NCBI RefSeq assembly: GCF_007859765.1
Contig: NZ_SIHJ01000001.1
Location: 2,929,075-2,993,074 of the forward strand
DNA length: 64,000 bases
DNA from: Posidoniimonas corsicana
Lineage (GTDB): Bacteria; Planctomycetota; Planctomycetia; Pirellulales; Lacipirellulaceae
Direction: 5' to 3'
Under the pieces are notes generated by a model, which made no database searches, had not been told where the DNA came from, and was given only the letters and a program-made list of their open reading frames with translations. The translations under genes and the position numbers were made by a program. Positions 1 through 64,000 of this stretch are shown in pieces. Numbering within the stretch: the first letter of the stretch is position 1; every line of letters begins with the position of its first letter.

Positions 1-63
1 CCGGGCGACCGGCCGATCGAGATCATCGACGGCGGCCTCGTCCGGAAAGAACTGCTCGCGTAG
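1..63 (+). CDS. C-terminal end of a probable DUF1501 protein (partial)
   Basis: Only the last 20 codons are visible, ending at the TAG at 61-63; the tail reads GDRPIEIIDGG...ELLA. DUF1501 proteins (secreted, Tat-type, sulfatase-like fold) often end in a short 'grP...GGxv..eLL' tail and are commonly encoded beside DUF1549/DUF1553 proteins and PPC proteins, as here. The assignment rests mainly on context, because 20 residues cannot identify a family. It runs in the same direction as the next gene, with 48 bp between them, so it is probably the first visible member of that operon. Confidence 0.45.
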   Translation, partial: PGDRPIEIIDGGLVRKELLA

Positions 64-111
64 ACCGCCGCCTATCAGCCACGTGTCGCTTCACTTCAGG
101 GGGAATCGAAG

Positions 112-2451
112 GTGAACCAGACCGCAGCCAAGACGTTGATCCTTGCCGTGCTGCTGGCCGTCGCGGCCACCGCGGCGGCGTACGAACCCCGGCTGAGCCG
201 GCTCGAGCCCGCCGGCGGTCAGCGCGGGACCGAGCTGAACGTCGACTTCGTCGGCGGCCGCGTCGGGATCGATCCCGAAGAAGTCGTCTTCTACGAGCCG
301 GGTGTGCAAACGGCGGCGCTGGAACGGGTAGACGACAACCGCGTGCGGGTGAAACTGGCGATTGCGCCCGATTGCCCCCTCGGCCGCCACGCGGTGAGGC
401 TGCGGACCAAGAGCGGGCTGAGCGAGATCCGCACCTTCCACATCGGCGCGCTGCCCGAAGCGAAGGAGGCCGACCCTAACGACTCGGTCCAGGCTCCGCA
501 GGAGGTGGCCTTCAACTCGACCATCAACGGCGTGGTGAAACGCGAGGACGTGGATGTGTTCGCGTTCAACGCCGAGGAGGGACAGCGAGTATCGGTCGAG
601 GTCGAGGGGCTGCGGATGGGCCGCACGTTCTTCGATCCAGTGATCGAGCTGCTGGACGAAAGCGGCGGGGTCATTGCCCACTGCGACGACGCCGCGGCCG
701 CCCACCAGGACGCGTTCCTGTCGATCACGGCGCCCAAGACCGGCCGCTACCTGGTGCGGCTCCGCGAATCCGCCTACCGCGGCGACGACAACTGCATCTA
801 CCGCCTCCACATCGGCGACTTCCCCCGCCCCGCGGCCGTGTTCCCGCCCGCCGCCGGCCGCGGCGAGGAGGTGACCGTCCGGTGGATCGACGCGGGCGGC
901 GGCGAGCAGCAGGTGCGGATGCCCCCCGAGGGCGACGAGTACGCCTACTGGGCCGAAGACGAACGCGGCGTGGCGCCGTCGTCGCTGCCGATCAAGCTGC
1001 TCGACACGCCGCCAGCGCTGGACATCGAGCCCAACAATAGCCGCAAAGAGCCGACGCCCATGTCGGTCCCCGGCGGCGCGGTCGGCGTGATCGGCGAGGC
1101 CAACGATCAGGACTGGTATTCCTTCGAGGGCAAGAAAGGGCAGGTCTGGGAGCTGCGTGTGCGTGCCCGCGAGCTCCGCTCGCCGCTTGACGCGGTGCTG
1201 CGGGTGCGGAAGGCGGACGGCGGCAACCTGGCCGGCAACGACGACGATCGCGGCGCCCCCGACAGCTACATCCGCTTCACCGTGCCGGAGGACGGCAAGT
1301 ACCTGCTGCAGGTGGAAGACCGCCTGCAGCGCGGCGCCGAGGACTTTGTCTACTTCCTCGAGGCAGCCGAGCGGACCGCCATCGCCGAAGTGAAAATCGA
1401 AGAGCGGCGCCGCTACGAGGCAACCGTCCTAGAGGTTCCCCGCGGGGGCAAGACCGCCGCGCTCCTAACGCTGACGCGCCGCGATCTGGGCGGCGACCTG
1501 AACGTCACACTCAAAAACCTGCCCGAGGGCGTCACCGCCGAGGTGTTTCCGCTGGCGGGTAACTATAACCGGTTGCCGGTAGTGTTCTCAGCCGCCGAGG
1601 ACGCGCCACTGGCGGCGTCGCTCTCGCCGATGGAGGTAACCAAGGTCGAAGACGAGCAGGACATCCTCACCAAGGTCGCCCAGCAGACCTGGTTCGCCCG
1701 CGGACGCAACAACCGGCCGATGTGGAGCCACTTCGCCGAGCGCGTACCGGTCGCGGTCACCGAGTCACTGCCGTTCCGCCTACGCATCGAAGAGACCCAC
1801 TCCCCACTGGTCCAGGGCGGGTCCAAGAACCTGAAGATCATCGCCGACCGCGACGAGGGCTTCGACGAGTCGATCCGCATCTACACGCTCTACAACCCTC
1901 CTGGCGTGTCCTCCAACCGTTCCCGCTCTATCACCAAGGGCAAGAACGAGGCGATTATCCCCGCCACCGCCAACGGCAACGCCCGCACCGGCGAATGGCA
2001 GATGACGGTCGTGGGCGAGCTGAACTCGGGCGGTCGGGTCTACGCCTGCACGCCGTTTATGCCGCTGACGGTGGCCGAGCCGTACTTCGACATGAAGGTG
2101 CCCACGGTGAACGCCAAGCAGGGCGAGTCGGCCGAGCTAACGCTCGAGCTCAACCAGCGGCACGAGTTCGACGGCGAGGCCGAGCTGAAGCTCGCGCGGC
2201 TGCCGCCCGGCGTGACCGCCGAGCCGGTCAGGGTCACCAAGGACGCCACGTCCGCCACGTTCGCCCTCACCATTGCCGCCGACGCCAAGCCGGGCCGCCA
2301 CCGTGGCCTGGGCTGCCAAGCGCAGCTGACCGTGGCCGACGAGCCGGTTGTGTACACGCAGGGCTACGCCGAGGTGCGGGTCGACGCCCGCCCGGCCGAC
2401 CCCGCGGCCACCGCCGGCGCGCCCCCCAACAACAATGGAGGTCAGTCATGA
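112..2451 (+). CDS. Secreted PPC-domain protein
   Basis: 779 aa, probably exported: a GTG start is preceded by a G-rich ribosome site (GGGGGAATCGAAG) and followed by a signal peptide ending near residue 24 (…AATAAA|YEP). Two bacterial pre-peptidase C-terminal (PPC) beta-sandwich domains are visible at about 115-235 and 303-400, each opening with the 'E.DPND/IEPNN' signature and containing the D.D.(V/Y)(A/S)F core. The C-terminal half resembles Ig-like sandwich repeats rather than a peptidase, and I see no protease catalytic motif, so it is probably a binding or structural partner. Its stop codon overlaps the next start (ATGA at 2448-2451), implying translational coupling to the DUF1549/DUF1553 protein. 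Confidence 0.85.
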   Translation: MNQTAAKTLILAVLLAVAATAAAYEPRLSRLEPAGGQRGTELNVDFVGGRVGIDPEEVVFYEPGVQTAALERVDDNRVRVKLAIAPDCPLGRHAVRLRTKSGLSEIRTFHIGALPEAKEADPNDSVQAPQEVAFNSTINGVVKREDVDVFAFNAEEGQRVSVEVEGLRMGRTFFDPVIELLDESGGVIAHCDDAAAAHQDAFLSITAPKTGRYLVRLRESAYRGDDNCIYRLHIGDFPRPAAVFPPAAGRGEEVTVRWIDAGGGEQQVRMPPEGDEYAYWAEDERGVAPSSLPIKLLDTPPALDIEPNNSRKEPTPMSVPGGAVGVIGEANDQDWYSFEGKKGQVWELRVRARELRSPLDAVLRVRKADGGNLAGNDDDRGAPDSYIRFTVPEDGKYLLQVEDRLQRGAEDFVYFLEAAERTAIAEVKIEERRRYEATVLEVPRGGKTAALLTLTRRDLGGDLNVTLKNLPEGVTAEVFPLAGNYNRLPVVFSAAEDAPLAASLSPMEVTKVEDEQDILTKVAQQTWFARGRNNRPMWSHFAERVPVAVTESLPFRLRIEETHSPLVQGGSKNLKIIADRDEGFDESIRIYTLYNPPGVSSNRSRSITKGKNEAIIPATANGNARTGEWQMTVVGELNSGGRVYACTPFMPLTVAEPYFDMKVPTVNAKQGESAELTLELNQRHEFDGEAELKLARLPPGVTAEPVRVTKDATSATFALTIAADAKPGRHRGLGCQAQLTVADEPVVYTQGYAEVRVDARPADPAATAGAPPNNNGGQS

Positions 2452-4895
2452 CCACTTGCCGCAGAGCCCTTGTGCTGGTGCTCGCCACGTGCGCACCGGC
2501 CCTTGCCGAGACCGCGCCGACCGAGTTCGTCCGGCTAGAGGTCTACCCGCCGCAGATCATGCTGGACCACGCCGCCGACACGCAGCGGGTGGTGGCGATC
2601 GCCAGCCGCGCCGACGGGATGACCCTCGACGTCACGGACCTGGCCAACTGGCGGGTCGACCCCGAGCACGGCGAGCCCGACGCGGTCCGCCTGGAGTCGG
2701 GCGTGCTGTCGGGCGGCGCCAACGGCGTGGCCCGCGTATCGGCCGAGTTCGCCGGTTTGACCGCTATGGTCGACGCGCACTCCGCCGCCGACACGCCCGC
2801 CCCGCCGGTCAGCTTCCGCCACGACGTGATGCCGGTCTTCATGCGTGCTGGGTGCAACGCGGGCGGGTGCCACGGCGCCTCACGCGGCAAGGACGGGTTC
2901 CGGCTGTCGCTGTTCGGGTTCGACCCGGCCGGCGACCACCACCGCCTGACCCGCGAGATGACCGCCCGCAGGCTCAACCCCTCGCTGCCCGACGAGAGCC
3001 TGATGCTGGAGAAGGCCATCGCCGCGGTGCCGCACTCCGGCGGCAAGCTCTTCGACCAGGAAAGCGTCTACTACCAGAAGCTGCGGGACTGGGTCGCCGC
3101 CGGCTCTCCAAACGATGTCGCCGAGGCGCCCACCGTGACTTCGCTCTCCATCTACCCGCCCGCCGCCGCGGTCGGAGCGGGCGGGCAGTCGCAGCGGTTC
3201 ATCGCTGTCGCGCAGTACTCCGACGGCGCCACCCGCGACGTCACCCACCTGGCCGTGTTCCAGTCCAACAACGACGTCAGCGCCGCCATCGACGACATGG
3301 GCCTGGTCACCTCCGGCAAGCGGGGCGAGGCGTTCGTGATGGCCCGCTTCGACACCCACACCGTCGGCAGCCAGGTGCTGGTGCTGCCCAGCGGCCAGCC
3401 CTTCGAGCCGGTCGACGAACTGCCCGCCAACTACGTCGACGAGCTGGTCGGGCAGAAGCTCCAAACGCTGCGGATCAACCCCAGCCCGCTGGCCGACGAC
3501 GAGGAGTTCCTCCGCCGCGTCACGATCGACATTGCCGGCCGCCTGCCGACCGTCGACGAGCGGAAAGTGTTCCTCGAGGACGCCGACCCCGCCAAACGAG
3601 CCGCCAAGATCGACGAGCTGCTGGCCGGGACCGAGTTTGCTCAGGTCTGGGCCGCCAAGTGGTGCGACCTGCTGATGGTCCGCGAGCTGCCCAACCGCGT
3701 CGAGTACAAGCCGATGTTCCTGTACTCGCAGTGGGTCACCGAGCAGATCGCCCAGGACCGCCCGTTCGACCAGGTGGTCCGCGACCTGATCGGCGCCAGC
3801 GGCACCAGCTTCGACACGCCGCAGGTCAACTTCTACCAGGCCGAACCGGACCAGAAAAAGATTGCGGAGAACGTGGCGCAGGTGTTCCTCGGGATCCGCA
3901 TCCAGTGCGCCCAGTGCCACAACCACCCATTCGACCGCTGGACCATGGACGACTACTACGCGTTCACCGCGTTCTTTAGTCAGATCTCACGGAAGCAAGG
4001 CGAGGACTACCGCGAGGTGCTGGTCTACAACCGCGGCAGCGGCGAGTCGAAGCACCCCGTGACCGGCCAGTCGATGGCGCCCAAGTTCCTCGGTGACGAG
4101 GCCCCCGACACCAAGGGCAAGGACCGCCGGGTGGTGGCCGCCGACTGGATCGCCGCGTCGGAGAACCCCTACTTCGCCACAAGCGTCGCCAACCGAGTGT
4201 GGGCGCACTTCCTGGGACGCGGCGTGGTGGAGCCGGTCGACGACATCCGCGTCAGCAACCCGCCCAGCAACCCGGCGCTGTTCGACGCGCTCGGCGAGCG
4301 GTTCGTGGAGTCGGGCTTCAGCCTCCGGGCCCTGGTTCGGGACATCTGCAACTCCAACGCCTACCAGCGGTCGTGCGAGCCGAACGACTCGAACGCAACC
4401 GACACGAGCAACTTCGCCCGCGCGATGCCGCGGCGGATCCCGGCGGAGTCGCTGTGGGACTGCCTGAGCCAGGCCACCGCGTCCAAGCAGGACAAGCTGC
4501 CCGGCCTGCCACCGGGCGCCAAGGCGACCCAGATCGCCGACGGCTCCAAGGGCAACTATTTCCTGAAGACCTTTGGCAAGGCCAGCCGCGAGTCGGTCTG
4601 CGCATGTGGCGCAGTCACCGAGCCGACGCTCTCCCAGGCGCTGCACATGCTCAACGGCGACGCCACGCAGGGCAAGATCAACCGCGGCAAGCTGGTCAGC
4701 GAGTGGCTCTCCCAGGATCTCACGAACGACCAGATCATCGACCAGATCTACCTCCGCTGCCTGAGTCGCACGCCCAGCGCTGAGGAGAAGCAGAAGCTGG
4801 TTGGCCTCACGCCCGACGGGGACGGTCGAGAGCAGGCCCTAAAGGACGTGTTCTGGGCGGTGCTCAACTCGAGGGAGTTCCTGTTCAACCACTAG
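2448..4895 (+). CDS. DUF1549/DUF1553 protein with cytochrome c-like motifs
   Basis: 815 aa. The reading frame is open further upstream, but the ATG at 2448 overlaps the previous stop as ATGA and opens a signal peptide (…APALA|ETAP). Order: Ig-like segment; planctomycete cytochrome-type motif CNAGGCH at residues 136-142; second Ig-like (Big2-type) segment near 225-320; DUF1549 from about 330 ('D(E)LV..KL..L.I.PSPL'); a second heme-like CAQCHNHPFD; and DUF1553 to the end (ANRVWAHFLGRG, 'SNAYQRS'). Such proteins are abundant in planctomycetes and are thought to work in extracytoplasmic redox or polysaccharide degradation; no reaction is established. It forms a cluster with the PPC gene upstream and the PSC1-WD40 gene downstream. 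Confidence 0.92.
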   Translation: MTTCRRALVLVLATCAPALAETAPTEFVRLEVYPPQIMLDHAADTQRVVAIASRADGMTLDVTDLANWRVDPEHGEPDAVRLESGVLSGGANGVARVSAEFAGLTAMVDAHSAADTPAPPVSFRHDVMPVFMRAGCNAGGCHGASRGKDGFRLSLFGFDPAGDHHRLTREMTARRLNPSLPDESLMLEKAIAAVPHSGGKLFDQESVYYQKLRDWVAAGSPNDVAEAPTVTSLSIYPPAAAVGAGGQSQRFIAVAQYSDGATRDVTHLAVFQSNNDVSAAIDDMGLVTSGKRGEAFVMARFDTHTVGSQVLVLPSGQPFEPVDELPANYVDELVGQKLQTLRINPSPLADDEEFLRRVTIDIAGRLPTVDERKVFLEDADPAKRAAKIDELLAGTEFAQVWAAKWCDLLMVRELPNRVEYKPMFLYSQWVTEQIAQDRPFDQVVRDLIGASGTSFDTPQVNFYQAEPDQKKIAENVAQVFLGIRIQCAQCHNHPFDRWTMDDYYAFTAFFSQISRKQGEDYREVLVYNRGSGESKHPVTGQSMAPKFLGDEAPDTKGKDRRVVAADWIAASENPYFATSVANRVWAHFLGRGVVEPVDDIRVSNPPSNPALFDALGERFVESGFSLRALVRDICNSNAYQRSCEPNDSNATDTSNFARAMPRRIPAESLWDCLSQATASKQDKLPGLPPGAKATQIADGSKGNYFLKTFGKASRESVCACGAVTEPTLSQALHMLNGDATQGKINRGKLVSEWLSQDLTNDQIIDQIYLRCLSRTPSAEEKQKLVGLTPDGDGREQALKDVFWAVLNSREFLFNH

Positions 4896-4987
4896 CCAAC
4901 CTATTCCCGGCGGAGCCAGGGGCGACGAGGTGAATGGACTGCCGAGCGCCCGTGCTACGAAACCTGTAACTCTCAAGAGACAGCGCC

Positions 4988-7402
4988 TTGCGATACACCC
5001 ACCCGACCCTCGCCACCCTCTCCGCCGTGTTCTGCTGCGCCCCCGCGCTGGTGGCCGACGAGAAGATCACGTTCGACCAGCACGTGGCGCCGATCCTCCG
5101 CCAGCACTGCCAGGCCTGCCACAGCCAGGACGACGCGTCGGGCGGCCTAGCGCTGGACGACTACAACGCGACACTGGCGGGCGGCGCCGGCGGCGAGGTG
5201 CTCGCCTCGGCGGACGTCGGCGGGTCGCGGTTGTGGAAGTTGGTGAACCACGAGGAGCAGCCCTACATGCCGCCGGGCGGCGAGAAGATCCCTGGCGACC
5301 AGCTCAAGATCCTCCAGCAGTGGATCGAAGGCGGCCTGCTGAAGGACGCAGGATCAAAGCCGAAGCCGAGCGCCAAACCGGCCATCGCCGCGGTCGCGAC
5401 CGACAACTCGGGCAAGCCGGTCGGCGAACCCGCCATGCCAACCGGCCTGTACCGCCAGCCAGTGGTGACCGCCGACCACGCCGGCCCGGCGCCGTCGCTG
5501 GCCGCCAGCCGGTGGGCGCCGGTCGTGGCGGTCCCCTGGCAAAGGCAGGTCTCGTTCTACCACACCGACACGCACCAGTTGCTGGGCATCGTCCCGTACG
5601 TCGACGGCGTCCCCCAGGTGGTCCGGTTCAGCCGCGACGGCAGCCTGCTGCTGGTCGCCGGCGGGCGCCACGCCAAGCTCGGCAACGCCGCGCTGTACGA
5701 CGTAAAGAGCGGCGCCCGGCTGGCCACTATCGGCGACGAGCTGGACATCGTGCTCGCAGCCGACATCAGCCCCGACAAGTTAATGGTCGCCATCGGCGGG
5801 CCCAAGAAGAAGGTGCGGGTGTACCGCGTGGCCGACGGCGAGCAGGCGTACCAGCTCGGCAAGCACACCGACTGGATCACCGCCCTGGCATTCAGCCCGG
5901 ACGGCAAGCTGATCGCCACTGGCGACCGCGCGACGGGCCTCCGCACGTGGGACGCGGCCGCGGGCAACGAGCGCAACGACCTCCGCGGACACAGCGGCGC
6001 AATCACGTCGGTCGCGTGGCGGGCGGACTCTTCGGTGCTGGCGTCGACCAGCGAGGACGGCTCGGTGCGGCTCTGGGACGCCGCGGGCAACTCGATCAAG
6101 TCGTTCGAGGCGCACGGCGGCGGGGCGATGTCGGCCGCGTTCGCCAGCGACGGGCGGATCGTCACCGCGGGACGGGACAAGAAGGTGAAGCTGTGGAAAC
6201 CGGACGGCGGCCACTTGGCCGACCTGACCCAGCTGAACGACATCGCCCTGGCGGCCGTGTTCACGCACAACGGCGAGCAGGTGATCGCGTCCGACTATAC
6301 CGGCGAGGTCCGCGTGGTGGGCGTCGAAGACAAACAAACCAACGCGACGCTGGCGCCCAACCCGCCGACCATCGACGACCGCCTCGCCGCCGCGGCCCAG
6401 GCAGTCCAAGCGCACTCGCAGACACTAGTGGAGGCCAAGCAGAACAACGACGCCGCGCAGCAGGCGGTCGAGCAGGGCGAGTCCGCCCACGCCGACTACC
6501 AGCAGAAGCTGGCGGCCGCCAAGGAGGCCGCCGAACGACAGTCCGCCAAACTGGCGGATCAGGATCAGTCGCTAACCGCCGCCAAGGCCTACGCCGACGC
6601 GTCGCTGAAGGCGTTCGAGGCGGCGCAGAAGCAGTTCGCAACCGCCGAGAAACAGCTAGCATCGTTCCGTGAGGAGCAGGACGCCGACCCGCCCACCGAA
6701 GGCGATGCCGAAGCGTCCGACGAGGCGGCGGCCCGGCTGGCCGAGCTCGAGGCCGCCTACAGCGACGCCAGCGGCGCGGTCGCCAAACAGGAAGCTGAAT
6801 CGCAGCGGGCCCGGCAGCAGGCGGACGCCGCGGCGCGGTCGCAGCAGGCGGCGAAGAACCGATCGGACGAGGCGAACAACCAGCTGGCGGCGGTTGAACA
6901 GCTGCAGGCTGGCCTGCCCAACCTGGAGAGACTTCGGGCCACCAAGGCTGAGTCCGACGCCGCCGCCAAACAAGCCGCCGAGCAGGGGACGCGGCTCGCG
7001 TCCGAGCAGAAGGAACTTGCCGCCGAGCTGGAGGCGTTCTCGCAGGCAATGGCCCGCCTGACCGATGAGGCGCAGCAGCGGGCGGCGAGCCAAACGGAAG
7101 TCGCCCAGTCGCTCGGCGCCGCGCAGGCCGTGCGGCAGGCCGCCGCCGAGGCGGCCGAGGCCAAGGCCCAGTCGGTCGCCCAAACCAAGGCCCGGCTGGA
7201 CGAGATCAAGCAACAACTCAGGTCGCTTCAGGCTGAGCAGCGCGAGCTCTCCGCTGCCCTCAAGTCAAGCGACGAGAGGCTTGCCGAGATCGCCGAGCAG
7301 ATGAGCGAGGCCGAGCGGCAGTCCCAGATCGCCGAGTCGCAGGTGCGGGACTTCACCGCGGCCGAGGCAATGCGCAAAGCGTATGCCGAAGCCCAAGAGT
7401 AG
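4988..7402 (+). CDS. PSC1 cytochrome-like / WD40 / coiled-coil protein
   Basis: 804 aa, TTG start at 4988, the only start that retains the signal peptide (…CCAPALVA|DEK). Domains: planctomycete cytochrome C (PSC1) with C41-Q-A-C44-H45 and the distal 'YMPPGG' methionine region; WD40/beta-propeller repeats from about 150 to 450 (clear blades 'HTDWITALAFSPDGK' and 'GHSGAITSVAWRADSS'); then about 340 residues of Ala/Glu/Gln-rich sequence with heptad character, predicted as a long coiled coil. PSC1-WD40 pairs are typical next to DUF1549/DUF1553 genes; the very long coiled coil is less usual. Probably a periplasmic redox or scaffold protein of the same cluster. The leader (4896-4987) shows only a weak AAGAGA ribosome site. 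Confidence 0.88.
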   Translation: MRYTHPTLATLSAVFCCAPALVADEKITFDQHVAPILRQHCQACHSQDDASGGLALDDYNATLAGGAGGEVLASADVGGSRLWKLVNHEEQPYMPPGGEKIPGDQLKILQQWIEGGLLKDAGSKPKPSAKPAIAAVATDNSGKPVGEPAMPTGLYRQPVVTADHAGPAPSLAASRWAPVVAVPWQRQVSFYHTDTHQLLGIVPYVDGVPQVVRFSRDGSLLLVAGGRHAKLGNAALYDVKSGARLATIGDELDIVLAADISPDKLMVAIGGPKKKVRVYRVADGEQAYQLGKHTDWITALAFSPDGKLIATGDRATGLRTWDAAAGNERNDLRGHSGAITSVAWRADSSVLASTSEDGSVRLWDAAGNSIKSFEAHGGGAMSAAFASDGRIVTAGRDKKVKLWKPDGGHLADLTQLNDIALAAVFTHNGEQVIASDYTGEVRVVGVEDKQTNATLAPNPPTIDDRLAAAAQAVQAHSQTLVEAKQNNDAAQQAVEQGESAHADYQQKLAAAKEAAERQSAKLADQDQSLTAAKAYADASLKAFEAAQKQFATAEKQLASFREEQDADPPTEGDAEASDEAAARLAELEAAYSDASGAVAKQEAESQRARQQADAAARSQQAAKNRSDEANNQLAAVEQLQAGLPNLERLRATKAESDAAAKQAAEQGTRLASEQKELAAELEAFSQAMARLTDEAQQRAASQTEVAQSLGAAQAVRQAAAEAAEAKAQSVAQTKARLDEIKQQLRSLQAEQRELSAALKSSDERLAEIAEQMSEAERQSQIAESQVRDFTAAEAMRKAYAEAQE

Positions 7403-7534
7403 CCCCGGGGGACGGCCACAGCGAGGCCCGCCGGCCACGTTCTAGCGGCTGCTGCAGTTAGAAAAGGTGCGTCAGAACTGTAAAAATTTGCGTGCCGGCA
7501 GTCGGGGAATGATGGGCAACCGCCGACCTACCCT

Positions 7535-7564
7535 TTGACTACCCGGCGTGGCGTGGGGCATAAT
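7535..7564 (+). promoter_or_regulatory. Sigma-70-type promoter for the SRP RNA
   Basis: TTGACT at 7535-7540 and CATAAT at 7559-7564 are separated by 18 bp, placing a transcript start near 7571, immediately before the SRP RNA stem. The stretch between the 7402 stop and this promoter holds nothing else that I can recognise. Confidence 0.65.
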
Positions 7565-7574
7565 GCGTCTCTAC

Positions 7575-7712
7575 ACGGCGGCCCTGCGGGGCGGCCGGCG
7601 AGGGGTCCCTGTGATGGGGATCATGCGAACCTGGTCAGGGTGGAAACGCAGCAGCCATAAGTTTGTGAACCAGGTGCGGGGGCCTCTCGCCGACCGCCGC
7701 GTCGCCGCCGAC
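7575..7712 (+). ncRNA. ffs: Bacterial small SRP RNA (4.5S type)
   Basis: The conserved SRP domain IV is readable at about 7625-7672: CGAACCTGGTCAGGG, GGAAACGCAGCAGCC and the closing GTGAACCAGG, which together form the Ffh-binding internal loops and a GGAA tetraloop. The flanks pair as a long stem: GCGG plus GGCGAGGGG near 7591-7605 with CCTCTCGCC and CCGC near 7683-7697, and CGGCGG near 7577 with CCGCCG near 7704. It scaffolds signal-recognition particle targeting with Ffh and FtsY. A location directly upstream of dnaX is common in bacteria. Ends are estimated to within about 10 nt from the stem and the promoter. Confidence 0.88.
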
Positions 7713-7841
7713 TCTTGATGTCGAGGCGTGGCCTACTAGAGTGTGGGCCCGGCTTTCGTCTTTCGCCGCCGGGCGCTCCGCCCACGGGCGTCAGTACACC
7801 TCCCACAGCCGGCCGCCGCGAGAGTGCCGGGAGTCACGGCC

Positions 7842-9776
7842 ATGCCCGAAACCCCTGCCGGCCCCCAAGACCCTCCGCGCGACGAGTACGTCGTCGTAGC
7901 GCGGCGGTACCGCCCGCAGACCTTTGACGAGCTGATCGGTCAGGGGCACGTCGCGCAGGCGCTTAAGCAGGCGATCGCCACCGGCAGGATAGGGCACGCG
8001 TACCTGTTCACCGGCGCCCGCGGCGTCGGCAAGACGTCCGCCGCGCGGATCCTGGCCAAGGCGCTCAACTGCACGGCCAACCCGGATGGGGGCCCGACCG
8101 CCACGCCGTGCAACCAGTGCGACGTCTGCCGGAGCGTTTCGACCGGCGACGATGTCGACGTACTGGAGATCGACGGCGCCAGTAATCGCGGCATCGACGA
8201 GATCCGCCAGCTCCGGCAGAACGTGGCGATCCGCCCCAGCCGGGCGCGGTTCAAGGTGTACATCATCGACGAGGTGCACATGCTCACCAAGGAGGCGTTC
8301 AACGCCCTCCTGAAGACGCTCGAAGAGCCGCCAGAGCATGTGAAGTTCGTGTTCGCCACCACCGAGCCGAACAAGATCCCCATCACGATCCTGTCCCGCT
8401 GCCAGCGGTTCGACTTCGCCGGCATCGAGTCGACCGCTATCCAGACTCGATTGGCGCAGATCGCCGAGTCCGAGGGCGTCGGCATCGACGCCGAAGCGCT
8501 GCAGATCCTCGCGATGCGCGCCGCCGGTTCGATGCGCGACAGCCAGTCGCTGCTCGAGCAGCTGCTGGCGGTTTCCGAGGGTTCGGTCACAGGCCACGAC
8601 GTCAACCAGCTGCTAGGGATCGCGCCCGCCCAAAGGGTCAGCGACCTAGCCCGCCGGCTCGCCGAACGCGACGCCGCGGGGGCGCTGGGCGAGCTGCACA
8701 GCGCGATCGCCGGCGGCGCGGACGTCGGTCAATTGCTTGACCAGCTGCTGGGCTACTTCCGAGACGTGATGGCGGTGTCGGTCGGAGCGGGGACGGACGC
8801 AGCGTTGTACGCGTTGCCGAGCCAATCGGAAGAACTGCAATCGCTCGCCCAGACGCTCGGGCCACAGACATTGCTGGCCGTGCTGCAGGTCCTCGACGAG
8901 ACCGCCGCGCGGCTCCGGGTGAGCGTCCACACCCGCACGCTGGCCGAGATGGCGATCGTGCGGGTCTGCCACCTCGAAGACCTCGACGACCTGGCCACGC
9001 TGGTGGCCAGCCTCCGCGACGGCGCGCCGCCGCCCCCCGCCGATCCGCCGGCCAAACGCCCTGCGCCGTCACCGGCGCCCACCTCGTCGGGCCCGACGCC
9101 GCCACGCCCGCCGGCGCCCACCGCCCAGCCGCCCGCGGCGCAATCAGACCGACCAACGCCGAACAGCACACCGGCGCCCCGCGCCGCGTCGGACCCGCCA
9201 CCGGCGCCGCCAGCACCCGAGACCAGCGAGTCGCCCGCCCCGACACCCTCGCCCGCGGCGCGACCCGCGTCCACCGGATCGCAAACGCCGACGGCTCCGC
9301 CGGCGTCGGACACCAGGCCCAGCCAGCCGATCGCTCCAACCGCGGTAGCGGAACCGCCGCCCCAACCCGCCATGGGCGAGACGCTCGACGGCGAGCGTCT
9401 TAAGCGCCTCTGGCGGGCCACGACCGAGCAGGTCGGCGGCATCCTCGGCAACCTGGCCGCGATGGCGGTCTCGGTCGACTCGATCGACGCCAACCGGGTG
9501 CGGGTGCGGTTCGACCGTCCGATGAGCCGCGATACCTGCGAGCAGCCCAACCACAAGCAGCAGCTCGAGTCGGCGCTCTCGTCCTGCGCCGGGCGGAGGC
9601 TGACGGTCGAGTTCGAGTCCGCCGCGCCCGCCGACAACGGCCCGGCGCCGCAGCGGATGACGCGTCGTCAACGCCAGGCGGAGATCGCGCAGCGGCCGTT
9701 CGTGCAAGCCGCGATGGAGCTGTTCGACGTGCCGCAAGAGAAGCTCAAGTACGTGCCGCCGGCCAGCGAGAAGTAG
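7842..9776 (+). CDS. dnaX: DNA polymerase III subunit tau/gamma
   Basis: 644 aa from ATG 7842; an in-frame ATG at 7743 would add an Arg-rich unconserved stretch and is not favoured. Clamp-loader AAA+ ATPase: RRYRPQTFDELIGQ opens the domain, Walker A GARGVGKT is at 58-65, zinc-module cysteines include C72 and CNQCDVC, DEVH is the Walker B motif and SRC the sensor/arginine-finger motif. A Pro/Ala-rich linker (about residues 395-510) precedes a C-terminal domain for polymerase contact. I see no obvious slippery A-run for a programmed gamma frameshift. It lies 3' of the SRP RNA and 46 bp before ybaB, a conserved arrangement. Confidence 0.96.
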   Translation: MPETPAGPQDPPRDEYVVVARRYRPQTFDELIGQGHVAQALKQAIATGRIGHAYLFTGARGVGKTSAARILAKALNCTANPDGGPTATPCNQCDVCRSVSTGDDVDVLEIDGASNRGIDEIRQLRQNVAIRPSRARFKVYIIDEVHMLTKEAFNALLKTLEEPPEHVKFVFATTEPNKIPITILSRCQRFDFAGIESTAIQTRLAQIAESEGVGIDAEALQILAMRAAGSMRDSQSLLEQLLAVSEGSVTGHDVNQLLGIAPAQRVSDLARRLAERDAAGALGELHSAIAGGADVGQLLDQLLGYFRDVMAVSVGAGTDAALYALPSQSEELQSLAQTLGPQTLLAVLQVLDETAARLRVSVHTRTLAEMAIVRVCHLEDLDDLATLVASLRDGAPPPPADPPAKRPAPSPAPTSSGPTPPRPPAPTAQPPAAQSDRPTPNSTPAPRAASDPPPAPPAPETSESPAPTPSPAARPASTGSQTPTAPPASDTRPSQPIAPTAVAEPPPQPAMGETLDGERLKRLWRATTEQVGGILGNLAAMAVSVDSIDANRVRVRFDRPMSRDTCEQPNHKQQLESALSSCAGRRLTVEFESAAPADNGPAPQRMTRRQRQAEIAQRPFVQAAMELFDVPQEKLKYVPPASEK

Positions 9777-9822
9777 CCCGGGCCGCGCCGCGGCCGCAAC
9801 CAAAGATTACCGGAGGAGAAGC

Positions 9823-10170
9823 ATGCTCAAGGGACTTGGCAACATCGCGGGCATCATGAAGCAGGCGCAGGAATTCGGCGGCAAGATGCAGGGCATCCAA
9901 GAACAGCTCAAGCAGGTCAAGGTGACCGGCGCCGCCGGCGGCGGCCTGATCGAGGTGGATGTCAACGGGCAGGGCGAGGCCCTGGCCGTGCGCATCGATG
10001 CGTCGCTCCTCGAGAAGCAAGAGAAGGAGATGATCGAGGACCTGCTGCCCGCCGCCATCAACGACGCCCTCGGCAAGGCCAAGCAGCGTCAGGCCGAGGC
10101 GATGCAGGAGATCACCGGCGGGCTGAACCTGCCCGGGCTCGAGGGCCTGATGCCGGGCGGCAACGCCTAG
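9823..10170 (+). CDS. ybaB: YbaB/EbfC family nucleoid-associated protein
   Basis: 115 aa with a strong ribosome site (GGAGGAGAAG before the ATG). It begins 'MLKGLGNIAGIMKQAQEF' and contains 'ITGAAGGG.I.V..NGQGE'-type core residues (VTGAAGGGLIEVDVNGQGE), typical of the small dimeric DNA-binding YbaB/EbfC proteins; the length is normal. In many bacteria recR follows directly; here the next gene is rpoN, so recR has been separated from the dnaX-ybaB pair. Confidence 0.94.
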   Translation: MLKGLGNIAGIMKQAQEFGGKMQGIQEQLKQVKVTGAAGGGLIEVDVNGQGEALAVRIDASLLEKQEKEMIEDLLPAAINDALGKAKQRQAEAMQEITGGLNLPGLEGLMPGGNA

Positions 10171-10354
10171 CGGGCCCCTGAAGACGCGTCGACCAGCCAG
10201 ACAGGCGGCTCAACCGTTGGTTCCCGTGCCGCCAGACGCCCGCAGCGGGGCAATCGGCTACCGCCACGCGGATACCCGGTCGGAATAAGCTAGTCTTTCT
10301 CAGCCGGGGCGCTGCCCCGTACGGGCTCTTGCGCCCGATTGCGTTGCCGGGCGT

Positions 10355-10384
10355 TTGACCTTCTGGAATTCCCAGGGGTATGCT
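10355..10384 (+). promoter_or_regulatory. Promoter of rpoN
   Basis: TTGACC at 10355-10360 and TATGCT at 10379-10384 are spaced by 18 bp, predicting initiation near 10391 and a leader of about 64 nt. This makes the ATG at 10380, which lies inside the -10 element, unusable and supports the rpoN start at 10455. Confidence 0.6.
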
Positions 10385-10454
10385 ACCTCTATCGTCGCGG
10401 AGCCGCCCAGGAGGGCCCGGCCCGCTGGTCCTTCAAGTCGGAACGGGTAGTCCT

Positions 10455-11966
10455 ATGCGGTTGTCTCTCGGGCAACAAATGCAGCTGGCTCAGAAGCAGG
10501 TGCTTGCACCGCGGATGATCCAGTCGATGGAGATCCTGCAGCTGCCGATCATGGCGCTGCAGGAGCGCATCGAGCAGGAGATGGAGGACAACCCCTGCCT
10601 GGACCTCGTGGAGCCGAGCGAGGACTCCGACAGCAGCTCGCAGACCGAGGAGTACGAGAGCGCCGAGGACGGCGAGCGTGAGCTGGTCGTCAAGGAGGAC
10701 GCCAACAACGAGGACGACTTTGAACGCCTGATCAACATGGCGGACAACCTGCCCGACGACTACGAGGAGCGGAGCCGCCCCTCGCGCGGGCAGATGGAGG
10801 CCGACGCCGACCGCGCCCACGACGCCATGGCCAACATGGTCGCCCGGCCGGAGTCGCTGTCGGACTACCTGAGCCACCAGCTGAGCTGGTTCGAGGCCGA
10901 GGATGACGTCCGCAAGATGGCGGACCGCATCATCTACAGCCTCGACAGCAACGGCTACCTCAAGACGCCGCTCGAGGAGCTGCTGCCCCCGCTGGCCGCC
11001 GACCTCAACGGCGACGCCGACGCCATGCGAGCCAAGCAGCTGCAGGTCGCCGAGCAGGCGCTGGCGCTCGTGCAGCACCTCGACCCGCCGGGCGTTGGCG
11101 CGCGAAGCCTGAAGGAGTGCCTGCAGATGCAGCTCACCCCGGGCATGCCGTACTACGACGAGCTGAGCACGCTGATCGAGTCGCACCTCGAAGACCTCGA
11201 GAACAACCGGCTGCCGCTGATCTCGAAGAAGACGGGCTACTCGATCGAGCTGATCCAGGAGGTCTGGGAAGAGCTACGCAAACTCAAGCCAAAGCCGGGC
11301 GCAGACTTCAGCGAGTCATCCGTGCCCGGCGTCACGCCCGACGTGTTCGTCGAAAAGACCGACGACGGCGGGTACAAGGTGCGATTGGAAGACGGGCAGA
11401 TCCCCTCGCTGTACATCAGCCCGTACTACCGCAACCTGCTCCGCCAGGCCGGCGGCGCCGACGCGAAGACCCGCGAGTACATCAAACGCAAGATCAACGC
11501 CGCGCAGTGGCTGATCGAGTCGATCGAGCAGCGCCGCGGAACGCTCACCCGCGTCGCGCAGGCGATCGTCGACCACCAGACGCGGTTCTTGGACGAGGGC
11601 CCCGAGTTCATCGTCCCGCTGAAGATGCAGCAGATCGCCGACCGCGTCGGCGTTCACGTGACCACCGTCAGCCGTGCGGTTGACGACAAGTGGATCCAGG
11701 CGCCACGCGGCATCTACCCGCTCAAGCGGTTCTTTGTCGGCGGCACCACCGGCGCCGACGGCGAGGACATCGCCTGGGACCGCGTGCGGTTGAAGCTGCA
11801 GGAGATCGTCGACAACGAGGACAAGAAGAAGCCGTTCTCCGACGACGCGCTTGTCGAAGAACTCGCCAAGCACGGCATCACCGTCGCCCGCCGCACGGTC
11901 ACCAAGTACCGCAAGGCGATGGACATCCCGAGCAGCCGGCAACGCCGCGACTGGTCGGACAGCTGA
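10455..11966 (+). CDS. rpoN: RNA polymerase sigma-54 factor
   Basis: 503 aa from ATG 10455, chosen because MRLSLGQQMQLAQKQVLAPRM is the canonical Gln-rich region I that contacts enhancer-binding proteins. An acidic region II (about 50-110) follows, then the core-binding domain (about 130-310), the HTH domain (VGVHVTTVSRAV), and the RpoN box ARRTVTKYRKAM near the C-terminus that reads the -24 element. Length and domain order are normal. It directs transcription from -24/-12 promoters. I did not find a convincing -24/-12 promoter elsewhere in the window, so its local targets are unknown. Confidence 0.96.
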   Translation: MRLSLGQQMQLAQKQVLAPRMIQSMEILQLPIMALQERIEQEMEDNPCLDLVEPSEDSDSSSQTEEYESAEDGERELVVKEDANNEDDFERLINMADNLPDDYEERSRPSRGQMEADADRAHDAMANMVARPESLSDYLSHQLSWFEAEDDVRKMADRIIYSLDSNGYLKTPLEELLPPLAADLNGDADAMRAKQLQVAEQALALVQHLDPPGVGARSLKECLQMQLTPGMPYYDELSTLIESHLEDLENNRLPLISKKTGYSIELIQEVWEELRKLKPKPGADFSESSVPGVTPDVFVEKTDDGGYKVRLEDGQIPSLYISPYYRNLLRQAGGADAKTREYIKRKINAAQWLIESIEQRRGTLTRVAQAIVDHQTRFLDEGPEFIVPLKMQQIADRVGVHVTTVSRAVDDKWIQAPRGIYPLKRFFVGGTTGADGEDIAWDRVRLKLQEIVDNEDKKKPFSDDALVEELAKHGITVARRTVTKYRKAMDIPSSRQRRDWSDS

Positions 11967-11979
11967 CCCAACACAACGG

Positions 11980-12222
11980 CTACTTGTCGCCCGCGGGATT
12001 GATCCTGCCGGCGATCCTGGGCGGCTCGGGCTTCACCTCCGTGCGCAGTGAGCCATCACGGGGCAGGCCGAACACACGGGTCACCATCCAGGCCACGGCA
12101 AGCCCAAATAGGTTGGCCGCCACTACCAAGCCGGCGGTCAGCAGGTCGACCCAGGCGAGCAGCGCAAGGCCGGCTGCGAGACCGCCCCACGCGAATGCCG
12201 ACATCGTCAATGCGTGGCACAA
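11980..12222 (-). CDS. Small membrane protein, unknown
   Basis: 80 aa. Two hydrophobic segments (about residues 8-28 and 30-48, the second rich in Val/Ala/Leu) precede a polar tail ending NPAGDK. It lies 32 bp downstream of the SHD1-thioredoxin gene on the same strand, so the two are probably co-transcribed. No family is recognised. Start at 12222, or the Met 7 codons later (MSAFAWGG). The hydrophobic pattern and the tight spacing argue that it is real; it fills most of the gap after rpoN. Confidence 0.5.
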   Translation of the reverse strand: MCHALTMSAFAWGGLAAGLALLAWVDLLTAGLVVAANLFGLAVAWMVTRVFGLPRDGSLRTEVKPEPPRIAGRINPAGDK

Positions 12223-12254
12223 TGTTCTCCTGGATCGCCCTTCGAGCTTTCGTG

Positions 12255-13394
12255 CTACAGGCGAGATGCCACCCGGTCGCTCGGCTCGCCAAGCAGCTTC
12301 TTCAGCTCGACTCCCAGACGTTCGCCCCGGCAGTGAACAGCCGCGACCTTGCCATCACGCCCAATGAGCACAAACGCCGGTATTCCACTAATCCCCAGCC
12401 GAGCCGCCATTGATTCGCGGGCGGCTGGGTGCCTGTCGGCCACCACAGTCCACGGGGGCTTTTCTTCAATCACAAACTGCTTGAGGGCGTTCATGTCTCG
12501 GTCGACACTGATCGCCACGACCTCGAAGCCCGCGTCGTGGTGCTTCGCGTAGTTCTGCCTGATATTGGGCATCTCCGCTCGGCAGGGACCACACCAGGTC
12601 GCCCAGAAATCGACGAGGACTACCTTGCCATCAAACTGCTCCCAGTCGAGGGGGCGCCCTTGCAGTGTTACGCCTTGAACGGACAGTTCTTTGCCAATCA
12701 GGGCGAGCAACGGATCTTGCTTTCCGTCGCTGGGCGCCGCTTCGAAGTCGATGGTTTTCTCGCCGTCGGGAAACTCAGCGCTTATTGCAAAGACCCGCCA
12801 CGCCTCCGCGTCCCTGCGAAAATGCAGCTTTGTCTTATAGAACGCGCCTCCAGCCCGGACTCGGACAGGGACAACGCCGACCTCGCCTTTGATCTCCGCC
12901 TGCCCTGCACGGATGGCGCGGGTGTGGTCGTCCGGCTTCGGCAGGCCCTGAAGAGGAGACTTGCCGTCTGCAACCAGCTTGCGTGCGTCCCCAGTCAGGA
13001 GCCCTGTCGCTCTAGCCCTTCCTTCTGTACGAAGGTCAGCGAAGAACTCCTCGGCGGCGCCTCGGATCTCGCCCGCGGAGGCCGAGTCCTCTCGTCCGCG
13101 CGCACGTGGCCGACGGTCGGGGATACGTTCCGGCGGATGGGAATTGTGCTCCTTGAGAAACCGCAGGTCTGCCTGGCTCAACTTCGATGTCGGCACGGCA
13201 ACCTCCGAGCCGTCGGGCTTGCGAAGCGTCACAGTGCCGCCTTCAACGGCGACTAACTCCGCTTCGATCTTGAATCTACCCGTAACGTCAGTCCAAACTC
13301 GTGGGTCCGCACCGACTGAGACGGTTGCCGCGAAACCACACCCGATCCAGAGAATAAGGCCGAGTCGATTCATCCTGGCCAGCCCCATAGTCAT
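12255..13394 (-). CDS. Secreted SHD1-domain / TlpA-like thioredoxin
   Basis: 379 aa. After a signal peptide (…VSVGA|DPR) comes an SHD1 (SLA1 homology) domain at about 30-85, with the planctomycete 'WTD.TG.F.IEAELV..EGG.V.L.K.DG' pattern, then a spacer domain. The C-terminal thioredoxin fold carries the redox motif WCGPC at 267-271 and the cis-Pro region GISGIPAF. It is expected to act as a periplasmic thiol-disulfide reductase of the TlpA/ResA group. Starts at 13394, 13388 or 13373 are possible; the last (MNRLGLIL) gives the most compact signal peptide. The fusion with SHD1 is common in Planctomycetes, but its role is unknown. Confidence 0.9.
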   Translation of the reverse strand: MTMGLARMNRLGLILWIGCGFAATVSVGADPRVWTDVTGRFKIEAELVAVEGGTVTLRKPDGSEVAVPTSKLSQADLRFLKEHNSHPPERIPDRRPRARGREDSASAGEIRGAAEEFFADLRTEGRARATGLLTGDARKLVADGKSPLQGLPKPDDHTRAIRAGQAEIKGEVGVVPVRVRAGGAFYKTKLHFRRDAEAWRVFAISAEFPDGEKTIDFEAAPSDGKQDPLLALIGKELSVQGVTLQGRPLDWEQFDGKVVLVDFWATWCGPCRAEMPNIRQNYAKHHDAGFEVVAISVDRDMNALKQFVIEEKPPWTVVADRHPAARESMAARLGISGIPAFVLIGRDGKVAAVHCRGERLGVELKKLLGEPSDRVASRL

Positions 13395-13445
13395 AAGAGA
13401 AACAGTGGCAGACGCATCTCCCTAGGCAGCTGAGGGGCGAATCGC

Positions 13446-14096
13446 TCAGGCGCCTTGGGTGATCATGTGGAGGCCACGACGCCGGCGCTCCTTGCGTCGC
13501 GCGTCGTCGATCTTGTCGGCCACTGCGCGGACGTCGTCGATGCCCGGCAGGCTCAGCTCTGGCGACGTCTTGTCGCCGGAGATCACGATGATCGTTCCGA
13601 CGCGGAAAGCCCGCTCGACCGGGCCCTGCTTGAAGGTTACGTCGTCGATGTCAATTAGCTCGATGCGGTCGATGGTCCGCCAAAGGATGCCTGACTCGTG
13701 GATCAACCGCTGCGTAGTGAGTGTGTAGTGGACGCTATACCGGCGGTAGGCGTACCAACCGATCAGGATCGCCCAGACGAGCACCGCGGCGCCAACCGCG
13801 ATCACCACGGCCCCGGTCATGACCCCCACCACCACCGCTAGCACTGTCAGCAGCGCGGCGGCCATCCACTGGCCAACCATCGCCTTGCTGGAGTAGGCGC
13901 CGTGCCAGATCTGCTCCTCCTGCTCTTCCTCGTCATGGTCGGTGTGCCCGACCTGGTGACGGAACGACTCGTGCGGCGTCGGACGGCCGCCTGCGGCCGG
14001 CTCCTGGGCGGGGGCATCTTCCTGCAGATTGGCGCCACACTTGTGGCAGAAGGCGGCCTCCTCTTCGCACTCGGCCTGGCATTTTGGGCACTGCAT
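13446..14096 (-). CDS. Zinc-ribbon and PH-domain membrane protein
   Basis: 216 aa. An N-terminal zinc ribbon (CPKCQAEC… CHKCG, residues 3-20) is followed by an acidic/His linker, two close hydrophobic helices at about 75-118, and a bacterial PH domain of the YdbT/bPH2 type ('YTLTTQRLIHESGILWRTIDRIELIDIDDV'-like pattern) from 120 to 200. It is probably an inner-membrane protein with cytoplasmic zinc-ribbon and PH parts. The ATG follows GGGAGTCTAAGCGGG. It is transcribed away from nrdR. The function of the family is unknown. Confidence 0.82.
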   Translation of the reverse strand: MQCPKCQAECEEEAAFCHKCGANLQEDAPAQEPAAGGRPTPHESFRHQVGHTDHDEEEQEEQIWHGAYSSKAMVGQWMAAALLTVLAVVVGVMTGAVVIAVGAAVLVWAILIGWYAYRRYSVHYTLTTQRLIHESGILWRTIDRIELIDIDDVTFKQGPVERAFRVGTIIVISGDKTSPELSLPGIDDVRAVADKIDDARRKERRRRGLHMITQGA

Positions 14097-14143
14097 CCCG
14101 CTTAGACTCCCTGTCGATTGGGGTTGGATCGGCGTCGGCCGGC

Positions 14144-14149
14144 ATTATA
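14144..14149 (-). promoter_or_regulatory. Consensus -10 element upstream of the PH-domain gene
   Basis: On the minus strand the sequence reads TATAAT, predicting initiation near 14137 and a leader of about 40 nt. No good -35 match accompanies it. Confidence 0.4.
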
Positions 14150-14294
14150 GGGCGCCGGACTTGCCGACTGCCACCTACCGCGGCGGCAGGCGGGTATTCG
14201 CCGGCGGTCTATCGATCTTGCCCCGCCGCCGGAGCGGCCACTAATCGCCGCTCGACAGGCTGTACGACGCATCGCCGAAGTGTAAGATATCTCC

Positions 14295-14768
14295 ATGAAA
14301 TGCCCCTTCTGCCACGTCGACAACGACCGGGTCATCGACTCGCGCGCCAGCCAAGACGGCTCGGCGATCCGGCGCCGTCGAGAGTGTCTGAAGTGCAATC
14401 GCCGCTACACCACGTACGAGCGCCCCGAAGACATCACTATCCGCGTCGTGAAGAAGGACGGATCGCGAGTCCCGTTTGATCGCGAAAAGATCAAACGTGG
14501 CCTCGAACGGGCGTGCGTAAAGCGTTCAATCAGCGGGCTCAAGATCGACTCGACGGTCGCGGCGATCGAGAACGATATCTACGCCAGTTTCGACACCGAG
14601 GTGGGCTCGCGTGAGCTCGGCCAGCTGGTCATGGAGCACCTCCGCGACCTGGACCAGGTGGCCTTTGTGCGATTCGCAAGCGTGTACCGCCAGTTCAACG
14701 ACGTCCAAGACTTCTTCGAGGAGCTGCGGCCCATGCTTGAGGGTGAGGGCCGCCCGGCGCCCCGCTAG
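14295..14768 (+). CDS. nrdR: Transcriptional repressor NrdR
   Basis: 157 aa. The zinc ribbon CPFC…CLKC (residues 3-34, with the 'VIDSR.S.DG..IRRRREC' signature) is followed by an ATP-cone domain ([20 protein letters not shown]). NrdR senses ATP/dATP and represses ribonucleotide reductase genes; no nrd gene lies in the window and I see no clear NrdR-box pair here. Normal length. Start at ATG 14295; no Shine-Dalgarno is visible. Confidence 0.96.
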
Positions 14769-14796
14769 CCCCGCCACCGGCCGTCCAGGGCCCCGC

Positions 14797-14825
14797 TAGA
14801 CAGCCACGCTAGGGCAACCTAGAAT
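14797..14825 (+). promoter_or_regulatory. Probable promoter of tRNA-Ala
   Basis: TAGACA at 14797-14802 and TAGAAT at 14820-14825 with 17 bp spacing, giving a start near 14832, 40 nt before the tRNA. A short inverted repeat (CTAGG-GCAA-CCTAG, 14809-14822) lies in the spacer. Confidence 0.45.
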
Positions 14826-14871
14826 TCTGAACATCGCGGCCAGCGCTATTCGCCGGCCGCGTCCCCACTCC

Positions 14872-14944
14872 GGGGCGGTAGCTCAGTTGGGAGAGCGCTG
14901 CGTTCGCAATGCAGAGGTCGGGAGTTCGAACCTCCTCCGCTCCA
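14872..14944 (+). tRNA. tRNA-Ala (anticodon CGC)
   Basis: A 73-nt cloverleaf: acceptor GGGGCGG pairs with CCGCTCC and contains the G3-U70 wobble that identifies alanine tRNAs; the D-arm has AGCTCAGTTGGGAGAGC; the anticodon loop TTCGCAA gives CGC (reads GCG); the T-loop is GTTCGAA. The 3' CCA is not encoded. It occupies the interval between nrdR and the anti-sigma gene; the remainder of that interval (14945-15090) shows nothing recognisable. Confidence 0.96.
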
Positions 14945-15090
14945 CTTCTTTCGACGCCGGGTCGCGCGGCGTCTCTTCGACGGCTGGCAGGACTGCGTTG
15001 AGTGGCCGGGCGCTGTCCGCGAGTCCAGAGGCCCGACCTAACGGCTCTCGGACTGGAGCCTGCTGTCGGTCGCGTCCTGATCCCGTGGCG

Positions 15091-16698
15091 TTAGTTTCGG
15101 AACCACTGCGCTCGAACGCTTACCCCTTGCCAGTCAACGTTGGCAGGGACCTCTGAGATGTCCCGGAAACCGAGCGTTGCCGCGCCTTCCGACTCAAAGA
15201 GCCTCTCGGGCGTCCAATCGGTCCACACCGAGCGGGCCGGGCCGCCGTCCTGGCTCGCCTCGGCCGCCAGGTAGGCACCGTTCAGGGTGTAGCGACGCGT
15301 CTCGCCGCTGTGGTTACGCACCACATAAACTCGGTGCATCGTTTCCTCCGATAACTCGTCGACGGTGCGGGCGTCGGCCCTAAGGCGCCACAAAGCCGTA
15401 CGAGAGTTCGCCTCCGAGATGTCGATGGCGGTGGGGGTGGTGGCCGCCACCGAGACTACCAGCACTAGCACCTCTCCTGGTCGGACATCGAAGTCATAAC
15501 CAGATGGTCGGTCTTCCGAGAGCGGCGCGTGTTCCTGCGGCTCGGGCGAGTAGACCACTGAAGGACGGCCGCGGCCCGATCGCTCCTCCGGACTAGCGAT
15601 ACGAATCACTGCACGTGTGTCGTTGTAGTCGCGGTCGACGCCCAGCCGCTCCTGGTCCGCCTCCTTAGAGACCACGTACCGCGAATCGTCCCAGCCGATG
15701 ACGAGAACGCCATCGGACGCGTACTGGACGCGGTAGTCGCTCTGCGACCACGTGTTGCCCGACTCGCGCTCGGGGTCGTTGTACGAACCAGTCAAGAGGA
15801 AGTACCTGGTCGCACCGCTAGCGTTAACGTTTTGAAAGTTGCCCAGGCTTGTTGCAAGACGTTTCACGACCTGCCCGTCCGAGACATTGTTGAATGACAC
15901 CGCACCACCCGACACCTCGGCACGGCTGTCCAACTCGATTACGCTCAGAGAGTTCTGCCCGGCGGCATTTGCGTCAACATACATGTCCAGCGAGCACCCC
16001 GGGGGCAGTTCCAGCACATACCCCCGCTCCTGCTCCCCGTAGCCACGGTCCATCCATGCGGTGCCGCTGCATAGCGTCAAATCTGGCGCTCCGTTCAGGT
16101 GCGTCTGCGGGAGCTGCAGGCTCAGCAACGACGCCGTTCGCGTGAGTTGACTAACCAGGCGCAGGGCGTCCGCGTCGCGGACCACCAGCATCTCTTCCCC
16201 GGCGGAAGCCCTGGGCGTCCCGACCGCGCCTCGCGCCGTGCTTGCAACCGCTCGCTCCCGGCCCGAGTCGCGCGAGCCGACCCAGAGATAACCGCCTGCA
16301 GCGATTGCAAGAAGAATTGAAGCCGCCGCAAGCAGGAATCGGGGAGTCGCGTGCATCGGTTGTGGGAGTCCGGCGGTGCTGTCCGCAGGAACCAACGAGC
16401 CAGGGGTTCTCCCCGACCAGCCGCTCAGCAGCGCCGGCAGGCCGCGTTCCCTCTCGCCGGCGTTGCCGCCTACGCCCGCGTCTATCCCCTCCTCACCATG
16501 CTCGGCGGCCTGTCGGACCTGCTCAACCATCACCAGGTGCACCTGCACGTAATCCCGGTACGCGGCGCGGGCCTCTGCGTCGGTCGCGAGACGCTGGTTT
16601 AGCGTTTCTGCCTCCGACTCAGAAAGCACGCCGTTGCAGAGCATGCCGAAAAGACGCATCAGTTCCCGCTGCTCGCTACTGTTTTGGTGATCAGCCAT
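15091..16698 (-). CDS. FecR-like anti-sigma factor
   Basis: 535 aa. The cytoplasmic N-terminus (1-60, 'ELMRLFGMLCNGVLSESE…L.LATDAEARAAYRDYVQVH') is the zinc-less anti-sigma/FecR N-domain pattern found beside gvs1-type ECF sigma factors. One membrane helix follows at 121-140 (FLLAAASILLAIAAGGYLWV), then a large external region of beta-rich sequence. It begins 60 bp after the sigma gene on the same strand, so the pair is an operon and the protein is expected to hold the sigma factor at the membrane until an envelope signal arrives. The anti-sigma gene is intact, whereas its sigma partner has an internal stop. Confidence 0.75.
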   Translation of the reverse strand: MADHQNSSEQRELMRLFGMLCNGVLSESEAETLNQRLATDAEARAAYRDYVQVHLVMVEQVRQAAEHGEEGIDAGVGGNAGERERGLPALLSGWSGRTPGSLVPADSTAGLPQPMHATPRFLLAAASILLAIAAGGYLWVGSRDSGRERAVASTARGAVGTPRASAGEEMLVVRDADALRLVSQLTRTASLLSLQLPQTHLNGAPDLTLCSGTAWMDRGYGEQERGYVLELPPGCSLDMYVDANAAGQNSLSVIELDSRAEVSGGAVSFNNVSDGQVVKRLATSLGNFQNVNASGATRYFLLTGSYNDPERESGNTWSQSDYRVQYASDGVLVIGWDDSRYVVSKEADQERLGVDRDYNDTRAVIRIASPEERSGRGRPSVVYSPEPQEHAPLSEDRPSGYDFDVRPGEVLVLVVSVAATTPTAIDISEANSRTALWRLRADARTVDELSEETMHRVYVVRNHSGETRRYTLNGAYLAAEASQDGGPARSVWTDWTPERLFESEGAATLGFRDISEVPANVDWQGVSVRAQWFRN

Positions 16699-16758
16699 CG
16701 AAAGTCGTTGTGGGGCGTTCTGCGGTTCTCAATGCGGCGGTGGGACGCGGCAGCAAGT

Positions 16759-17274
16759 TCAACAAGCCCGGCTCTTTCTGTTGACGCACTCCAGAAGCAA
16801 CCGACGCACCGAGTGCAAGCGGTTGTAGATCGTCTGTGTCGCCTGGCCCAGGCGTTTCGCCACCTCCGCCGCTTGGGCGCCGTTCCGGTAGACCGCGACA
16901 ATGAGGTCGTGGTCGCGTTGCTAGAGGTTTGCCAAGCACTCCTTGATCAGCTCGACCCGTCGGAGTTCCCGTGCGGGAGAAGCCATCTGCTCCTCCGCGA
17001 GGCGCTGAACGACCTCGTCGCCCAGCACCAGGTTGCGCCGGCGCGCGGTTCGACGGTAGTTCTGCACGGTCTTGTACGCCACGCCGCAGGCCCAGGGGAA
17101 GAACTCGCGGCTCCGGTCGAACTCTGGGAACTTCTTCCAGAGCGTAATGCTTGCCTGCTGAAAGATGTCTTCGGCGTCGGCCTCGCTCGGTACGAGCGTA
17201 AAGATGTAGCGGTAGATCCGGTGCCGCTCTCCGCTGAAACACCGGACAAACGCCTCTTCACTATGACTTTCCAT
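16759..17274 (-). pseudogene. ECF sigma factor (Rhodopirellula/Verrucomicrobium type) with in-frame amber codon
   Basis: The ATG at 17274 has a good ribosome site (GTGGAGTGCCG). Region 2 is clear ('EADAEDIFQQASITLWKKF', 'FFPWACGVAYKTVQNYRR'), matching the gvs1 family of sigma-70 factors. At codon 118 the frame meets TAG (16923-16921), directly after KECLANL. The same frame then stays open for 53 codons and encodes an intact region 4 (QRDHDLIVAVYRN, AAEVAKRLGQATQTIYNRL) before TGA at 16761-16759. Full length would be 171 codons, normal for the family. One CAG-to-TAG change explains the break. Either a recent pseudogene, a readthrough-dependent gene, or a base error; without readthrough the 117-aa product lacks the -35-binding domain. 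Confidence 0.8.
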
Positions 17275-17290
17275 CGGCACTCCACTTTGA

Positions 17291-17308
17291 AGACGCGCCG
17301 GCGCGTCT
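17291..17308. promoter_or_regulatory. 18-bp perfect palindrome before the sigma gene
   Basis: AGACGCGCCGGCGCGTCT is a perfect self-complementary 18-mer lying 17-34 bp upstream of the sigma start codon. It could be an operator or a hairpin in the leader that affects translation. No known binding motif is recognised. Confidence 0.45.
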
Positions 17309-17325
17309 AACTGACCGCTGCTCAA

Positions 17326-17873
17326 CCTTGTATTGTACGGCGGCGTAGCACCTTACCTAAAAAAATGTGATGGACTCGGTCAAGAAGGCCACGTCGGGCG
17401 TTCTCCTGCCGGAAGGCCGTGAGAATATAGCGATTCTTGAATTCTTGAACCAATTCCCAAGTAGGTCGCCACCCCGAGGTGACAAGTATTTGTCAGCGGG
17501 CGAGCGGTCGCCCGAAGCCATCTTCTCTGGCGCCGGCCTGGACGCACCTCGATCGCAACCCTGGCGTTTCCCCGCGTGGGGACGTCTCGCGATCTGCATG
17601 AGATCGCCGCGGGAGCCTCGGAAAGTGCAGGTTAGTCCATCGAACAAGGGGCAGAGTCCGGTTGGCTGACAAGCGTCCGAGGTCTCCCCGCGCGGTCTTG
17701 ATGTCCGCGAATGTTGACGTACGGCGTACGGGGGCAACTCAATAATGTAAGCAATCTCGGAGACTAAGCCGAGGCAACCCTGACGTCGCTTCGCAACCAT
17801 TGGAACGCCGAACGCCCCGCACAGGGCGTCGGCCAACAGAACTTACACCGCAGGTATTGGAGACTAGCCCGAG
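17326..17873. other. Hairpin-rich gene-free region between sigma gene and PEP-CTERM gene
   Basis: No plausible coding sequence. It contains a tandem 8-bp repeat (ATTCTTGA twice, 17433-17448) in a locally AT-rich stretch, three consecutive short hairpins (CACC/GGTG near 17470-17481; GACAA-GTAT-TTGTC, 17481-17494; CGGGCGA-GCGG-TCGCCCG, 17497-17514), a 7-bp stem GCGATCT-GCATG-AGATCGC (17589-17607), a doubled CGTACGG near 17719-17732, and ACGCCC-CGCACA-GGGCGT (17812-17829). Probably the regulatory region and long leader of the surface-protein genes; a promoter cannot be fixed confidently. Confidence 0.5.
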
Positions 17874-19253
17874 ATGATCTGCAGCTCTCAGATGCTCACT
17901 GTCCTCGCTTGTAGCGCTTCGTTGCTCGCCGGGCCCGCGTTAGGCCAGGCAGTGTGGCAGGGCGGCGTCAGCAGCGACGCGGCCGACGCACTCAATTGGA
18001 CCACAGGCTCCTTGCCCAATGGTGCAACCGATGTCGAGCTGCGGACGGGCGAAAACGCCGACCTCAACCTCGCCAGTGACGCCACTTGGAACACCCTCTT
18101 CTTCAACAGTGCCGGCGAGACCACGATCAACGGCGCGGGGACGCTAACGCTAAACTCCTCCGGCAACAACAACGCCATCCTCTCCGCAGGCGGGCCACTC
18201 ACCTCGACCATCAACACGCACCTTAGCACACCGACCAACATCCAGACCAACGGTCAGCACAGCTTGACCTTCAACGGGAACGTCGCCGCAAACAAGATCG
18301 AGGCCTTCGGAGGCACAACTGCCACCTTCAATGGCGACGTCACCGTATCGGATCAGTTCATCACCGTGGGGGGCGACTCGAGCGTCGTGTTCAACGGCAA
18401 CTACCACTGGGCAAGCGACGGCCTGCTGCAGACCGAGCTGGGAATCAACGGGCAGGGCGCGTCGGACGTAACCTTCACGTCGTTCACATCAGACTTCGCC
18501 GTGGGCGTAAACATCGTCAACATCTACGATGACGCAACCGTCCACATCGCCTCCGACTACGTATTCCAAGGCGCGACCGGGATCTGGTCGCGGCGGGGAA
18601 ACAACCACCTGGACCTGGCCGGCAACGACGAGGCCTTCGACTTCATCGGCAGCGACATGCCGGGCGGCGGCAACAGCCCCGACCCGAACATCCCCGTGAT
18701 CATGGGGATCGACTTCGGCGCCACACAAGGCGCCAACTCGCTCGTCTGGGCGACATCGAACTTCATGGGCGGCTCCTACCCCGTGACGAACTTCGAGGTT
18801 GGCGTCGACACGCTGGAGTTCGGCATCAACGGTCCGCAGTTCTTCACCGACGACCAACTCGGTCAGATCACCATCAATGGAGTTCCCTACGCCGCGTCCG
18901 ACCCAGGCGATGGCAGCGCCTACTGGACACGCGACTCGGCGAGCTTCCCGTTCTACCCGGCCTTCTTCAATCTTCCGACTGTCGACCTGCCCGGTGACTA
19001 CAACGACGACGGCCAGGTTGATGCCGCGGACTACACCGTCTGGCGGGACGCCCTGGGCACGGACGCCGCTCTCCCCAACGACCTCACTCCCGGGGCAGTC
19101 ACGCCCGTGGACTACGACGTCTGGTTGCAAAACTACGGGGCCTCGGGTGGCGTGGCGGTCGCCGCGGCCCCGGAGCCTGCGACGTTCTGTCTGGCGTGCG
19201 CAGCGTGCCTAGCCGTCGCCGGACGGCGGCTCAGCGCCCGGCGCCCCTGCTGA
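17874..19253 (+). CDS. PEP-CTERM surface protein with dockerin-like repeat (paralog 1)
   Basis: 459 aa. Signal peptide (…LAGPALG|QAVW), then a repetitive beta-rich region (N-rich 'NG.G.L.LN', 'VFNGNYHW') like autotransporter-adhesin or passenger-type helices, then a dockerin-like segment GDYNDDGQVDAADYTVWRD with Ca-binding DxNxDGxxD spacing at about 375-395 and a second, weaker copy (TPVDYDVWLQNYG). The C-terminus has the exosortase signal: APEPATF, hydrophobic helix, RRLSARR. Exosortase is expected to cut at PEP and anchor it at the surface. It is a paralog of the next gene (shared NW.TG…P.GA, VFNGNYH, DVTFT). The ATG at 17874 has only a poor ribosome site. Confidence 0.88.
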   Translation: MICSSQMLTVLACSASLLAGPALGQAVWQGGVSSDAADALNWTTGSLPNGATDVELRTGENADLNLASDATWNTLFFNSAGETTINGAGTLTLNSSGNNNAILSAGGPLTSTINTHLSTPTNIQTNGQHSLTFNGNVAANKIEAFGGTTATFNGDVTVSDQFITVGGDSSVVFNGNYHWASDGLLQTELGINGQGASDVTFTSFTSDFAVGVNIVNIYDDATVHIASDYVFQGATGIWSRRGNNHLDLAGNDEAFDFIGSDMPGGGNSPDPNIPVIMGIDFGATQGANSLVWATSNFMGGSYPVTNFEVGVDTLEFGINGPQFFTDDQLGQITINGVPYAASDPGDGSAYWTRDSASFPFYPAFFNLPTVDLPGDYNDDGQVDAADYTVWRDALGTDAALPNDLTPGAVTPVDYDVWLQNYGASGGVAVAAAPEPATFCLACAACLAVAGRRLSARRPC

Positions 19254-19272
19254 CCTCATGCTTCGCAGGGTA

Positions 19273-19286
19273 TCCGTCCGGACGGA
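19273..19286. repeat. 14-bp palindrome between the PEP-CTERM paralogs
   Basis: TCCGTCCGGACGGA is perfectly self-complementary and sits in the 108-bp gap between the two paralogous genes. A possible operator or RNA-processing hairpin; there is no U-tract, so it is not a classical terminator. Confidence 0.35.
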
Positions 19287-19361
19287 CGACTTCCCGCTCC
19301 TTGACTCGACCATTACTGCGACGAACCGCTACTTGCAACTCTGATCTACAGGAGTGAATGA

Positions 19362-20510
19362 ATGCCCCACCGCATATGTTCCCTATTAAGCGGGCTGCTG
19401 ATCTGCTCACTTCCAGTTCTGGCGGTCGCCGAGGACCGACTCTGGACAGGCGCCGTCAGCAACGATGTCACCAACGCCGGCAACTGGGACCTTGGACTTC
19501 CGACCGGCGCCGACCGGGCCAACTTCCGGGCCGACGGCTCGCCAGGCGCGCCGGATCTTGGAGCGAACAACGTGACCTGGGACCAGCTTAGGTTCAACAA
19601 CATCGGACCCACTCACATCCAGGGAGCGGGCGTCATCAACCTAAACGCCGGGTCGAACCCGGCAGTGTATTCCGAGGGCGGCGCGGTCGGTCCTTCGGTG
19701 GTTGACCCCGATATCGTGACCGCTGGCGAGATCCAGAGCAACGGAGACCATGACCTTGTTTTTAACGGGTCGGTGACCGCTGGCGGGATCCAGGCATTCT
19801 CGTCCACCTCGACCTACAACGGGGACGTGACGGTAACCGCCGAATTCATCAGCGCCAACTCGACCATCATCTTCAACGGGAACTACCACCGGAGCACCGC
19901 GGTCGCTGGGATCGGCATCAACAACTCCGGCTCCGACGTAACCTTCACGACCCTATCGTCCGACGACCCTCTGCACCCAAACGGAGCCAACATCCTCAAC
20001 CTGTACGGCAACCACACGATCCGTAACGGCCAGAACAACACCTTCAATGACTCACGACCGTGGGGGCGCAACGGGACCACAAACACGTACAGCCTGAACG
20101 GCTTTGACGACACGGTGCCGTTCATCGGGACGGACAACGGCAGCACGATGGTGATCGACTTCGGAACCCCGGGCGTCGCCAACTCGTTGATCTGGCAAGA
20201 GGGCGGCTTCAATGGAACCGGTGCGGCCTACCTTGTGGAAGGCTTTGATGTTGGACTCGACAGCCTGCGGCTGGGCGTCTCGGCCCCGTTCGCAGATACG
20301 CAGCTGACCCAGATCACGGTGAACGGCATTGCCTACTCGGCCGACGACCCGATGACCGGGGCCGCCTACTGGAGCCTGGACGGGAACAACTTCGTACAAG
20401 TCTTGCAGGGTGGCGTGCCTGAGCCGTCGGCGTCCACGCTGCTCCTTTTAGCGCTTGCGGGATCGACTCGACGGAGAAGCCCGCGAGGCGGCCACCGAAG
20501 GAGTTGCTAG
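19362..20510 (+). CDS. PEP-CTERM surface protein (paralog 2)
   Basis: 382 aa, with a good ribosome site (CAGGAGTGAATGA). Signal peptide (…PVLAVA|EDR) and the same beta-rich plan as its upstream paralog, sharing the landmarks NW.LG.PTGAD, 'HIQGAGVINLNAGSNPAVYS', 'STIIFNGNYH' and 'SDVTFTTLSSD'. The exosortase signal VPEPSASTLLLLALAG is followed by an Arg-rich tail. Unlike paralog 1 it has no dockerin-like repeat, so the two have diverged mainly at the C-terminal module. Probably secreted and anchored by the exosortase encoded at 27.7 kb. Confidence 0.87.
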   Translation: MPHRICSLLSGLLICSLPVLAVAEDRLWTGAVSNDVTNAGNWDLGLPTGADRANFRADGSPGAPDLGANNVTWDQLRFNNIGPTHIQGAGVINLNAGSNPAVYSEGGAVGPSVVDPDIVTAGEIQSNGDHDLVFNGSVTAGGIQAFSSTSTYNGDVTVTAEFISANSTIIFNGNYHRSTAVAGIGINNSGSDVTFTTLSSDDPLHPNGANILNLYGNHTIRNGQNNTFNDSRPWGRNGTTNTYSLNGFDDTVPFIGTDNGSTMVIDFGTPGVANSLIWQEGGFNGTGAAYLVEGFDVGLDSLRLGVSAPFADTQLTQITVNGIAYSADDPMTGAAYWSLDGNNFVQVLQGGVPEPSASTLLLLALAGSTRRRSPRGGHRRSC

Positions 20511-20614
20511 ATCGACTTCAACACGCGACCTACCACCAGAGCGTGCTGGGACGCCACCCTGCCCCAGCACGCTGTCGCGACGCACATGACACACAAAGTA
20601 CAGAGACTCACGCT

Positions 20615-22081
20615 ATGGGGCGACAGGCGGCGATCGCAGTGTTGCAGACACAGTTGGCGCGCACAATGTGCCTGGCCATGGCTGCGACTGCTGCCGCGAA
20701 ATGCGGCGCGGCGCCGCAGGTTGGCGTGTACTACTACCCGTGGTACGGCCCCGGCTCTGGAGGCCACACCTTCGATGATACGTTACGTGCCCATCTTACG
20801 CCGGATCCGCAGCTGCCTGCCGCTGGCCTCAACGGCCGCGACGCTAGCGTGGTCGAGCGACACATCGATCAGAGCCACACGGGAAACATTTCGATGTGGT
20901 CGTTGAGCTGGTGGGGCCCGGGCGGGTTTGAAGACATTACGATCCGTAACCACATCCTCACCCACCCCCGCGCGCCCGAGCTGCAGTACACCATTCACTA
21001 CGAGTCGGCAGGCCGGATGGCCCCGATTGACTCCCCGGATTACTCCAACCTACTGCCTGACTTTCGGCACCTGGCCAACCACATTTGGAGCGATCCCAAC
21101 TACATGCGGATAGACGGCCGGCCGGTCGTTTTCATGTACCTCACTCGCGAGTTCTTCAAGACGCCCGAGTCCTGGTCATTGCTTTCTGACACACGTGAAG
21201 CAATTGCCCAGGAGTATGGCTACGCCCCCTACATCATCGGTGATGACTTCTTCGGCTCATCACCGGTTGACACCGCGCGAGCCGCTCAGTTTGACGCGAT
21301 TACCAACTTCGATGTCTACGGAACCGTGTTTGGCGGTGGATTTGCTAACCAATCCCGCGTGAACGCCCTGGCCAGCATCTACGCCAATGCGAAGGCGGCC
21401 GCGGCGGCCGCCGGTGTGGGATTCGTTCCTACCGCATCCCCGGGCTTTAACGACACCGCCGTGCGTCCTGGCCCCGCCCCGGCTGCCAGGTACCTTGCAG
21501 AGCTGGGCCCTAATGCTAACGGCTCTACATTCACCACTGTGCTAGAGGACGCGGTCTTGCCAAACACCGATCCCACGGTGGGCGACCTGATCATGATCAA
21601 CTCGTTCAATGAGTGGCACGAGGACACGCAGATCGAGGCCAGCGTTCTAGCCGCCCTCACCAACAGCGACGACTCGTCGACGGGCGCCGCCTTCACCAGG
21701 GGGCGATACGACGAGGGTTACGGGAGCCTGTACCTGGACCTCCTCAGGACCGCAACCGTCCTGGCGGGAGACTACAACTTCGACGGCGCGGTCGACCCAG
21801 CCGACTACAGCGTCTGGCGGGCGGACTACAACCACACCGGGATCGACGTGGCGGCCGATGGTAATCGAGACGGCACAGTTGACGCCGCGGACTATGTTGT
21901 CTGGAGGGACGCGCTCGCGGCGGTCGGCGATGCAAGAAACAGCCCAATAACGGTCCCAGAGCCTGGAGCGCGTCTGCTAGCCTCGGCCTTGTGCTTAACC
22001 CTGGGTATCACTCCATCCCGTCGATTCCCTGAGCGGCTGGGTTTTCTCGACGCTCTCATCAAGTCACGTCGCAGACCATGA
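20615..22081 (+). CDS. GH99-like glycosidase with dockerin-like repeats and PEP-CTERM
   Basis: 488 aa from ATG 20615 (MGRQAAIAV). After the signal peptide the catalytic domain opens with GVYYYPWYG, continues with WWGPGGFED and IDGRPVVFMY, and closes with the acidic motif SFNEWHEDTQIE, the pattern of GH99/GH71-like endo-mannosidase folds. It would act on alpha-mannan-like glycans; the substrate is inferred. Two Ca-binding dockerin-like repeats (GDYNFDGAVDPADY; DGNRDGTVDAADY) precede VPEPGARLLASAL, the exosortase signal. The tail after the hydrophobic helix is unusually long (about 22 residues). The stop overlaps an ATG at 22078 in another frame, but the next gene probably starts at 22138. Confidence 0.8.
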   Translation: MGRQAAIAVLQTQLARTMCLAMAATAAAKCGAAPQVGVYYYPWYGPGSGGHTFDDTLRAHLTPDPQLPAAGLNGRDASVVERHIDQSHTGNISMWSLSWWGPGGFEDITIRNHILTHPRAPELQYTIHYESAGRMAPIDSPDYSNLLPDFRHLANHIWSDPNYMRIDGRPVVFMYLTREFFKTPESWSLLSDTREAIAQEYGYAPYIIGDDFFGSSPVDTARAAQFDAITNFDVYGTVFGGGFANQSRVNALASIYANAKAAAAAAGVGFVPTASPGFNDTAVRPGPAPAARYLAELGPNANGSTFTTVLEDAVLPNTDPTVGDLIMINSFNEWHEDTQIEASVLAALTNSDDSSTGAAFTRGRYDEGYGSLYLDLLRTATVLAGDYNFDGAVDPADYSVWRADYNHTGIDVAADGNRDGTVDAADYVVWRDALAAVGDARNSPITVPEPGARLLASALCLTLGITPSRRFPERLGFLDALIKSRRRP

Positions 22082-22137
22082 CGACACGCAAGCCACCAAG
22101 CCCCTTCCTATGCTCTCCAAGCCGACGGATCACCGGC

Positions 22138-22626
22138 ATGAGTCAGCGCCAACGGCTGACCACGGTGCGCGTCCGACTCGCACTAGCCGCCATCGCATGT
22201 CCACTTGCGCTGACCTGTGGCGGATGTAACGATAGCCCTGTCTCGTCCGACCAGTCGCAGCTGCAAGCGGCGATGAATTTGCTGGGCCTGCAGTACGGCG
22301 GATACGTATCCGAGCACCAGGGCGCCGGCCCCCCCAACAAGGCGTCGCTCCGCTCCTTCCTGCAAGCGCGGCTACCGCTGCTTCAGGACTTCGGGGTAGC
22401 GGGGGTCGATGACCTTCTGCCAAACGGACGCGACGGTGCGCCAATCCAAGTGATCTATGGGAAACCACTCCAAGTGGCCGATCGTCCGCAGTACGTCTGG
22501 GTTGCGTACGAGGCGTCCGCTCCAACCGGCTCGAGGCTCGCATGCGACAGCCGCGGAGGCGTCTACGAGCTCTCGGAGGAGGACTTTGCGAACCAGATCG
22601 GAGAGCGACTACTACCCTCCGGCTAG
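22138..22626 (+). CDS. Probable lipoprotein, unknown function
   Basis: 162 aa from ATG 22138, with an N-terminal export signal ending in a possible lipobox (LTCGGC). An in-frame ATG at 22078 would add 20 residues and bury the signal. The mature part begins 'NDSPVSSDQSQLQAAMNLLGLQYGGYVSEHQG' in segments and ends in a 'VWVAYEA…GGVYELSEEDF' block typical of small planctomycete lipoproteins encoded beside DUF1559 pilin-like genes. No function is known. The gap to the DUF1559 start (93 bp) holds a CCCGCGC/GCGCGGG inverted repeat (about 22636-22669). Confidence 0.65.
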   Translation: MSQRQRLTTVRVRLALAAIACPLALTCGGCNDSPVSSDQSQLQAAMNLLGLQYGGYVSEHQGAGPPNKASLRSFLQARLPLLQDFGVAGVDDLLPNGRDGAPIQVIYGKPLQVADRPQYVWVAYEASAPTGSRLACDSRGGVYELSEEDFANQIGERLLPSG

Positions 22627-22719
22627 GTGTCTCCACCCGCGCGGACGCAAGCCTCACAGACGTGCGCGGGCCGCGGGGCCGATCAGCAGAACTCTACCCT
22701 TCTAGAAACAGTTCTTCTC

Positions 22720-23895
22720 ATGCGAACAGTATCCACTAAGCGACCCAAAGAGTCGGTCCGTTGCGCGCATTCAGATCTGCGTGGTTTCACGCTCGTGGAA
22801 TTGCTGGTAGTAATCGCGATCATCGGTGTTCTGATCGCGTTGCTGCTTCCAGCGGTCCAATCGGCCCGCGAATCGGCCCGACGCACCCAGTGCAAGAATC
22901 AGCTCAAGCAGATTGGCTTAGCAATGCAGAACCACGTCAGCTCGCTGAGCGTGTTTCCGACTGGAGGCGACGGCTACAACCCCGACATCCGCAACTACCT
23001 CAGCGGCACGGACACCAGCAACCCTGCCAACTCGAGCGGAACCCCCAACGGCCCGAACAAGCAGGGACTCGGCTGGGGTTACCAAATCCTGCCCTACCTG
23101 GAGGAGAACTCCCTCAAGGACATCACTTCGATGTCGCGGCTGGCGTCAACAAAGGTGGCGCTCTACTTCTGCCCCTCAAGACGCTCGACTGCCATCTCAT
23201 CGGCCTTCAGCCCCGCCGCCGGTGGAATCCAGATCCCGTACCTGCTCACCGACTACGCCGCCGCGTACCCGGTAACCTACCTCAGCCCAACCCGATCGGC
23301 CGCGCGGCAGATCACGCCGGTGCCGTGGAGCGACCCGTCTATCAATGTCGTCTACTCCAGGATCTACAACGCGTTTATGTACGGCCGCGTTGAGGGAGGA
23401 GTGAGCACGCCCGTCCGGCCAGCGGATAACTACATCTGCGACGGAGTCATCGTCCGCACGCCCTGGCGGTGGCGGCAGCAGACGTTCGCCCGCGGCGTGA
23501 GCCGCGCCGTGAAGCCGGCGAAGATCGTTGACGGGCTCAGCAAGACCCTGCTGGTGTCTGAGAAGCTGGTCCGCACCGACCTCTACGAAGGCGGCAGTTG
23601 GTCCGACGACCTCGGATGGGCCGACGGCTGGGACCCCGACCAGATCCGGACGACCGGCCTCCAGCCGCTGCGCGACGACGACCCCTTCTGCTACGGCGCT
23701 CGTCAGAACTGGTGCGGAGGCGTGCCGCCGGGGCACAACGACGTGTTCGCCTTCGGGTCCGCCCACCCGGGAGGGATCAACGCCGTGCTGTGCGATGGCT
23801 CGGTCCGGCAGATCAACTACGACGTGGATGTCGTGCTATTCAATGTCCTGGGTGGACGCAATGATGCTGGCGTCACTGCGGGCCTCAACCTTTGA
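22720..23895 (+). CDS. DUF1559 prepilin-like protein
   Basis: 391 aa from ATG 22720. Type IV/II prepilin N-terminus: [25 protein letters not shown], with the G|F cleavage site and the E5 needed for assembly. Next is the DUF1559 body ('[19 protein letters not shown]') and the C-terminal H-X9-DG signature ([12 protein letters not shown]). Planctomycetes encode many such proteins, processed by prepilin peptidase and probably assembled or retained at the cell envelope. Full length. It is the intact counterpart of the fragment immediately downstream. No Shine-Dalgarno is visible. Confidence 0.93.
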
Positions 23896-23924
23896 GAACT
23901 GGACAGCAACAAATGGCTGTGTAG

Positions 23925-24206
23925 ATGCATAACGCAGCGTCATCCTACGCAACACCTGACGGCGGCGCATCGGCCGCCAGGACAGGCGACGCACGCCGTC
24001 GGCGTACGACCGGGCTCACCATGGTCGAGCTGCTGGTTGTGGTCGCAATCATCGGCATGCCAGTTGCGATGCTCCCCGCTGCACATGCGGCGCGAGAGTC
24101 CGCCCGACGAACCCAGTGCGCGAACAACCTGAAGCAATCCGGCTGCGGGATTCTCAACCTTGAGAACACATTCGGCGCCTTCCCTAGCGGTGACATCGCA
24201 CCCTTG
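23925..24206 (+). pseudogene. DUF1559 fragment (head only), fused in frame to an oxidoreductase remnant
   Basis: The N-terminal third of a second DUF1559 gene: [28 protein letters not shown] is followed by [14 protein letters not shown] and '[14 protein letters not shown]'. The prepilin helix is already damaged ([11 protein letters not shown] replaced by [11 protein letters not shown]) and everything after GAFPSG is missing. The frame runs directly into a Gfo/Idh/MocA fragment, so the predicted 161-aa product is a chimera of two decayed genes, not a functional protein. It starts only 30 bp after the intact DUF1559 gene. Confidence 0.8.
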
Positions 24207-24555
24207 CCCGAGATCGACGACTACCGATCGGTCCTCGACCGCCAGGACATCGACGTGGTGAGCATCGTCACCCCGGACCACTGGCATGTGAGAATCGCGG
24301 TCGACGTGTTCGAGGCGGGCAAGCACGTCTTCTGTGGGAGAACTTCTGCCGAACGCTCCGGGAGGGCGGGCCCCCGGTATCCGATGCCTTGTGCCACCTA
24401 CATACCATGAACACCTGCCACTTGGCGGCAATCGCGGCAAAGCTCGGTCGGAGCATCCGAGGAACCCTGCCGCTGAACGCATCGAGTGCGATACAGTCGC
24501 CGAAGGGCTCGCCGCCCGGACGCCCAGGAGCGACTACGAGATCATCCGCGTGTAG
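24207..24555 (+). pseudogene. Gfo/Idh/MocA oxidoreductase remnant with internal deletion and frameshift
   Basis: The first block reads [20 protein letters not shown] and [19 protein letters not shown], the end of a Rossmann NAD-binding domain. About 24334 the frame changes and the text resumes as [18 protein letters not shown] and NTCHLAAIAAKLGRSIR, the C-terminal hallmark of planctomycete Gfo/Idh/MocA proteins ('ENF..C.R…PVSD…CHL.NIA..LGR'). Near 24465 another shift gives AERIECDTVAEGLAARTPRSDYEI. Roughly 200 residues between the two blocks are missing. A pseudogene beyond reasonable doubt. Confidence 0.82.
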
Positions 24556-24634
24556 GAGATCCCGGAGATCGCGTCCATCACCAAACTAGACCGGAACTCA
24601 ACCCGCCTGACCAACCAGAGCGACTGCCTGACGG

Positions 24635-25024
24635 CTAACCTTCCGCCGGCAGCGCGTGCTCGCGGAGTTCTTCCAAGGACGCGAACTCCAGGGCGGTCAT
24701 GTGGGTCGCCTCCAAACGCACCGGCGGCGCGACGCCAGCGTCATAGGCCTCCTTCCACCGCGATGCGCACAGGCACCAGCGGTCGCCCGGCTGGACACCG
24801 GGGAACATATACTCGGGAATCGGGGTCGAGAGGTCGTTGCCCACGCGCCGGCTGAAGGCGAGAAACTCATCGGTCGCCTGGATGCAGACGACGTGTAGCC
24901 CGGCGTCGCTCAGCCCTGTCCGGCAGAAGCCGTCACGGTAGAATCCGGTCATCGGGTCGGTGCAGCAGCTCTGCAGCTCGCCGCCCAGCACATTCTTGCC
25001 ACTGTTTGGCGGGGGTGCGCTCAT
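24635..25024 (-). CDS. DUF2237 family protein
   Basis: 129 aa from ATG 25024, with GAGG seven bases upstream; a GTG at 25033 is an alternative. Conserved DUF2237 landmarks: KNVLGGELQSCCTDP, TGFYRDGFCRTG, DEFLAFSRRVGNDLSTP, PGDRWCLCASRW and LEATH. The family is a small cytosolic, Cys-containing protein of unknown function found widely in bacteria. Monocistronic: the upstream side is closed by the terminator of the Wzc-like gene. Confidence 0.9.
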   Translation of the reverse strand: MSAPPPNSGKNVLGGELQSCCTDPMTGFYRDGFCRTGLSDAGLHVVCIQATDEFLAFSRRVGNDLSTPIPEYMFPGVQPGDRWCLCASRWKEAYDAGVAPPVRLEATHMTALEFASLEELREHALPAEG

Positions 25025-25039
25025 CGGGGTCACCTCAAG

Positions 25040-25076
25040 AAAAAAGGCGGGGCCCGGGATGGACCCCGCCTTTGTT
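25040..25076 (-). terminator. Rho-independent terminator of the Wzc-like gene
   Basis: On the minus strand AAAGGCGGGG pairs with CCCCGCCTTT around a short loop and is followed by a T-run (plus strand A-run at 25040-25046). It lies 35 bp after the stop of the gene at 25111 and just before the DUF2237 start. Confidence 0.8.
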
Positions 25077-25110
25077 TATAGCGGGCAGACGCGACGCCTG
25101 CGAGTCGCGG

Positions 25111-27408
25111 CTAAGACTCGACGCTCTCAAGCTGCTTGAGGTCGCTCTTCGCGGTGACCGACTGCAGTGCAGTGATGCGGCGGTCGGCCGTGCTCGGCAT
25201 GCCGTTGATCACCGAGCCGACCAGCCGGATACCCACGCTGCGGAGCAGCTCAGCCGCCTGGTGGATCTTTGGCAGCGTGGTGTGGTCACGAAGCACCGAC
25301 AGGATCGCTCCGTCGCAGTGCTGGCCGAACAACAGCGAGTCGGACAGCCCCAGCACGGGGGCGCCATCGATGATGATGAAGTCGTACTCCGCACGCAGCT
25401 TCTCGAAGATCGGCTGCACCTGGTCGGTCGCCAGGGCGTGAACGGCGTCGGCGTCGCAGTAGCCGGCGGTCAGCACCCACAGCCCTTCGGCGTGGGTCGG
25501 CCGCACAACGTCGCTCACCTCAACCTCGGCGCGGAGCACCTCGCACAAACCGTCCTCCAATGGGAGGTCGAACAGCGTGTGCAACGCGGGGTGACGCATG
25601 TCGCCGTCGATCAGCAGCGTGCGGCGCCCGGCCCGAGCGAGGCTGGCCGCCAGCTGGCTGGAAACGGTCGTCCGCCCCTCGAGCGTCGATGGGCTGGTGA
25701 CCAGCACGATCTGCCGACGCTTGGTGGTGCTCTCGTGCATCAGCGCCGTACGGACGCTGTCGATCGACTCAGTCAGCTGAGCTACAACGGGGTGGGATGG
25801 ATCCAGCGCCCGGCGCCCAGAGAGCGAGGGGAGGGTCCCCACGACACGGATGCCAAGCCCCTGATCGACCTGATCGGGACCGTTGAGCTTGCGGTTGCGG
25901 AACTCCATGTAGGACACGCCGAACATAACCAGGCCGAGGCAGGTCAAGCCGCCCAATGCGGAGATCGCGTAGCGTTCGGTCTTGTTGATGTTCTCCGAGG
26001 TGTCCACTCCGCCGAAGGCGAGCACGCGGTCGGGCCGTTTCAGCTCGACGTCCCAGTGCTCGATCCGCTCGGCGATGCCGGCCTGCACCATCTTGAGACC
26101 CTCGATTTCCGCCTGGCGGGCCAACAGGTCGGTGTCGACTTCGCTGCGTTCACGCAGCTTCTCCAGCATCGCCTCCTGCTGCTTCTTGGCCTGCTGGATC
26201 TGCTGCATCAGGCCCTGTCGACGGATCGTGTAGTCGGTTTGCAACGCCTTGATGTAGGGGTCAGCCTCTTTCCGGCTCTCCGACTTCATCGCCGCGGTCA
26301 TCTGCTGCCGGTACTGCTCTAGCTGCTGGGCAGTCGCGTTCGCCTGCTTCTGGAGCTGGCGAACCTGGGCGTTCGAGCCACGGTTGGACTGGACCGCCTC
26401 CATGTCCATGATGTACATCTCGTACGAGAGCTTCTTCTGCTTAAGGTACTGGTACTTGGGGTCGGCCTCGAGCGCCTGCTCGATGCGTTGCTCCAGCACA
26501 GACGGATCCTGATACTGACGGGTCATGATCTCGTACTGGATCGTCACATTCATCAGCTCGGACTCAAGACTGGCAAGCTTCTTCACGCTCTCGTTCATCG
26601 CAGACCGGAACTGGGCCAACTCCGGATCGCCCCCGCCGGCGCCGCCCATCAGGTAGATCAGCGGCGACTCGCTATCCTTAAGCAGCGCCATGAAGGCGTC
26701 GGTCTTGCGTTTGATCTCTTCGTCAAGGTCACGGTAGCTGGCGACGAGGATGTCGCGGGGCTTCTGGCGCTGGATCTTGTCTTCAAAGATGACCTCGTCG
26801 AGATAGGCCTTGCTCACCGCCTCGACAATCTCCTTCAGCTCCTCGGCCGGGGCGGCGCCCGACAGGCGAATCTCGAGCACCTCGGACCCCTGAGGGAACT
26901 GCACCCGCAGTTCCTCGGCCAGGTACCGAGACCGGTCCGCCTCTTCGATGCCATCGAAGTAGCTGAGGTCTCCGAGATCGCCGCTGCGGAGTGCGGAATC
27001 GAGCACCCGCATACTCTTGATCAAGACCACCTGCGTCTGGCGGTAGATGTCGAAGTCGCCCCGGTTGGCATTCAGGGAGGACTCGATGATTGGCGTTTCG
27101 GACGCGTCAACTTTGAAGTAGCGGAAGGCCGTCGCGGATTCCGGGAATAGGAACCACAAGACGCCGGCGCCGACCACGCCGGCCAGCAGTCCCATCCCCA
27201 GGGCCAGCAGCCACCGCCGACGGAAAGCGTGCATGAGCGTCGAGGCGTCCATCCCCCCTTTGATCACGTCCTGCGTAGCGGCGGGGGCGTAGGGCGAGCC
27301 GACCGCCAGCGCCGGCATTCCGCCCTGGGGGAGGATCATTTCCCGCGAGCGGGCGCCGTCGGGGGCGCCGTTCTCCGAAGTGGAAGCACCGTGTTGGTTG
27401 TCATTCAT
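25111..27408 (-). CDS. Wzc/ExoP-like chain-length and BY-kinase-like protein with degenerate Walker A
   Basis: 765 aa. A Wzz domain begins at about 60 (FRRRWLLALGMGLLAGVVGAG helix), followed by long coiled coils (about 210-450), a second membrane helix near 490 (AISALGGLTCLGLVMFGVSY), and a C-terminal CapB/Wzc-type ATPase domain. The P-loop reads TSPSTLEGRTT, with Arg579 where the catalytic Lys of GK[ST] should be; Walker A' (LLIDGDMRHPA) and the FIIIDGAP Walker B are present. The C-terminal tyrosine cluster of BY-kinases is absent (ends KQLESVES). It probably controls exopolysaccharide polymerisation with the Wza-like protein at 29.7 kb, with doubtful kinase activity. Confidence 0.88.
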   Translation of the reverse strand: MNDNQHGASTSENGAPDGARSREMILPQGGMPALAVGSPYAPAATQDVIKGGMDASTLMHAFRRRWLLALGMGLLAGVVGAGVLWFLFPESATAFRYFKVDASETPIIESSLNANRGDFDIYRQTQVVLIKSMRVLDSALRSGDLGDLSYFDGIEEADRSRYLAEELRVQFPQGSEVLEIRLSGAAPAEELKEIVEAVSKAYLDEVIFEDKIQRQKPRDILVASYRDLDEEIKRKTDAFMALLKDSESPLIYLMGGAGGGDPELAQFRSAMNESVKKLASLESELMNVTIQYEIMTRQYQDPSVLEQRIEQALEADPKYQYLKQKKLSYEMYIMDMEAVQSNRGSNAQVRQLQKQANATAQQLEQYRQQMTAAMKSESRKEADPYIKALQTDYTIRRQGLMQQIQQAKKQQEAMLEKLRERSEVDTDLLARQAEIEGLKMVQAGIAERIEHWDVELKRPDRVLAFGGVDTSENINKTERYAISALGGLTCLGLVMFGVSYMEFRNRKLNGPDQVDQGLGIRVVGTLPSLSGRRALDPSHPVVAQLTESIDSVRTALMHESTTKRRQIVLVTSPSTLEGRTTVSSQLAASLARAGRRTLLIDGDMRHPALHTLFDLPLEDGLCEVLRAEVEVSDVVRPTHAEGLWVLTAGYCDADAVHALATDQVQPIFEKLRAEYDFIIIDGAPVLGLSDSLLFGQHCDGAILSVLRDHTTLPKIHQAAELLRSVGIRLVGSVINGMPSTADRRITALQSVTAKSDLKQLESVES

Positions 27409-27650
27409 CGAACAACGTTCTCCGTGGTTTCGTCACTACCGGGCCGCGGCCTGAGGCCCTGGTCCGAACCGTTTACCTGTCGTGCCCTACCACCTTCGCA
27501 ACTCGCGGGCCAGAGTTTGTTTTTCGCTCGCCGAAGCCGCTTCCCCCGGGTTTCAGCCGGACACGGCTCGGTTGGTCTCGCCGGACGCCTGGCCGGCGTC
27601 GCCTCTCCGCAACCTTGCTGTTGCCCAAACGCCACACGCACGCCGCACCG

Positions 27651-29030
27651 CTACTGAGTTGGGGCGCCACCGGCGCCCCTGCCCACCACTTGAGACTTCC
27701 CAAGACTGCTCTCCTCGGGCACGCTCAGCATGGATAGGATCTTCAGCTCCAGCATCATCAGACCCAACGCGAATGGCATCATCACGATCAGACCCACCCA
27801 GTCGTGCATAGGCTTGCGCAGCCGTGCCAGGTACTCCGGGTCGCCCGCCGCAAATTGGTCCATCGCCATCCAGATTAGGCCAGTGACGACGATGCGGAAC
27901 ACGTTTGACACAATCGCAATTGGAATCGCGGACAGCAGGATGATTAAGCGGTCCCACCACGGTCGGGTCGTGAGGATTGCGATGGCTACGCACATCGCAA
28001 TGAGAATGTTGGTCATACTAAGACCGCTGCACGCCGCGGCGATCTCCATCTCGATGTCATCGTTCAGCCCTGGCAGAGAGATCTGATTCGCGTTTCGAAT
28101 GGCTGCCACGCCCATGATCGTGTACACCTGCTCACTCAGGTACACCGCGATCTTCTGCAGCAGTCCGAGCACACGCTGCTCAACCAGGCTCGGCAGCGGG
28201 AACATGAACATCAGGAACGCCACCGGAGGGCCGACCCAACGGACCAGCCGCATGCCACCGACTATGGTGAGCACGCCGATCGCGGAGGCCACGAAGGCGC
28301 CTTGGGCAAGTGGCATGCGGTCAAAGTAGACGCCGAAACTCCAGACGACGCAGCAGAGCAGCACGACCAGAAAGCCTGCCGCTATCTCATGCCAGCCGAC
28401 GACGGTCGGCGGCGTGGCGAACGCGGCCAGCAGAACAAACCCGATGGCGATTGTCATCAATCCGAGCATGCTGAGCACGTCTTGGTTGAGAGGCCCGACC
28501 GAAACCCCAAGCAGCCCGGCGGCCGACAAGGCCACGCCCACGGCCGCAACCGTCCAGAGGAGCTCTGGCCGTTGGTAGGGGATGCCTCCGCTTGACTTGG
28601 CCGCCGCCGGTGCGAAGGGCTGCCCCCACAGGGCGCAGCCGAAACCGCCCAGGCACGCGACCGCCAATCCGACCCCTTGCAGGCTGGGCGCCCACTGGCC
28701 GGCGACGATTAACGCGATGCTTGCCGCCCCGACACCCTGCAGGGCGCGTTCAACGCCAGGGTTTGCGGTCTTGTTTGGCCGCAACATCCACATCATCACC
28801 ATCGCGATGAGCGGCAGGATCCACCCGTGGGAGTACTGCGGCTGATCCCAATCGGACGCGGCGTCCTTAAACATCATCCAGTACGACCAGACCAGCACTG
28901 AAGCGGACGCCATGGTCGCGATCCAGGCGTTCCGCTGGGTGGAGTCCTGCCAGCTGAACGGTGCTAGCTCGGCACCTTGCGGCTGGTTTCTGGCTGCGCC
29001 CGGAAACGCGGCTGGGAAATTGGCGGCCAT
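27651..29030 (-). CDS. Exosortase
   Basis: 459 aa from ATG 29030 (MAANFPAAF); the frame is open to 29135, but the upstream residues are basic and unconserved. A polytopic membrane protein with about ten hydrophobic helices. Exosortase active-site residues are all present: Cys334 in AACSGLS, Arg379 in NVFRIV and His409 in PMHDWVG. It cleaves PEP-CTERM proteins after export and passes them to a surface acceptor; the candidate substrates are the three PEP-CTERM proteins at 17.9-22.1 kb. It precedes the Wzc-like gene on the same strand, with 242 bp between, in which I see no gene. Confidence 0.9.
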   Translation of the reverse strand: MAANFPAAFPGAARNQPQGAELAPFSWQDSTQRNAWIATMASASVLVWSYWMMFKDAASDWDQPQYSHGWILPLIAMVMMWMLRPNKTANPGVERALQGVGAASIALIVAGQWAPSLQGVGLAVACLGGFGCALWGQPFAPAAAKSSGGIPYQRPELLWTVAAVGVALSAAGLLGVSVGPLNQDVLSMLGLMTIAIGFVLLAAFATPPTVVGWHEIAAGFLVVLLCCVVWSFGVYFDRMPLAQGAFVASAIGVLTIVGGMRLVRWVGPPVAFLMFMFPLPSLVEQRVLGLLQKIAVYLSEQVYTIMGVAAIRNANQISLPGLNDDIEMEIAAACSGLSMTNILIAMCVAIAILTTRPWWDRLIILLSAIPIAIVSNVFRIVVTGLIWMAMDQFAAGDPEYLARLRKPMHDWVGLIVMMPFALGLMMLELKILSMLSVPEESSLGKSQVVGRGAGGAPTQ

Positions 29031-29249
29031 AGGTGTGTTCGTTCTCGGAAGATATCTGTGACGGCGTTTGGAACTCTCGCGATCCCGCCCGGCGAGCAAC
29101 GCCGCTAGCGGCACGATTCGACGGTGGCGACCCACGGGGCTGTTCCACGGGCGTCGGCAGATGAGGCCGCCGCTTGGGAGCGAGTTCCCCCCTCTGATCG
29201 CGTAGCGCGGAGGCGCCGGGGGACCGCTTGTTGGGTCGTGATCTAGTCG

Positions 29250-29278
29250 AGAATAAGCGTGCCCTAATTATCTGTCAA
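29250..29278 (-). promoter_or_regulatory. Consensus promoter for the exosortase gene
   Basis: On the minus strand TTGACA (29278-29273), 17 bp, then TATTCT (29255-29250). Initiation near 29243 would leave a 5' leader of about 210 nt before the exosortase start. Confidence 0.7.
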
Positions 29279-29716
29279 ACACCGCAAAGCCCCCAGCCAA
29301 GCCTGGCTCAGGAGGCTTAAAACGCCTTGTTTCCCCCAGTTTACGCCCGCCATGTGCGCAATACGCGAAGGTCGACCGTTCCAAGGAAGTCTCGCTTGAT
29401 GAGCAGCGTGCGCCGGTCACGCCGGCGGTAGCAATGTGCACGAAGATTCCGTCGAACCGACCGCTCTTTGGTTTTACGGCGGAACACCAGTACTGGTTCG
29501 CACGGGAGGCAAGAAACCTCTGCTAGCGGAGGGGGTTTGCCGCCTTTACCCCACCTTCGGGCGGACGGGGTGCGCGAAATTTTGCGGGTAGAGCAAAGTT
29601 GCGCTCCGAAGAGTCCGATTAGAACGATTGTACGGAAGAAATCAGTTAATCCGCGTCGGCTTGGCCACGCGGCGTCCGGCGGAAAGACCTCATCCACGTT
29701 CTCGCGAGCGAAGGCC
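29279..29716. other. Divergent control region of the exosortase/exopolysaccharide genes
   Basis: No coding sequence is supported. It holds a nested inverted repeat (AAGCC…AGCCA-AGCC-TGGCT…GGCTT, about 29287-29320), a 12-bp palindrome ACCAGTACTGGT (29486-29497), an imperfect long hairpin from GGCAAG to TTTGCC (about 29508-29541) and a UUCG-capped hairpin (CCCC…CCTTCGGG…GGGG, about 29549-29570). The last two would lie in the leader of the Wza-like gene if transcription starts upstream. No riboswitch class matches. Confidence 0.45.
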
Positions 29717-30772
29717 ATGAATCATACCTGTTCAACGCACAAACCGCTGATCGCCCTCGCCGCGTTGATGCTGTCCGGCAGCATGGGGTGCACGGCTTTC
29801 AACGCCCCTCGTGAGCCGATCCCAGTGGCGCCGCCCGACCCACCGCCAACAGCGCCCGCCCCGCGGGAACTCGCCATGACCACGCTGGAGCGGTACGTCA
29901 TTGAGCCGCCCGACGTGCTGATGATCAACGCGATCAAGATCGTCCCAAAGCCGCCGCACAAGATTGAGCCGTTCGACGGCCTGCTGATCCGCGTCGTAAA
30001 CGCGTTGCCGGGACAGGAGATTGGCGACGCCTTTGCGGTTAGCCCCGAGGGCACCGTTGACCTGGGACCGACCTACGGCAAGGTGAAGGTGGTCGGCCTG
30101 CGGATTGACGAGGCGCAGGACGCCATCCGAGACCACCTCACTAAGGTTCTCGAGGATCCCCAGGTGAGCGTCTCGCTGGCTTTTTCATCCGGCGCCCAGC
30201 AGATTGTTGGCGAGCACCTGGTAGCCCCAGACGGCCGCGTCAACCTCGGCACCTACGGGTCGGTCTACGTTACCGGTCTGACGCTCGACCAGGCCAAGGA
30301 GGCCATCGAAGCGAAACTGTCCGACAAACTCGAGAACCCCGAGGTGGTAGTTGACGTGTTCGCTTACAACAGCAAGCGGTACTTCATCATCACCCAGGGC
30401 GCCGGCTTCGGCGACAACATTGTTCAGCAGCCGGTCACCGGCAACGAGACCGTGCTCGACGCCCTGGCCCGCATCGGCGGCATCAGCCAGATTTCCTCAA
30501 CCAAGATCTGGATCGCGCGGCCCGCTCCCAACGGAGTTGGCTGCGAGCAGATCTTGCCGGTCAACTACGAGGACGTTGTGCAGGGCGTCACGGCAACCAA
30601 CTACCAGCTGCTGCCCGGCGACCGCCTGTTTATCGCCGAGGACCCGATGACCAAGTTCGACGCGATTGTGTCGAAGATCACCAGACCGTTCGAACGGATC
30701 TTCGGCTTCGTCGCACTCGGCACCTCGACCGCCAACCGTATCGAGCGGTTCGGGTTGGGCAACCTCAACTAG
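29717..30772 (+). CDS. Wza-like polysaccharide export lipoprotein
   Basis: 351 aa from ATG 29717. Lipoprotein signal with lipobox SGSMGC. The polysaccharide biosynthesis/export (Poly_export) domain lies at about 60-160 (YVIEPPDVLMINAIKIVP; V.PEGTVDLGPTYGKVKVVGL), and SLBB-type repeats follow (PDGRVNLGTYGSVYVTGL… and about 225-320). It forms the outer-membrane channel for exopolysaccharide together with the Wzc-like protein encoded divergently. The ending is unusual in having a long polar tail after the last SLBB. The in-frame upstream extension to 29468 runs through the hairpins of the leader and is rejected. Confidence 0.9.
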   Translation: MNHTCSTHKPLIALAALMLSGSMGCTAFNAPREPIPVAPPDPPPTAPAPRELAMTTLERYVIEPPDVLMINAIKIVPKPPHKIEPFDGLLIRVVNALPGQEIGDAFAVSPEGTVDLGPTYGKVKVVGLRIDEAQDAIRDHLTKVLEDPQVSVSLAFSSGAQQIVGEHLVAPDGRVNLGTYGSVYVTGLTLDQAKEAIEAKLSDKLENPEVVVDVFAYNSKRYFIITQGAGFGDNIVQQPVTGNETVLDALARIGGISQISSTKIWIARPAPNGVGCEQILPVNYEDVVQGVTATNYQLLPGDRLFIAEDPMTKFDAIVSKITRPFERIFGFVALGTSTANRIERFGLGNLN

Positions 30773-30832
30773 CCCAACGGGCGTTTTCGCCTGAGCAGAG
30801 TCTACTCCAACGTGTCTTTCAGGATGCGACCC

Positions 30833-31549
30833 ATGACCTTCAATCGACTTCTATTGACCGCCGCCGCGGCGGGGCTGCTCTCGCAGCAGGCCCTGGCGGG
30901 ACACCCGGCGCCGTGCACGGACTGCCCCACACCGCCGCCCTGCTCGGCTGAAGGGGGATGCTACCCGAACTACCAGACGTACGGTTACTACCGCACCACC
31001 TGGGGCCGGTGGCCCGGCGACTACGACGAGACCACCAGCGCCAAGGACGAAAAGTCCGCGCTGCCTGGCCGACTGATCCCGAAACCTACCGAAGAGGACC
31101 GTGCCGCGCCGGCCCCGTCGGAACCCAAGGAAGGGAACGTCGACCCGGGGCTAAACGAGGGCTCCGGCGCGCGGGAACTCGACCTGCCCGCCCTCCCGCC
31201 CATCCCGGGCGCGCCCGGCGCCGCACCCGCGGCGCCCCAGGGTCAGCCGCAGAACCCCGGCGCCGCTCCCGCCGACAATGGACCACCCGGGCTGCCGCCC
31301 CTGCCGGGCTTCGGGCCCCCGCCGGGGATTGGAGCGCCGCCCTCGTCGGGCATCCGGCCGAAGTCGCACCCGGTTCAACCGGCGGCCGTAGCCGATGACG
31401 TTCCACCGCCGCTGCCGGCCGGATTCGCGGCGCTGCTTGGCGGCCGGTCGGGCGTCGTCAGGGCGGGCCATCAGCTGGAGCGGAGCCCGTCGGACGCGCC
31501 GCCGAAGCAGCGGGCCACGCCGGCCTTCTACCTCCCTTCTGGGCGGTAG
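30833..31549 (+). CDS. Secreted proline-rich protein
   Basis: 238 aa from ATG 30833 (AGGA eight bases upstream), with a signal peptide ending QQALA|GHP. A Cys/aromatic N-terminal patch carries YQTYGYYRTTWGRWPG, a short motif recurrent in planctomycete secreted proteins. The rest is Pro/Gly/Ala-rich and of low complexity (LPPIPGAPGAAPAAP and similar), probably disordered. It lies 60 bp after the Wza-like gene and before EpsI, so it may be an envelope component of the exopolysaccharide locus. No known domain. Confidence 0.7.
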   Translation: MTFNRLLLTAAAAGLLSQQALAGHPAPCTDCPTPPPCSAEGGCYPNYQTYGYYRTTWGRWPGDYDETTSAKDEKSALPGRLIPKPTEEDRAAPAPSEPKEGNVDPGLNEGSGARELDLPALPPIPGAPGAAPAAPQGQPQNPGAAPADNGPPGLPPLPGFGPPPGIGAPPSSGIRPKSHPVQPAAVADDVPPPLPAGFAALLGGRSGVVRAGHQLERSPSDAPPKQRATPAFYLPSGR

Positions 31550-31602
31550 CCAACGCTGGTGGCGCGGGTTGTAGCGGCTGGGGAGGGCTTGCTTGACGCC
31601 CT

Positions 31603-31631
31603 AGTCGACGGGACCTATCGTGGCAGAATAG
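31603..31631 (+). promoter_or_regulatory. Possible promoter of the EpsI gene
   Basis: TTGACG (31603-31608), 17 bp, TATCGT (31626-31631); start near 31638, leader about 100 nt. The leader contains the inverted repeat GGCCGC-CAA-GCGGCC. Confidence 0.4.
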
Positions 31632-31739
31632 ACGACGCCAGACCGATCGGCCGCCAAGCGGCCGCGGCGCTGGCGTCGCCCTGTTCCCGCGGGCATCGCT
31701 CGCCCGTCTGATCAATAGGCCCCCACCGGATAGCCGCCG

Positions 31740-32492
31740 ATGCTGCGTTTCGTCCCTCTCGCTTTGGCGTTTGTCGCTGTTGTAGGCGTCGGTGTCTACG
31801 ACGGCATGCTCAACCACCGCTGGACGCCGAACGTCGAGGCGGAACAGTGCGCCAAGCTGCTGGATTTGGTTCCCGAAAGCATCGGGCCATGGAAGGGCGA
31901 GAGCTACGAGACCAGCGATGAGATCCTCCGCACCGCTGGCGCGGAAGGTTACGTGTCCCGTCTGTACAAGAACGAGGAAACCGGCGAGCAGGTGAAGATC
32001 TGGCTCATCGTCGGTCCGTTCAAGCACGTCATCCGACACACGCCCGACATCTGCTACCCGTCGAATGACTTCAGCCGGTACGAGAAGAAGATCGGCAGCT
32101 ACAAATTTGACGTGCCTGAGGTGCAGGGCGAGAATCAGTTCAACACCGCCGCCTTCCGTAAGGGCGGCGTTTCTGAGCGGGTGTTCTGGTCGTGGCACAA
32201 GCCCGACGACACCGGCACAGTGACGTGGTTCGCCAGCCCCAGCATGCGTGTCAACCGCGAGACCTACCCCGGCACACCGGCGTTGTTCAAGCTGTACTTC
32301 ACAACGAGCGTCGACCCTGAAGCGCCGCTGGAAGACAACGCGTCAAACGAGTTCGCAGAAGTCTTCTTGCCAATGCTCAACCAGATGATTCTCGCTCGCG
32401 AGAATCCGGAAGCCGCCGGCGCTGCCGCAGAGGTCTACGCGGAGAAGGTCGGTCTCGATGCCTCCGACCCTGGCGACGGCGCCGAGTCCTGA
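31740..32492 (+). CDS. Exosortase-associated EpsI-type protein
   Basis: 250 aa. One N-terminal membrane anchor (LALAFVAVVGVGVYDG) is followed by an external EpsI domain: 'LLDLVPESIGPWKG', the redox-looking HTPDICYPSN motif (typical HxPxxCYP of EpsI), and 'WFASPSMRVNRETYPG'. EpsI proteins accompany or are fused to exosortases and are needed for exopolysaccharide or protein sorting. Standalone here, 5 kb from the exosortase. The stop is followed by a convergent Nif3 gene. Confidence 0.88.
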   Translation: MLRFVPLALAFVAVVGVGVYDGMLNHRWTPNVEAEQCAKLLDLVPESIGPWKGESYETSDEILRTAGAEGYVSRLYKNEETGEQVKIWLIVGPFKHVIRHTPDICYPSNDFSRYEKKIGSYKFDVPEVQGENQFNTAAFRKGGVSERVFWSWHKPDDTGTVTWFASPSMRVNRETYPGTPALFKLYFTTSVDPEAPLEDNASNEFAEVFLPMLNQMILARENPEAAGAAAEVYAEKVGLDASDPGDGAES

Positions 32493-32531
32493 GGGATAAC
32501 ATCCGTCGCCGACTCACCCAACGCCGCCTTG

Positions 32532-33320
32532 CTAGAGGGTGCGAAGTGGGTCCCGCTCGCGGATGCTGGGCCACACCGCTAGACCGGCCGCCTCTTTCGC
32601 CAGCCACTCGGCAAGCCGTTCCACCGCGAACCGCTCGCTCGCGTAGTGGCCGGGCAAGACTAGAGCCAGCCCCGCCGCCTGCGCCGCCAGGCAGTTGTGA
32701 AAAGTCGCCTCGCCGGTGATCAAGACATCTGCGCCCGCCGTTGCCGCTGACGCGATGAAGGACCCGCCGCTGCCGCAGGCCACCGCCGCGCTCGCGATGC
32801 TCTTGCCCACAGGTCCGACCACGCGGACGGATTCGGCGGCGGTGAACTCCCTGATGCGAGCGGCTACCTCCTCAAGTGTAGCTGCGGTCGGCAGGAGTCC
32901 GATCCGCCCGGCGCCTACAGCCGGCTCATCCTCGGTCGGGTTGAGCGGCGCCGCCGACCGCAGCTTCAGGGCGTTCGCTAGTGCGGCGTTGATGCCACTA
33001 GCCGCCGAGTCGAACGCCGTGTGAGGGCTGTAGACCGCCACGCCCGCGCGGGCGAGTCTCCACAGCATGCCGCCCTCGACGGTGTCGGTCGTGATCTTCG
33101 CCAGCGGCCGGAAGGGCAGGGGGTGGTGCGTCACCACCAAGTCGGCGCGCTCGTCGACCGCCTCGGCCGCCGAGTCGGGCGTCAGCGTCAGGCAGGTCAT
33201 GACCCGGCCAACCTCCATCGAGCGGTCGCCCATCAGCAACCCGGTGTTGTCCCAGTCCTCCGCAAGGCAAGGCGGTGCGAAGGCGTCCAGCAGGTCGCAC
33301 AGTGCGCTTAGTTTGGCCAT
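32532..33320 (-). CDS. Nif3-like dinuclear metal center protein
   Basis: 262 aa from ATG 33320 (MAKLSALCDLLDAFAPP), chosen by fit to the family N-terminus; ATG 33332 is possible. Conserved metal-site motifs: AEDWDNTGLL, TLTPDSAAEAV, DLVVTHHPLPFRP (two metal-binding His), YSPHTAFD and GEATFHNCLAAQ… GHYASE near the end. The family is annotated as GTP cyclohydrolase 1 type 2/Nif3, but its true reaction is unsettled. It follows the 923-aa secreted protein gene with 58 bp between and may be co-transcribed. Confidence 0.92.
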   Translation of the reverse strand: MAKLSALCDLLDAFAPPCLAEDWDNTGLLMGDRSMEVGRVMTCLTLTPDSAAEAVDERADLVVTHHPLPFRPLAKITTDTVEGGMLWRLARAGVAVYSPHTAFDSAASGINAALANALKLRSAAPLNPTEDEPAVGAGRIGLLPTAATLEEVAARIREFTAAESVRVVGPVGKSIASAAVACGSGGSFIASAATAGADVLITGEATFHNCLAAQAAGLALVLPGHYASERFAVERLAEWLAKEAAGLAVWPSIRERDPLRTL

Positions 33321-33378
33321 GGCCAACAGCATATCGCCGCCCGGCATTCCGACACAACCGCACCGACGGCCACGCCAA

Positions 33379-36150
33379 TCAGTTACCCCCGGCGTCAAAA
33401 AGAATGTCCGACTCACGCTGGGCAGGGAAACGGTAGATCAGCACCCGGTCGCCGTCGATCTCCTCGATGCGGAGCATGAGGTTGATGTCCTTGCCCAGGA
33501 GGTCCTCGCCGGCCGAGTAGGTGTAGGTCTTGATGTCGGGCTCCGCGCCGAGCTGGAAGACCTGGGTGCGTTTGCGTCGACGCAGCGGCGCGTACAGCAG
33601 GCACTTGAAGTCCGCGTAGGGGCCGTTCAGATTCTGCATCCGCTGCTGCACGATAAGGCGGCCGTCGTCGTCGAGGAAGGAGACCGCTTGGATGTCGATG
33701 TCGCCCGCGCCTACGCTGAGGCTCCGCCAGACGCTGAACTTGTAGAGCTTGTCCGCGTACACCTCGAAGTCGATGCGGATCGGCTGCTCGCCGTACGCGG
33801 CGTCGCTCAACTCGATCTGCAGTGGGCGGCGGAGTGCGACATTCGCCGGGCCCTTGATGTCGCCCTCGGGCGGGAAGATCTTCCACTCGCCGCTGGGACG
33901 GGGCTCGCCGGACGGGCCAATCGCCTGCAGCAGGTCCGGCACGAACAGCGAGACCGTGCCGCCGATACCCGCAGGGAACTCGTTCCGCATCAACAGAGCG
34001 TTCTCGTGCTCCACGCCAAACACACTCGGCACCGACGTCTTCTCGAACGCCACCGACATCCGCCAGCGGGCGACGTGCTCGCTGACGCCAAGCACAAAGG
34101 TAGGCTCGGGCCCAACCGGGATCACCTGCCGGTGCTCGTGATTGGCGGGCTGACGCTGCTTGCCCCACACGTCGATCTGCAGCACGTTGTCCCCGAGGTA
34201 CAGGACTTCGTCGCACGGCTGCTCGTTCCAGGCGACCATCACCACTCGCCGGTCGGGCCGGATGAACAGCCAGTTCTTGCTGCCGCTGGGCAACTGGAGC
34301 GAGCCCATGAACTTGGCGCCGCCCAGCAGCATGGCGGAGGTCCGCCACGGCAGCAGCAGCTCGCCGGGCGTGCCGTCGGTGTTCATGACGCCGTCGGGGC
34401 CGGAGAAGGGCTTAGGGATGTAGATCCCATCCACTCCGTGCTTCTTGGCCACGATGATCTGCTTGATGAACTCACGGACCCGCGCCTCGTGCTTCTCACG
34501 CTCGCTCAGGTCCTGCCGCCCGGAGTCGATCACCGGCTCGATCAGCACCCACCGCGGGGCGCCCTCGGTGGGGCGGGTCGCTAGCTCCGAGTCGAGCTGC
34601 TCCGATTGCAGCGGCGGGTCGGACGAGAGCTGCTCGAAGTCCCAGCTCAGTTCGCCGCCGATCGGCAGCTCGTCCCACCGCCAACCCAACCCCAGTCGGA
34701 CGTCCTGCCCGAAACGGTAGAGCTGCTGCCGGATGTCTCGGATCTTGCCGACCAGGTCCTCGTGGCCCACGAAGCTGGTGTCGTGGTCGTAGCCGAGCTG
34801 CCACCACCGGATCCGGAGCGACAGCCGGTTCATGACGTGGTCGAACAACGGCAACCAAGTAGACGGATCCTTGCGGAAGATGAATTCGATGCTCGACTCT
34901 CCGCTGACGGGCTCGGGCCCGTCGGGCGTGTGGTCGGGCTCCTGCAGCACGCCGATGGTCTCGATGTCGGTGGCGGCCAGACGTTCGGCGAATTGTATGA
35001 TCCGGTCGCCCCGCTCTTGGTGCTCCCGTGGAAACCAGACCGGCAGCTTCACCCAGCTCACGCCTGCCATCGGCAGCAGTTCCTGCAGCGTAGCGAAGTC
35101 CAGCGGCTGGCCGAGGCGGGGTACGGTCTCCGGCAGCGACCAGCCGAATTCGCCGATGGAAGTCAACACCGCCTTGGGCACCACGGCCAGGGTGATGATC
35201 CGCTTGTCCATCTCGAGCTTGGTCTCGTTGCTGATCATCTGCACGCGGACGCGGTAGAAGCCATGCTCCTTGATGTCCGGGCGCCAGTCCTCCGACCCCT
35301 CGTAGCCCTTGCTGTGGCGGCCGTCGCCGGCAAGTATGTCGGACGCCCTGCGGGCCTCTTCGCTGATGAGTCGGCCCTCCAGCTTCTTGACGCCCTCCTC
35401 GCCGATCTCGGCCTGGGTCGCGTCGAGCAGCTGGAATTTGATCAGCGGGTCCTTTTCGCTGATGCCCGACAGAGAGCACGTGACCACCACGTTGTCGGGG
35501 TCGTTGTAGACGTTGATCCGGCTGTTGGTGGTGACCTCCATGCTGGGCCAGCGCCCCAGCCAGACGTCCGCCACCGACACGAGGCCCTGCAGGTCGCCCC
35601 GGTCGCCGCGGGCGACCTCGATGTGAGCCACCACCCGGTCGACGAGCTCGGACCCAGGGCGGAACTTGCCGATCTTGACGTCCTGCCAGTCGCCGCTCGC
35701 GGTGAAGGGCTCGCTGCGGTGCGTCTGCACCACCTCGCCTTTGGCGGTCATGAACTCCATCACCACCGTGACGGCGCTGTGCTCGATGTTCGTCAGCTTC
35801 AGCTTGAGCTCCAGCGTGTAGCTGAACTTCGGCAGCACGCGTATCGGCGGGCACGACACCTTGGCCTGCGACCCGTCTAGGCCGATTTCCAGGCATCGCC
35901 CTTCCTCGAGCTCATCGTCCTCTGCGATCTCCATCCGCACGTAGTGCGGGTACTCGGGACCGGTCTCGCGCTTCCACTTGTCCGGCCAGAGGTCGTAGTT
36001 GCGGTCCCACTTCTCGTCGAACGAGCAACGAAAGATCTCCACCGCGTCCACGCCGCGGCTGTTGGTCTCGGAGAACTCCTCCGCCTGAACGGCGGCTGAA
36101 GCCGCTAGCAGCAGGCAGAGGGCGGCGGCTGTCGGGAGCGGGCGCGGCAT
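33379..36150 (-). CDS. Large secreted protein with glycosidase-like middle region
   Basis: 923 aa. Signal peptide (…ASAAVQA|EEF). The N-terminal 200 residues look like a carbohydrate-binding-type beta sandwich (YTLELKLKL, DWQDVKIGKF). The middle (about 330-600) has alternating beta/alpha stretches with 'GVSWVKLPVWFPREH', 'IETIGVLQEP', 'WWQLGYDHD' and 'DGIYIPKPF', reminiscent of a TIM-barrel glycoside hydrolase without a recognised catalytic pair. The C-terminus is again beta-rich. It is probably an extracytoplasmic planctomycete-specific protein; I do not recognise a named family. Divergent from the isomerase gene at 36286. Confidence 0.75.
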   Translation of the reverse strand: MPRPLPTAAALCLLLAASAAVQAEEFSETNSRGVDAVEIFRCSFDEKWDRNYDLWPDKWKRETGPEYPHYVRMEIAEDDELEEGRCLEIGLDGSQAKVSCPPIRVLPKFSYTLELKLKLTNIEHSAVTVVMEFMTAKGEVVQTHRSEPFTASGDWQDVKIGKFRPGSELVDRVVAHIEVARGDRGDLQGLVSVADVWLGRWPSMEVTTNSRINVYNDPDNVVVTCSLSGISEKDPLIKFQLLDATQAEIGEEGVKKLEGRLISEEARRASDILAGDGRHSKGYEGSEDWRPDIKEHGFYRVRVQMISNETKLEMDKRIITLAVVPKAVLTSIGEFGWSLPETVPRLGQPLDFATLQELLPMAGVSWVKLPVWFPREHQERGDRIIQFAERLAATDIETIGVLQEPDHTPDGPEPVSGESSIEFIFRKDPSTWLPLFDHVMNRLSLRIRWWQLGYDHDTSFVGHEDLVGKIRDIRQQLYRFGQDVRLGLGWRWDELPIGGELSWDFEQLSSDPPLQSEQLDSELATRPTEGAPRWVLIEPVIDSGRQDLSEREKHEARVREFIKQIIVAKKHGVDGIYIPKPFSGPDGVMNTDGTPGELLLPWRTSAMLLGGAKFMGSLQLPSGSKNWLFIRPDRRVVMVAWNEQPCDEVLYLGDNVLQIDVWGKQRQPANHEHRQVIPVGPEPTFVLGVSEHVARWRMSVAFEKTSVPSVFGVEHENALLMRNEFPAGIGGTVSLFVPDLLQAIGPSGEPRPSGEWKIFPPEGDIKGPANVALRRPLQIELSDAAYGEQPIRIDFEVYADKLYKFSVWRSLSVGAGDIDIQAVSFLDDDGRLIVQQRMQNLNGPYADFKCLLYAPLRRRKRTQVFQLGAEPDIKTYTYSAGEDLLGKDINLMLRIEEIDGDRVLIYRFPAQRESDILFDAGGN

Positions 36151-36285
36151 CTTGCTTCGGGCGGGAAAGGGGGCGGGGCGCGAGTGGGGCGGCGCTTGCG
36201 GCGCAGCCCCGCGAAAATGTACCGTAGCCCAGACGCAACGCTCGATGTTTACGAAACCAAACCGCCAAACCCAACCGCTACGACC

Positions 36286-37062
36286 ATGCCAGCCGTCAGA
36301 ATCGGCGTCGCCACCAGCTCGCTCCGCCGCCCGGTGAAGTCCGCACTCCCGATCGCGTCACAGGCCGGGGTGGACGGCGTGGAGCTCGACCTGCGCAGCG
36401 AGCTGCCCGCGGCCGACCTCTCGGACTCGGCCGTGCGGCAGCTCCGCAAGCTGCTCGAGGACCTGCGGCTGACGGTCGGCACCGCCGCGTTCCCCACCCG
36501 GCGTGGGTTCGGCGACCCCCAGGAGCTGGACCGCCGCGTCGGCGCCGCCCAGTCGGCAATGGCGGGCGCCAAGAAGATCGGCGCCGGGGTGTTCGTGATC
36601 TCGCCGGGTGAGATTGCGCCGGAGGGTTCCTCCAATCGCTCGCTGCTAGAGGACACGCTGGCCGGCTTGTCCCGCCGGGCGGATCATGTGGGGCTGCGGC
36701 TGGCGCTCCGCGTCGGCGGCGACGGCCTGACGGAGCTCGCCGGCCTGCTGGAATCGCTGCCGTCACAGTTGGTGGGCGCGTGCCTTGACCCGGCGGAGCT
36801 GATCGCAGAAGGCGTCGGTGTCGACGAGGCCGTGGACGCCGTCGGCGCCCGGCTGACGCACGTCTACGCCGCGGACGCGGTGCGGGACTTCTCGAGCCGC
36901 GGCGCCGTGTCGGTCGAGTTGGGCCGCGGCAGCGTCGAGTGGCCCGAGCTGCTGGGCCGCCTTGAAGAGCACGACTACCGCGACTGGCTGTCGATCAAGC
37001 TCCGCGAGGGCGCCAGCACGGAGGAGCTTGAGAACGCCGCCGCGTACCTTCGAGCGGTATAG
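36286..37062 (+). CDS. Sugar phosphate isomerase/epimerase family protein (AP endonuclease 2 fold)
   Basis: 258 aa from ATG 36286. TIM-barrel pattern: IGVATSSLRRPVKSAL and 'GVDGVELDLRSEL' open the fold; 'LGACLDPAEL'-type (VGACLDPAEL) and THVYAADAVRD supply later strands; GSVEWPELLGRLEEHDYRDWL is the typical end. The usual metal-binding Glu/His residues are poorly conserved (no clear E-x-H pairs), so catalysis is uncertain. Moderately short for the family. Confidence 0.7.
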   Translation: MPAVRIGVATSSLRRPVKSALPIASQAGVDGVELDLRSELPAADLSDSAVRQLRKLLEDLRLTVGTAAFPTRRGFGDPQELDRRVGAAQSAMAGAKKIGAGVFVISPGEIAPEGSSNRSLLEDTLAGLSRRADHVGLRLALRVGGDGLTELAGLLESLPSQLVGACLDPAELIAEGVGVDEAVDAVGARLTHVYAADAVRDFSSRGAVSVELGRGSVEWPELLGRLEEHDYRDWLSIKLREGASTEELENAAAYLRAV

Positions 37063-37086
37063 CCAGCGGGCTCCCCTTCGAACTCC

Positions 37087-38283
37087 CTAGTACCGCGACA
37101 CGATCCGGTCGACGATCAGGCTGCCGATGTTGAGTGAGGCCGTCGCCGCCGGGCTAGGAGCGTTCAGCACGTTGACCGCTCTGCCGTGCTCCTCGATCAA
37201 AAAGTCATCGACCAGCGAGCCGTCGCGCAGCACCGCCTGGGCACGCACCCCGGCCGGCGCAGGCGTCAGGTCCTCGGAGCGGATCTCCGGGCAGAGCCGC
37301 TGCAGCGCCCGCACGAACGCCTGCTTGGAAACGCTGCGCCACATTTCGCCGGCGCCCGTCTTCCAGTACTTGAGCGCCAGCTTCACGAACCCCGGGTAGG
37401 TCAGGCTGCCGGCCAGCTCCGCCACATCGACGGTGGTCTTGTGGTAGCCCTCCTTGGCGAACGCCAGCACCGCGTTGGGCCCGCACTCCACGGCTCCGTC
37501 GATCATCCTCGTAAAGTGCACGCCCAGGAACGGGAACGAGGGGTCCGGCACCGGGTAGATCAGGTTGTTCACGAGCCGCTTGGCGTCGCCCAGGAGCTTG
37601 AAGTACTCGCCACGGAACGGAATGATCCGCGCCGCGGGCTTGGCGCCGGACAGCTCGGCCACGCGGTCGCTGTACAGGCCGCAGCAGTTCACCAGGCAGG
37701 CGCCGGCGTACTCGCCGCTGGCGGTCTGGGCGATAATCCCCTCGTCCGTCTGGTCGATGCCGGTCACCTCGGCCGACAGCACTACCTCCCCGCCCGTCCC
37801 GCGGATCTTCTCCGCCAGCCGGCGGCTTACCTCGCCGTAGTCGACGATGCCGGTCGAGGGCACCAGCAACGCCCGCACGCCGTTGGCGTGGGGCTCGACC
37901 TCCGCCAAACGATCGCGTTCAATCACCTCGCAGGCCACGCCGTTCTGCTCGCCGCGTTGGCGGATCGCCTCCAGGGCCGGCAGCTCCGACTCGTCAACCG
38001 CGACGATCACCTTGCCGCAGACCTCGAACGGCACGCCCTCCTCCTGGCAGAACCGCTCCATCGCGATCTTGCCCTCGCGGCAGTTGGTCGCCTTCAGCGA
38101 GCCAGGCTTGTAGTAGATGCCCGAGTGGAGCACGCCCGAGTTGCGGCCCGTCTGGTGCAGCGCGACGGCGCCCTCCTTCTCCAGCACGATGACCCGCCTG
38201 CCGGGCAGTCGCTGGGTGAAGCGGTACGCGGTGGCGAGGCCGACGATGCCGCCGCCGATGACTAACAGGTCGCAGTTCTGCAT
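37087..38283 (-). CDS. lhgO: L-2-hydroxyglutarate oxidase
   Basis: 398 aa. FAD-binding DAO fold: CDLLVIGGGIVGLATAYR (GxGxxG), 'VLEKE', the signature HQTGRNSGVLHSGIYYKPGS that places FAD, and the ending 'NVLNAPSPAATASLNIG'. It oxidises L-2-hydroxyglutarate to 2-oxoglutarate at the membrane, feeding the quinone pool. The transglutaminase-like gene is 33 bp upstream on the same strand. Length is normal (about 400). Confidence 0.94.
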   Translation of the reverse strand: MQNCDLLVIGGGIVGLATAYRFTQRLPGRRVIVLEKEGAVALHQTGRNSGVLHSGIYYKPGSLKATNCREGKIAMERFCQEEGVPFEVCGKVIVAVDESELPALEAIRQRGEQNGVACEVIERDRLAEVEPHANGVRALLVPSTGIVDYGEVSRRLAEKIRGTGGEVVLSAEVTGIDQTDEGIIAQTASGEYAGACLVNCCGLYSDRVAELSGAKPAARIIPFRGEYFKLLGDAKRLVNNLIYPVPDPSFPFLGVHFTRMIDGAVECGPNAVLAFAKEGYHKTTVDVAELAGSLTYPGFVKLALKYWKTGAGEMWRSVSKQAFVRALQRLCPEIRSEDLTPAPAGVRAQAVLRDGSLVDDFLIEEHGRAVNVLNAPSPAATASLNIGSLIVDRIVSRY

Positions 38284-38316
38284 GAACGCCTCGCCGCGCC
38301 GGCGGTGGGCGCGGCG

Positions 38317-39342
38317 CTACAGCTGCTCTCGGATGAATTTTGCACTCGGCTGACCCGCGCCCTGCACGGGGGTCCCCTCCATGAAGTCGGTCGCGTAGCG
38401 CAGCTTGTCGCGGCGCCGCTCGGGCACGGTGAAGCTGTCGCCCTTCTGCAGGATAACCCGCGCCAGCGGCATCTCGCCGAACGCTCGGCTGCCCGCAGAC
38501 TCGGCCGGGAACCACTGGCCCTCGCCCGAATCATCTTCCAGATAAAACTCCGCGTAGCAATGGTTGTTGACCCACACCATGCGGGCGGGCACGCCGGCCG
38601 CGCGGCACAGCGCGATGAATACCGCGCTGCGGCCGTGGCAGTCGGCGTTGCCGTCGCGGAGCGTCTGCAGGGCGGACTTGTCGTCGCCCTCGACGTACTC
38701 GACCGACTCGAGCACGTGATCGTACAGCAGCTCGACCCGCTGCCAGTCGGTCAGCCCCTCGTCGGCGTCGCCCAGCACGCTGCGCTGCAGCTTGCGGATC
38801 GTCCCGTGACGCGACTCGATGTACGGGCTGGCGGTCAGGAACCGCCGCAGCGACCGGTCCGGCTTCTCCGGTATCTTGAACTTGGCGGTCTGGTCGTCTT
38901 CGGGCGGCAGCACCGGCCGGGTGGTGACGTCGTACGTCACGGCGGCGGTCGCGGTGGCGCCGGCGGCCAGGTACGGGATGTTGATCACCATCTGGCGGGC
39001 GCCGTCGCCGTTGAGCATGCGGTAGTCCACCGACTCGACGTTGCTGGTGAAGTTCTCCTCGGCGATCCGCACTTGCTGCTCGTCGCACTCCAGCGGAACG
39101 GCAACCATCACGCGGATGTTCTTCACCGCACCACGCTTGGCCGTGATCTCCGCGCCCACGCGGAACTGCCCGGACTCGGACTCGCCGAGCCGGATGTGCT
39201 CGGACACGGGCTCAGCCTCCTTCAGCTGGCCGAAGACCGGCGGCTGGGCGGCGAGCGTTAGCAGCGTGGCGATCAGGATTGGGCGCGGCGCGGAAAGCAT
39301 CGACAAGGCGTTCTCCAAGGTGCGGTTCGGTAACCGCTCCAT
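38317..39342 (-). CDS. Secreted transglutaminase-like protein
   Basis: 341 aa from ATG 39342 (AGGG five bases upstream); an internal ATG at 39300 is possible. The signal segment (ILIATLLTLAAQPPVFG) precedes a beta domain and a transglutaminase-like core: catalytic Cys in NADCHGRSAVFIALCRAAGVPAR, His in NNHCYAEFY and Asp/Glu region WFPAESAG. Members hydrolyse or cross-link peptides; bacterial ones often act as proteases in the envelope. It is encoded upstream of lhgO on the same strand, with no evident functional link. Confidence 0.85.
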   Translation of the reverse strand: MERLPNRTLENALSMLSAPRPILIATLLTLAAQPPVFGQLKEAEPVSEHIRLGESESGQFRVGAEITAKRGAVKNIRVMVAVPLECDEQQVRIAEENFTSNVESVDYRMLNGDGARQMVINIPYLAAGATATAAVTYDVTTRPVLPPEDDQTAKFKIPEKPDRSLRRFLTASPYIESRHGTIRKLQRSVLGDADEGLTDWQRVELLYDHVLESVEYVEGDDKSALQTLRDGNADCHGRSAVFIALCRAAGVPARMVWVNNHCYAEFYLEDDSGEGQWFPAESAGSRAFGEMPLARVILQKGDSFTVPERRRDKLRYATDFMEGTPVQGAGQPSAKFIREQL

Positions 39343-39405
39343 TGTACCCTGCCGGTCATACCGGCGCCCGCTCGGGCGCCCTGCGCCCCACCAACCCTCA
39401 ATACA

Positions 39406-39459
39406 AGAACGACCCCGATCGGCCCGCTTCAGGATGGGAAGGCCGACCGGGGTCGCATT
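39406..39459 (-). terminator. Terminator hairpin downstream of the Cys-rich lipoprotein gene
   Basis: CGACCCCGATCGGCC (39410-39424) pairs with GGCCGACCGGGGTCG (39441-39455). On the minus strand the stem is followed by TTCTTGTATTG, a weak T-rich tail. It lies in the gap between the 39595 stop and the transglutaminase start. Confidence 0.65.
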
Positions 39460-39463
39460 GGTT

Positions 39464-39495
39464 CCGCGGCCCACCACATCATGTGGTCGCCGCGG
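39464..39495. repeat. Second strong hairpin adjacent to the terminator
   Basis: CCGCGGC…ACCACAT-C-ATGTGGT…GCCGCGG forms a 14-bp stem with small internal mismatches. It lies 9 bp from the terminator hairpin, making a back-to-back pair in the 252-bp gap. Confidence 0.55.
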
Positions 39496-39594
39496 GAGCC
39501 AGACTGATTGCCGCCAGGAAGGGGAGGGGAGGCGGCGGCGAAAGAGTCCGGCCCGGACTATCAATTGTCTTGGTGTGGCTCGCTCGTCACGCGG

Positions 39595-40068
39595 CTAGAT
39601 GCCGGCGTCCCCCCGATTCGCCGGACCGGGGTCGCGGGTCGCCGGCGACGGCGACACCGGCCCGTCGTAGCTGCCGGCGGAGCTGTCGCAGCCGCACGAC
39701 CCGGACCAGCCTGAGTCGTACATGCCGCCCCCCATCGGGTACCCGACGCCGTAGTAGCCGTAGCCTCCGCAGCACGGGTCGCACGGGATGCAGCACGGGT
39801 CGCACGGCACGCAGCTCGGCATCATCTGCGGCGGGGCCATCATCATCGGCGCGGGCGCCGCGACCGGCGTCTGCACCGGCGTATGGGTTGGCACGGCGGC
39901 CGGGCCGGCCAGCAGCCCCGGCGAGGCGACCGCCGCCGGCGCCACGGCCGCGGCGGGTCCACAGTACGAGCCGCGGCACAGTCGGTCACGCAGCCTGCGG
40001 CAGCAGCCACAGCCCACGGTGCTGGAGACCAGCATCAACGCGGCGAGTAGTAGCGTGATTCGTTTCAT
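39595..40068 (-). CDS. Cys-rich secreted lipoprotein
   Basis: 157 aa from ATG 40068, with an excellent ribosome site (GGAGGACCCGCC). Signal peptide with lipobox-like SSTVGC. The mature protein is Ala/Pro/Met-rich (VAPAPMMMAPPQMMPS), then has the tandem Cys motif CVPCDPCC / CIPCDPCC and a Gly/Tyr-rich block (GGYGYYGVGYPMGGGM), ending in a Ser/Pro tail. The repeats are visible in the DNA as a duplicated 'CAGCACGGGTCGCACGG'. Many Cys and Met suggest metal binding, which is inference. Similar small Cys/Pro proteins are common but uncharacterised in planctomycetes. Confidence 0.75.
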   Translation of the reverse strand: MKRITLLLAALMLVSSTVGCGCCRRLRDRLCRGSYCGPAAAVAPAAVASPGLLAGPAAVPTHTPVQTPVAAPAPMMMAPPQMMPSCVPCDPCCIPCDPCCGGYGYYGVGYPMGGGMYDSGWSGSCGCDSSAGSYDGPVSPSPATRDPGPANRGDAGI

Positions 40069-40321
40069 GGCGGGTCCTCCCTGGGGGGAAGGCGCAGCGC
40101 GTAGGGGTCGCACTGGTAAGGCGGGGCGGAACCTCATCATTCCGGAGGTCCGCGGCGTGGAGCCACGCAACTCTAGCCCACCCTGCGTGATGTGCAAACT
40201 CAACCGTCGATTTTTTTCAACACGGCCCCGGCGCGGCCGTTGTCCGCATGCTACATTTCTACCGAAGCCGCACGCTTGGCTCCCCGCCCGCGCCCCGCCC
40301 CACCGCTTCCCCGCCCCGCCG

Positions 40322-41374
40322 ATGCCACCGGTTGTGACTCCCCGCCGACGCCGCCCAGCCGGCGCGCGACTCCCCGTCGCGTTGCCGCCCATAGCGCTGA
40401 TACTCGTCGCGTTGCTGCTGATCGCGTCCCCGACCGCCTGCCTGGCCGCCATGGACTGCCCGGGCGAGGGCTGCGCGACGGTCCGCCCGCAGGACGAGGT
40501 GGTGCTCATCAGCTCGCGCCCCATCGGCTGCAGCACCGACCCGGTCCGGCTCGAAGAGGGCCTGCACGCCGAGACCTACTCCGACGCCGACGGCGACGGC
40601 CGCCGCGAGTGGCGCGCCGCGCCTTGGCGGTCGGTTATCGAGTCCGCCGACGGCGGGCTCCCCACCGTGGTGTTTGCGCACGGCAACAAGGTCTCGTGGT
40701 GCGAGACCCGCTCCCGCGGCCTGTACGCCTACGGCCGCCTGGTCCGCTGCGCGTGCGATGAGCGGCCGCTCCGCTTCCTGATCTGGTCGTGGTGCGCCGA
40801 CGAGATCAAGGGCCCGCTCAAGGACTTCCGCGTCAAGGCGGCCCGCACCGCGCCGGTCGGCAAGCAGCTGGCCTACGTGCTCAACCAGGCGCCCGCCGAC
40901 GCCCGGCTCGGCCTGCTCGGCTACAGCTACGGCGCGCGTGTCAGCAGCGGCGCGCTGCACGAGCTCGGCGCCGGCGTGCTCGACGGCCCGCCCCGCAGCG
41001 TGCGGGCGTTCTACCTGGCCGCGGCGTTCGACGCCCACTGGCTGGGCCGCGGCCAGCGGCACGGCGCCGCGATGGACGTCACCGAGCAGCTCGTCCTCAC
41101 CACCAACCGCCGCGACCCCGCCATGAAGTACTTCGGCCTGCTTGGCCGCAACTACGACCCCCAGGCAATGGGCTACTCCGGCCCCACCTGCCTGGACCGC
41201 GAGCGGGCCCAGCGCGTGCGGCTGATCAACGTCACGAATTCGGTCGGACGCAGCCACGACCTGTGCGACTACGTCGCGGCGCCCGGCGTGATGCGTCGCG
41301 CGTGGTCGCTGCTGACGTACGCCGACCAGGCGGACGCACAGCTCGCCAGCGCCGACGCCGCGGTCAGCAAGTAG
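40322..41374 (+). CDS. Secreted alpha/beta-hydrolase-like protein
   Basis: 350 aa from ATG 40322; the frame is open upstream to 39788 but overlaps the divergent lipoprotein gene. A signal anchor (ALPPIALILVALLLIASPTA) is followed by an alpha/beta-hydrolase core: 'GLPTVVFAHGNKVSW' (oxyanion strand), LRFLIWSWCADE, the nucleophile elbow GYSYGAR and a late 'GRSHDLCDY' that could carry the catalytic His. Several Cys residues suggest disulfides. Close homologues appear limited to planctomycetes; substrate unknown. Convergent with the SRPBCC gene, only 5 bp apart. Confidence 0.7.
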   Translation: MPPVVTPRRRRPAGARLPVALPPIALILVALLLIASPTACLAAMDCPGEGCATVRPQDEVVLISSRPIGCSTDPVRLEEGLHAETYSDADGDGRREWRAAPWRSVIESADGGLPTVVFAHGNKVSWCETRSRGLYAYGRLVRCACDERPLRFLIWSWCADEIKGPLKDFRVKAARTAPVGKQLAYVLNQAPADARLGLLGYSYGARVSSGALHELGAGVLDGPPRSVRAFYLAAAFDAHWLGRGQRHGAAMDVTEQLVLTTNRRDPAMKYFGLLGRNYDPQAMGYSGPTCLDRERAQRVRLINVTNSVGRSHDLCDYVAAPGVMRRAWSLLTYADQADAQLASADAAVSK

Positions 41375-41379
41375 CGGCA

Positions 41380-41835
41380 TCAGGCGTCGGCAGCCGCGGC
41401 TTTCGATTCGCAGAACCTCTTCAGGCTGGCCAGCTCCTCCTCGCCCGCCTTGCAGTGGGAGCCCTTCAGCAGCCAGCCGAAGGCCAGCATGAAGAGGCGG
41501 AAGAAGCCCTTGCCCGTCACGCTGGTCGCCTGTGTTACGCGGGCGCCTGTCGGTAGGTCCTCGAACCGGTACTCCGACTCGATGTCGAACAGCTCGCCGG
41601 TCAGCTCGATCGCGTGCAGCCGCGGCGGATCGTGCCGGGTCACGACCCCCTGAAACTCCATCCGCTTGCCGTGATCTTCGGTGACGGTGCGGAACGTGGT
41701 CCCGACGACCTCCGGCGTCTCGGCGATGACCTCGTCCTCGACCACCACAATGCTCCACTCCGCCACGCGTTCGATGGTCAGGCGGAACACCTCGTCGATC
41801 GGTCGGTCGATCTCGACGCTGATTTGGCTTCGCAT
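41380..41835 (-). CDS. SRPBCC family protein
   Basis: 151 aa. The START/polyketide-cyclase fold is suggested by ISVEIDRPIDEVFRLTI at the start (strand 1 and helix 1), the central 'TRHDPPRLHAIELTG… YRFEDLPTGARVTQATSV' strands, and a long C-terminal helix (EEELASLKRFCESKA). The usual role is binding hydrophobic ligands; the ligand is unknown. Normal length. Confidence 0.8.
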   Translation of the reverse strand: MRSQISVEIDRPIDEVFRLTIERVAEWSIVVVEDEVIAETPEVVGTTFRTVTEDHGKRMEFQGVVTRHDPPRLHAIELTGELFDIESEYRFEDLPTGARVTQATSVTGKGFFRLFMLAFGWLLKGSHCKAGEEELASLKRFCESKAAAADA

Positions 41836-42553
41836 GGCTGAATCCGCTGGTGGAACATTGCGTCACGCCACCCTACCACAGCCGGCGCCGTGGCAGAGCA
41901 CCACACGGTGCAGCGCGGCCCCAGGGTTTTGTCCGATTCGTTTTGTCCGAAAACACGAGCGAAGGGGACAAAACATCGGGCCTACTTTCTCCCTAGTTTG
42001 CCGTAAGTGCTTTCGAAACAACGCATTGTGCAAAACGCTGCTAAACAGGTCAGTGGGGTTTTGTCCGATCGCGGCCACCACTGGGGACCAATTCGGACAA
42101 AACCCGGCGGCGCAAGAGCGACCTAACCAACCGCGCAGCAACCAACCCACACGCCACGGATCCCGCGACGCTGGGGGAACAGAAAATTGACCTCCACCAT
42201 TGGACCACGGCTGGTGGCCGGTTTCTACGAAAAACCAGCGTTCAACCAGACCCCGGAGGTCATGCGGGGTCGCCTACCCGACGGCAAGCGGAGCTCGAGG
42301 CTTTCGATCCGGAGCCGCCGGAGGGAATTGCGACTTGATCTGCCGTCCATAGACGCTTTCGCGCGGAGGGTGGTCGTTTTTCTAGAGCGTCCGCGTATTG
42401 GAGATCGATATGCACACCCCGGCCTTGCTTTGAGAGTTTGAAGCCCCTGCGACGACCCAAGACCCACAGCTAGCCGCACGACGAGGCTGGTGTTGGAGCG
42501 TGGCGGCTGCACTGGCCGTCACGGCGTTAGACTGCCTCGCCGCTATCGCCGCC
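41836..42553. other. Gene-free region with repeated TTTTGTCC/GGACAAAA motifs
   Basis: No credible gene. TTTTGTCC occurs at 41927, 41941 and 42059, and its complement GGACAAAA at 41966 and 42095. They pair as two hairpins: GTTTTGTCC/GGACAAAAC (41940-41974) and a perfect 13-bp stem GGGTTTTGTCCGA/TCGGACAAAACCC (42056-42105). Six-frame translations show the reading 'GFCP'/'GQNP' on both strands, which is only the repeat translated. From 42106 to 42553 I see no further structure. Confidence 0.6.
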
Positions 42554-43594
42554 CTACCCCACCTGGCGATCGTCGCGCCGCGCCAGGCCGGCCGCGCCGG
42601 TGAAGCCGGCGTCGCCGCCTAGGAGCGCGAAGTCGATGTGCAGCTTGTCGCGGAGCGTGGGGATCAGCCGCTGGCGGGTCTCTTCCCGCAGGCGGTCCAT
42701 GAAGCGGTCGCCGAGCGGGCTGCCCGCGCCGCCGAAGTTGAGACCGCCCCCCACCACGATGCTGTTGGGGTCGACCATGTGGGCGCAGGTCACCACGCCA
42801 ACCGCCAGCAGCTTGGCCGTGTTCATCACCACCGACAGCGCGGCGGCGTCGCCCGCCTCGGCGGCGATTGCGATCGCCTTGGGCGTGAGCTTCTCGCCCT
42901 TGTCGAGCGCGGCCCGGAGCGTGGACTCCACCGCCGGGTCGGCCAGCAGGCGCTCGGCCTGGCCCACCACGCCGTACGACCCGCAGTAGCCCTCCAGCGT
43001 GCCGCGGACGCCCAGGCTGTTGCTCGGCGCGTCGTCCGAGGGGTCGATGATGATGTGCCCGATCTCGGCGCCGCAGCTGTGCTGGCCCTCGACCAGCCGC
43101 TCGTCCAGCACGATGCCGCCGCCCACCCCGGTGCCGAGCGTCAGCATCACCATGCTGGTGTACTCGGCGCCGGCGCCGCGCCAGTACTCGCCCCACGCCG
43201 CGGCGTTGGCGTCGTTGGCGTAGGTGACCGGCAGGCCGGTCGCGTCGGCGAACAACTGGCGGATCGGCGTGTTGTGCCACGCCGGCAGGTTCCCCGGGCA
43301 GACCAGCATGCCGGTGGGCACGTCCATCGGGCCGGGCGTGGCCAGCCCGACGCGGCGGATCTCCGCGACGCCCGCCTCGGCGGCCATCTTGGCGATCGCC
43401 GCCGCGCACCGCCGTGAGGCGGCCTCGGCGCCCTCCTCCTGCTGCGTGGGGATCGAGCGGTACGCCAGCCGATTGCCGAGGTCGTCCAGCAGGCCGAGCT
43501 TGATATTGGTGCCGCCGACATCGATCCCGGCGTAGTACCGGTTGCGGGTGATCACGGCGGGCTCGTTGGGGGTCAGGTCGCTGTCGGAGGACAT
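42554..43594 (-). CDS. ROK family sugar kinase (glucokinase-like) lacking the zinc motif
   Basis: 346 aa from ATG 43594 (MSSDSDLTPNE). The phosphate-binding motif AGIDVGGTNIKLGLLDD, the sugar site ANDANAAAWGEY, the adenosine loop TLGTGVGGGIV and GAEIGHIII are all present. The next segment normally contains the ROK zinc motif CxCGxxGCxE; here it reads NSLGVRGTLE, with all three cysteines replaced although the flanking G and E are kept. Probably a cytosolic glucokinase or related hexokinase. A large inverted repeat lies in the gap upstream of its start. Confidence 0.85.
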   Translation of the reverse strand: MSSDSDLTPNEPAVITRNRYYAGIDVGGTNIKLGLLDDLGNRLAYRSIPTQQEEGAEAASRRCAAAIAKMAAEAGVAEIRRVGLATPGPMDVPTGMLVCPGNLPAWHNTPIRQLFADATGLPVTYANDANAAAWGEYWRGAGAEYTSMVMLTLGTGVGGGIVLDERLVEGQHSCGAEIGHIIIDPSDDAPSNSLGVRGTLEGYCGSYGVVGQAERLLADPAVESTLRAALDKGEKLTPKAIAIAAEAGDAAALSVVMNTAKLLAVGVVTCAHMVDPNSIVVGGGLNFGGAGSPLGDRFMDRLREETRQRLIPTLRDKLHIDFALLGGDAGFTGAAGLARRDDRQVG

Positions 43595-43721
43595 TTTGCT
43601 CTGCTGGGCAGTCGGTTTGCAAAGAAGGCAGCAATATAAGCAGCGACGGACGCCGCGGCAATTCGGGGCAAGGACCGAAAGGGGAAAGGGGATGCCGCGC
43701 ACAGAGTGGCGGGGGCGCCCG

Positions 43722-43805
43722 GGGGCGCTCCGCGGCAGCGGAAGCCCCCGAGATGTACTAGCCAGCCTCGGCCAAGGGGCGGGGGCTTCCCTGCCGGAGC
43801 GCCCC
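43722..43805. repeat. Large imperfect inverted repeat (extragenic palindrome)
   Basis: The left arm, 43722-43750 (GGGGCGCTCCGCGGCAGCGG, then AAGCCCCCG), matches the reverse complement of the right arm, 43780-43805 (CGGGGGCTTCC, then CTGCCGGAGCGCCCC), over about 24 paired bases with a 3-nt bulge; the loop is about 29 nt. It resembles a REP-type element. It sits between the ROK gene start and the ArsR promoter and could insulate the two. Confidence 0.65.
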
Positions 43806-43840
43806 TTCCACCCGTCGCTCGGCATTCTCCTTTCGTTGGA

Positions 43841-43868
43841 TTGACATATCGCAACCTTCCGATATAAT
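43841..43868 (+). promoter_or_regulatory. Consensus promoter with embedded ArsR operator
   Basis: TTGACA (43841-43846), 16 bp, TATAAT (43863-43868): a near-perfect sigma-70 promoter. The inverted repeat ATATCG-N8-CGATAT (43846-43865) fills the spacer and overlaps the -10, so a bound dimer would block RNA polymerase. The same operator recurs at 44250. Confidence 0.8.
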
Positions 43869-43890
43869 GGAGTATCGAGCGAGGAACCCC

Positions 43891-44220
43891 ATGACCGCAC
43901 CCTCCGCCCGCAGCCGCGGGAAGAAGCTCCGACTGACCAATCTGGAAGCCCTCGGCCACGCCGCCGAGTGCCTCAAGACGCTGGCGCACCCGCACCGCCT
44001 GCGGATGGTGCAGATGCTGCTGCAGCGGGACTTCACCGTGGGCGAGCTGGCCGAGGCGTGCGAGATCCCCAGCCACATGGCGAGCGAGCACCTGCGGCTG
44101 ATGCAGCGGTGCGGCCTGCTCACCAGCCAAAAGGAAGGCCGCCGGGTGTACTACCAAGTGGCCGAGGATCACCTGGCCAGCATCATGCAGTGCGTCGAGG
44201 CCCGATTCGGCGTCGGATAG
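43891..44220 (+). CDS. ArsR-family repressor, probably sulfur/persulfide responsive
   Basis: 109 aa from ATG 43891 (GAGG six bases upstream); an earlier in-frame ATG at 43867 overlaps the -10 and is unlikely. Winged helix-turn-helix: LKTLAHPHRLRMVQMLLQRD, then the recognition region FTVGELAEACEIPSHMASEHLRLMQRCGLL and wing KEGRRVYYQV. Four Cys (27, 57, 74, 101) could serve redox sensing, but the position used in SqrR/BigR helix 2 is not a Cys here. It probably represses itself and the rhodanese/CoA-disulfide reductase genes; the effector is inferred from these neighbours. Confidence 0.88.
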   Translation: MTAPSARSRGKKLRLTNLEALGHAAECLKTLAHPHRLRMVQMLLQRDFTVGELAEACEIPSHMASEHLRLMQRCGLLTSQKEGRRVYYQVAEDHLASIMQCVEARFGVG

Positions 44221-44249
44221 CGGTCGGTCGCCTCTTTATTTGCCAGAAT

Positions 44250-44269
44250 ATATCGTTAACTTCCGATCT
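44250..44269. promoter_or_regulatory. Second copy of the ArsR operator
   Basis: ATATCG-N8-CGATCT, same half-site, spacing and internal text (CTTCCGAT) as the promoter copy at 43846-43865. It lies 22 bp before the rhodanese start, within the gap after arsR, so the regulator may also control the enzymes directly. Confidence 0.7.
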
Positions 44270-44291
44270 TACGACAGAAAGGAACAGCCCC

Positions 44292-44822
44292 ATGCCTTCC
44301 ACCATCCAACCAACGGCCCTCAAGGAGAAGCTGGCCAGCGGCGACGCGGTCCGCCTGATCGACGTCCGCACGCCGGCCGAGTTCCAGGAGGTGCACGTCG
44401 AGGGCGCGCGGAACGTGCCGCTCGACCGGCTCGACCCCGCGGAGCTTCCCTCGGGCGAGGGCCCGGTGTACTTCATCTGCAAGAGCGGCGCGCGGGGGCA
44501 GAAGGCCTGCCAGAAGTGCGAGGGCGCCGGGCTCGGCGAGGCGGTGAACGTCGAGGGCGGCACGCAGGCGTGCGTCGAGGCCGGGCTGCCGGTGGTCCGC
44601 GGCCAGCAGGTGATGTCGCTGGAGCGGCAGGTGCGGATCGCGGCCGGCACGCTGGTGGTGATCGGCACGACGCTAGGCGCGTTCGTGCACCCCTACTGGT
44701 TGGGCCTCCCCGGCTTTGTTGGCGCCGGACTGGTGTTCGCCGGCGTGACCGACACCTGCGGCATGGGCATGCTGCTGGCGCGGATGCCGTGGAACCAGCG
44801 CTGCGGCTCGTCCGCCAGCTAG
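44292..44822 (+). CDS. YgaP-like membrane rhodanese
   Basis: 176 aa from ATG 44292 (AGGA eight bases upstream). Rhodanese domain (1-105) with the DVRTPAEF strand and active-site loop CKSGARGQKAC (CxxGxR), followed by a hydrophobic DUF2892-type tail with two helices (IAAGTLVVIGTTLGAFVHPYW; LPGFVGAGLVFAGVTDTCGM). Same plan as YgaP: a membrane-bound sulfurtransferase that carries persulfide sulfur. It lies between arsR and the CoA-disulfide reductase gene and is part of the same operon. Confidence 0.92.
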   Translation: MPSTIQPTALKEKLASGDAVRLIDVRTPAEFQEVHVEGARNVPLDRLDPAELPSGEGPVYFICKSGARGQKACQKCEGAGLGEAVNVEGGTQACVEAGLPVVRGQQVMSLERQVRIAAGTLVVIGTTLGAFVHPYWLGLPGFVGAGLVFAGVTDTCGMGMLLARMPWNQRCGSSAS

Positions 44823-44902
44823 CCCAGGCCGCCGACGTCAACTTACAACCGTTCCGACCAAGCCCGTTCAACGAGGGGCGACCTAACAGGGAGAGAAGAG
44901 CA

Positions 44903-46579
44903 ATGTCCGCAGACACCCCAGGCCAGGTGAAGAAGATTGTGATCGTCGGCGGGGTTGCCGGCGGCGCGAGCGCCGCCGCCCGGGCGCGGCGGCTGAGCGA
45001 GTCGGCCGAGATCGTGATGATCGAACGCGGCGCCGACCCGTCGTTCGCCAACTGCGGCATGCCCTACTACGTGGGCGGCGAGATCGAGAGCCGCGACAAG
45101 CTGCTGGTCAGCCCGATCGAGCGGCTGCAGAAGCGGTACCGGCTGGACGTGCGGGTGCGGCAGTCGGTCGAGCGGATCGACCGCGTGAATAAGCAGGTCG
45201 AGGTCCGCGACCTAGTGACCGGCGAAACCTACACCGAGTCGTACGACAAGCTGATCCTGGCGCCCGGCGCGGCGCCGCTGCGGCCGCCGCTCCCCGGGAT
45301 CGACCTGCCGGGCGTGCACACCCTCCGCAACCTGGACGACGCCGACCGGCTGCTGGCCGCGGCGCTGGGCGCCAAGCGGGCGGTGGTGATCGGCGGCGGG
45401 TTCATCGGCCTGGAGATGGCGGAGAACCTGGTCCGCCGCGGCATCCAGACCACCGTAGTCGAGCGGAACGGCCAGGTGCTCACGCCCTGGGACGCCGAGA
45501 TGGTCGCGCCGATCGCCGCGCACCTGAAAGGGCAGGGCGTCGACCTGCGGCTGGGGGACTCGGCGGAGGCGTTCGAGCAGCAGGGCGATGGGCTGCGGGT
45601 GCGGCTGTCGTCCGGCGCGGAGCTGGACGCGGGCATGGTGCTGCTGAGCATCGGCGTGCGGCCGGAGAACGCGCTCGCCGCGGACGCGGGGCTCGAGATC
45701 GGCCCGCGGGGCGGCATCAAGACCTCGCCGCACATGCAGACCAACGACCCGCACATCTACGCCGTGGGCGACGCGGTCGAGACGACTGATGCGGTGACCG
45801 GCGAACCGACGCAGATCCCGCTCGCCGGCCCGGCCAACCGCCAGGGGCGCATCGCCGCCGACCACATCTTCGGCCGCGACTCCGCCTACCGCGGCACACA
45901 GGGGACCGCCGTGGTCGGTGTGTTTGAGATGACCGCCGCCATGACCGGGCTGAGCGAGAAGGCCTGCGCCCGGGACGGCGTGGCATTCGAGAAGGTCTAC
46001 CTCCACCCGGCCAGCCACGCGGGCTACTACCCGGGCGCGGAGGGGATGAGCCTGAAGCTGCTGTTCTCGCCGTCCGACGGCCGCGTGCTGGGCGCGCAGG
46101 GCGTCGGCGGCGAGGGCGTGGACAAGCGTATCGACGTGCTGGCCATGGCGATCCAGGCCGGCATGACGGTGTACGACCTGGAAGAGGCCGAGCTGTGCTA
46201 CGCGCCGCAGTACGGCTCGGCCAAGGACCCGGTCAACATGGCCGGCTTCATCGCCGCCGGCGTGCTCCGCGGCGACCAGCCCCTCACGCACGACCCGCCG
46301 ACCGAGAACGCCGGCGTGCTGCTGGACGTCCGCACGCCCGGCGAGTTCGGCGCCGGGGCCATCGAGGGCGCCATCAACATCCCGCTCGAGCAGCTCCGCG
46401 ACCGCACCGGCGAGCTGCCCCAGGGGCGGCCGATCGTCGCCTACTGCAAGGTGGGCCAACGCGGCTACATGGCCACGCGGCTGCTCAACCAGCTTGGGTT
46501 CGACGCGGTGAACCTCAGCGGCGGGTACTCGACCTACAAGCAGCGGGAGCAGGCGGCCGCGTTGGCCGGCGAGGAGTAG
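44903..46579 (+). CDS. CoA-disulfide reductase with fused rhodanese domain
   Basis: 558 aa from ATG 44903 (AGGGAGAGAAGAGCA upstream). Pyridine nucleotide-disulfide reductase fold: FAD motif VIVGGVAGGASAAARARRL, the single active Cys in SFANCGMPYY, NAD motif VVIGGGFIGLEMAENL, FAD motif YAVGDA, dimerisation domain to about 455. The C-terminal rhodanese domain has CKVGQRG as active loop and LLDVRTPGEF. CoADR-RHD enzymes reduce CoA persulfide or polysulfide with NAD(P)H. With the membrane rhodanese and ArsR it makes a sulfide/persulfide-handling operon. Confidence 0.94.
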   Translation: MSADTPGQVKKIVIVGGVAGGASAAARARRLSESAEIVMIERGADPSFANCGMPYYVGGEIESRDKLLVSPIERLQKRYRLDVRVRQSVERIDRVNKQVEVRDLVTGETYTESYDKLILAPGAAPLRPPLPGIDLPGVHTLRNLDDADRLLAAALGAKRAVVIGGGFIGLEMAENLVRRGIQTTVVERNGQVLTPWDAEMVAPIAAHLKGQGVDLRLGDSAEAFEQQGDGLRVRLSSGAELDAGMVLLSIGVRPENALAADAGLEIGPRGGIKTSPHMQTNDPHIYAVGDAVETTDAVTGEPTQIPLAGPANRQGRIAADHIFGRDSAYRGTQGTAVVGVFEMTAAMTGLSEKACARDGVAFEKVYLHPASHAGYYPGAEGMSLKLLFSPSDGRVLGAQGVGGEGVDKRIDVLAMAIQAGMTVYDLEEAELCYAPQYGSAKDPVNMAGFIAAGVLRGDQPLTHDPPTENAGVLLDVRTPGEFGAGAIEGAINIPLEQLRDRTGELPQGRPIVAYCKVGQRGYMATRLLNQLGFDAVNLSGGYSTYKQREQAAALAGEE

Positions 46580-46690
46580 GGGCGTGGTCGGAAGGGTTGG
46601 TGCAGGACGCCGACGCACGTCCGGGATCTCGCGCTGGCAGTCGCGGCGTGCGTGGCATTCCATCCTTGCTCAGCGTTCGGTTCTGCTAGA

Positions 46691-46708
46691 CTTAGGTTTC
46701 TGCCTAAG
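46691..46708. repeat. Inverted repeat upstream of the GDSL gene
   Basis: CTTAGG-N6-CCTAAG lies about 82 bp before the GDSL start and 112 bp after the reductase stop. It could be a small operator or a weak terminator; there is no T-run. Confidence 0.35.
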
Positions 46709-46789
46709 CACCATTGTTGATTAGACCTGCCGATCCATGTATTGGTGGGGAGCAACAAGTCCAGCCACCGACCGAATGGCCCGATAGCG

Positions 46790-48151
46790 ATGAACCTGAT
46801 TAAACCCTGCACCCTTGCCCTCTTCCTAGCGGCGTCCGGACTCACGGCTGCGGAGGAGCCTGCGTATGCGCCGCAGGCGCCCTTGGCCGCGCTCAACCTC
46901 CGCGATGGTGACGCCATCGTTTTCCTGGGCGACAGCATCACGCACCAATGCCTGTACACGCAGTACGTCGAGGACTACTTCTACACCCGATTCCCAAAGA
47001 TGAGGCTCCGGCTGCACAACGCGGGGGTGGGGGGCTCGCGGGCCTGGGACGCGCATTTCCGGTTCGACCGGGACGTGGCGGCCTACCATCCAAAGTATGT
47101 CACGGTGCTCCTCGGGATGAACGATGGTCGGTACGCCGAGTACATCGACGACGTGTTCACCAGCTACAGCGGGGAGATGAATCGGCTCCTCGAGAGGATT
47201 GACGAATGCGGCGCGACCGCGATCCTGATGACGCCGACCATGTTCGACGCCCGCGCCAAGCGGATGCAGCCGCCCGGTGGGTTCATGGGGCCCAAGGCGG
47301 TCACCTTCTATAACTCGACGCTCGCCTACTACGGCGCCTGGCTGCGGGACACTGCCTGCGAGCGGGGGCTAGGATTCGTCGACCTTTGGGGGCCTCTGAA
47401 CGAGATCACGATCAACGAGCGCAGGAAAGACCCGAGGTTCACCATGATCAAGGATTCGGTGCACCCGGATCCGGCGGGGCAGGTGGTGATGGCCGCCGCC
47501 ATGATCGAAGACCTAGGCCTCCCGGAGATCGTTTCGCACATGAGTTTCAACCTCAAGGACGGCGCCTGGTCCTCCGTCTCAGAATCCGCCGACGTCTCCG
47601 AGTTGAAGGGCAGCGCGGACCGGCTTTCGTTCACATCGCTGGAACACTCCCTGCCCTGGGTGCTGCCGGAAGAGGCGCAGCTCGGCGTCGAACTGACCGA
47701 TCTCAGCCAGCGGTTCGGCCGGGAAACATTGGTGGTGTCCGGGCTGCCGGCCGGGACCTACTCGGTTCAGATCGACGGTGAGGAGGTCACGCGCGCAACG
47801 GAGCAGGAGCTCCACGACGGACTCCCGCTGCACGCCCTGACCACCACGCCGCAGCACCAGCAGGCGGCGCAGGTCGCCGCCCTGAACAAGCAGCGGAACG
47901 AGGGGCCGGTAAAAACCCTCCGCAACGAATGGGGGGATTTCCAGTCGTGGAAGTACCTCCAGGCACAGGTCGAGAAGAACCCGAACGACGAAGCCGAGAA
48001 GCGGCGGCTGGCAGACGTGGAGAAGAAGATGCCCGGCATGGAGGAGCGGGTGAAGGCCGCCGAGGCCGCGGCGATGGCAATCGAAGACGAGATCTTCACC
48101 ATCAACCAGCCCCGGCCGCATCGGTTCGCGATCCAGCCCGCGAGTGAGTGA
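46790..48151 (+). CDS. Secreted SGNH/GDSL hydrolase
   Basis: 453 aa from ATG 46790 (MNLIKPCTLALFLA); a GTG at 46742 would add 16 polar residues before the signal peptide. SGNH blocks: FLGDSITHQ (Ser nucleophile), AGVGGS (Gly), LLGMNDGRY (Asn) and DSVHPDPAG (Asp/His). It would be an extracytoplasmic esterase, perhaps acting on acetylated polysaccharides. A beta-rich region follows, then a C-terminal Ala/Glu/Lys-rich coiled-coil segment (about 400-450). It lies between the functional reductase gene and its decayed 3' copy. Confidence 0.86.
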   Translation: MNLIKPCTLALFLAASGLTAAEEPAYAPQAPLAALNLRDGDAIVFLGDSITHQCLYTQYVEDYFYTRFPKMRLRLHNAGVGGSRAWDAHFRFDRDVAAYHPKYVTVLLGMNDGRYAEYIDDVFTSYSGEMNRLLERIDECGATAILMTPTMFDARAKRMQPPGGFMGPKAVTFYNSTLAYYGAWLRDTACERGLGFVDLWGPLNEITINERRKDPRFTMIKDSVHPDPAGQVVMAAAMIEDLGLPEIVSHMSFNLKDGAWSSVSESADVSELKGSADRLSFTSLEHSLPWVLPEEAQLGVELTDLSQRFGRETLVVSGLPAGTYSVQIDGEEVTRATEQELHDGLPLHALTTTPQHQQAAQVAALNKQRNEGPVKTLRNEWGDFQSWKYLQAQVEKNPNDEAEKRRLADVEKKMPGMEERVKAAEAAAMAIEDEIFTINQPRPHRFAIQPASE

Positions 48152-48206
48152 CCGCCCCTCGCGGGGCGGAGTCCCACAGCGCCTCACCCAGGCCTAACGC
48201 AAGAAT

Positions 48207-48292
48207 CGACGCGGTGAACCCTAGCGGCGGGTACACAACTGACGAGCAGCGGGAGAAGTCGGATGCGTCGGCTGGGGAAGAGTAGGGGCGTG
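48207..48292 (+). pseudogene. Relic of a second CoA-disulfide reductase-rhodanese gene (3' end only)
   Basis: 86 bp align without gaps to 46501-46586, with 71 identical positions by hand count (about 83%). Both end in GAGTAGGGGCGTG, including the stop codon. The translation DAVNPSGGYTTDEQREKSDA is a decayed version of DAVNLSGGYSTYKQREQAAA from the intact gene. No upstream part of a second copy is visible, so this is a fragment and not a gene. Confidence 0.85.
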
Positions 48293-48332
48293 AACGAACG
48301 ACTAGGCACAGGAGGGTTAAGCATTGGCAACA

Positions 48333-48668
48333 TCATCCGGACCTTGAAAGCAGCGACGAGAGTACGAAGTCACTCGGGAAGATCGACCAATCTCCTACGT
48401 CGGAGAACTCGCCATAGCTCTCCGAACTGAAATCGTAACCCAAGCTGAATCCCTGAGAATCATCGCCCAGAATGACCCGCTGACTCTCCGTAGTGACTTG
48501 CGGGTAGATCTCGTCGGGATGGACTGGACCGCTGTAGACCATGTGTCCACTTGCTGCCGTTCCCCAACCGACCTCTCGTAGGTAGGCAAGATAGTCGACA
48601 GGAAGTGCCGGGTACACCTCGACCAACACGGCGATTTCGCAACTCGTCAATCGCTTACGCTCGTTCAT
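48333..48668 (-). CDS. SMI1/KNR4 (SUKH)-like protein
   Basis: 111 aa. The SUKH-1 pattern is visible: LPVDYLAYLREVGWG, then a 'GDDSQGFSLGYDF' strand-loop and the ending GDWSIFPSDFVLSSLL. SUKH proteins are frequent immunity proteins of polymorphic toxin systems, but also occur alone. No toxin gene neighbours it here. Start ATG 48668; no Shine-Dalgarno. Together with the gene at 49859 it suggests an accessory spot. Confidence 0.68.
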   Translation of the reverse strand: MNERKRLTSCEIAVLVEVYPALPVDYLAYLREVGWGTAASGHMVYSGPVHPDEIYPQVTTESQRVILGDDSQGFSLGYDFSSESYGEFSDVGDWSIFPSDFVLSSLLSRSG

Positions 48669-48855
48669 AGTGCTAGAACATACCGGGTTTGGAAAATGAA
48701 GCGAGACTTGCTTCGGAGTGAAGTACCTGCGCGGTTGGGAGTGAGCCTATAGCCGCGGAGGCACGCGAGCTATCCGCACGATTGCGACTCTTTGGCATGC
48801 ATCTCCGAATCGCCCGCCGGCGTGTCTGGATGCGTCCCCACCGCAAGGCACACCA

Positions 48856-49332
48856 TTGACCGTAAAGACCCGCCGCGCGACCGAATCCGACGCGAAGGCC
48901 CTGGCGGAGCTGCTGCTGGCCGTCCACGGCATCCATGTGCGGGGCAATCCGGACGTCTATCGCGAGCTCTCCCGCGACGCGGCCGAGGCGATCGTGCTCG
49001 GGAAGCTGGCGGCGGGCGAGCGTGTCCGCGTCGCGGAGCTGGACAACGAGATCGCCGGGTACTGCGCCGCCACCATCCAAACGGCGCCGGCAATCCCGCT
49101 ACTACAGCCCCGACGCTCCCTCTACCTCAATGAGGTCGTGGTGAGGCCGCAGAGCCGCAAACGGGGCGTGGGGCGGGCCCTGCTCGAGGACCTCCAGGCC
49201 TTCGCACGGCGGGAAGGCGTCCACGACATCGAGCTGGACGTGGCAAGCTTCAACCCGGAAGCGAGGGCGTTCTTCGCGGCGTTCGGCTTTCAAGTCCTGC
49301 GGGAGCGGATGGGTATGAGCGCTGATTCGTGA
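48856..49332 (+). CDS. GNAT-family N-acetyltransferase
   Basis: 158 aa, TTG start with AAGG upstream. GNAT features: RRATESDAKALAELLLAV (beta1/alpha1), YLNEVVVRPQSRKRGVGRALLEDL (acetyl-CoA loop Q/RxxGxG/A) and 'FNPEARAFFAAFGFQVLRERM' near the end. The substrate is unknown. Confidence 0.9.
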   Translation: MTVKTRRATESDAKALAELLLAVHGIHVRGNPDVYRELSRDAAEAIVLGKLAAGERVRVAELDNEIAGYCAATIQTAPAIPLLQPRRSLYLNEVVVRPQSRKRGVGRALLEDLQAFARREGVHDIELDVASFNPEARAFFAAFGFQVLRERMGMSADS

Positions 49333-49395
49333 GCGAACCCATGGGGGGATGCTGCTCGGTGATCAAGCTCTCACGGCGCCGTGTCGACAACGACT

Positions 49396-49701
49396 CTACC
49401 GCGGACGGGTGAGGTGGTGAAAGATCGCAACAGGTAGAGCGGCGATCAGGCTGATCCAGAACGCCAATGCACCGCCCCAGGGAACGATTGGCAAAGACCA
49501 CCACCGCATTCCAGAGAAAGGGCCGTCGAACACGAACCACATCAAGAACAGCAACAGCGTCGTGCCTACCGTAATCAGGAGCGTGTCGGTGAGGTACTGC
49601 TGCCTGGCGCCGTGCACGATCAGCGAGACCGGGATCAGCAGGCAACCGACCAGTGCGACTATCAATCCCGGGCCGGCGTAGACCATCGATAGCGGCAGCA
49701 T
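49396..49701 (-). CDS. Small membrane protein
   Basis: 101 aa with three or four hydrophobic segments (PGLIVALVGCLLIPVSLIV; TLLITVGTTLLLFLMWFVF; WGGALAFWISLIAALPVAIF), likely an integral membrane protein of unknown role. Start ATG 49701; the end HHLTRPR lies just before the stop at 49398-49396. No family is recognised. Confidence 0.6.
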   Translation of the reverse strand: MLPLSMVYAGPGLIVALVGCLLIPVSLIVHGARQQYLTDTLLITVGTTLLLFLMWFVFDGPFSGMRWWSLPIVPWGGALAFWISLIAALPVAIFHHLTRPR

Positions 49702-49858
49702 GAGTTGGTCCGTTCAAACTACGGTAAAGCCTGCACTGCTACGCGTCCACGCTTTGGTGAGCGTGCAGTCGAGCTGGAGTACAACCCGCCATCCAACCGC
49801 ATCCTGCCCGGACCTACTTCCGTCACTGCGGCTATCGCTAAACTTACGAGGCCGCGAT

Positions 49859-50230
49859 CTAGTCCGCGAGTGTAAGCCCGACTGGCGTTCGCGTTCGTCC
49901 GTCAAAGTCAATTGCAATAGTGCCGTCGCCGTTCCTCTCGCCCGCAGCGGACGACCAATAGATCGAGAAATCAGATTGGGAACATACGATGTGAGGATCA
50001 GATAGGTCGTCAATATACGCGATAGAACGCTGCTGCTTTACGGATTCGAAGTACGCCAGCGACACAGCGATCAATGAGTCGACATCAGATGCAATGTTGG
50101 CGAGCAAGCCGCGCGCCTCAGCATTGTAATCAGGCCTATCTACGGAGATATCAACATCCCCGTAGGCTGTGTCCCAAGTTGCACCAAAGTAGTCTCCGCG
50201 GTCTTCAAGCTCAGGCATCGGCAATTCCAT
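49859..50230 (-). CDS. Hypothetical protein, possibly immunity-like
   Basis: 123 aa from ATG 50230 (MELPMPELEDRGDYFGATW); an upstream TTG is possible. Acidic, with alternating strands ('GDVDISVDRPDYN', 'TIAIDFDGRTRTPVGLTLAD') as in small beta-sheet immunity or DUF-type proteins found near SUKH genes. I do not recognise a family. No toxin or effector is adjacent. The flanks (49702-49858, 50231-50429) contain nothing I can identify. Confidence 0.5.
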   Translation of the reverse strand: MELPMPELEDRGDYFGATWDTAYGDVDISVDRPDYNAEARGLLANIASDVDSLIAVSLAYFESVKQQRSIAYIDDLSDPHIVCSQSDFSIYWSSAAGERNGDGTIAIDFDGRTRTPVGLTLAD

Positions 50231-50429
50231 GGAAGTCAGACAGATCCGTACACTCCGACTCAAACTTGAGAGGCCTTCGACTTAATCCAGCAGAGTGTTA
50301 CCGACTCACCGGGCGAACACCCCAACGGTGGTGTGCATCACGCTCGGAGAACCAGAGGGCCAAGAAGAGCACCGGTGTGCGACGCCTGGTCAGCTCGAAC
50401 ACGCATCCCACAAGAGTTTCGATGCCGCA

Positions 50430-51575
50430 TCACGCCCCACCGGCCCCTTCACGGATCTCGGTCGACGAAACGTCCGCGCGGAACACGTCCTCCGACACGC
50501 CGTCGCAGATGGCGGTCAGCGCCGGCGGAAGGCCCAGGTCGTCGAGCGTGACGAACTCGTCGTCGAACGCGCGGCCGAACACCAGGAACCGGCAGCCGCA
50601 GTCGGCGATGTGGTCGAGGGCGTCGTCGCGGAGGGTGACGTTCTCGTCGTAGTAGTCCTCATCGGCGATGCGGATCAGCGTGTCGATGCCCACCACGAAC
50701 ACCGCGCCGGGGAGCAGGGTCGCCTTCTCGACGAAGGTGGGGGCGAGCGTCACCAGGCAGGGGCGGCCGTTCAACTGCGCCGTGCGGCGGGCGACCTCCA
50801 CGTAGTCCAGCGGCGGCTTGTCGACGTTCTCCATCGACAGCTCGAACGTGACCGGCTGGCCGGTGATCGCCTCGGCGGCGGTCGCCATCGCCAGGTGACC
50901 CTCGTGCAGCGGGTTGAACGCGCCGGGGAACACCACCGCGGGCGCGGGCGTGCCGGGCTGGCCGTCGCGGCCCATGCCGTGCCGCCAGGCGACGTCGGTC
51001 CCCAGCCGGGGCCACTCGGCCGGCGCCTGCTGCACGGCGCGGCTAATCGACTCGCCGGTCCGCAGCAGCGGCGCGGCGAGCACGGCGGGCAGCCCGGCGG
51101 CCTCGAGCGCGGCGTCCAGCACCAACGCGGCCGCGACCTGTTCCTCCTCGGCGCGGGTCCGGGCGCCCTTGGTCAGCTCGAGCGAGTACACCGCGGTCCG
51201 GTCGGCCGACTGTGCCGCGACGTGCACCCGGTGCGGGCCGCGCTTCTCGCGGTCCGAGGCCAGGCTCGCCGTGCAGGCGACGCCGTGCACCCGCTCGTCG
51301 GGCTCGACCAGGTTGTTGGCGATGTCGAACGCCTCGACCGCCATGCGGCGGGCGGTCTGCTCGGTGCAGCGGATGGGGCGGTCCCAGTCGCGGAGGTAGT
51401 CCTGCAGGGCCTCCTCCAGGTACGGAACGTAGGCCGACAGCAGCGTGCGCGACGCGCCCGGCGTGGCGAGCAGCCGGCTCACGGCGCCGCTGCCGCCGCC
51501 CGTCACGGCCAGCACCAGTCGGTCGGGGGCGTCGTGCAGCTGCTGGATGGGGTTCGGTTCGCTGGTGTCGGCCAT
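50430..51575 (-). CDS. CinA-like / nucleotidyltransferase fusion (NMN metabolism-like)
   Basis: 381 aa from ATG 51575 (MADTSEPNP). The N-terminal domain (about 15-165) has the CinA C-terminal pattern: 'LAVTGGGSGAVSRLLATPGASRTLLSAYVPY' and 'HGVACTASLAS', resembling PncC/CinA NMN deamidase. The C-terminal domain (about 200-375) is a HIGH-type nucleotidyltransferase: VVFPGAFNPLHEGHLAM (HxxH variant EGH) and SSTEIREG (ISSTxIR). The two activities could link NMN deamidation to adenylylation, or serve nucleotide repair; this is inference. Divergent from the next acyltransferase-like gene. Confidence 0.78.
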   Translation of the reverse strand: MADTSEPNPIQQLHDAPDRLVLAVTGGGSGAVSRLLATPGASRTLLSAYVPYLEEALQDYLRDWDRPIRCTEQTARRMAVEAFDIANNLVEPDERVHGVACTASLASDREKRGPHRVHVAAQSADRTAVYSLELTKGARTRAEEEQVAAALVLDAALEAAGLPAVLAAPLLRTGESISRAVQQAPAEWPRLGTDVAWRHGMGRDGQPGTPAPAVVFPGAFNPLHEGHLAMATAAEAITGQPVTFELSMENVDKPPLDYVEVARRTAQLNGRPCLVTLAPTFVEKATLLPGAVFVVGIDTLIRIADEDYYDENVTLRDDALDHIADCGCRFLVFGRAFDDEFVTLDDLGLPPALTAICDGVSEDVFRADVSSTEIREGAGGA

Positions 51576-51799
51576 GGGGACGTTCGGCGGCGGCTCGCGG
51601 GGTCGTGATTCGGCAACATGAAGCCGTTTGGCAACACGCCATTGTGGACTGCGAGGCGCCGCGGCGACACCCTCCGCGTCGATTTCGCCGTGCAGCCCGC
51701 ACAACCGCTGCGGCCGTACCGGCGGCGGCGGATTGGCACAGGGGCTGCAACCGACTCCCCACAGCAACGAAAGCCCAGGCCCTCAACACCCGGCGTTCT

Positions 51800-52906
51800 A
51801 TGGCATCCGTCACCGAGATCAACGACATCCACTCCCTCGGCGCCTACCGCATGACGTGGAACGCGCTGTTCGCCGAGACGCCGGACGCAACGTTCTTCCA
51901 GACCTTCGACTGGCTGAGCATCTACTGGCAGCACTTCGGCGAGGAGATGAAGCTGCGGGTGCTGGTGGTCGAGGCGGGAGGGCGGACCATCGGCATCGTG
52001 CCGCTGTGCGTCAAGACGCAGTGGCACAAGCTCGGCCCCTTGCGGACCCTCTGCTACCCGCTGGACGGCTGGGGAAACGTGTTCGGGCCGATCGGCGCCA
52101 ACCCGGCGGCCACCATGGCGATCGCGATGAAGCACATCGCCAAGTCGCGCCGCGACTGGGACCGCATCGAGCTCGACTGGATCGCCCACGAATCGGCCGA
52201 CCGCGGGCGCTCGCAGCGGGCCATGGAGCTGGCCGGCATGCAGCCGACCATGGAGCCCAGCGCCGCGACCTCCGTCATCGACCTGCCGGGTTCGTTCGAG
52301 GAGTACCTGGCGAGCCGGAGCTCGAAGTTCCGGCACGAGGTGCGGCGGCACATCCGGCGGGCGATCGACGCCCCCACCGCCCGCTACCTGCGCTGCCGCC
52401 CGCGTCCCGCCAGCCAGGGCGACGGCGGCCCCAACTGGGACATGTTCGAGCGGTGCCTGGAGATCGCGCGGGCGAGCTGGCAGTCCAACTCGTCGGACGG
52501 CAACACGCTGTGCCACGGCGAGTACGAGGGTTTCTACCGCGACACCCACGCCGCCGCCGCGCGGCTAGGGATGCTCGACATGAACGTGCTGTTCGTCGAG
52601 GACCGCGCGGTGGCGTTCAACTACAACTACGTCTGCCGCGGACGCGTGATGGGTCTGCGGATGGGCTACGACCCGCAGCACGCCCCCAAGGGCGCCGGCT
52701 TGGCGCTGGTCGCCATGCTGGTCCGCGACGGCTGCGACCAGGGCGACGTGCAGGTCGACCTGGGGATCGGCGGGCAGGACTTCAAGCGGCGGCTCCGCAC
52801 GGGCGAGTGCCCCACCCACCGGCTAGTGCACACGCCGCGCGGCTCCTGGCGTTCCCAGGCGGTCCGCCTAGGTCACTGGATCCGCCAGGGCCGCAAGACT
52901 GCCTAG
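51800..52906 (+). CDS. GNAT/FemAB-like acyltransferase
   Basis: 368 aa from ATG 51800 (MASVTEINDIHSLG). FemAB/BioF2-like GNAT duplication pattern: 'TFFQTFDWLSIYWQHFG' and 'LVVEAGGRTIGIVPL' in the first half, 'SSKFRHEVRRHIRRA' in the middle, 'VLFVEDRAVAFNYNYVCRGRVMGLRMGYDPQHAPKGAG' split over the acetyl-CoA fold in the second. Proteins of this type often acylate surface sugars or lipids (exopolysaccharide loci). The substrate is unknown. Its stop overlaps a tandem repeat. Confidence 0.85.
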   Translation: MASVTEINDIHSLGAYRMTWNALFAETPDATFFQTFDWLSIYWQHFGEEMKLRVLVVEAGGRTIGIVPLCVKTQWHKLGPLRTLCYPLDGWGNVFGPIGANPAATMAIAMKHIAKSRRDWDRIELDWIAHESADRGRSQRAMELAGMQPTMEPSAATSVIDLPGSFEEYLASRSSKFRHEVRRHIRRAIDAPTARYLRCRPRPASQGDGGPNWDMFERCLEIARASWQSNSSDGNTLCHGEYEGFYRDTHAAAARLGMLDMNVLFVEDRAVAFNYNYVCRGRVMGLRMGYDPQHAPKGAGLALVAMLVRDGCDQGDVQVDLGIGGQDFKRRLRTGECPTHRLVHTPRGSWRSQAVRLGHWIRQGRKTA

Positions 52907-52950
52907 AGGGGCCCACTTCTAGAGGGGACCCGTTCTTAGAGAGGCCAGTC
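52903..52950. repeat. Three 16-bp tandem repeats between convergent genes
   Basis: Copies begin at 52903, 52919 and 52935: CTAGAGGGGCCCACTT, CTAGAGGGGACCCGTT and the decayed CTTAGAGAGGCCAGTC. The first carries the TAG of the upstream gene and the third the TAA (minus strand) of the ferritin-like gene, so both ends fall within the repeat. Confidence 0.7.
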
Positions 52951-53361
52951 GCGGAGGATCCGCTCGGTCTCTTCGGAGTGGCCGCTCTCGTCGCGGACCA
53001 TGTCCTCCAGCTGGACCGCCAGGCCCTTGTCGCCGTACTCGTCGGCCTGCTGGGCGCGGGTCGTGTAGTCGGCGGTCGCCTTGTTCTCGGCGGCCAGCAC
53101 GGCCTCGAGCATCTCGCGGTTGGTGCCCGCGGCCGGGACCGGCCGGGCGGTGGTGCAGGGCTCGCCGCCGAGCGCGACCACCTTGTTCGCCAGGTACTGG
53201 GCGTGGAGCTGCTCGTCGGCGACCTCCTTGAGGAAGAAGTCGACCAGCTGCGGGCGGTACGGCCCGGTCGCCTTGGCGGCGTAGGTAATGTACTGAACGA
53301 TGGCCCCGAGCTCTCCGGCCAGGTCCTCGTTGAGGTTCTTGATGAGGGTCTCTTTGTCCAT
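52936..53361 (-). CDS. Ferritin-like / bacterioferritin-type protein
   Basis: 141 aa. Helical, with the diiron-type spacing: LNEDLAGELGAIVQYITYA (E, helix A), KEVADEQLHAQYLA (E..H, helix B), LAAENKATADYTTRA (helix C) and MVRDESGHSEETERIL (E..H, helix D). This is the Dps/bacterioferritin-like superfamily, short form. Probably iron storage or oxidative protection. Convergent with the preceding gene. Confidence 0.9.
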   Translation of the reverse strand: MDKETLIKNLNEDLAGELGAIVQYITYAAKATGPYRPQLVDFFLKEVADEQLHAQYLANKVVALGGEPCTTARPVPAAGTNREMLEAVLAAENKATADYTTRAQQADEYGDKGLAVQLEDMVRDESGHSEETERILRDWPL

Positions 53362-53468
53362 GTTTGAGCCTGTTTCTGTGGGGACTGTCTTGCTTACCCC
53401 ATCATTCTAGCGCTCCGACATGCGTCGACTACTGGCGCCCCACGCATGCCACGCATGCACGAGGTGCA

Positions 53469-54599
53469 TCACAGGGCGCGGTCGTAGACGCGGTAGGTCT
53501 TGTACTTGGGCGCCCCGCCTTTTTCCAGCGTCTTGCGGGAGAGGTCGTTGGTCTCCAGCACCCAGGAGAACTCGCACTCCTCCAGCCCGTACTCGAGCCC
53601 CGGGTAGACCATTCCTAGTGCGAGCACCAGCCCCACGCCCCAGCCCTGGTACTTGGGCAGCACATTGGTGCTCACCACGCGGATCCGCTTGATCGACCGC
53701 TTGTTGTACAAGAGCCGCATGAAGCCGAAGGGGAACAGCTTGCCGTCGATCTTCTTGATGCGGGGGTTGTAGTCCAGCAGGCCGAACATCACGCCGATCG
53801 GCTCGCCCTCAACCTCGGCGACGATCGCCAGCTCGGGCACGATCAGGTGCTTGAGGTCCTTGGCCATATGCAGCAGCTCGCTGCGCGACATCGGCACGTA
53901 GCCCCAGGTGTTGGTGAGCGCCTCGTTGTAGATGCGGAGGAAGGTCTCGACCTCCTGGGCGAACCGCTTGCCGTCCATCGGGCGGACGGTGATGCCGAAC
54001 CGCTCGCGGATGGTCTCGTCCATCCGCATCAGCTTCTTCTGGTCCTTGAGGTTCTTGAGGATGCTGATGTCGCCGCCGAAGGCGTACAGGTCCTGCGACT
54101 TCGCCAGCCCCCAGTCCTCAAACAACCGCTCGTAGTACGGCAGGTTGTGGGTCATCATGAAGTAGGGCGGGGTCTGGAAGCCGTCGATCAGCAGGCCCCA
54201 CTCGTAGTTGATCGATGGGTCCGCCGGCCCCCGCACCGAGTCCATGCCCTTGCCGCGGAGCCACTCGGCCGCGGCGTCCAGCAGCGCGCCGCTGACCTCC
54301 GCATCGTCGACGCTCTCGAAGAAGCCGAAGAACCCCAGCTTGTCGTCGTGGAACTCGTTGTGGGCGTGGTTGACGATCGCCAGCACACGCCCCACCGGCC
54401 GCCCGTCCCGCACCGCGAGGAACGCCTGCGACTCGGCGGCGTCGTAGAACGGGTGCTTGCCGAAGCCGCTCAGCAGCTTCTGGTTCTGGCGCAGCGGCGG
54501 CATCCAGTTGGGATCCTCCCGGTTGATCTCCCAGGGCAGGTTGAGGAACTGCTTCTGCTGCTTTCCGGAGCTGACAGGGACGACTTCGATCTGGGGCAT
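53469..54599 (-). CDS. GNAT-family acyltransferase-like protein
   Basis: 376 aa from ATG 54599 (MPQIEVVPVSS). The start 'FLNLPWEINREDPNWMPPL' and the central 'GPADPSINYEWGLLIDGF' and 'MMTHNLPYYERLFEDWG' are characteristic of a widespread large GNAT group (N-acyltransferase, about 375 aa) of unknown substrate. The acetyl-CoA region 'VPELAIVAEVEGEPIGVMFGL' and 'VLPKYQGWGVGLVLALGMV' are visible. Adjacent to the epimerase gene, divergent. Confidence 0.82.
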   Translation of the reverse strand: MPQIEVVPVSSGKQQKQFLNLPWEINREDPNWMPPLRQNQKLLSGFGKHPFYDAAESQAFLAVRDGRPVGRVLAIVNHAHNEFHDDKLGFFGFFESVDDAEVSGALLDAAAEWLRGKGMDSVRGPADPSINYEWGLLIDGFQTPPYFMMTHNLPYYERLFEDWGLAKSQDLYAFGGDISILKNLKDQKKLMRMDETIRERFGITVRPMDGKRFAQEVETFLRIYNEALTNTWGYVPMSRSELLHMAKDLKHLIVPELAIVAEVEGEPIGVMFGLLDYNPRIKKIDGKLFPFGFMRLLYNKRSIKRIRVVSTNVLPKYQGWGVGLVLALGMVYPGLEYGLEECEFSWVLETNDLSRKTLEKGGAPKYKTYRVYDRAL

Positions 54600-54723
54600 G
54601 CGGCCGTTGGTTGCTGTGGCTGGAGAAGGCTGGTTTCTGCCGAGCGACCTTGCGTAGGGCCGCCGGTGATGCGAGTTTAACGACTTCCCCCAGCCACCCC
54701 CAGCACCCCAACGGAATTTGACG

Positions 54724-55746
54724 ATGCCAACCGCACTGGTCACCGGCGCCAGCGGGTTTATCGGGCCGCGGCTGGTGATGCGGCTGCAGTCCGCCGGGCA
54801 CGACGTGGCGTGCCTGGTGCGGCCGACCTCCAAGACCGAGCGGCTCGAGGCGCTCGGCGTGCGCCTCGTGCGGGGCGACGTGACCGACCCGGCCGGGCTG
54901 CCCGCGGCGCTCGACGGCGTCGACCACGTGTACCACCTGGCGGGCCGCACCCACGCGCGGTCGCTCGCCGAGTTCCTGGCGGTCAACGAGCAGGGGACCA
55001 CCAACCTGATGAAGGCCTGCGCCGCGCGCGAGTCGCCGCCCACCGTGCTGGCGGTCAGCTCGCTGGCCGCCGCCGGGCCCTCGGCGCCCGGCAGGCCGCA
55101 CACGGAGTCCGACCCGCCCGAGCCGATCTCGCTGTACGGCCGCAGCAAGCTGGCCGGCGAGCTCGCCGCGCGGCGGTTCGCTGCCGTGGTGCCGCTGTCC
55201 ATCCTCCGCCCGCCCGTGGTGTTCGGCCCCGGCGACCGGGACGGGCTCAATTTGTTCTTGGGTCTAAAGTACTCGCGCCTGCACCTGGTGCCGCAGCGCA
55301 AGGGGCTGCCGCTTTCGCTTGTGCACGCCGACGACCTGGCCGAGGCCATGGCGCTGGCGGTCGAACGCGGCGAGCGTGTGCCGGCCGACGGCGAAGCTGA
55401 CGACTCCACCAACCGCGGCGCCGGCGTGTACTACGCGGCCGACCCGGCGGTCAGCTCCTGGGCCGAAGCGGGCCTCCTGGCCGCGGCCGGCCTGGGCATC
55501 CGGGTGCTGGTGATCCGGCTCCGCAAGTACCCGTTCCTGATCCCCGCCGCGGCGGGCGAGCTGATGGGCCGCCTCACCGGCAAGCCGACGCTGTTCGGGT
55601 TCGACAAGCTCCGCGAGGCGTCCGCCACCGGCTGGGTCTGCAGCGTGGAGAAGGCGGCCGAGCAGCTCGACTTCCGCTGCCAGGCCACGCTCGCCGACCG
55701 CTACCGCCAGACCGCCGAATGGTACCGGTCCGAGGGCTGGATCTAG
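54724..55746 (+). CDS. NAD-dependent epimerase/dehydratase
   Basis: 340 aa from ATG 54724. Extended SDR: TALVTGASGFIGPRLV (TGxxGxxG), 'HVYHLAGRTHARS', catalytic YxxxK as LYGRSKLAGE and LRPPVVFGPGDRDG. Sugar-nucleotide or terpenoid-type substrate unknown. It lies before the DUF4254 gene, a combination often seen in envelope-sugar regions. Confidence 0.92.
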   Translation: MPTALVTGASGFIGPRLVMRLQSAGHDVACLVRPTSKTERLEALGVRLVRGDVTDPAGLPAALDGVDHVYHLAGRTHARSLAEFLAVNEQGTTNLMKACAARESPPTVLAVSSLAAAGPSAPGRPHTESDPPEPISLYGRSKLAGELAARRFAAVVPLSILRPPVVFGPGDRDGLNLFLGLKYSRLHLVPQRKGLPLSLVHADDLAEAMALAVERGERVPADGEADDSTNRGAGVYYAADPAVSSWAEAGLLAAAGLGIRVLVIRLRKYPFLIPAAAGELMGRLTGKPTLFGFDKLREASATGWVCSVEKAAEQLDFRCQATLADRYRQTAEWYRSEGWI

Positions 55747-55880
55747 CCTCGCGGGAGCCACGAAACTCGCCTTGCCCGGTTTGGCCCCGCGGCCTACACT
55801 CCGGCCCCTATCCTCACAGGCGGCGCCGGCCCCCCGCGGGCGCCAGCACACGGCTCGGTAATCTGGGAAAGGATTCCCCC

Positions 55881-56489
55881 ATGCTGTTCGACCCACGCAC
55901 ATTCGTTTCGCAGGTGGCAGACCTGCACGCCCAGGCGGTCGCCCGCTGGCACAACCAGCCGCTGGACAACCCCTACACCGGCGTGATGGCGGTGGTCTGC
56001 CAGCAGCACCAGTTCAACTTCCAGCTGTGGCACGAGGAGGACATCGCCCGCGACCCGGACGTGGGCGACGACCGCATCGCCCAGGTGAAGCGCGCCATCG
56101 ACGGCTTCAACCAGCAGCGCAACGACTGGATCGAGCGGATCGACGAGACCTTCATCCAGATGCTGACGACCGGCGGCGTCTGCTCGAAAGCCGACGCCCG
56201 ACTCAACACCGAGACCCCCGGCAGCGCCGTGGACCGGCTGTCGATCATGACCCTGCGGATCTACCACCTCCGCGAGGAGCTGGACCGCGACGACATCGAC
56301 GACCTGCACATCGCCAAGGTGCAGGAGAAGCTCCGCCGCTGCGGCGTGCAGCACGCGGACCTGTCGCAGTCGCTCAGCGAGCTGCTGCTGGCCATTTTCT
56401 CCGGCGAGAAGATCCTGAAGGTCTACCGCCAGATGAAGATGTACAACGACCCGACGCTCAACCCGCAGCTCTATCGCAAGGCCGGCTGA
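55881..56489 (+). CDS. DUF4254 protein
   Basis: 202 aa from ATG 55881 (GGGAAAGGA upstream). Matches the DUF4254 layout: 'LH.QAVARWH' near the N-terminus, 'QQHQFNFQLWHEEDIARDP', 'QQRNDWIERIDE' and 'LNTETPGSAVDRLSIM… HLREELDR', almost entirely helical. The family is frequent near lipopolysaccharide genes, with no known activity. Followed by a clear terminator. Confidence 0.9.
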   Translation: MLFDPRTFVSQVADLHAQAVARWHNQPLDNPYTGVMAVVCQQHQFNFQLWHEEDIARDPDVGDDRIAQVKRAIDGFNQQRNDWIERIDETFIQMLTTGGVCSKADARLNTETPGSAVDRLSIMTLRIYHLREELDRDDIDDLHIAKVQEKLRRCGVQHADLSQSLSELLLAIFSGEKILKVYRQMKMYNDPTLNPQLYRKAG

Positions 56490-56518
56490 GCCGCGGCGTC
56501 GACAACCAGACTCCCCCC

Positions 56519-56547
56519 TGCCCCGCCCCCGTGCGGGGCTTTTTTTT
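56519..56547 (+). terminator. Rho-independent terminator after the DUF4254 gene
   Basis: CCCCGC (56521-56526) pairs with GCGGGG (56533-56538) and is followed by eight T residues (56540-56547). Confidence 0.92.
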
Positions 56548-56638
56548 CTGCGCCGCAGCCGACCGGCATACTGCGCGTCCAAGCGCCTGCCGAGCCCGCC
56601 AACCACCGGTTGCCGCCGGCGGCTAGAGCGTCCCAAGG

Positions 56639-57061
56639 CTAGTCCACCGTGTTGGGGTTGCTGAACCGCTCGCGGCGGAGGGTCATCGAGCCGGACACGC
56701 TCTTGTTCTCGAAGAACAGCGGCGTGACCCAGCTGTTGCTGTTCAGCGGCACCGTGACCGACACCGTGACGTCGTCGGTGTCGTCGTCGATGACCGCCGG
56801 GGCGACGTCGATCTGGGCGCCCACCGCGAACACCGTGTCGAGCACCCACTGCGCCGCCTGGCGGCAGTCGTCGGCGGTGGCGCCGGGCACGATGCCGCGG
56901 CGGCTCCCCTCGTACACGGCGTTCTCAACGCTCTGGCGGATCATGTTCACCCGCGAGAACTCCAGCGACGCGAAGAAGATCATAAACAGCACCGGCGCGC
57001 AGAACGCGAACTCGACAATCGCGGCGCCCTGCCGGCTGCGCCGGCGTGCTCGACTCTGCAT
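56639..57061 (-). CDS. TadE-like pseudopilin (second copy)
   Basis: 140 aa. TadE/TadG N-terminus: RQGAAIVEFAFCAPVLFMIFFASLEFSR (G|A processing-like site, E in the hydrophobic helix). The rest is a small beta domain. Last of three genes in the same direction (58751, 58277, 57061). TadE-type pseudopilins assemble into Flp/Tad pili, but no Tad secretion ATPase or peptidase is in the window. Confidence 0.86.
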   Translation of the reverse strand: MQSRARRRSRQGAAIVEFAFCAPVLFMIFFASLEFSRVNMIRQSVENAVYEGSRRGIVPGATADDCRQAAQWVLDTVFAVGAQIDVAPAVIDDDTDDVTVSVTVPLNSNSWVTPLFFENKSVSGSMTLRRERFSNPNTVD

Positions 57062-57122
57062 GGGGTGTGCCTCCCGGGCGGCGCGCGGCGGCGCGGCGGC
57101 GCCGACACGGCCGGGCTGTTGA

Positions 57123-58277
57123 CTAGTCGGTGAAGACGACCGGCAGCGTCAGGGCGATCTCCTCGAAGATCTCCTGCAGCCGCTGGGCGTTCGGGGCGAT
57201 GTAGTGGTTGCCGTCGGTCGCGTCGGCGATGGCCTGCATCTCGTCGGGGTTGGCCTCGCCGAAGGTGATGGTGTGGATGATGATGTCCTGCTCGGCCGCC
57301 TGCGGCGCCACCTGACGCGGCTGTACGCCTTCGGTGTAGGCGCCGTCGCTCATCAGCACCATCGTCTTGGCCGCGTAGGGCCGGGCGTTGCCGGAGGTGA
57401 GCACGTCGACCCCCTTGAGGATGCCGGCGGCGATGTTGGTCATGCCGTTGAACGATTTGCCGGAGATCGACTGCATGCCGGCGGTGACGACCGTGTGGTC
57501 CTCGCTGATGGGCGCGTCGATGTCGGCCTGGCTCCAGTAGCCGCAGTAGCCGCCAATGGGGTTGCTGCCGTAGGACACCAGCCCGACGTGCTCCGTCTGG
57601 GGCGTCTGCTCCAACGCGTCAATGAACCGCTGCACCGCTACCGACAACGCGCCCCACCGGCTCTGCGACATGTTGGGCGTCTGGCAGAAGCGCGAGTCGC
57701 GGGTCGACATCGTCGGCGAAGTGTCGTCCAGGTAGAGCTTCATCGAACTGGAGCGGTCAACCACCAGGCAGATGTCGCGGTCCAGCCGCACGACCGTGGC
57801 GGCCTGGATCGGCTCGAAGTCGAACACGTTGAACACCCGCCCGAAGAAGATCGGCACGCTGCCGGACAGCGAGTCCCGGGTGCGGCGGCCAAACACGCGG
57901 ACCGCGTTCACCGGCGACCCTTCGGGCGTGAACGCCCACGCGCCGTTGGCCTGCTGCGAGGACCGGCCGAAGATGATGTCGGGGTCGTCCAGCAGCAGCG
58001 GCGCGCCGGCCACGTGGTTCAGCTGCGCGATGTCCTTGGCCTGCTGCCGGGCGTACTCGATGTCCTGCTGGCGGGACAGCCCCTCGCCCGCGGCGCGGGC
58101 GGCGGCGTCGGTGGCGGCGCGCAGCTTGGCCTTGCAGAGCTGCATGTACGACACGTCCAGCGAGAAGGCGACCGTCGCCATGAAGACGATCATCATCGTG
58201 GCCGCGAGCACTACGATGACGCCCCGGCGGCGGCGGGCCCGGGGGTCGGTTGTTGTCGACTCTGTCGTGTTGCCCAT
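57123..58277 (-). CDS. TadG-like protein with von Willebrand A domain
   Basis: 384 aa from ATG 58277 (MGNTTESTTTD); a GTG at 58289 is possible. N-terminal TadG-type helix (GVIVVLAATMMIVFMATVAFSLDV), then a vWA domain from about 160 with the MIDAS motif DRSSSM and the later T/D residues ('SFNGMTNIAAGI', 'LMSDGAYTEG'). Expected at the cell surface or envelope as an adhesion/assembly element. It forms a probable operon with the TadE-like genes on both sides. Confidence 0.85.
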   Translation of the reverse strand: MGNTTESTTTDPRARRRRGVIVVLAATMMIVFMATVAFSLDVSYMQLCKAKLRAATDAAARAAGEGLSRQQDIEYARQQAKDIAQLNHVAGAPLLLDDPDIIFGRSSQQANGAWAFTPEGSPVNAVRVFGRRTRDSLSGSVPIFFGRVFNVFDFEPIQAATVVRLDRDICLVVDRSSSMKLYLDDTSPTMSTRDSRFCQTPNMSQSRWGALSVAVQRFIDALEQTPQTEHVGLVSYGSNPIGGYCGYWSQADIDAPISEDHTVVTAGMQSISGKSFNGMTNIAAGILKGVDVLTSGNARPYAAKTMVLMSDGAYTEGVQPRQVAPQAAEQDIIIHTITFGEANPDEMQAIADATDGNHYIAPNAQRLQEIFEEIALTLPVVFTD

Positions 58278-58343
58278 ACGGCTTCTCACTTTGCTGGCGC
58301 CCGCGGGGACCGTCCTCGCTCTCCAGGGGCTGTGCCGGGTAGA

Positions 58344-58751
58344 TCACTCCTTAACCATGGTGGTGCTCGCGGTCATCGTCTGCCCGCCGTAGAACCAGGG
58401 CGGCAGCAACGCGTTGGCGTCGCACGGCGCCGACACCGTGACGGTGATGGGCGTGCCCTTGGGCGTGGTCATGACGTTGGCCCGGTTGATGTTCACGCTC
58501 GCGCCGGCCACCGCCCTATCGGTGATGATCTCGGTGCAGCGGTCGTGGACGTCGGCGTTGGTGCTGTCGTAGTTGATCGCCACGCGCACCGCCTCGTAGC
58601 TGGCGATTGTCAGGCTGTGGTTCAGGAACATCATGGTGCAGGCCTCGATCGAGGCGAGCACCAGCATCGCCAGCAGCGGGAGGCAGATGGCCAGTTCCGC
58701 GACGGCGGCGCCGTGGCGGGGTGGGCGCGGATGTCCTGGCGTGCGGGCCAT
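58344..58751 (-). CDS. TadE-like pseudopilin (first copy)
   Basis: 135 aa from ATG 58751 (GGAGG ten bases upstream). Same plan as the gene at 56639: HGAAVAELAICLPLLAMLVLASIEACTMM and a small beta domain ending TASTTMVKE. The two TadE-like proteins flank the vWA gene, a common TadE-TadG-TadE arrangement. Confidence 0.85.
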   Translation of the reverse strand: MARTPGHPRPPRHGAAVAELAICLPLLAMLVLASIEACTMMFLNHSLTIASYEAVRVAINYDSTNADVHDRCTEIITDRAVAGASVNINRANVMTTPKGTPITVTVSAPCDANALLPPWFYGGQTMTASTTMVKE

Positions 58752-59132
58752 GGCGCATCGTCCTCCGGTGAAGAAAAGGCGTGACGCGGGCGGCGCGGAT
58801 GTCCGGCTCCCCGCGTGTGGTCTCGAAAAGGTCGCCGGCGGGCAGGTTCCGTCTCCGCGCAACCCGGCTATCTAAAACATAGGTCGGATTCCGAGAGCGG
58901 GCGGCGAATTCTGGCGCCACGGTCGATTGCCCCCGCCAACACCCCTCAGCCCGACGGCGTCCCACCCGTTGCGACGGCGTCTGTCAAGGCGTGCGGGTTG
59001 AACGGGATGCGGGGACCAGCGAACCAGCCCTGGGGACGGCGCCCCGCCTGGCCGAAGAGAACAGTGGCAAGAAGCCGGTGCGCGCAGCGTGCGCGAAGAA
59101 GGATCGGAACCCAACCAGCCGGGGTCGAGGCA
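58752..59132. other. Divergent intergenic region
   Basis: Between the TadE-like gene and the outer-membrane protein gene. I see no coding sequence, promoter or structure I can defend. Arg/Pro-rich open frames here are GC artefacts. Confidence 0.3.
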
Positions 59133-60014
59133 ATGAGAACCGTCTACAGCCTCCTCAGGGCCGCGCCGCTGCTGGCGGTCACCGCCCTCTGCCCTTCGGC
59201 GTGCTTCGCGCAGCTCTTCGAGTTCTGCGACGACTTCACCAAGCCGTGGTGCTGCCAACGCGACCCGTTCGAGGAGCGGATCGAGACCGAGCGGCACGAC
59301 TTCACCCAGTCCGCAGTGACGGTAGGGCGGGGCATCGTGCAGTTTGAAGGCGGCTACTCGTACTTCCACAAAGAGACCGACGACGAACGCGAGTCGGCCC
59401 ACACCACGCCCGAGATGCTGCTGCGGGTGGGGCTGACCGAGGACATCGAGTTCCGCCTGCGCTACAACCACACCTGGGTGTTCGTTGAGGACGAAGAGGA
59501 CCGGATCGGGTCGGAAGACCTGCGGTTCGCGTTCAAACTACAACTCACCCGCCAGCCCGAGGCAGGCTTCCTGCCGACCAGCGCCGTGGAGATCCGCGGC
59601 CTCGCGCCGACTGGCGGCGAAGCCTTCACCACCGACAAGGCGGAGTTCAGTCTCGACTACATCTACCAGTGGGAGTTGTGCGAGGGCGTGACGTTTGCCG
59701 CCTCGACCGGCTTCGGCACCAACGGGTTCGGCGACTTCGGCCTGCTCCCGGACGAGCCGACGAACGAGAACTTCAACATCCTCAGCCAGTCGGCCGTGCT
59801 CGGGAGCGAGCTGTCCGAGTCGAACACCATCTACTTCGAGTGGTACGGCATCTTCTCCGACGGGCTGGAGGACGAATTCGTGGTGTCCGTGTTCAACATC
59901 GGCGTCGACCACTACGTGACCGACAACTTCGTCCTCGACATCCGCGCCGGCGTCGGCCTGTCGGACGACTCGGACGACTTCTTCGCCGGCGTGGGCGGCG
60001 GCTACCGCTTCTAG
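59133..60014 (+). CDS. Outer-membrane transporter-like beta-barrel protein
   Basis: 293 aa from ATG 59133. Signal peptide (…[10 protein letters not shown]) and amphipathic beta strands ('[13 protein letters not shown]', '[11 protein letters not shown]', '[14 protein letters not shown]') ending in the aromatic GGGYRF terminus of beta-barrels. It resembles the 'phenol_MetA_deg'/transporter family of outer-membrane proteins. A Cys-containing start ([16 protein letters not shown]) is unusual. Substrate unknown. Confidence 0.8.
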
Positions 60015-60264
60015 AACGGCGTTCGGTCGACTGGTCGCTCGGCGACCAACGGCGACCGCCGCAGAGGTTCGGCTTGCCGCGTCGTGATCCCGACCAACCG
60101 GCCCAACCCAATCAGCCCGCGTGACCGCATTCTGCGGCCCGCGATCGGCCGTAATCTACCCTTCCGGCGCCAATTGAAGAGGGCGGTGGATTCTATGGTT
60201 CAGTGACGCACTTTCCACACCGCTCGGGGGGTTCTCCACCCGGACGCCGTCCCCGCTGAGGACC

Positions 60265-60933
60265 ATGCTGAACAACCGCACCGACAACCTGTGGCGCATC
60301 GCGGCCATCGCGTGGGGCGTCGCGGCTGTAGGCGTGTGGGCGTGGACTACCAGCTACGGCTTCACCACCTACCAGCCAACGGCTGGAGTCAATCTTTCGT
60401 CCTGGCCCACCGGCACGCGGCTGACGCTCGACGCAGAACGGCCCACGCTGGTCGTGTTCCTGCACCCCCGCTGCCCGTGCACGCGGGCGTCGATCCGCGA
60501 GCTGGAGCGTGTGCTAACCGGCGCCGGCTTATCTGGCGACCAGCAACCCAGGGTGATCGTCACCGCCACCCTGCCGGCCGACGCCGACGAGCAGTGGCGG
60601 CAGACCGACACGGTCCGCGACGCCACGGCGCTGCCCTACGCCAACGTGGCGTGGGACGTCGACGGTGTTGAGGCGAGCCGCTTCGGCGCGGCCACCAGCG
60701 GCGCCGTCCGGCTCTACGCGTCGTCCGGCGAGCTGCTCTTTGCTGGCGGCGTGACGCCATCCCGCGGGCACGAGGGCGACAGCGCCGGCCGCGACCGGCT
60801 GCTCGCCCTGCTGCGCGGAGACGACACCACCCCACAGCCCCCAACGCCCGTGTTCGGCTGCCGCTTGTGCCTGCCCGCCCCAACCGCCGACGCGCCCGCC
60901 GGCGCGGAACGGGTGGCGGCCGCGCTGAACTGA
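60265..60933 (+). CDS. RedB-like thioredoxin-fold protein
   Basis: 222 aa from ATG 60265. One N-terminal anchor (IAAIAWGVAAVGVWAWTTSYGF), then a thioredoxin-like domain: PTLVVFLHPRCPCTRAS with CxC (CPC) rather than CxxC, and 'SGAVRLYASSGELLFAGGVTP'. It ends with CRLC. This fits the RedB-like proteins found beside sensor kinases in planctomycetes. Probably a periplasmic redox sensor or relay for the kinase 52 bp downstream. Confidence 0.75.
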   Translation: MLNNRTDNLWRIAAIAWGVAAVGVWAWTTSYGFTTYQPTAGVNLSSWPTGTRLTLDAERPTLVVFLHPRCPCTRASIRELERVLTGAGLSGDQQPRVIVTATLPADADEQWRQTDTVRDATALPYANVAWDVDGVEASRFGAATSGAVRLYASSGELLFAGGVTPSRGHEGDSAGRDRLLALLRGDDTTPQPPTPVFGCRLCLPAPTADAPAGAERVAAALN

Positions 60934-60985
60934 TCGCTAACCCACCTACCAACTGCGGCCCCGCGCCGCCCGCCAACCGCCGCCG

Positions 60986-63094
<2,109 letters not shown>

Positions 63095-63137
63095 CCCCCT
63101 CACAACCACGAACGCCCCCGACACCTTTAGGCGCCCG

Positions 63138-64000
63138 ATGAACGACTCCCCCGCGATCCCCCACCACCAGACGGCCTTCGCCGCGGCCCCCGCGCCCGCC
63201 GACGCCCACGCGGCGTCGAACGGCCCGGCGTGCGACGGCAAGATTGTCGTCGTCGACGACGAGCCCGTGAACGTCAAGGTGGTCTCGCGCCTGCTCCGCA
63301 TCGAGGGCTACACCCAGTTCTCCTCGACCTCCGACGCCCGGGACGCGCTGCGCCTGATCCACGACGAGTCGCCGGACGTGGTGCTGCTTGACTTGATGAT
63401 GCCGCACGTCAGCGGCCTGGAGATCCTCGCGGCGCTGCGGCAGGACGAGCAGACGCGTCACACCCCGGTGGTGATCCTGACCGCGTCGACCGACCGCGAG
63501 ACGCGTATCGAGGCCCTCCGCGGCGGCGCGAACGACTTCCTGAACAAGCCGATCGACCCCAGCGAGCTGGCGCCGCGGGTGGGCAACCTGCTCACCCTCA
63601 AACGCCACCAGGACCGGCTGCGCGACTACTCCCGCGACCTCGAGGCCGCCGTCCGCCAACGCACCGCCGAGCTCGAGGCCTCGCGCCGCGACATCCTGCA
63701 CTGCCTGGCCCGCGCGGCCGAGTTCCGCGACGACGACACCGGCCACCACATCCTCCGAGTGGGCCGCTACGCGCGGCTGATCGCCGAGGGGCTGGGCAAG
63801 GACGCCGAGTACCTGGACCGCGTCGAACAGGCCGCCCAGCTGCACGACGTGGGCAAGATCGGCGTCGCGGACGCGATCCTCAAGAAGCCCGGCCAGCTCA
63901 GCGAGCAGGAGTTTGAGCTGATGCAGAAGCACAGCGCGCTCGGCAAGCGGGTGCTGCAGCGGATGTCGCCGCAGGACGAGCTGACGCTCCGCCGCCACGC
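63138..64000 (+). CDS. REC-HD-GYP response regulator (3' end outside window)
   Basis: At least 287 codons from ATG 63138, running off the window edge. Receiver domain: KIVVVDDEPVNVKVV with DVVLLDLMMPH phospho-Asp and KPID at the end. Coiled linker (HQDRLRDYSRDLEAAVRQRT), then an HD domain: RAAEFRDDDTGHH, LHDVGKIGVAD and QKHSALGKRVL. The HD-GYP 'HHExxDGxGYP' part is beyond the edge. It would degrade c-di-GMP when phosphorylated. It starts 43 bp after the hybrid kinase. Confidence 0.9.
   Translation, partial: MNDSPAIPHHQTAFAAAPAPADAHAASNGPACDGKIVVVDDEPVNVKVVSRLLRIEGYTQFSSTSDARDALRLIHDESPDVVLLDLMMPHVSGLEILAALRQDEQTRHTPVVILTASTDRETRIEALRGGANDFLNKPIDPSELAPRVGNLLTLKRHQDRLRDYSRDLEAAVRQRTAELEASRRDILHCLARAAEFRDDDTGHHILRVGRYARLIAEGLGKDAEYLDRVEQAAQLHDVGKIGVADAILKKPGQLSEQEFELMQKHSALGKRVLQRMSPQDELTLRRH

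What the first reader, a model, noticed from the sequence alone, without database searches (positions are those of the whole stretch)
16759..17274. Amber codon splits an otherwise intact ECF sigma gene beside an intact anti-sigma gene
TAG at 16923-16921 occurs directly after region 2, yet the same frame continues for 53 sense codons with a clean region 4. One CAG-to-TAG change is enough. The stop is followed by CAA (UAG-CAR is the first part of a known viral readthrough context; the rest of that context is not matched). If real, the cell makes a 117-aa sigma fragment lacking the -35-binding domain, or full-length protein only by readthrough, while the membrane anti-sigma is kept.
Basis: partly seen in the sequence, partly recalled or inferred. 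Interest (0 to 1): 0.62.

Follow-up and report, generated by a model that had tools for sequence, protein, structure and literature searches.

The report
Sigma-factor gene broken by one stop
In one planctomycete strain, one of about sixteen similar stress-type sigma-factor genes has a single stop codon inside its DNA-binding half; the likeliest reading is an ordinary, recent gene inactivation in a partly decaying, strain-specific stretch of DNA, not a new way of reading stop codons.

Summary
An in-frame TAG at 16923-16921 (minus strand) ends a TIGR02989-type ECF sigma gene after 117 codons. The next 53 codons encode the rest of region 4 and match the family model on their own (E=1.3e-8). The open frame itself means little (29% of the window's stop-to-stop runs are that long); homology carries the case.

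Corrections: the stop lies about 9 residues inside the region-4 match, 38 residues after region 2. The column is variable (Q in 1 of 29 homologues), so the assumed original codon is unsupported.

Readthrough is unlikely: no CUA-anticodon tRNA was found, TAG is the window's commonest stop (24 of 43 predicted genes), and another predicted gene ends in the same TAGCAA. All 143 family matches in four relatives are uninterrupted.

The tail keeps 13 of 14 conserved positions, so the change is recent or an error. The gene and its intact anti-sigma-like neighbour lie in a 9.7-kb block beside tRNA-Ala that the congener lacks and that ends in other gene remnants. Fifteen other full-scoring paralogues are uninterrupted.

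Best reading: a recent nonsense mutation in a redundant, accessory ECF sigma. A sequence error cannot be excluded without reads. Low interest.

The parts
16921..17274 (-). 117-codon frame: ECF sigma region 2 plus linker and the first residues of region 4, closed by TAG
   Evidence: Pfam Sigma70_r2 at residues 17-80; DNA read directly
16921..16923 (-). in-frame TAG, codon 118
16762..16920 (-). 53 sense codons continuing region 4 in the same frame
   Evidence: TIGR02989 positions 114-158, E=1.3e-8; 13 of 14 conserved positions kept
16759..16761 (-). natural stop of the sigma frame
15091..16698 (-). intact FecR-like membrane protein, probable anti-sigma partner, 535 aa
   Evidence: length like homologues; same position downstream of the sigma in most homologous loci examined; no Pfam or NCBIfam hit
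14872..14945 (+). tRNA-Ala (CGC) at the edge of the accessory block
14951..24645 (.). 9.7-kb block present here and absent from the congener G001
   Evidence: blastn against G001
17874..19253 (+). divergent gene: exported protein with dockerin-like repeat and PEP-CTERM-like end
   Evidence: sequence read directly; no Pfam hit
19362..20510 (+). second PEP-CTERM-like exported protein
   Evidence: sequence read directly
20504..22081 (+). glycoside hydrolase family 99 protein
   Evidence: Pfam PF16317 E=4.2e-20
22627..23895 (+). DUF1559 pseudopilin-like protein
   Evidence: Pfam PF07596 E=5.5e-37
23925..24410 (+). gene remnant: DUF1559 start fused to a Gfo/Idh/MocA fragment
   Evidence: Pfam PF07596 profile 2-56 of 268 and PF01408 in one 161-aa frame

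Best explanation
A formerly complete ECF sigma gene of the Rhodopirellula/Verrucomicrobium family (TIGR02989), paired with a FecR-like membrane anti-sigma protein, has been inactivated by a single recent nonsense change in this strain. Translation stops at codon 118, leaving region 2 and the linker without the -35-binding helices of region 4, so the product should not start transcription at its own promoters. The anti-sigma-like partner is kept because it is a separate intact gene and has had little time to decay. The pair sits in a 9.7-kb accessory block beside tRNA-Ala that the congener lacks and that already holds another broken gene; the genome has fifteen other uninterrupted paralogues over the family cut-off, so loss is probably tolerated. 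Shown: the stop, the intact homologous tail, the intact neighbour, the block's absence in the congener, the other remnant, the paralogues. Inferred: loss of function, recency, tolerance.
For: One stop only, with the tail still a good region 4. All other homologues listed, all 143 TIGR02989 matches in four relatives and all 43 other matches in this genome are free of internal stops, so the stop is no family feature. Tail conservation (13 of 14 positions) implies a young lesion: under neutral drift the chance of no new stop and all 13 kept is 0.19 at 0.05 and 0.03 at 0.10 substitutions per site. The surrounding block is absent from the congener and ends in a DUF1559/Gfo-Idh-MocA remnant. No CUA tRNA found. 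TAG is the normal, commonest terminator in the window.
Against: Reads, other strains, transcripts and proteins were not available, so a sequence error or a mutation fixed in culture cannot be told from a wild allele. The tail shows no decay beyond the stop, which equally fits an error or a maintained function.
Confidence: 0.72

Rival explanations
1. The TAG is a base-call or consensus error in a draft genome; the gene is intact in the organism.
For: Only one base would be involved; the tail is as conserved as in intact homologues; the assembly is a 13-contig draft; no other homologue has a stop.
Against: Single-base substitution errors are rare in finished draft assemblies (general knowledge; the sequencing method of this genome was not found); a second, unmistakable gene remnant lies in the same block.
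Confidence: 0.17
2. The 117-aa region-2 fragment is itself functional, for example as a decoy for the anti-sigma or as half of a split sigma that borrows region 4 from elsewhere.
For: Two-subunit sigmas exist (SigO-RsoA, PMC8103513); the anti-sigma-like gene is intact.
Against: No relative is truncated here. The later in-frame start codons lie at residues 138-159, inside region 4, so no complete region-4 protein can be made from this gene. The tail would be expected to decay, yet is conserved.
Confidence: 0.07
3. Programmed or suppressor-driven readthrough of UAG gives the full-length sigma.
For: Tail conserved; stop followed by CAA.
Against: No CUA anticodon among the tRNAs found; TAG ends 24 of 43 predicted genes in the window, mostly followed by C, and TAGCAA also ends the predicted gene 32532-33416; no relative has a stop at this column.
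Confidence: 0.04

Closest known systems
TIGR02989, RNA polymerase sigma-70 factor, Rhodopirellula/Verrucomicrobium family (ECF type), with downstream FecR-like membrane protein
   Same: Read-through protein passes the curated cut-off (142.5 against 124.55 bits); the same sigma/FecR-like gene order is found at most of the homologous loci examined
   Different: The frame is closed by a TAG in region 4; its relatives are uninterrupted
Bacterial pseudogenes by single nonsense mutation
   Same: One stop, otherwise intact frame, accessory locus with another gene remnant nearby
   Different: No intact allele from the same species was available for comparison
SigO-RsoA two-subunit sigma of Bacillus subtilis (PMC8103513)
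   Same: Region 2 and region 4 end up in separate frames
   Different: Here the break is inside region 4 and no start codon allows a complete region-4 protein

Membership tests
TIGR02989 ECF sigma factors | curated whole-protein score | tested here: met
   142.5 bits against cut-off 124.55 for the frame read through the stop
TIGR02989 ECF sigma factors | one uninterrupted product with regions 2 and 4 | tested here: not met
   TAG at codon 118; the 117-aa product alone matches only Sigma70_r2 in Pfam
Pseudogene by nonsense mutation | frame-breaking stop with homology continuing beyond it | tested here: met
   tail matches TIGR02989, E=1.3e-8
Pseudogene by nonsense mutation | intact in the nearest relatives that have the gene | tested here: met
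   nearest homologues (54% and 51% identical) are uninterrupted; the congener has no orthologue
Pseudogene by nonsense mutation | loss of function | not testable with these tools
   needs expression or genetics
Stop-codon readthrough or amber recoding | a tRNA able to read UAG | tested here: not met
   no CUA anticodon among the tRNAs detected; near-cognate misreading was not tested
Stop-codon readthrough or amber recoding | stop conserved at the same place in relatives | tested here: not met
   a sense codon in all 29 aligned homologues
Two-subunit sigma (SigO-RsoA-like) | separately translated, complete region 4 | tested here: not met
   the stop is 9 residues into the region-4 match and the later start codons cut into it

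The most novel reading that the evidence does not exclude
The strain keeps the truncated region-2 protein as a functional partner or decoy of the FecR-like anti-sigma, or obtains small amounts of full-length sigma by basal readthrough, giving a permanently damped signalling pair.
Probability: 0.06. Interest if true: 0.5.

Novelty: new member of a known kind. Interest (0 to 1): 0.14.

Why it matters
If confirmed by reads, it is a snapshot of the loss of one sigma/anti-sigma pair in a phylum with very many ECF sigmas, caught before the partner or the tail decayed. That has modest value for understanding turnover of accessory regulatory cassettes. It also warns annotators that this 117-aa frame is not a complete sigma factor. 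If readthrough or a functional fragment were shown it would matter more, but nothing here points that way.

Tried and rejected
Amber suppression: scanned the own genome for tRNAs with RF00005 (75 matches), read the anticodons with ARAGORN and two uncalled candidates by eye (Glu CTC, Asn GTT); none was CUA. Special stop context: TAGCAA also ends another predicted gene and TAG-C is the usual terminator context. Family-wide feature: none of 29 aligned homologues has the stop. Split sigma with a separate region-4 protein: start codons lie too far in. Relaxed constraint on the tail: not seen; the post-stop minus pre-stop mean identity is -0.023, within the range of intact homologues (-0.12 to +0.012). 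Attachment-site repeats bounding the block: none of 18 nt or more flanked it, so no mechanism of insertion was established. PLSDB plasmids: no DNA match. Closer orthologues in GTDB genome contigs: best only 38%. The sequencing method of the source genome was not found in the papers held. A first attempt to hand in this report was malformed.

Full report
Where it lies. The window belongs to a genome of 6,765,537 bases in 13 contigs with GC 0.668 in the window. Size, contig number, GC and the large tRNA count match Posidoniimonas corsicana KOR34 in Table 2 of PMC7717034 (6.77 Mb, 13 scaffolds, 66.7%, 91 tRNAs). The identification is by these numbers, not by accession. The one other genome of the genus held (G001, about 6.3 Mb in about 30 contigs) is compatible with P. 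polymericola Pla123a (6.26 Mb, 27) in the same table.

Observation. On the minus strand an ATG at 17274 opens a frame that meets TAG at 16923-16921 after 117 codons and then runs 53 more sense codons to the stop at 16761-16759. Read through, the 171-aa protein passes the curated cut-off of TIGR02989 (142.5 against 124.55 bits), and the tail alone matches positions 114-158 at E=1.3e-8. GC by codon position is alike on both sides. Length of open frame is no evidence by itself, because 29% of the window's stop-to-stop runs are at least 53 codons; homology and codon pattern are.

Corrections. Region 2 ends at residue 80 and the region-4 match begins at 109, so the stop (codon 118) is inside region 4. 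In an alignment with 29 uninterrupted homologues this column is variable (T, P, K, N, R, S, E, D and, once, Q). The original codon therefore cannot be inferred.

Is the stop a feature of the family? No. Every other match listed, all 43 other TIGR02989-profile matches of the own genome and all 143 in four relatives are without internal stops. The nearest homologues (G024, 54%; G356, 51%) are intact and followed by a FecR-like protein whose N-terminus resembles the window's.

Is it read through? No CUA-anticodon tRNA was found. TAG is the commonest terminator in the window (24 of 43 predicted genes, usually followed by C), and the predicted gene at 32532-33416 ends with TAGCAA, after which only five sense codons follow. 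Basal misreading is always possible but nothing marks this stop as special.

Can the halves work as a split sigma? The in-frame starts after the stop are at residues 138, 153, 156 and 159, all inside region 4, so no complete region-4 protein can be made. This is unlike SigO-RsoA, whose domains are on separate proteins (PMC8103513).

How old is it? The tail keeps 13 of 14 positions conserved in at least 75% of homologues, against 32 of 41 before the stop. In a substitution-only simulation, keeping those 13 and gaining no stop has probability 0.51, 0.19 and 0.03 at 0.02, 0.05 and 0.10 substitutions per site. The lesion is therefore recent, or it is an error, or the tail is still selected. The data do not separate these; prior expectation favours the first.

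Neighbourhood. The anti-sigma-like gene (15091-16698, 535 aa, one hydrophobic segment near residue 122) is complete relative to homologues. Its anti-sigma role is inferred from gene order and architecture; no Pfam or NCBIfam model matched it. Its C-terminal part recurs next to an intact sigma in the same genome (G000:C1:3435207 and following). On the other strand run genes for PEP-CTERM-like exported proteins, a GH99 protein, a lipoprotein-like protein and a DUF1559 protein. The nearest homologue's neighbourhood also has divergent PEP-CTERM-like and DUF1559-like genes (read by eye). The whole block 14951-24645 is absent from the congener: there the tRNA-Ala is followed after about 122 nt by the counterpart of 24646. 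Insertion here or deletion there is not settled, and no flanking repeat was found. The far end of the block holds a 161-aa frame that joins the beginning of a DUF1559 gene to a Gfo/Idh/MocA fragment, followed by what looks by eye like further broken MocA-like sequence. The block thus contains at least one other dead gene.

Conclusion. The simplest account is a recent nonsense mutation in a dispensable, strain-specific ECF sigma gene with its partner still intact (0.72). A sequence error remains possible (0.17). Readthrough (0.04) and a functional fragment (0.07) are not excluded but have no positive support.

Noticed in passing
L093 (G000:C1:2000000-2018000) positions 9755-14287: An array of 33 ARAGORN tRNA genes (plus two found only by RF00005) in about 4.5 kb, apart from a normal dispersed tRNA set; many are low-scoring variants. 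It explains much of the unusually high tRNA number of this genome. No suppressor anticodon. Origin (mobile element or phage) not examined.
   Followed up: partly
window 23925-24560: Decayed gene remnants: DUF1559 start fused to a Gfo/Idh/MocA fragment, with what looks like further out-of-frame MocA-like sequence.
   Followed up: partly
window 14951-24645: 9.7-kb block beside tRNA-Ala(CGC) missing from the congener; no flanking repeat found and no integrase seen among its larger frames.
   Followed up: partly
window 20504-22081: GH99-family protein with dockerin-like repeat and PEP-type C-terminus inside the accessory block.
   Followed up: no
window 36637-36727: ARAGORN reports a 91-nt tRNA-Asp (gtc) inside the predicted protein gene 36184-37062; probably a false call.
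   Followed up: no
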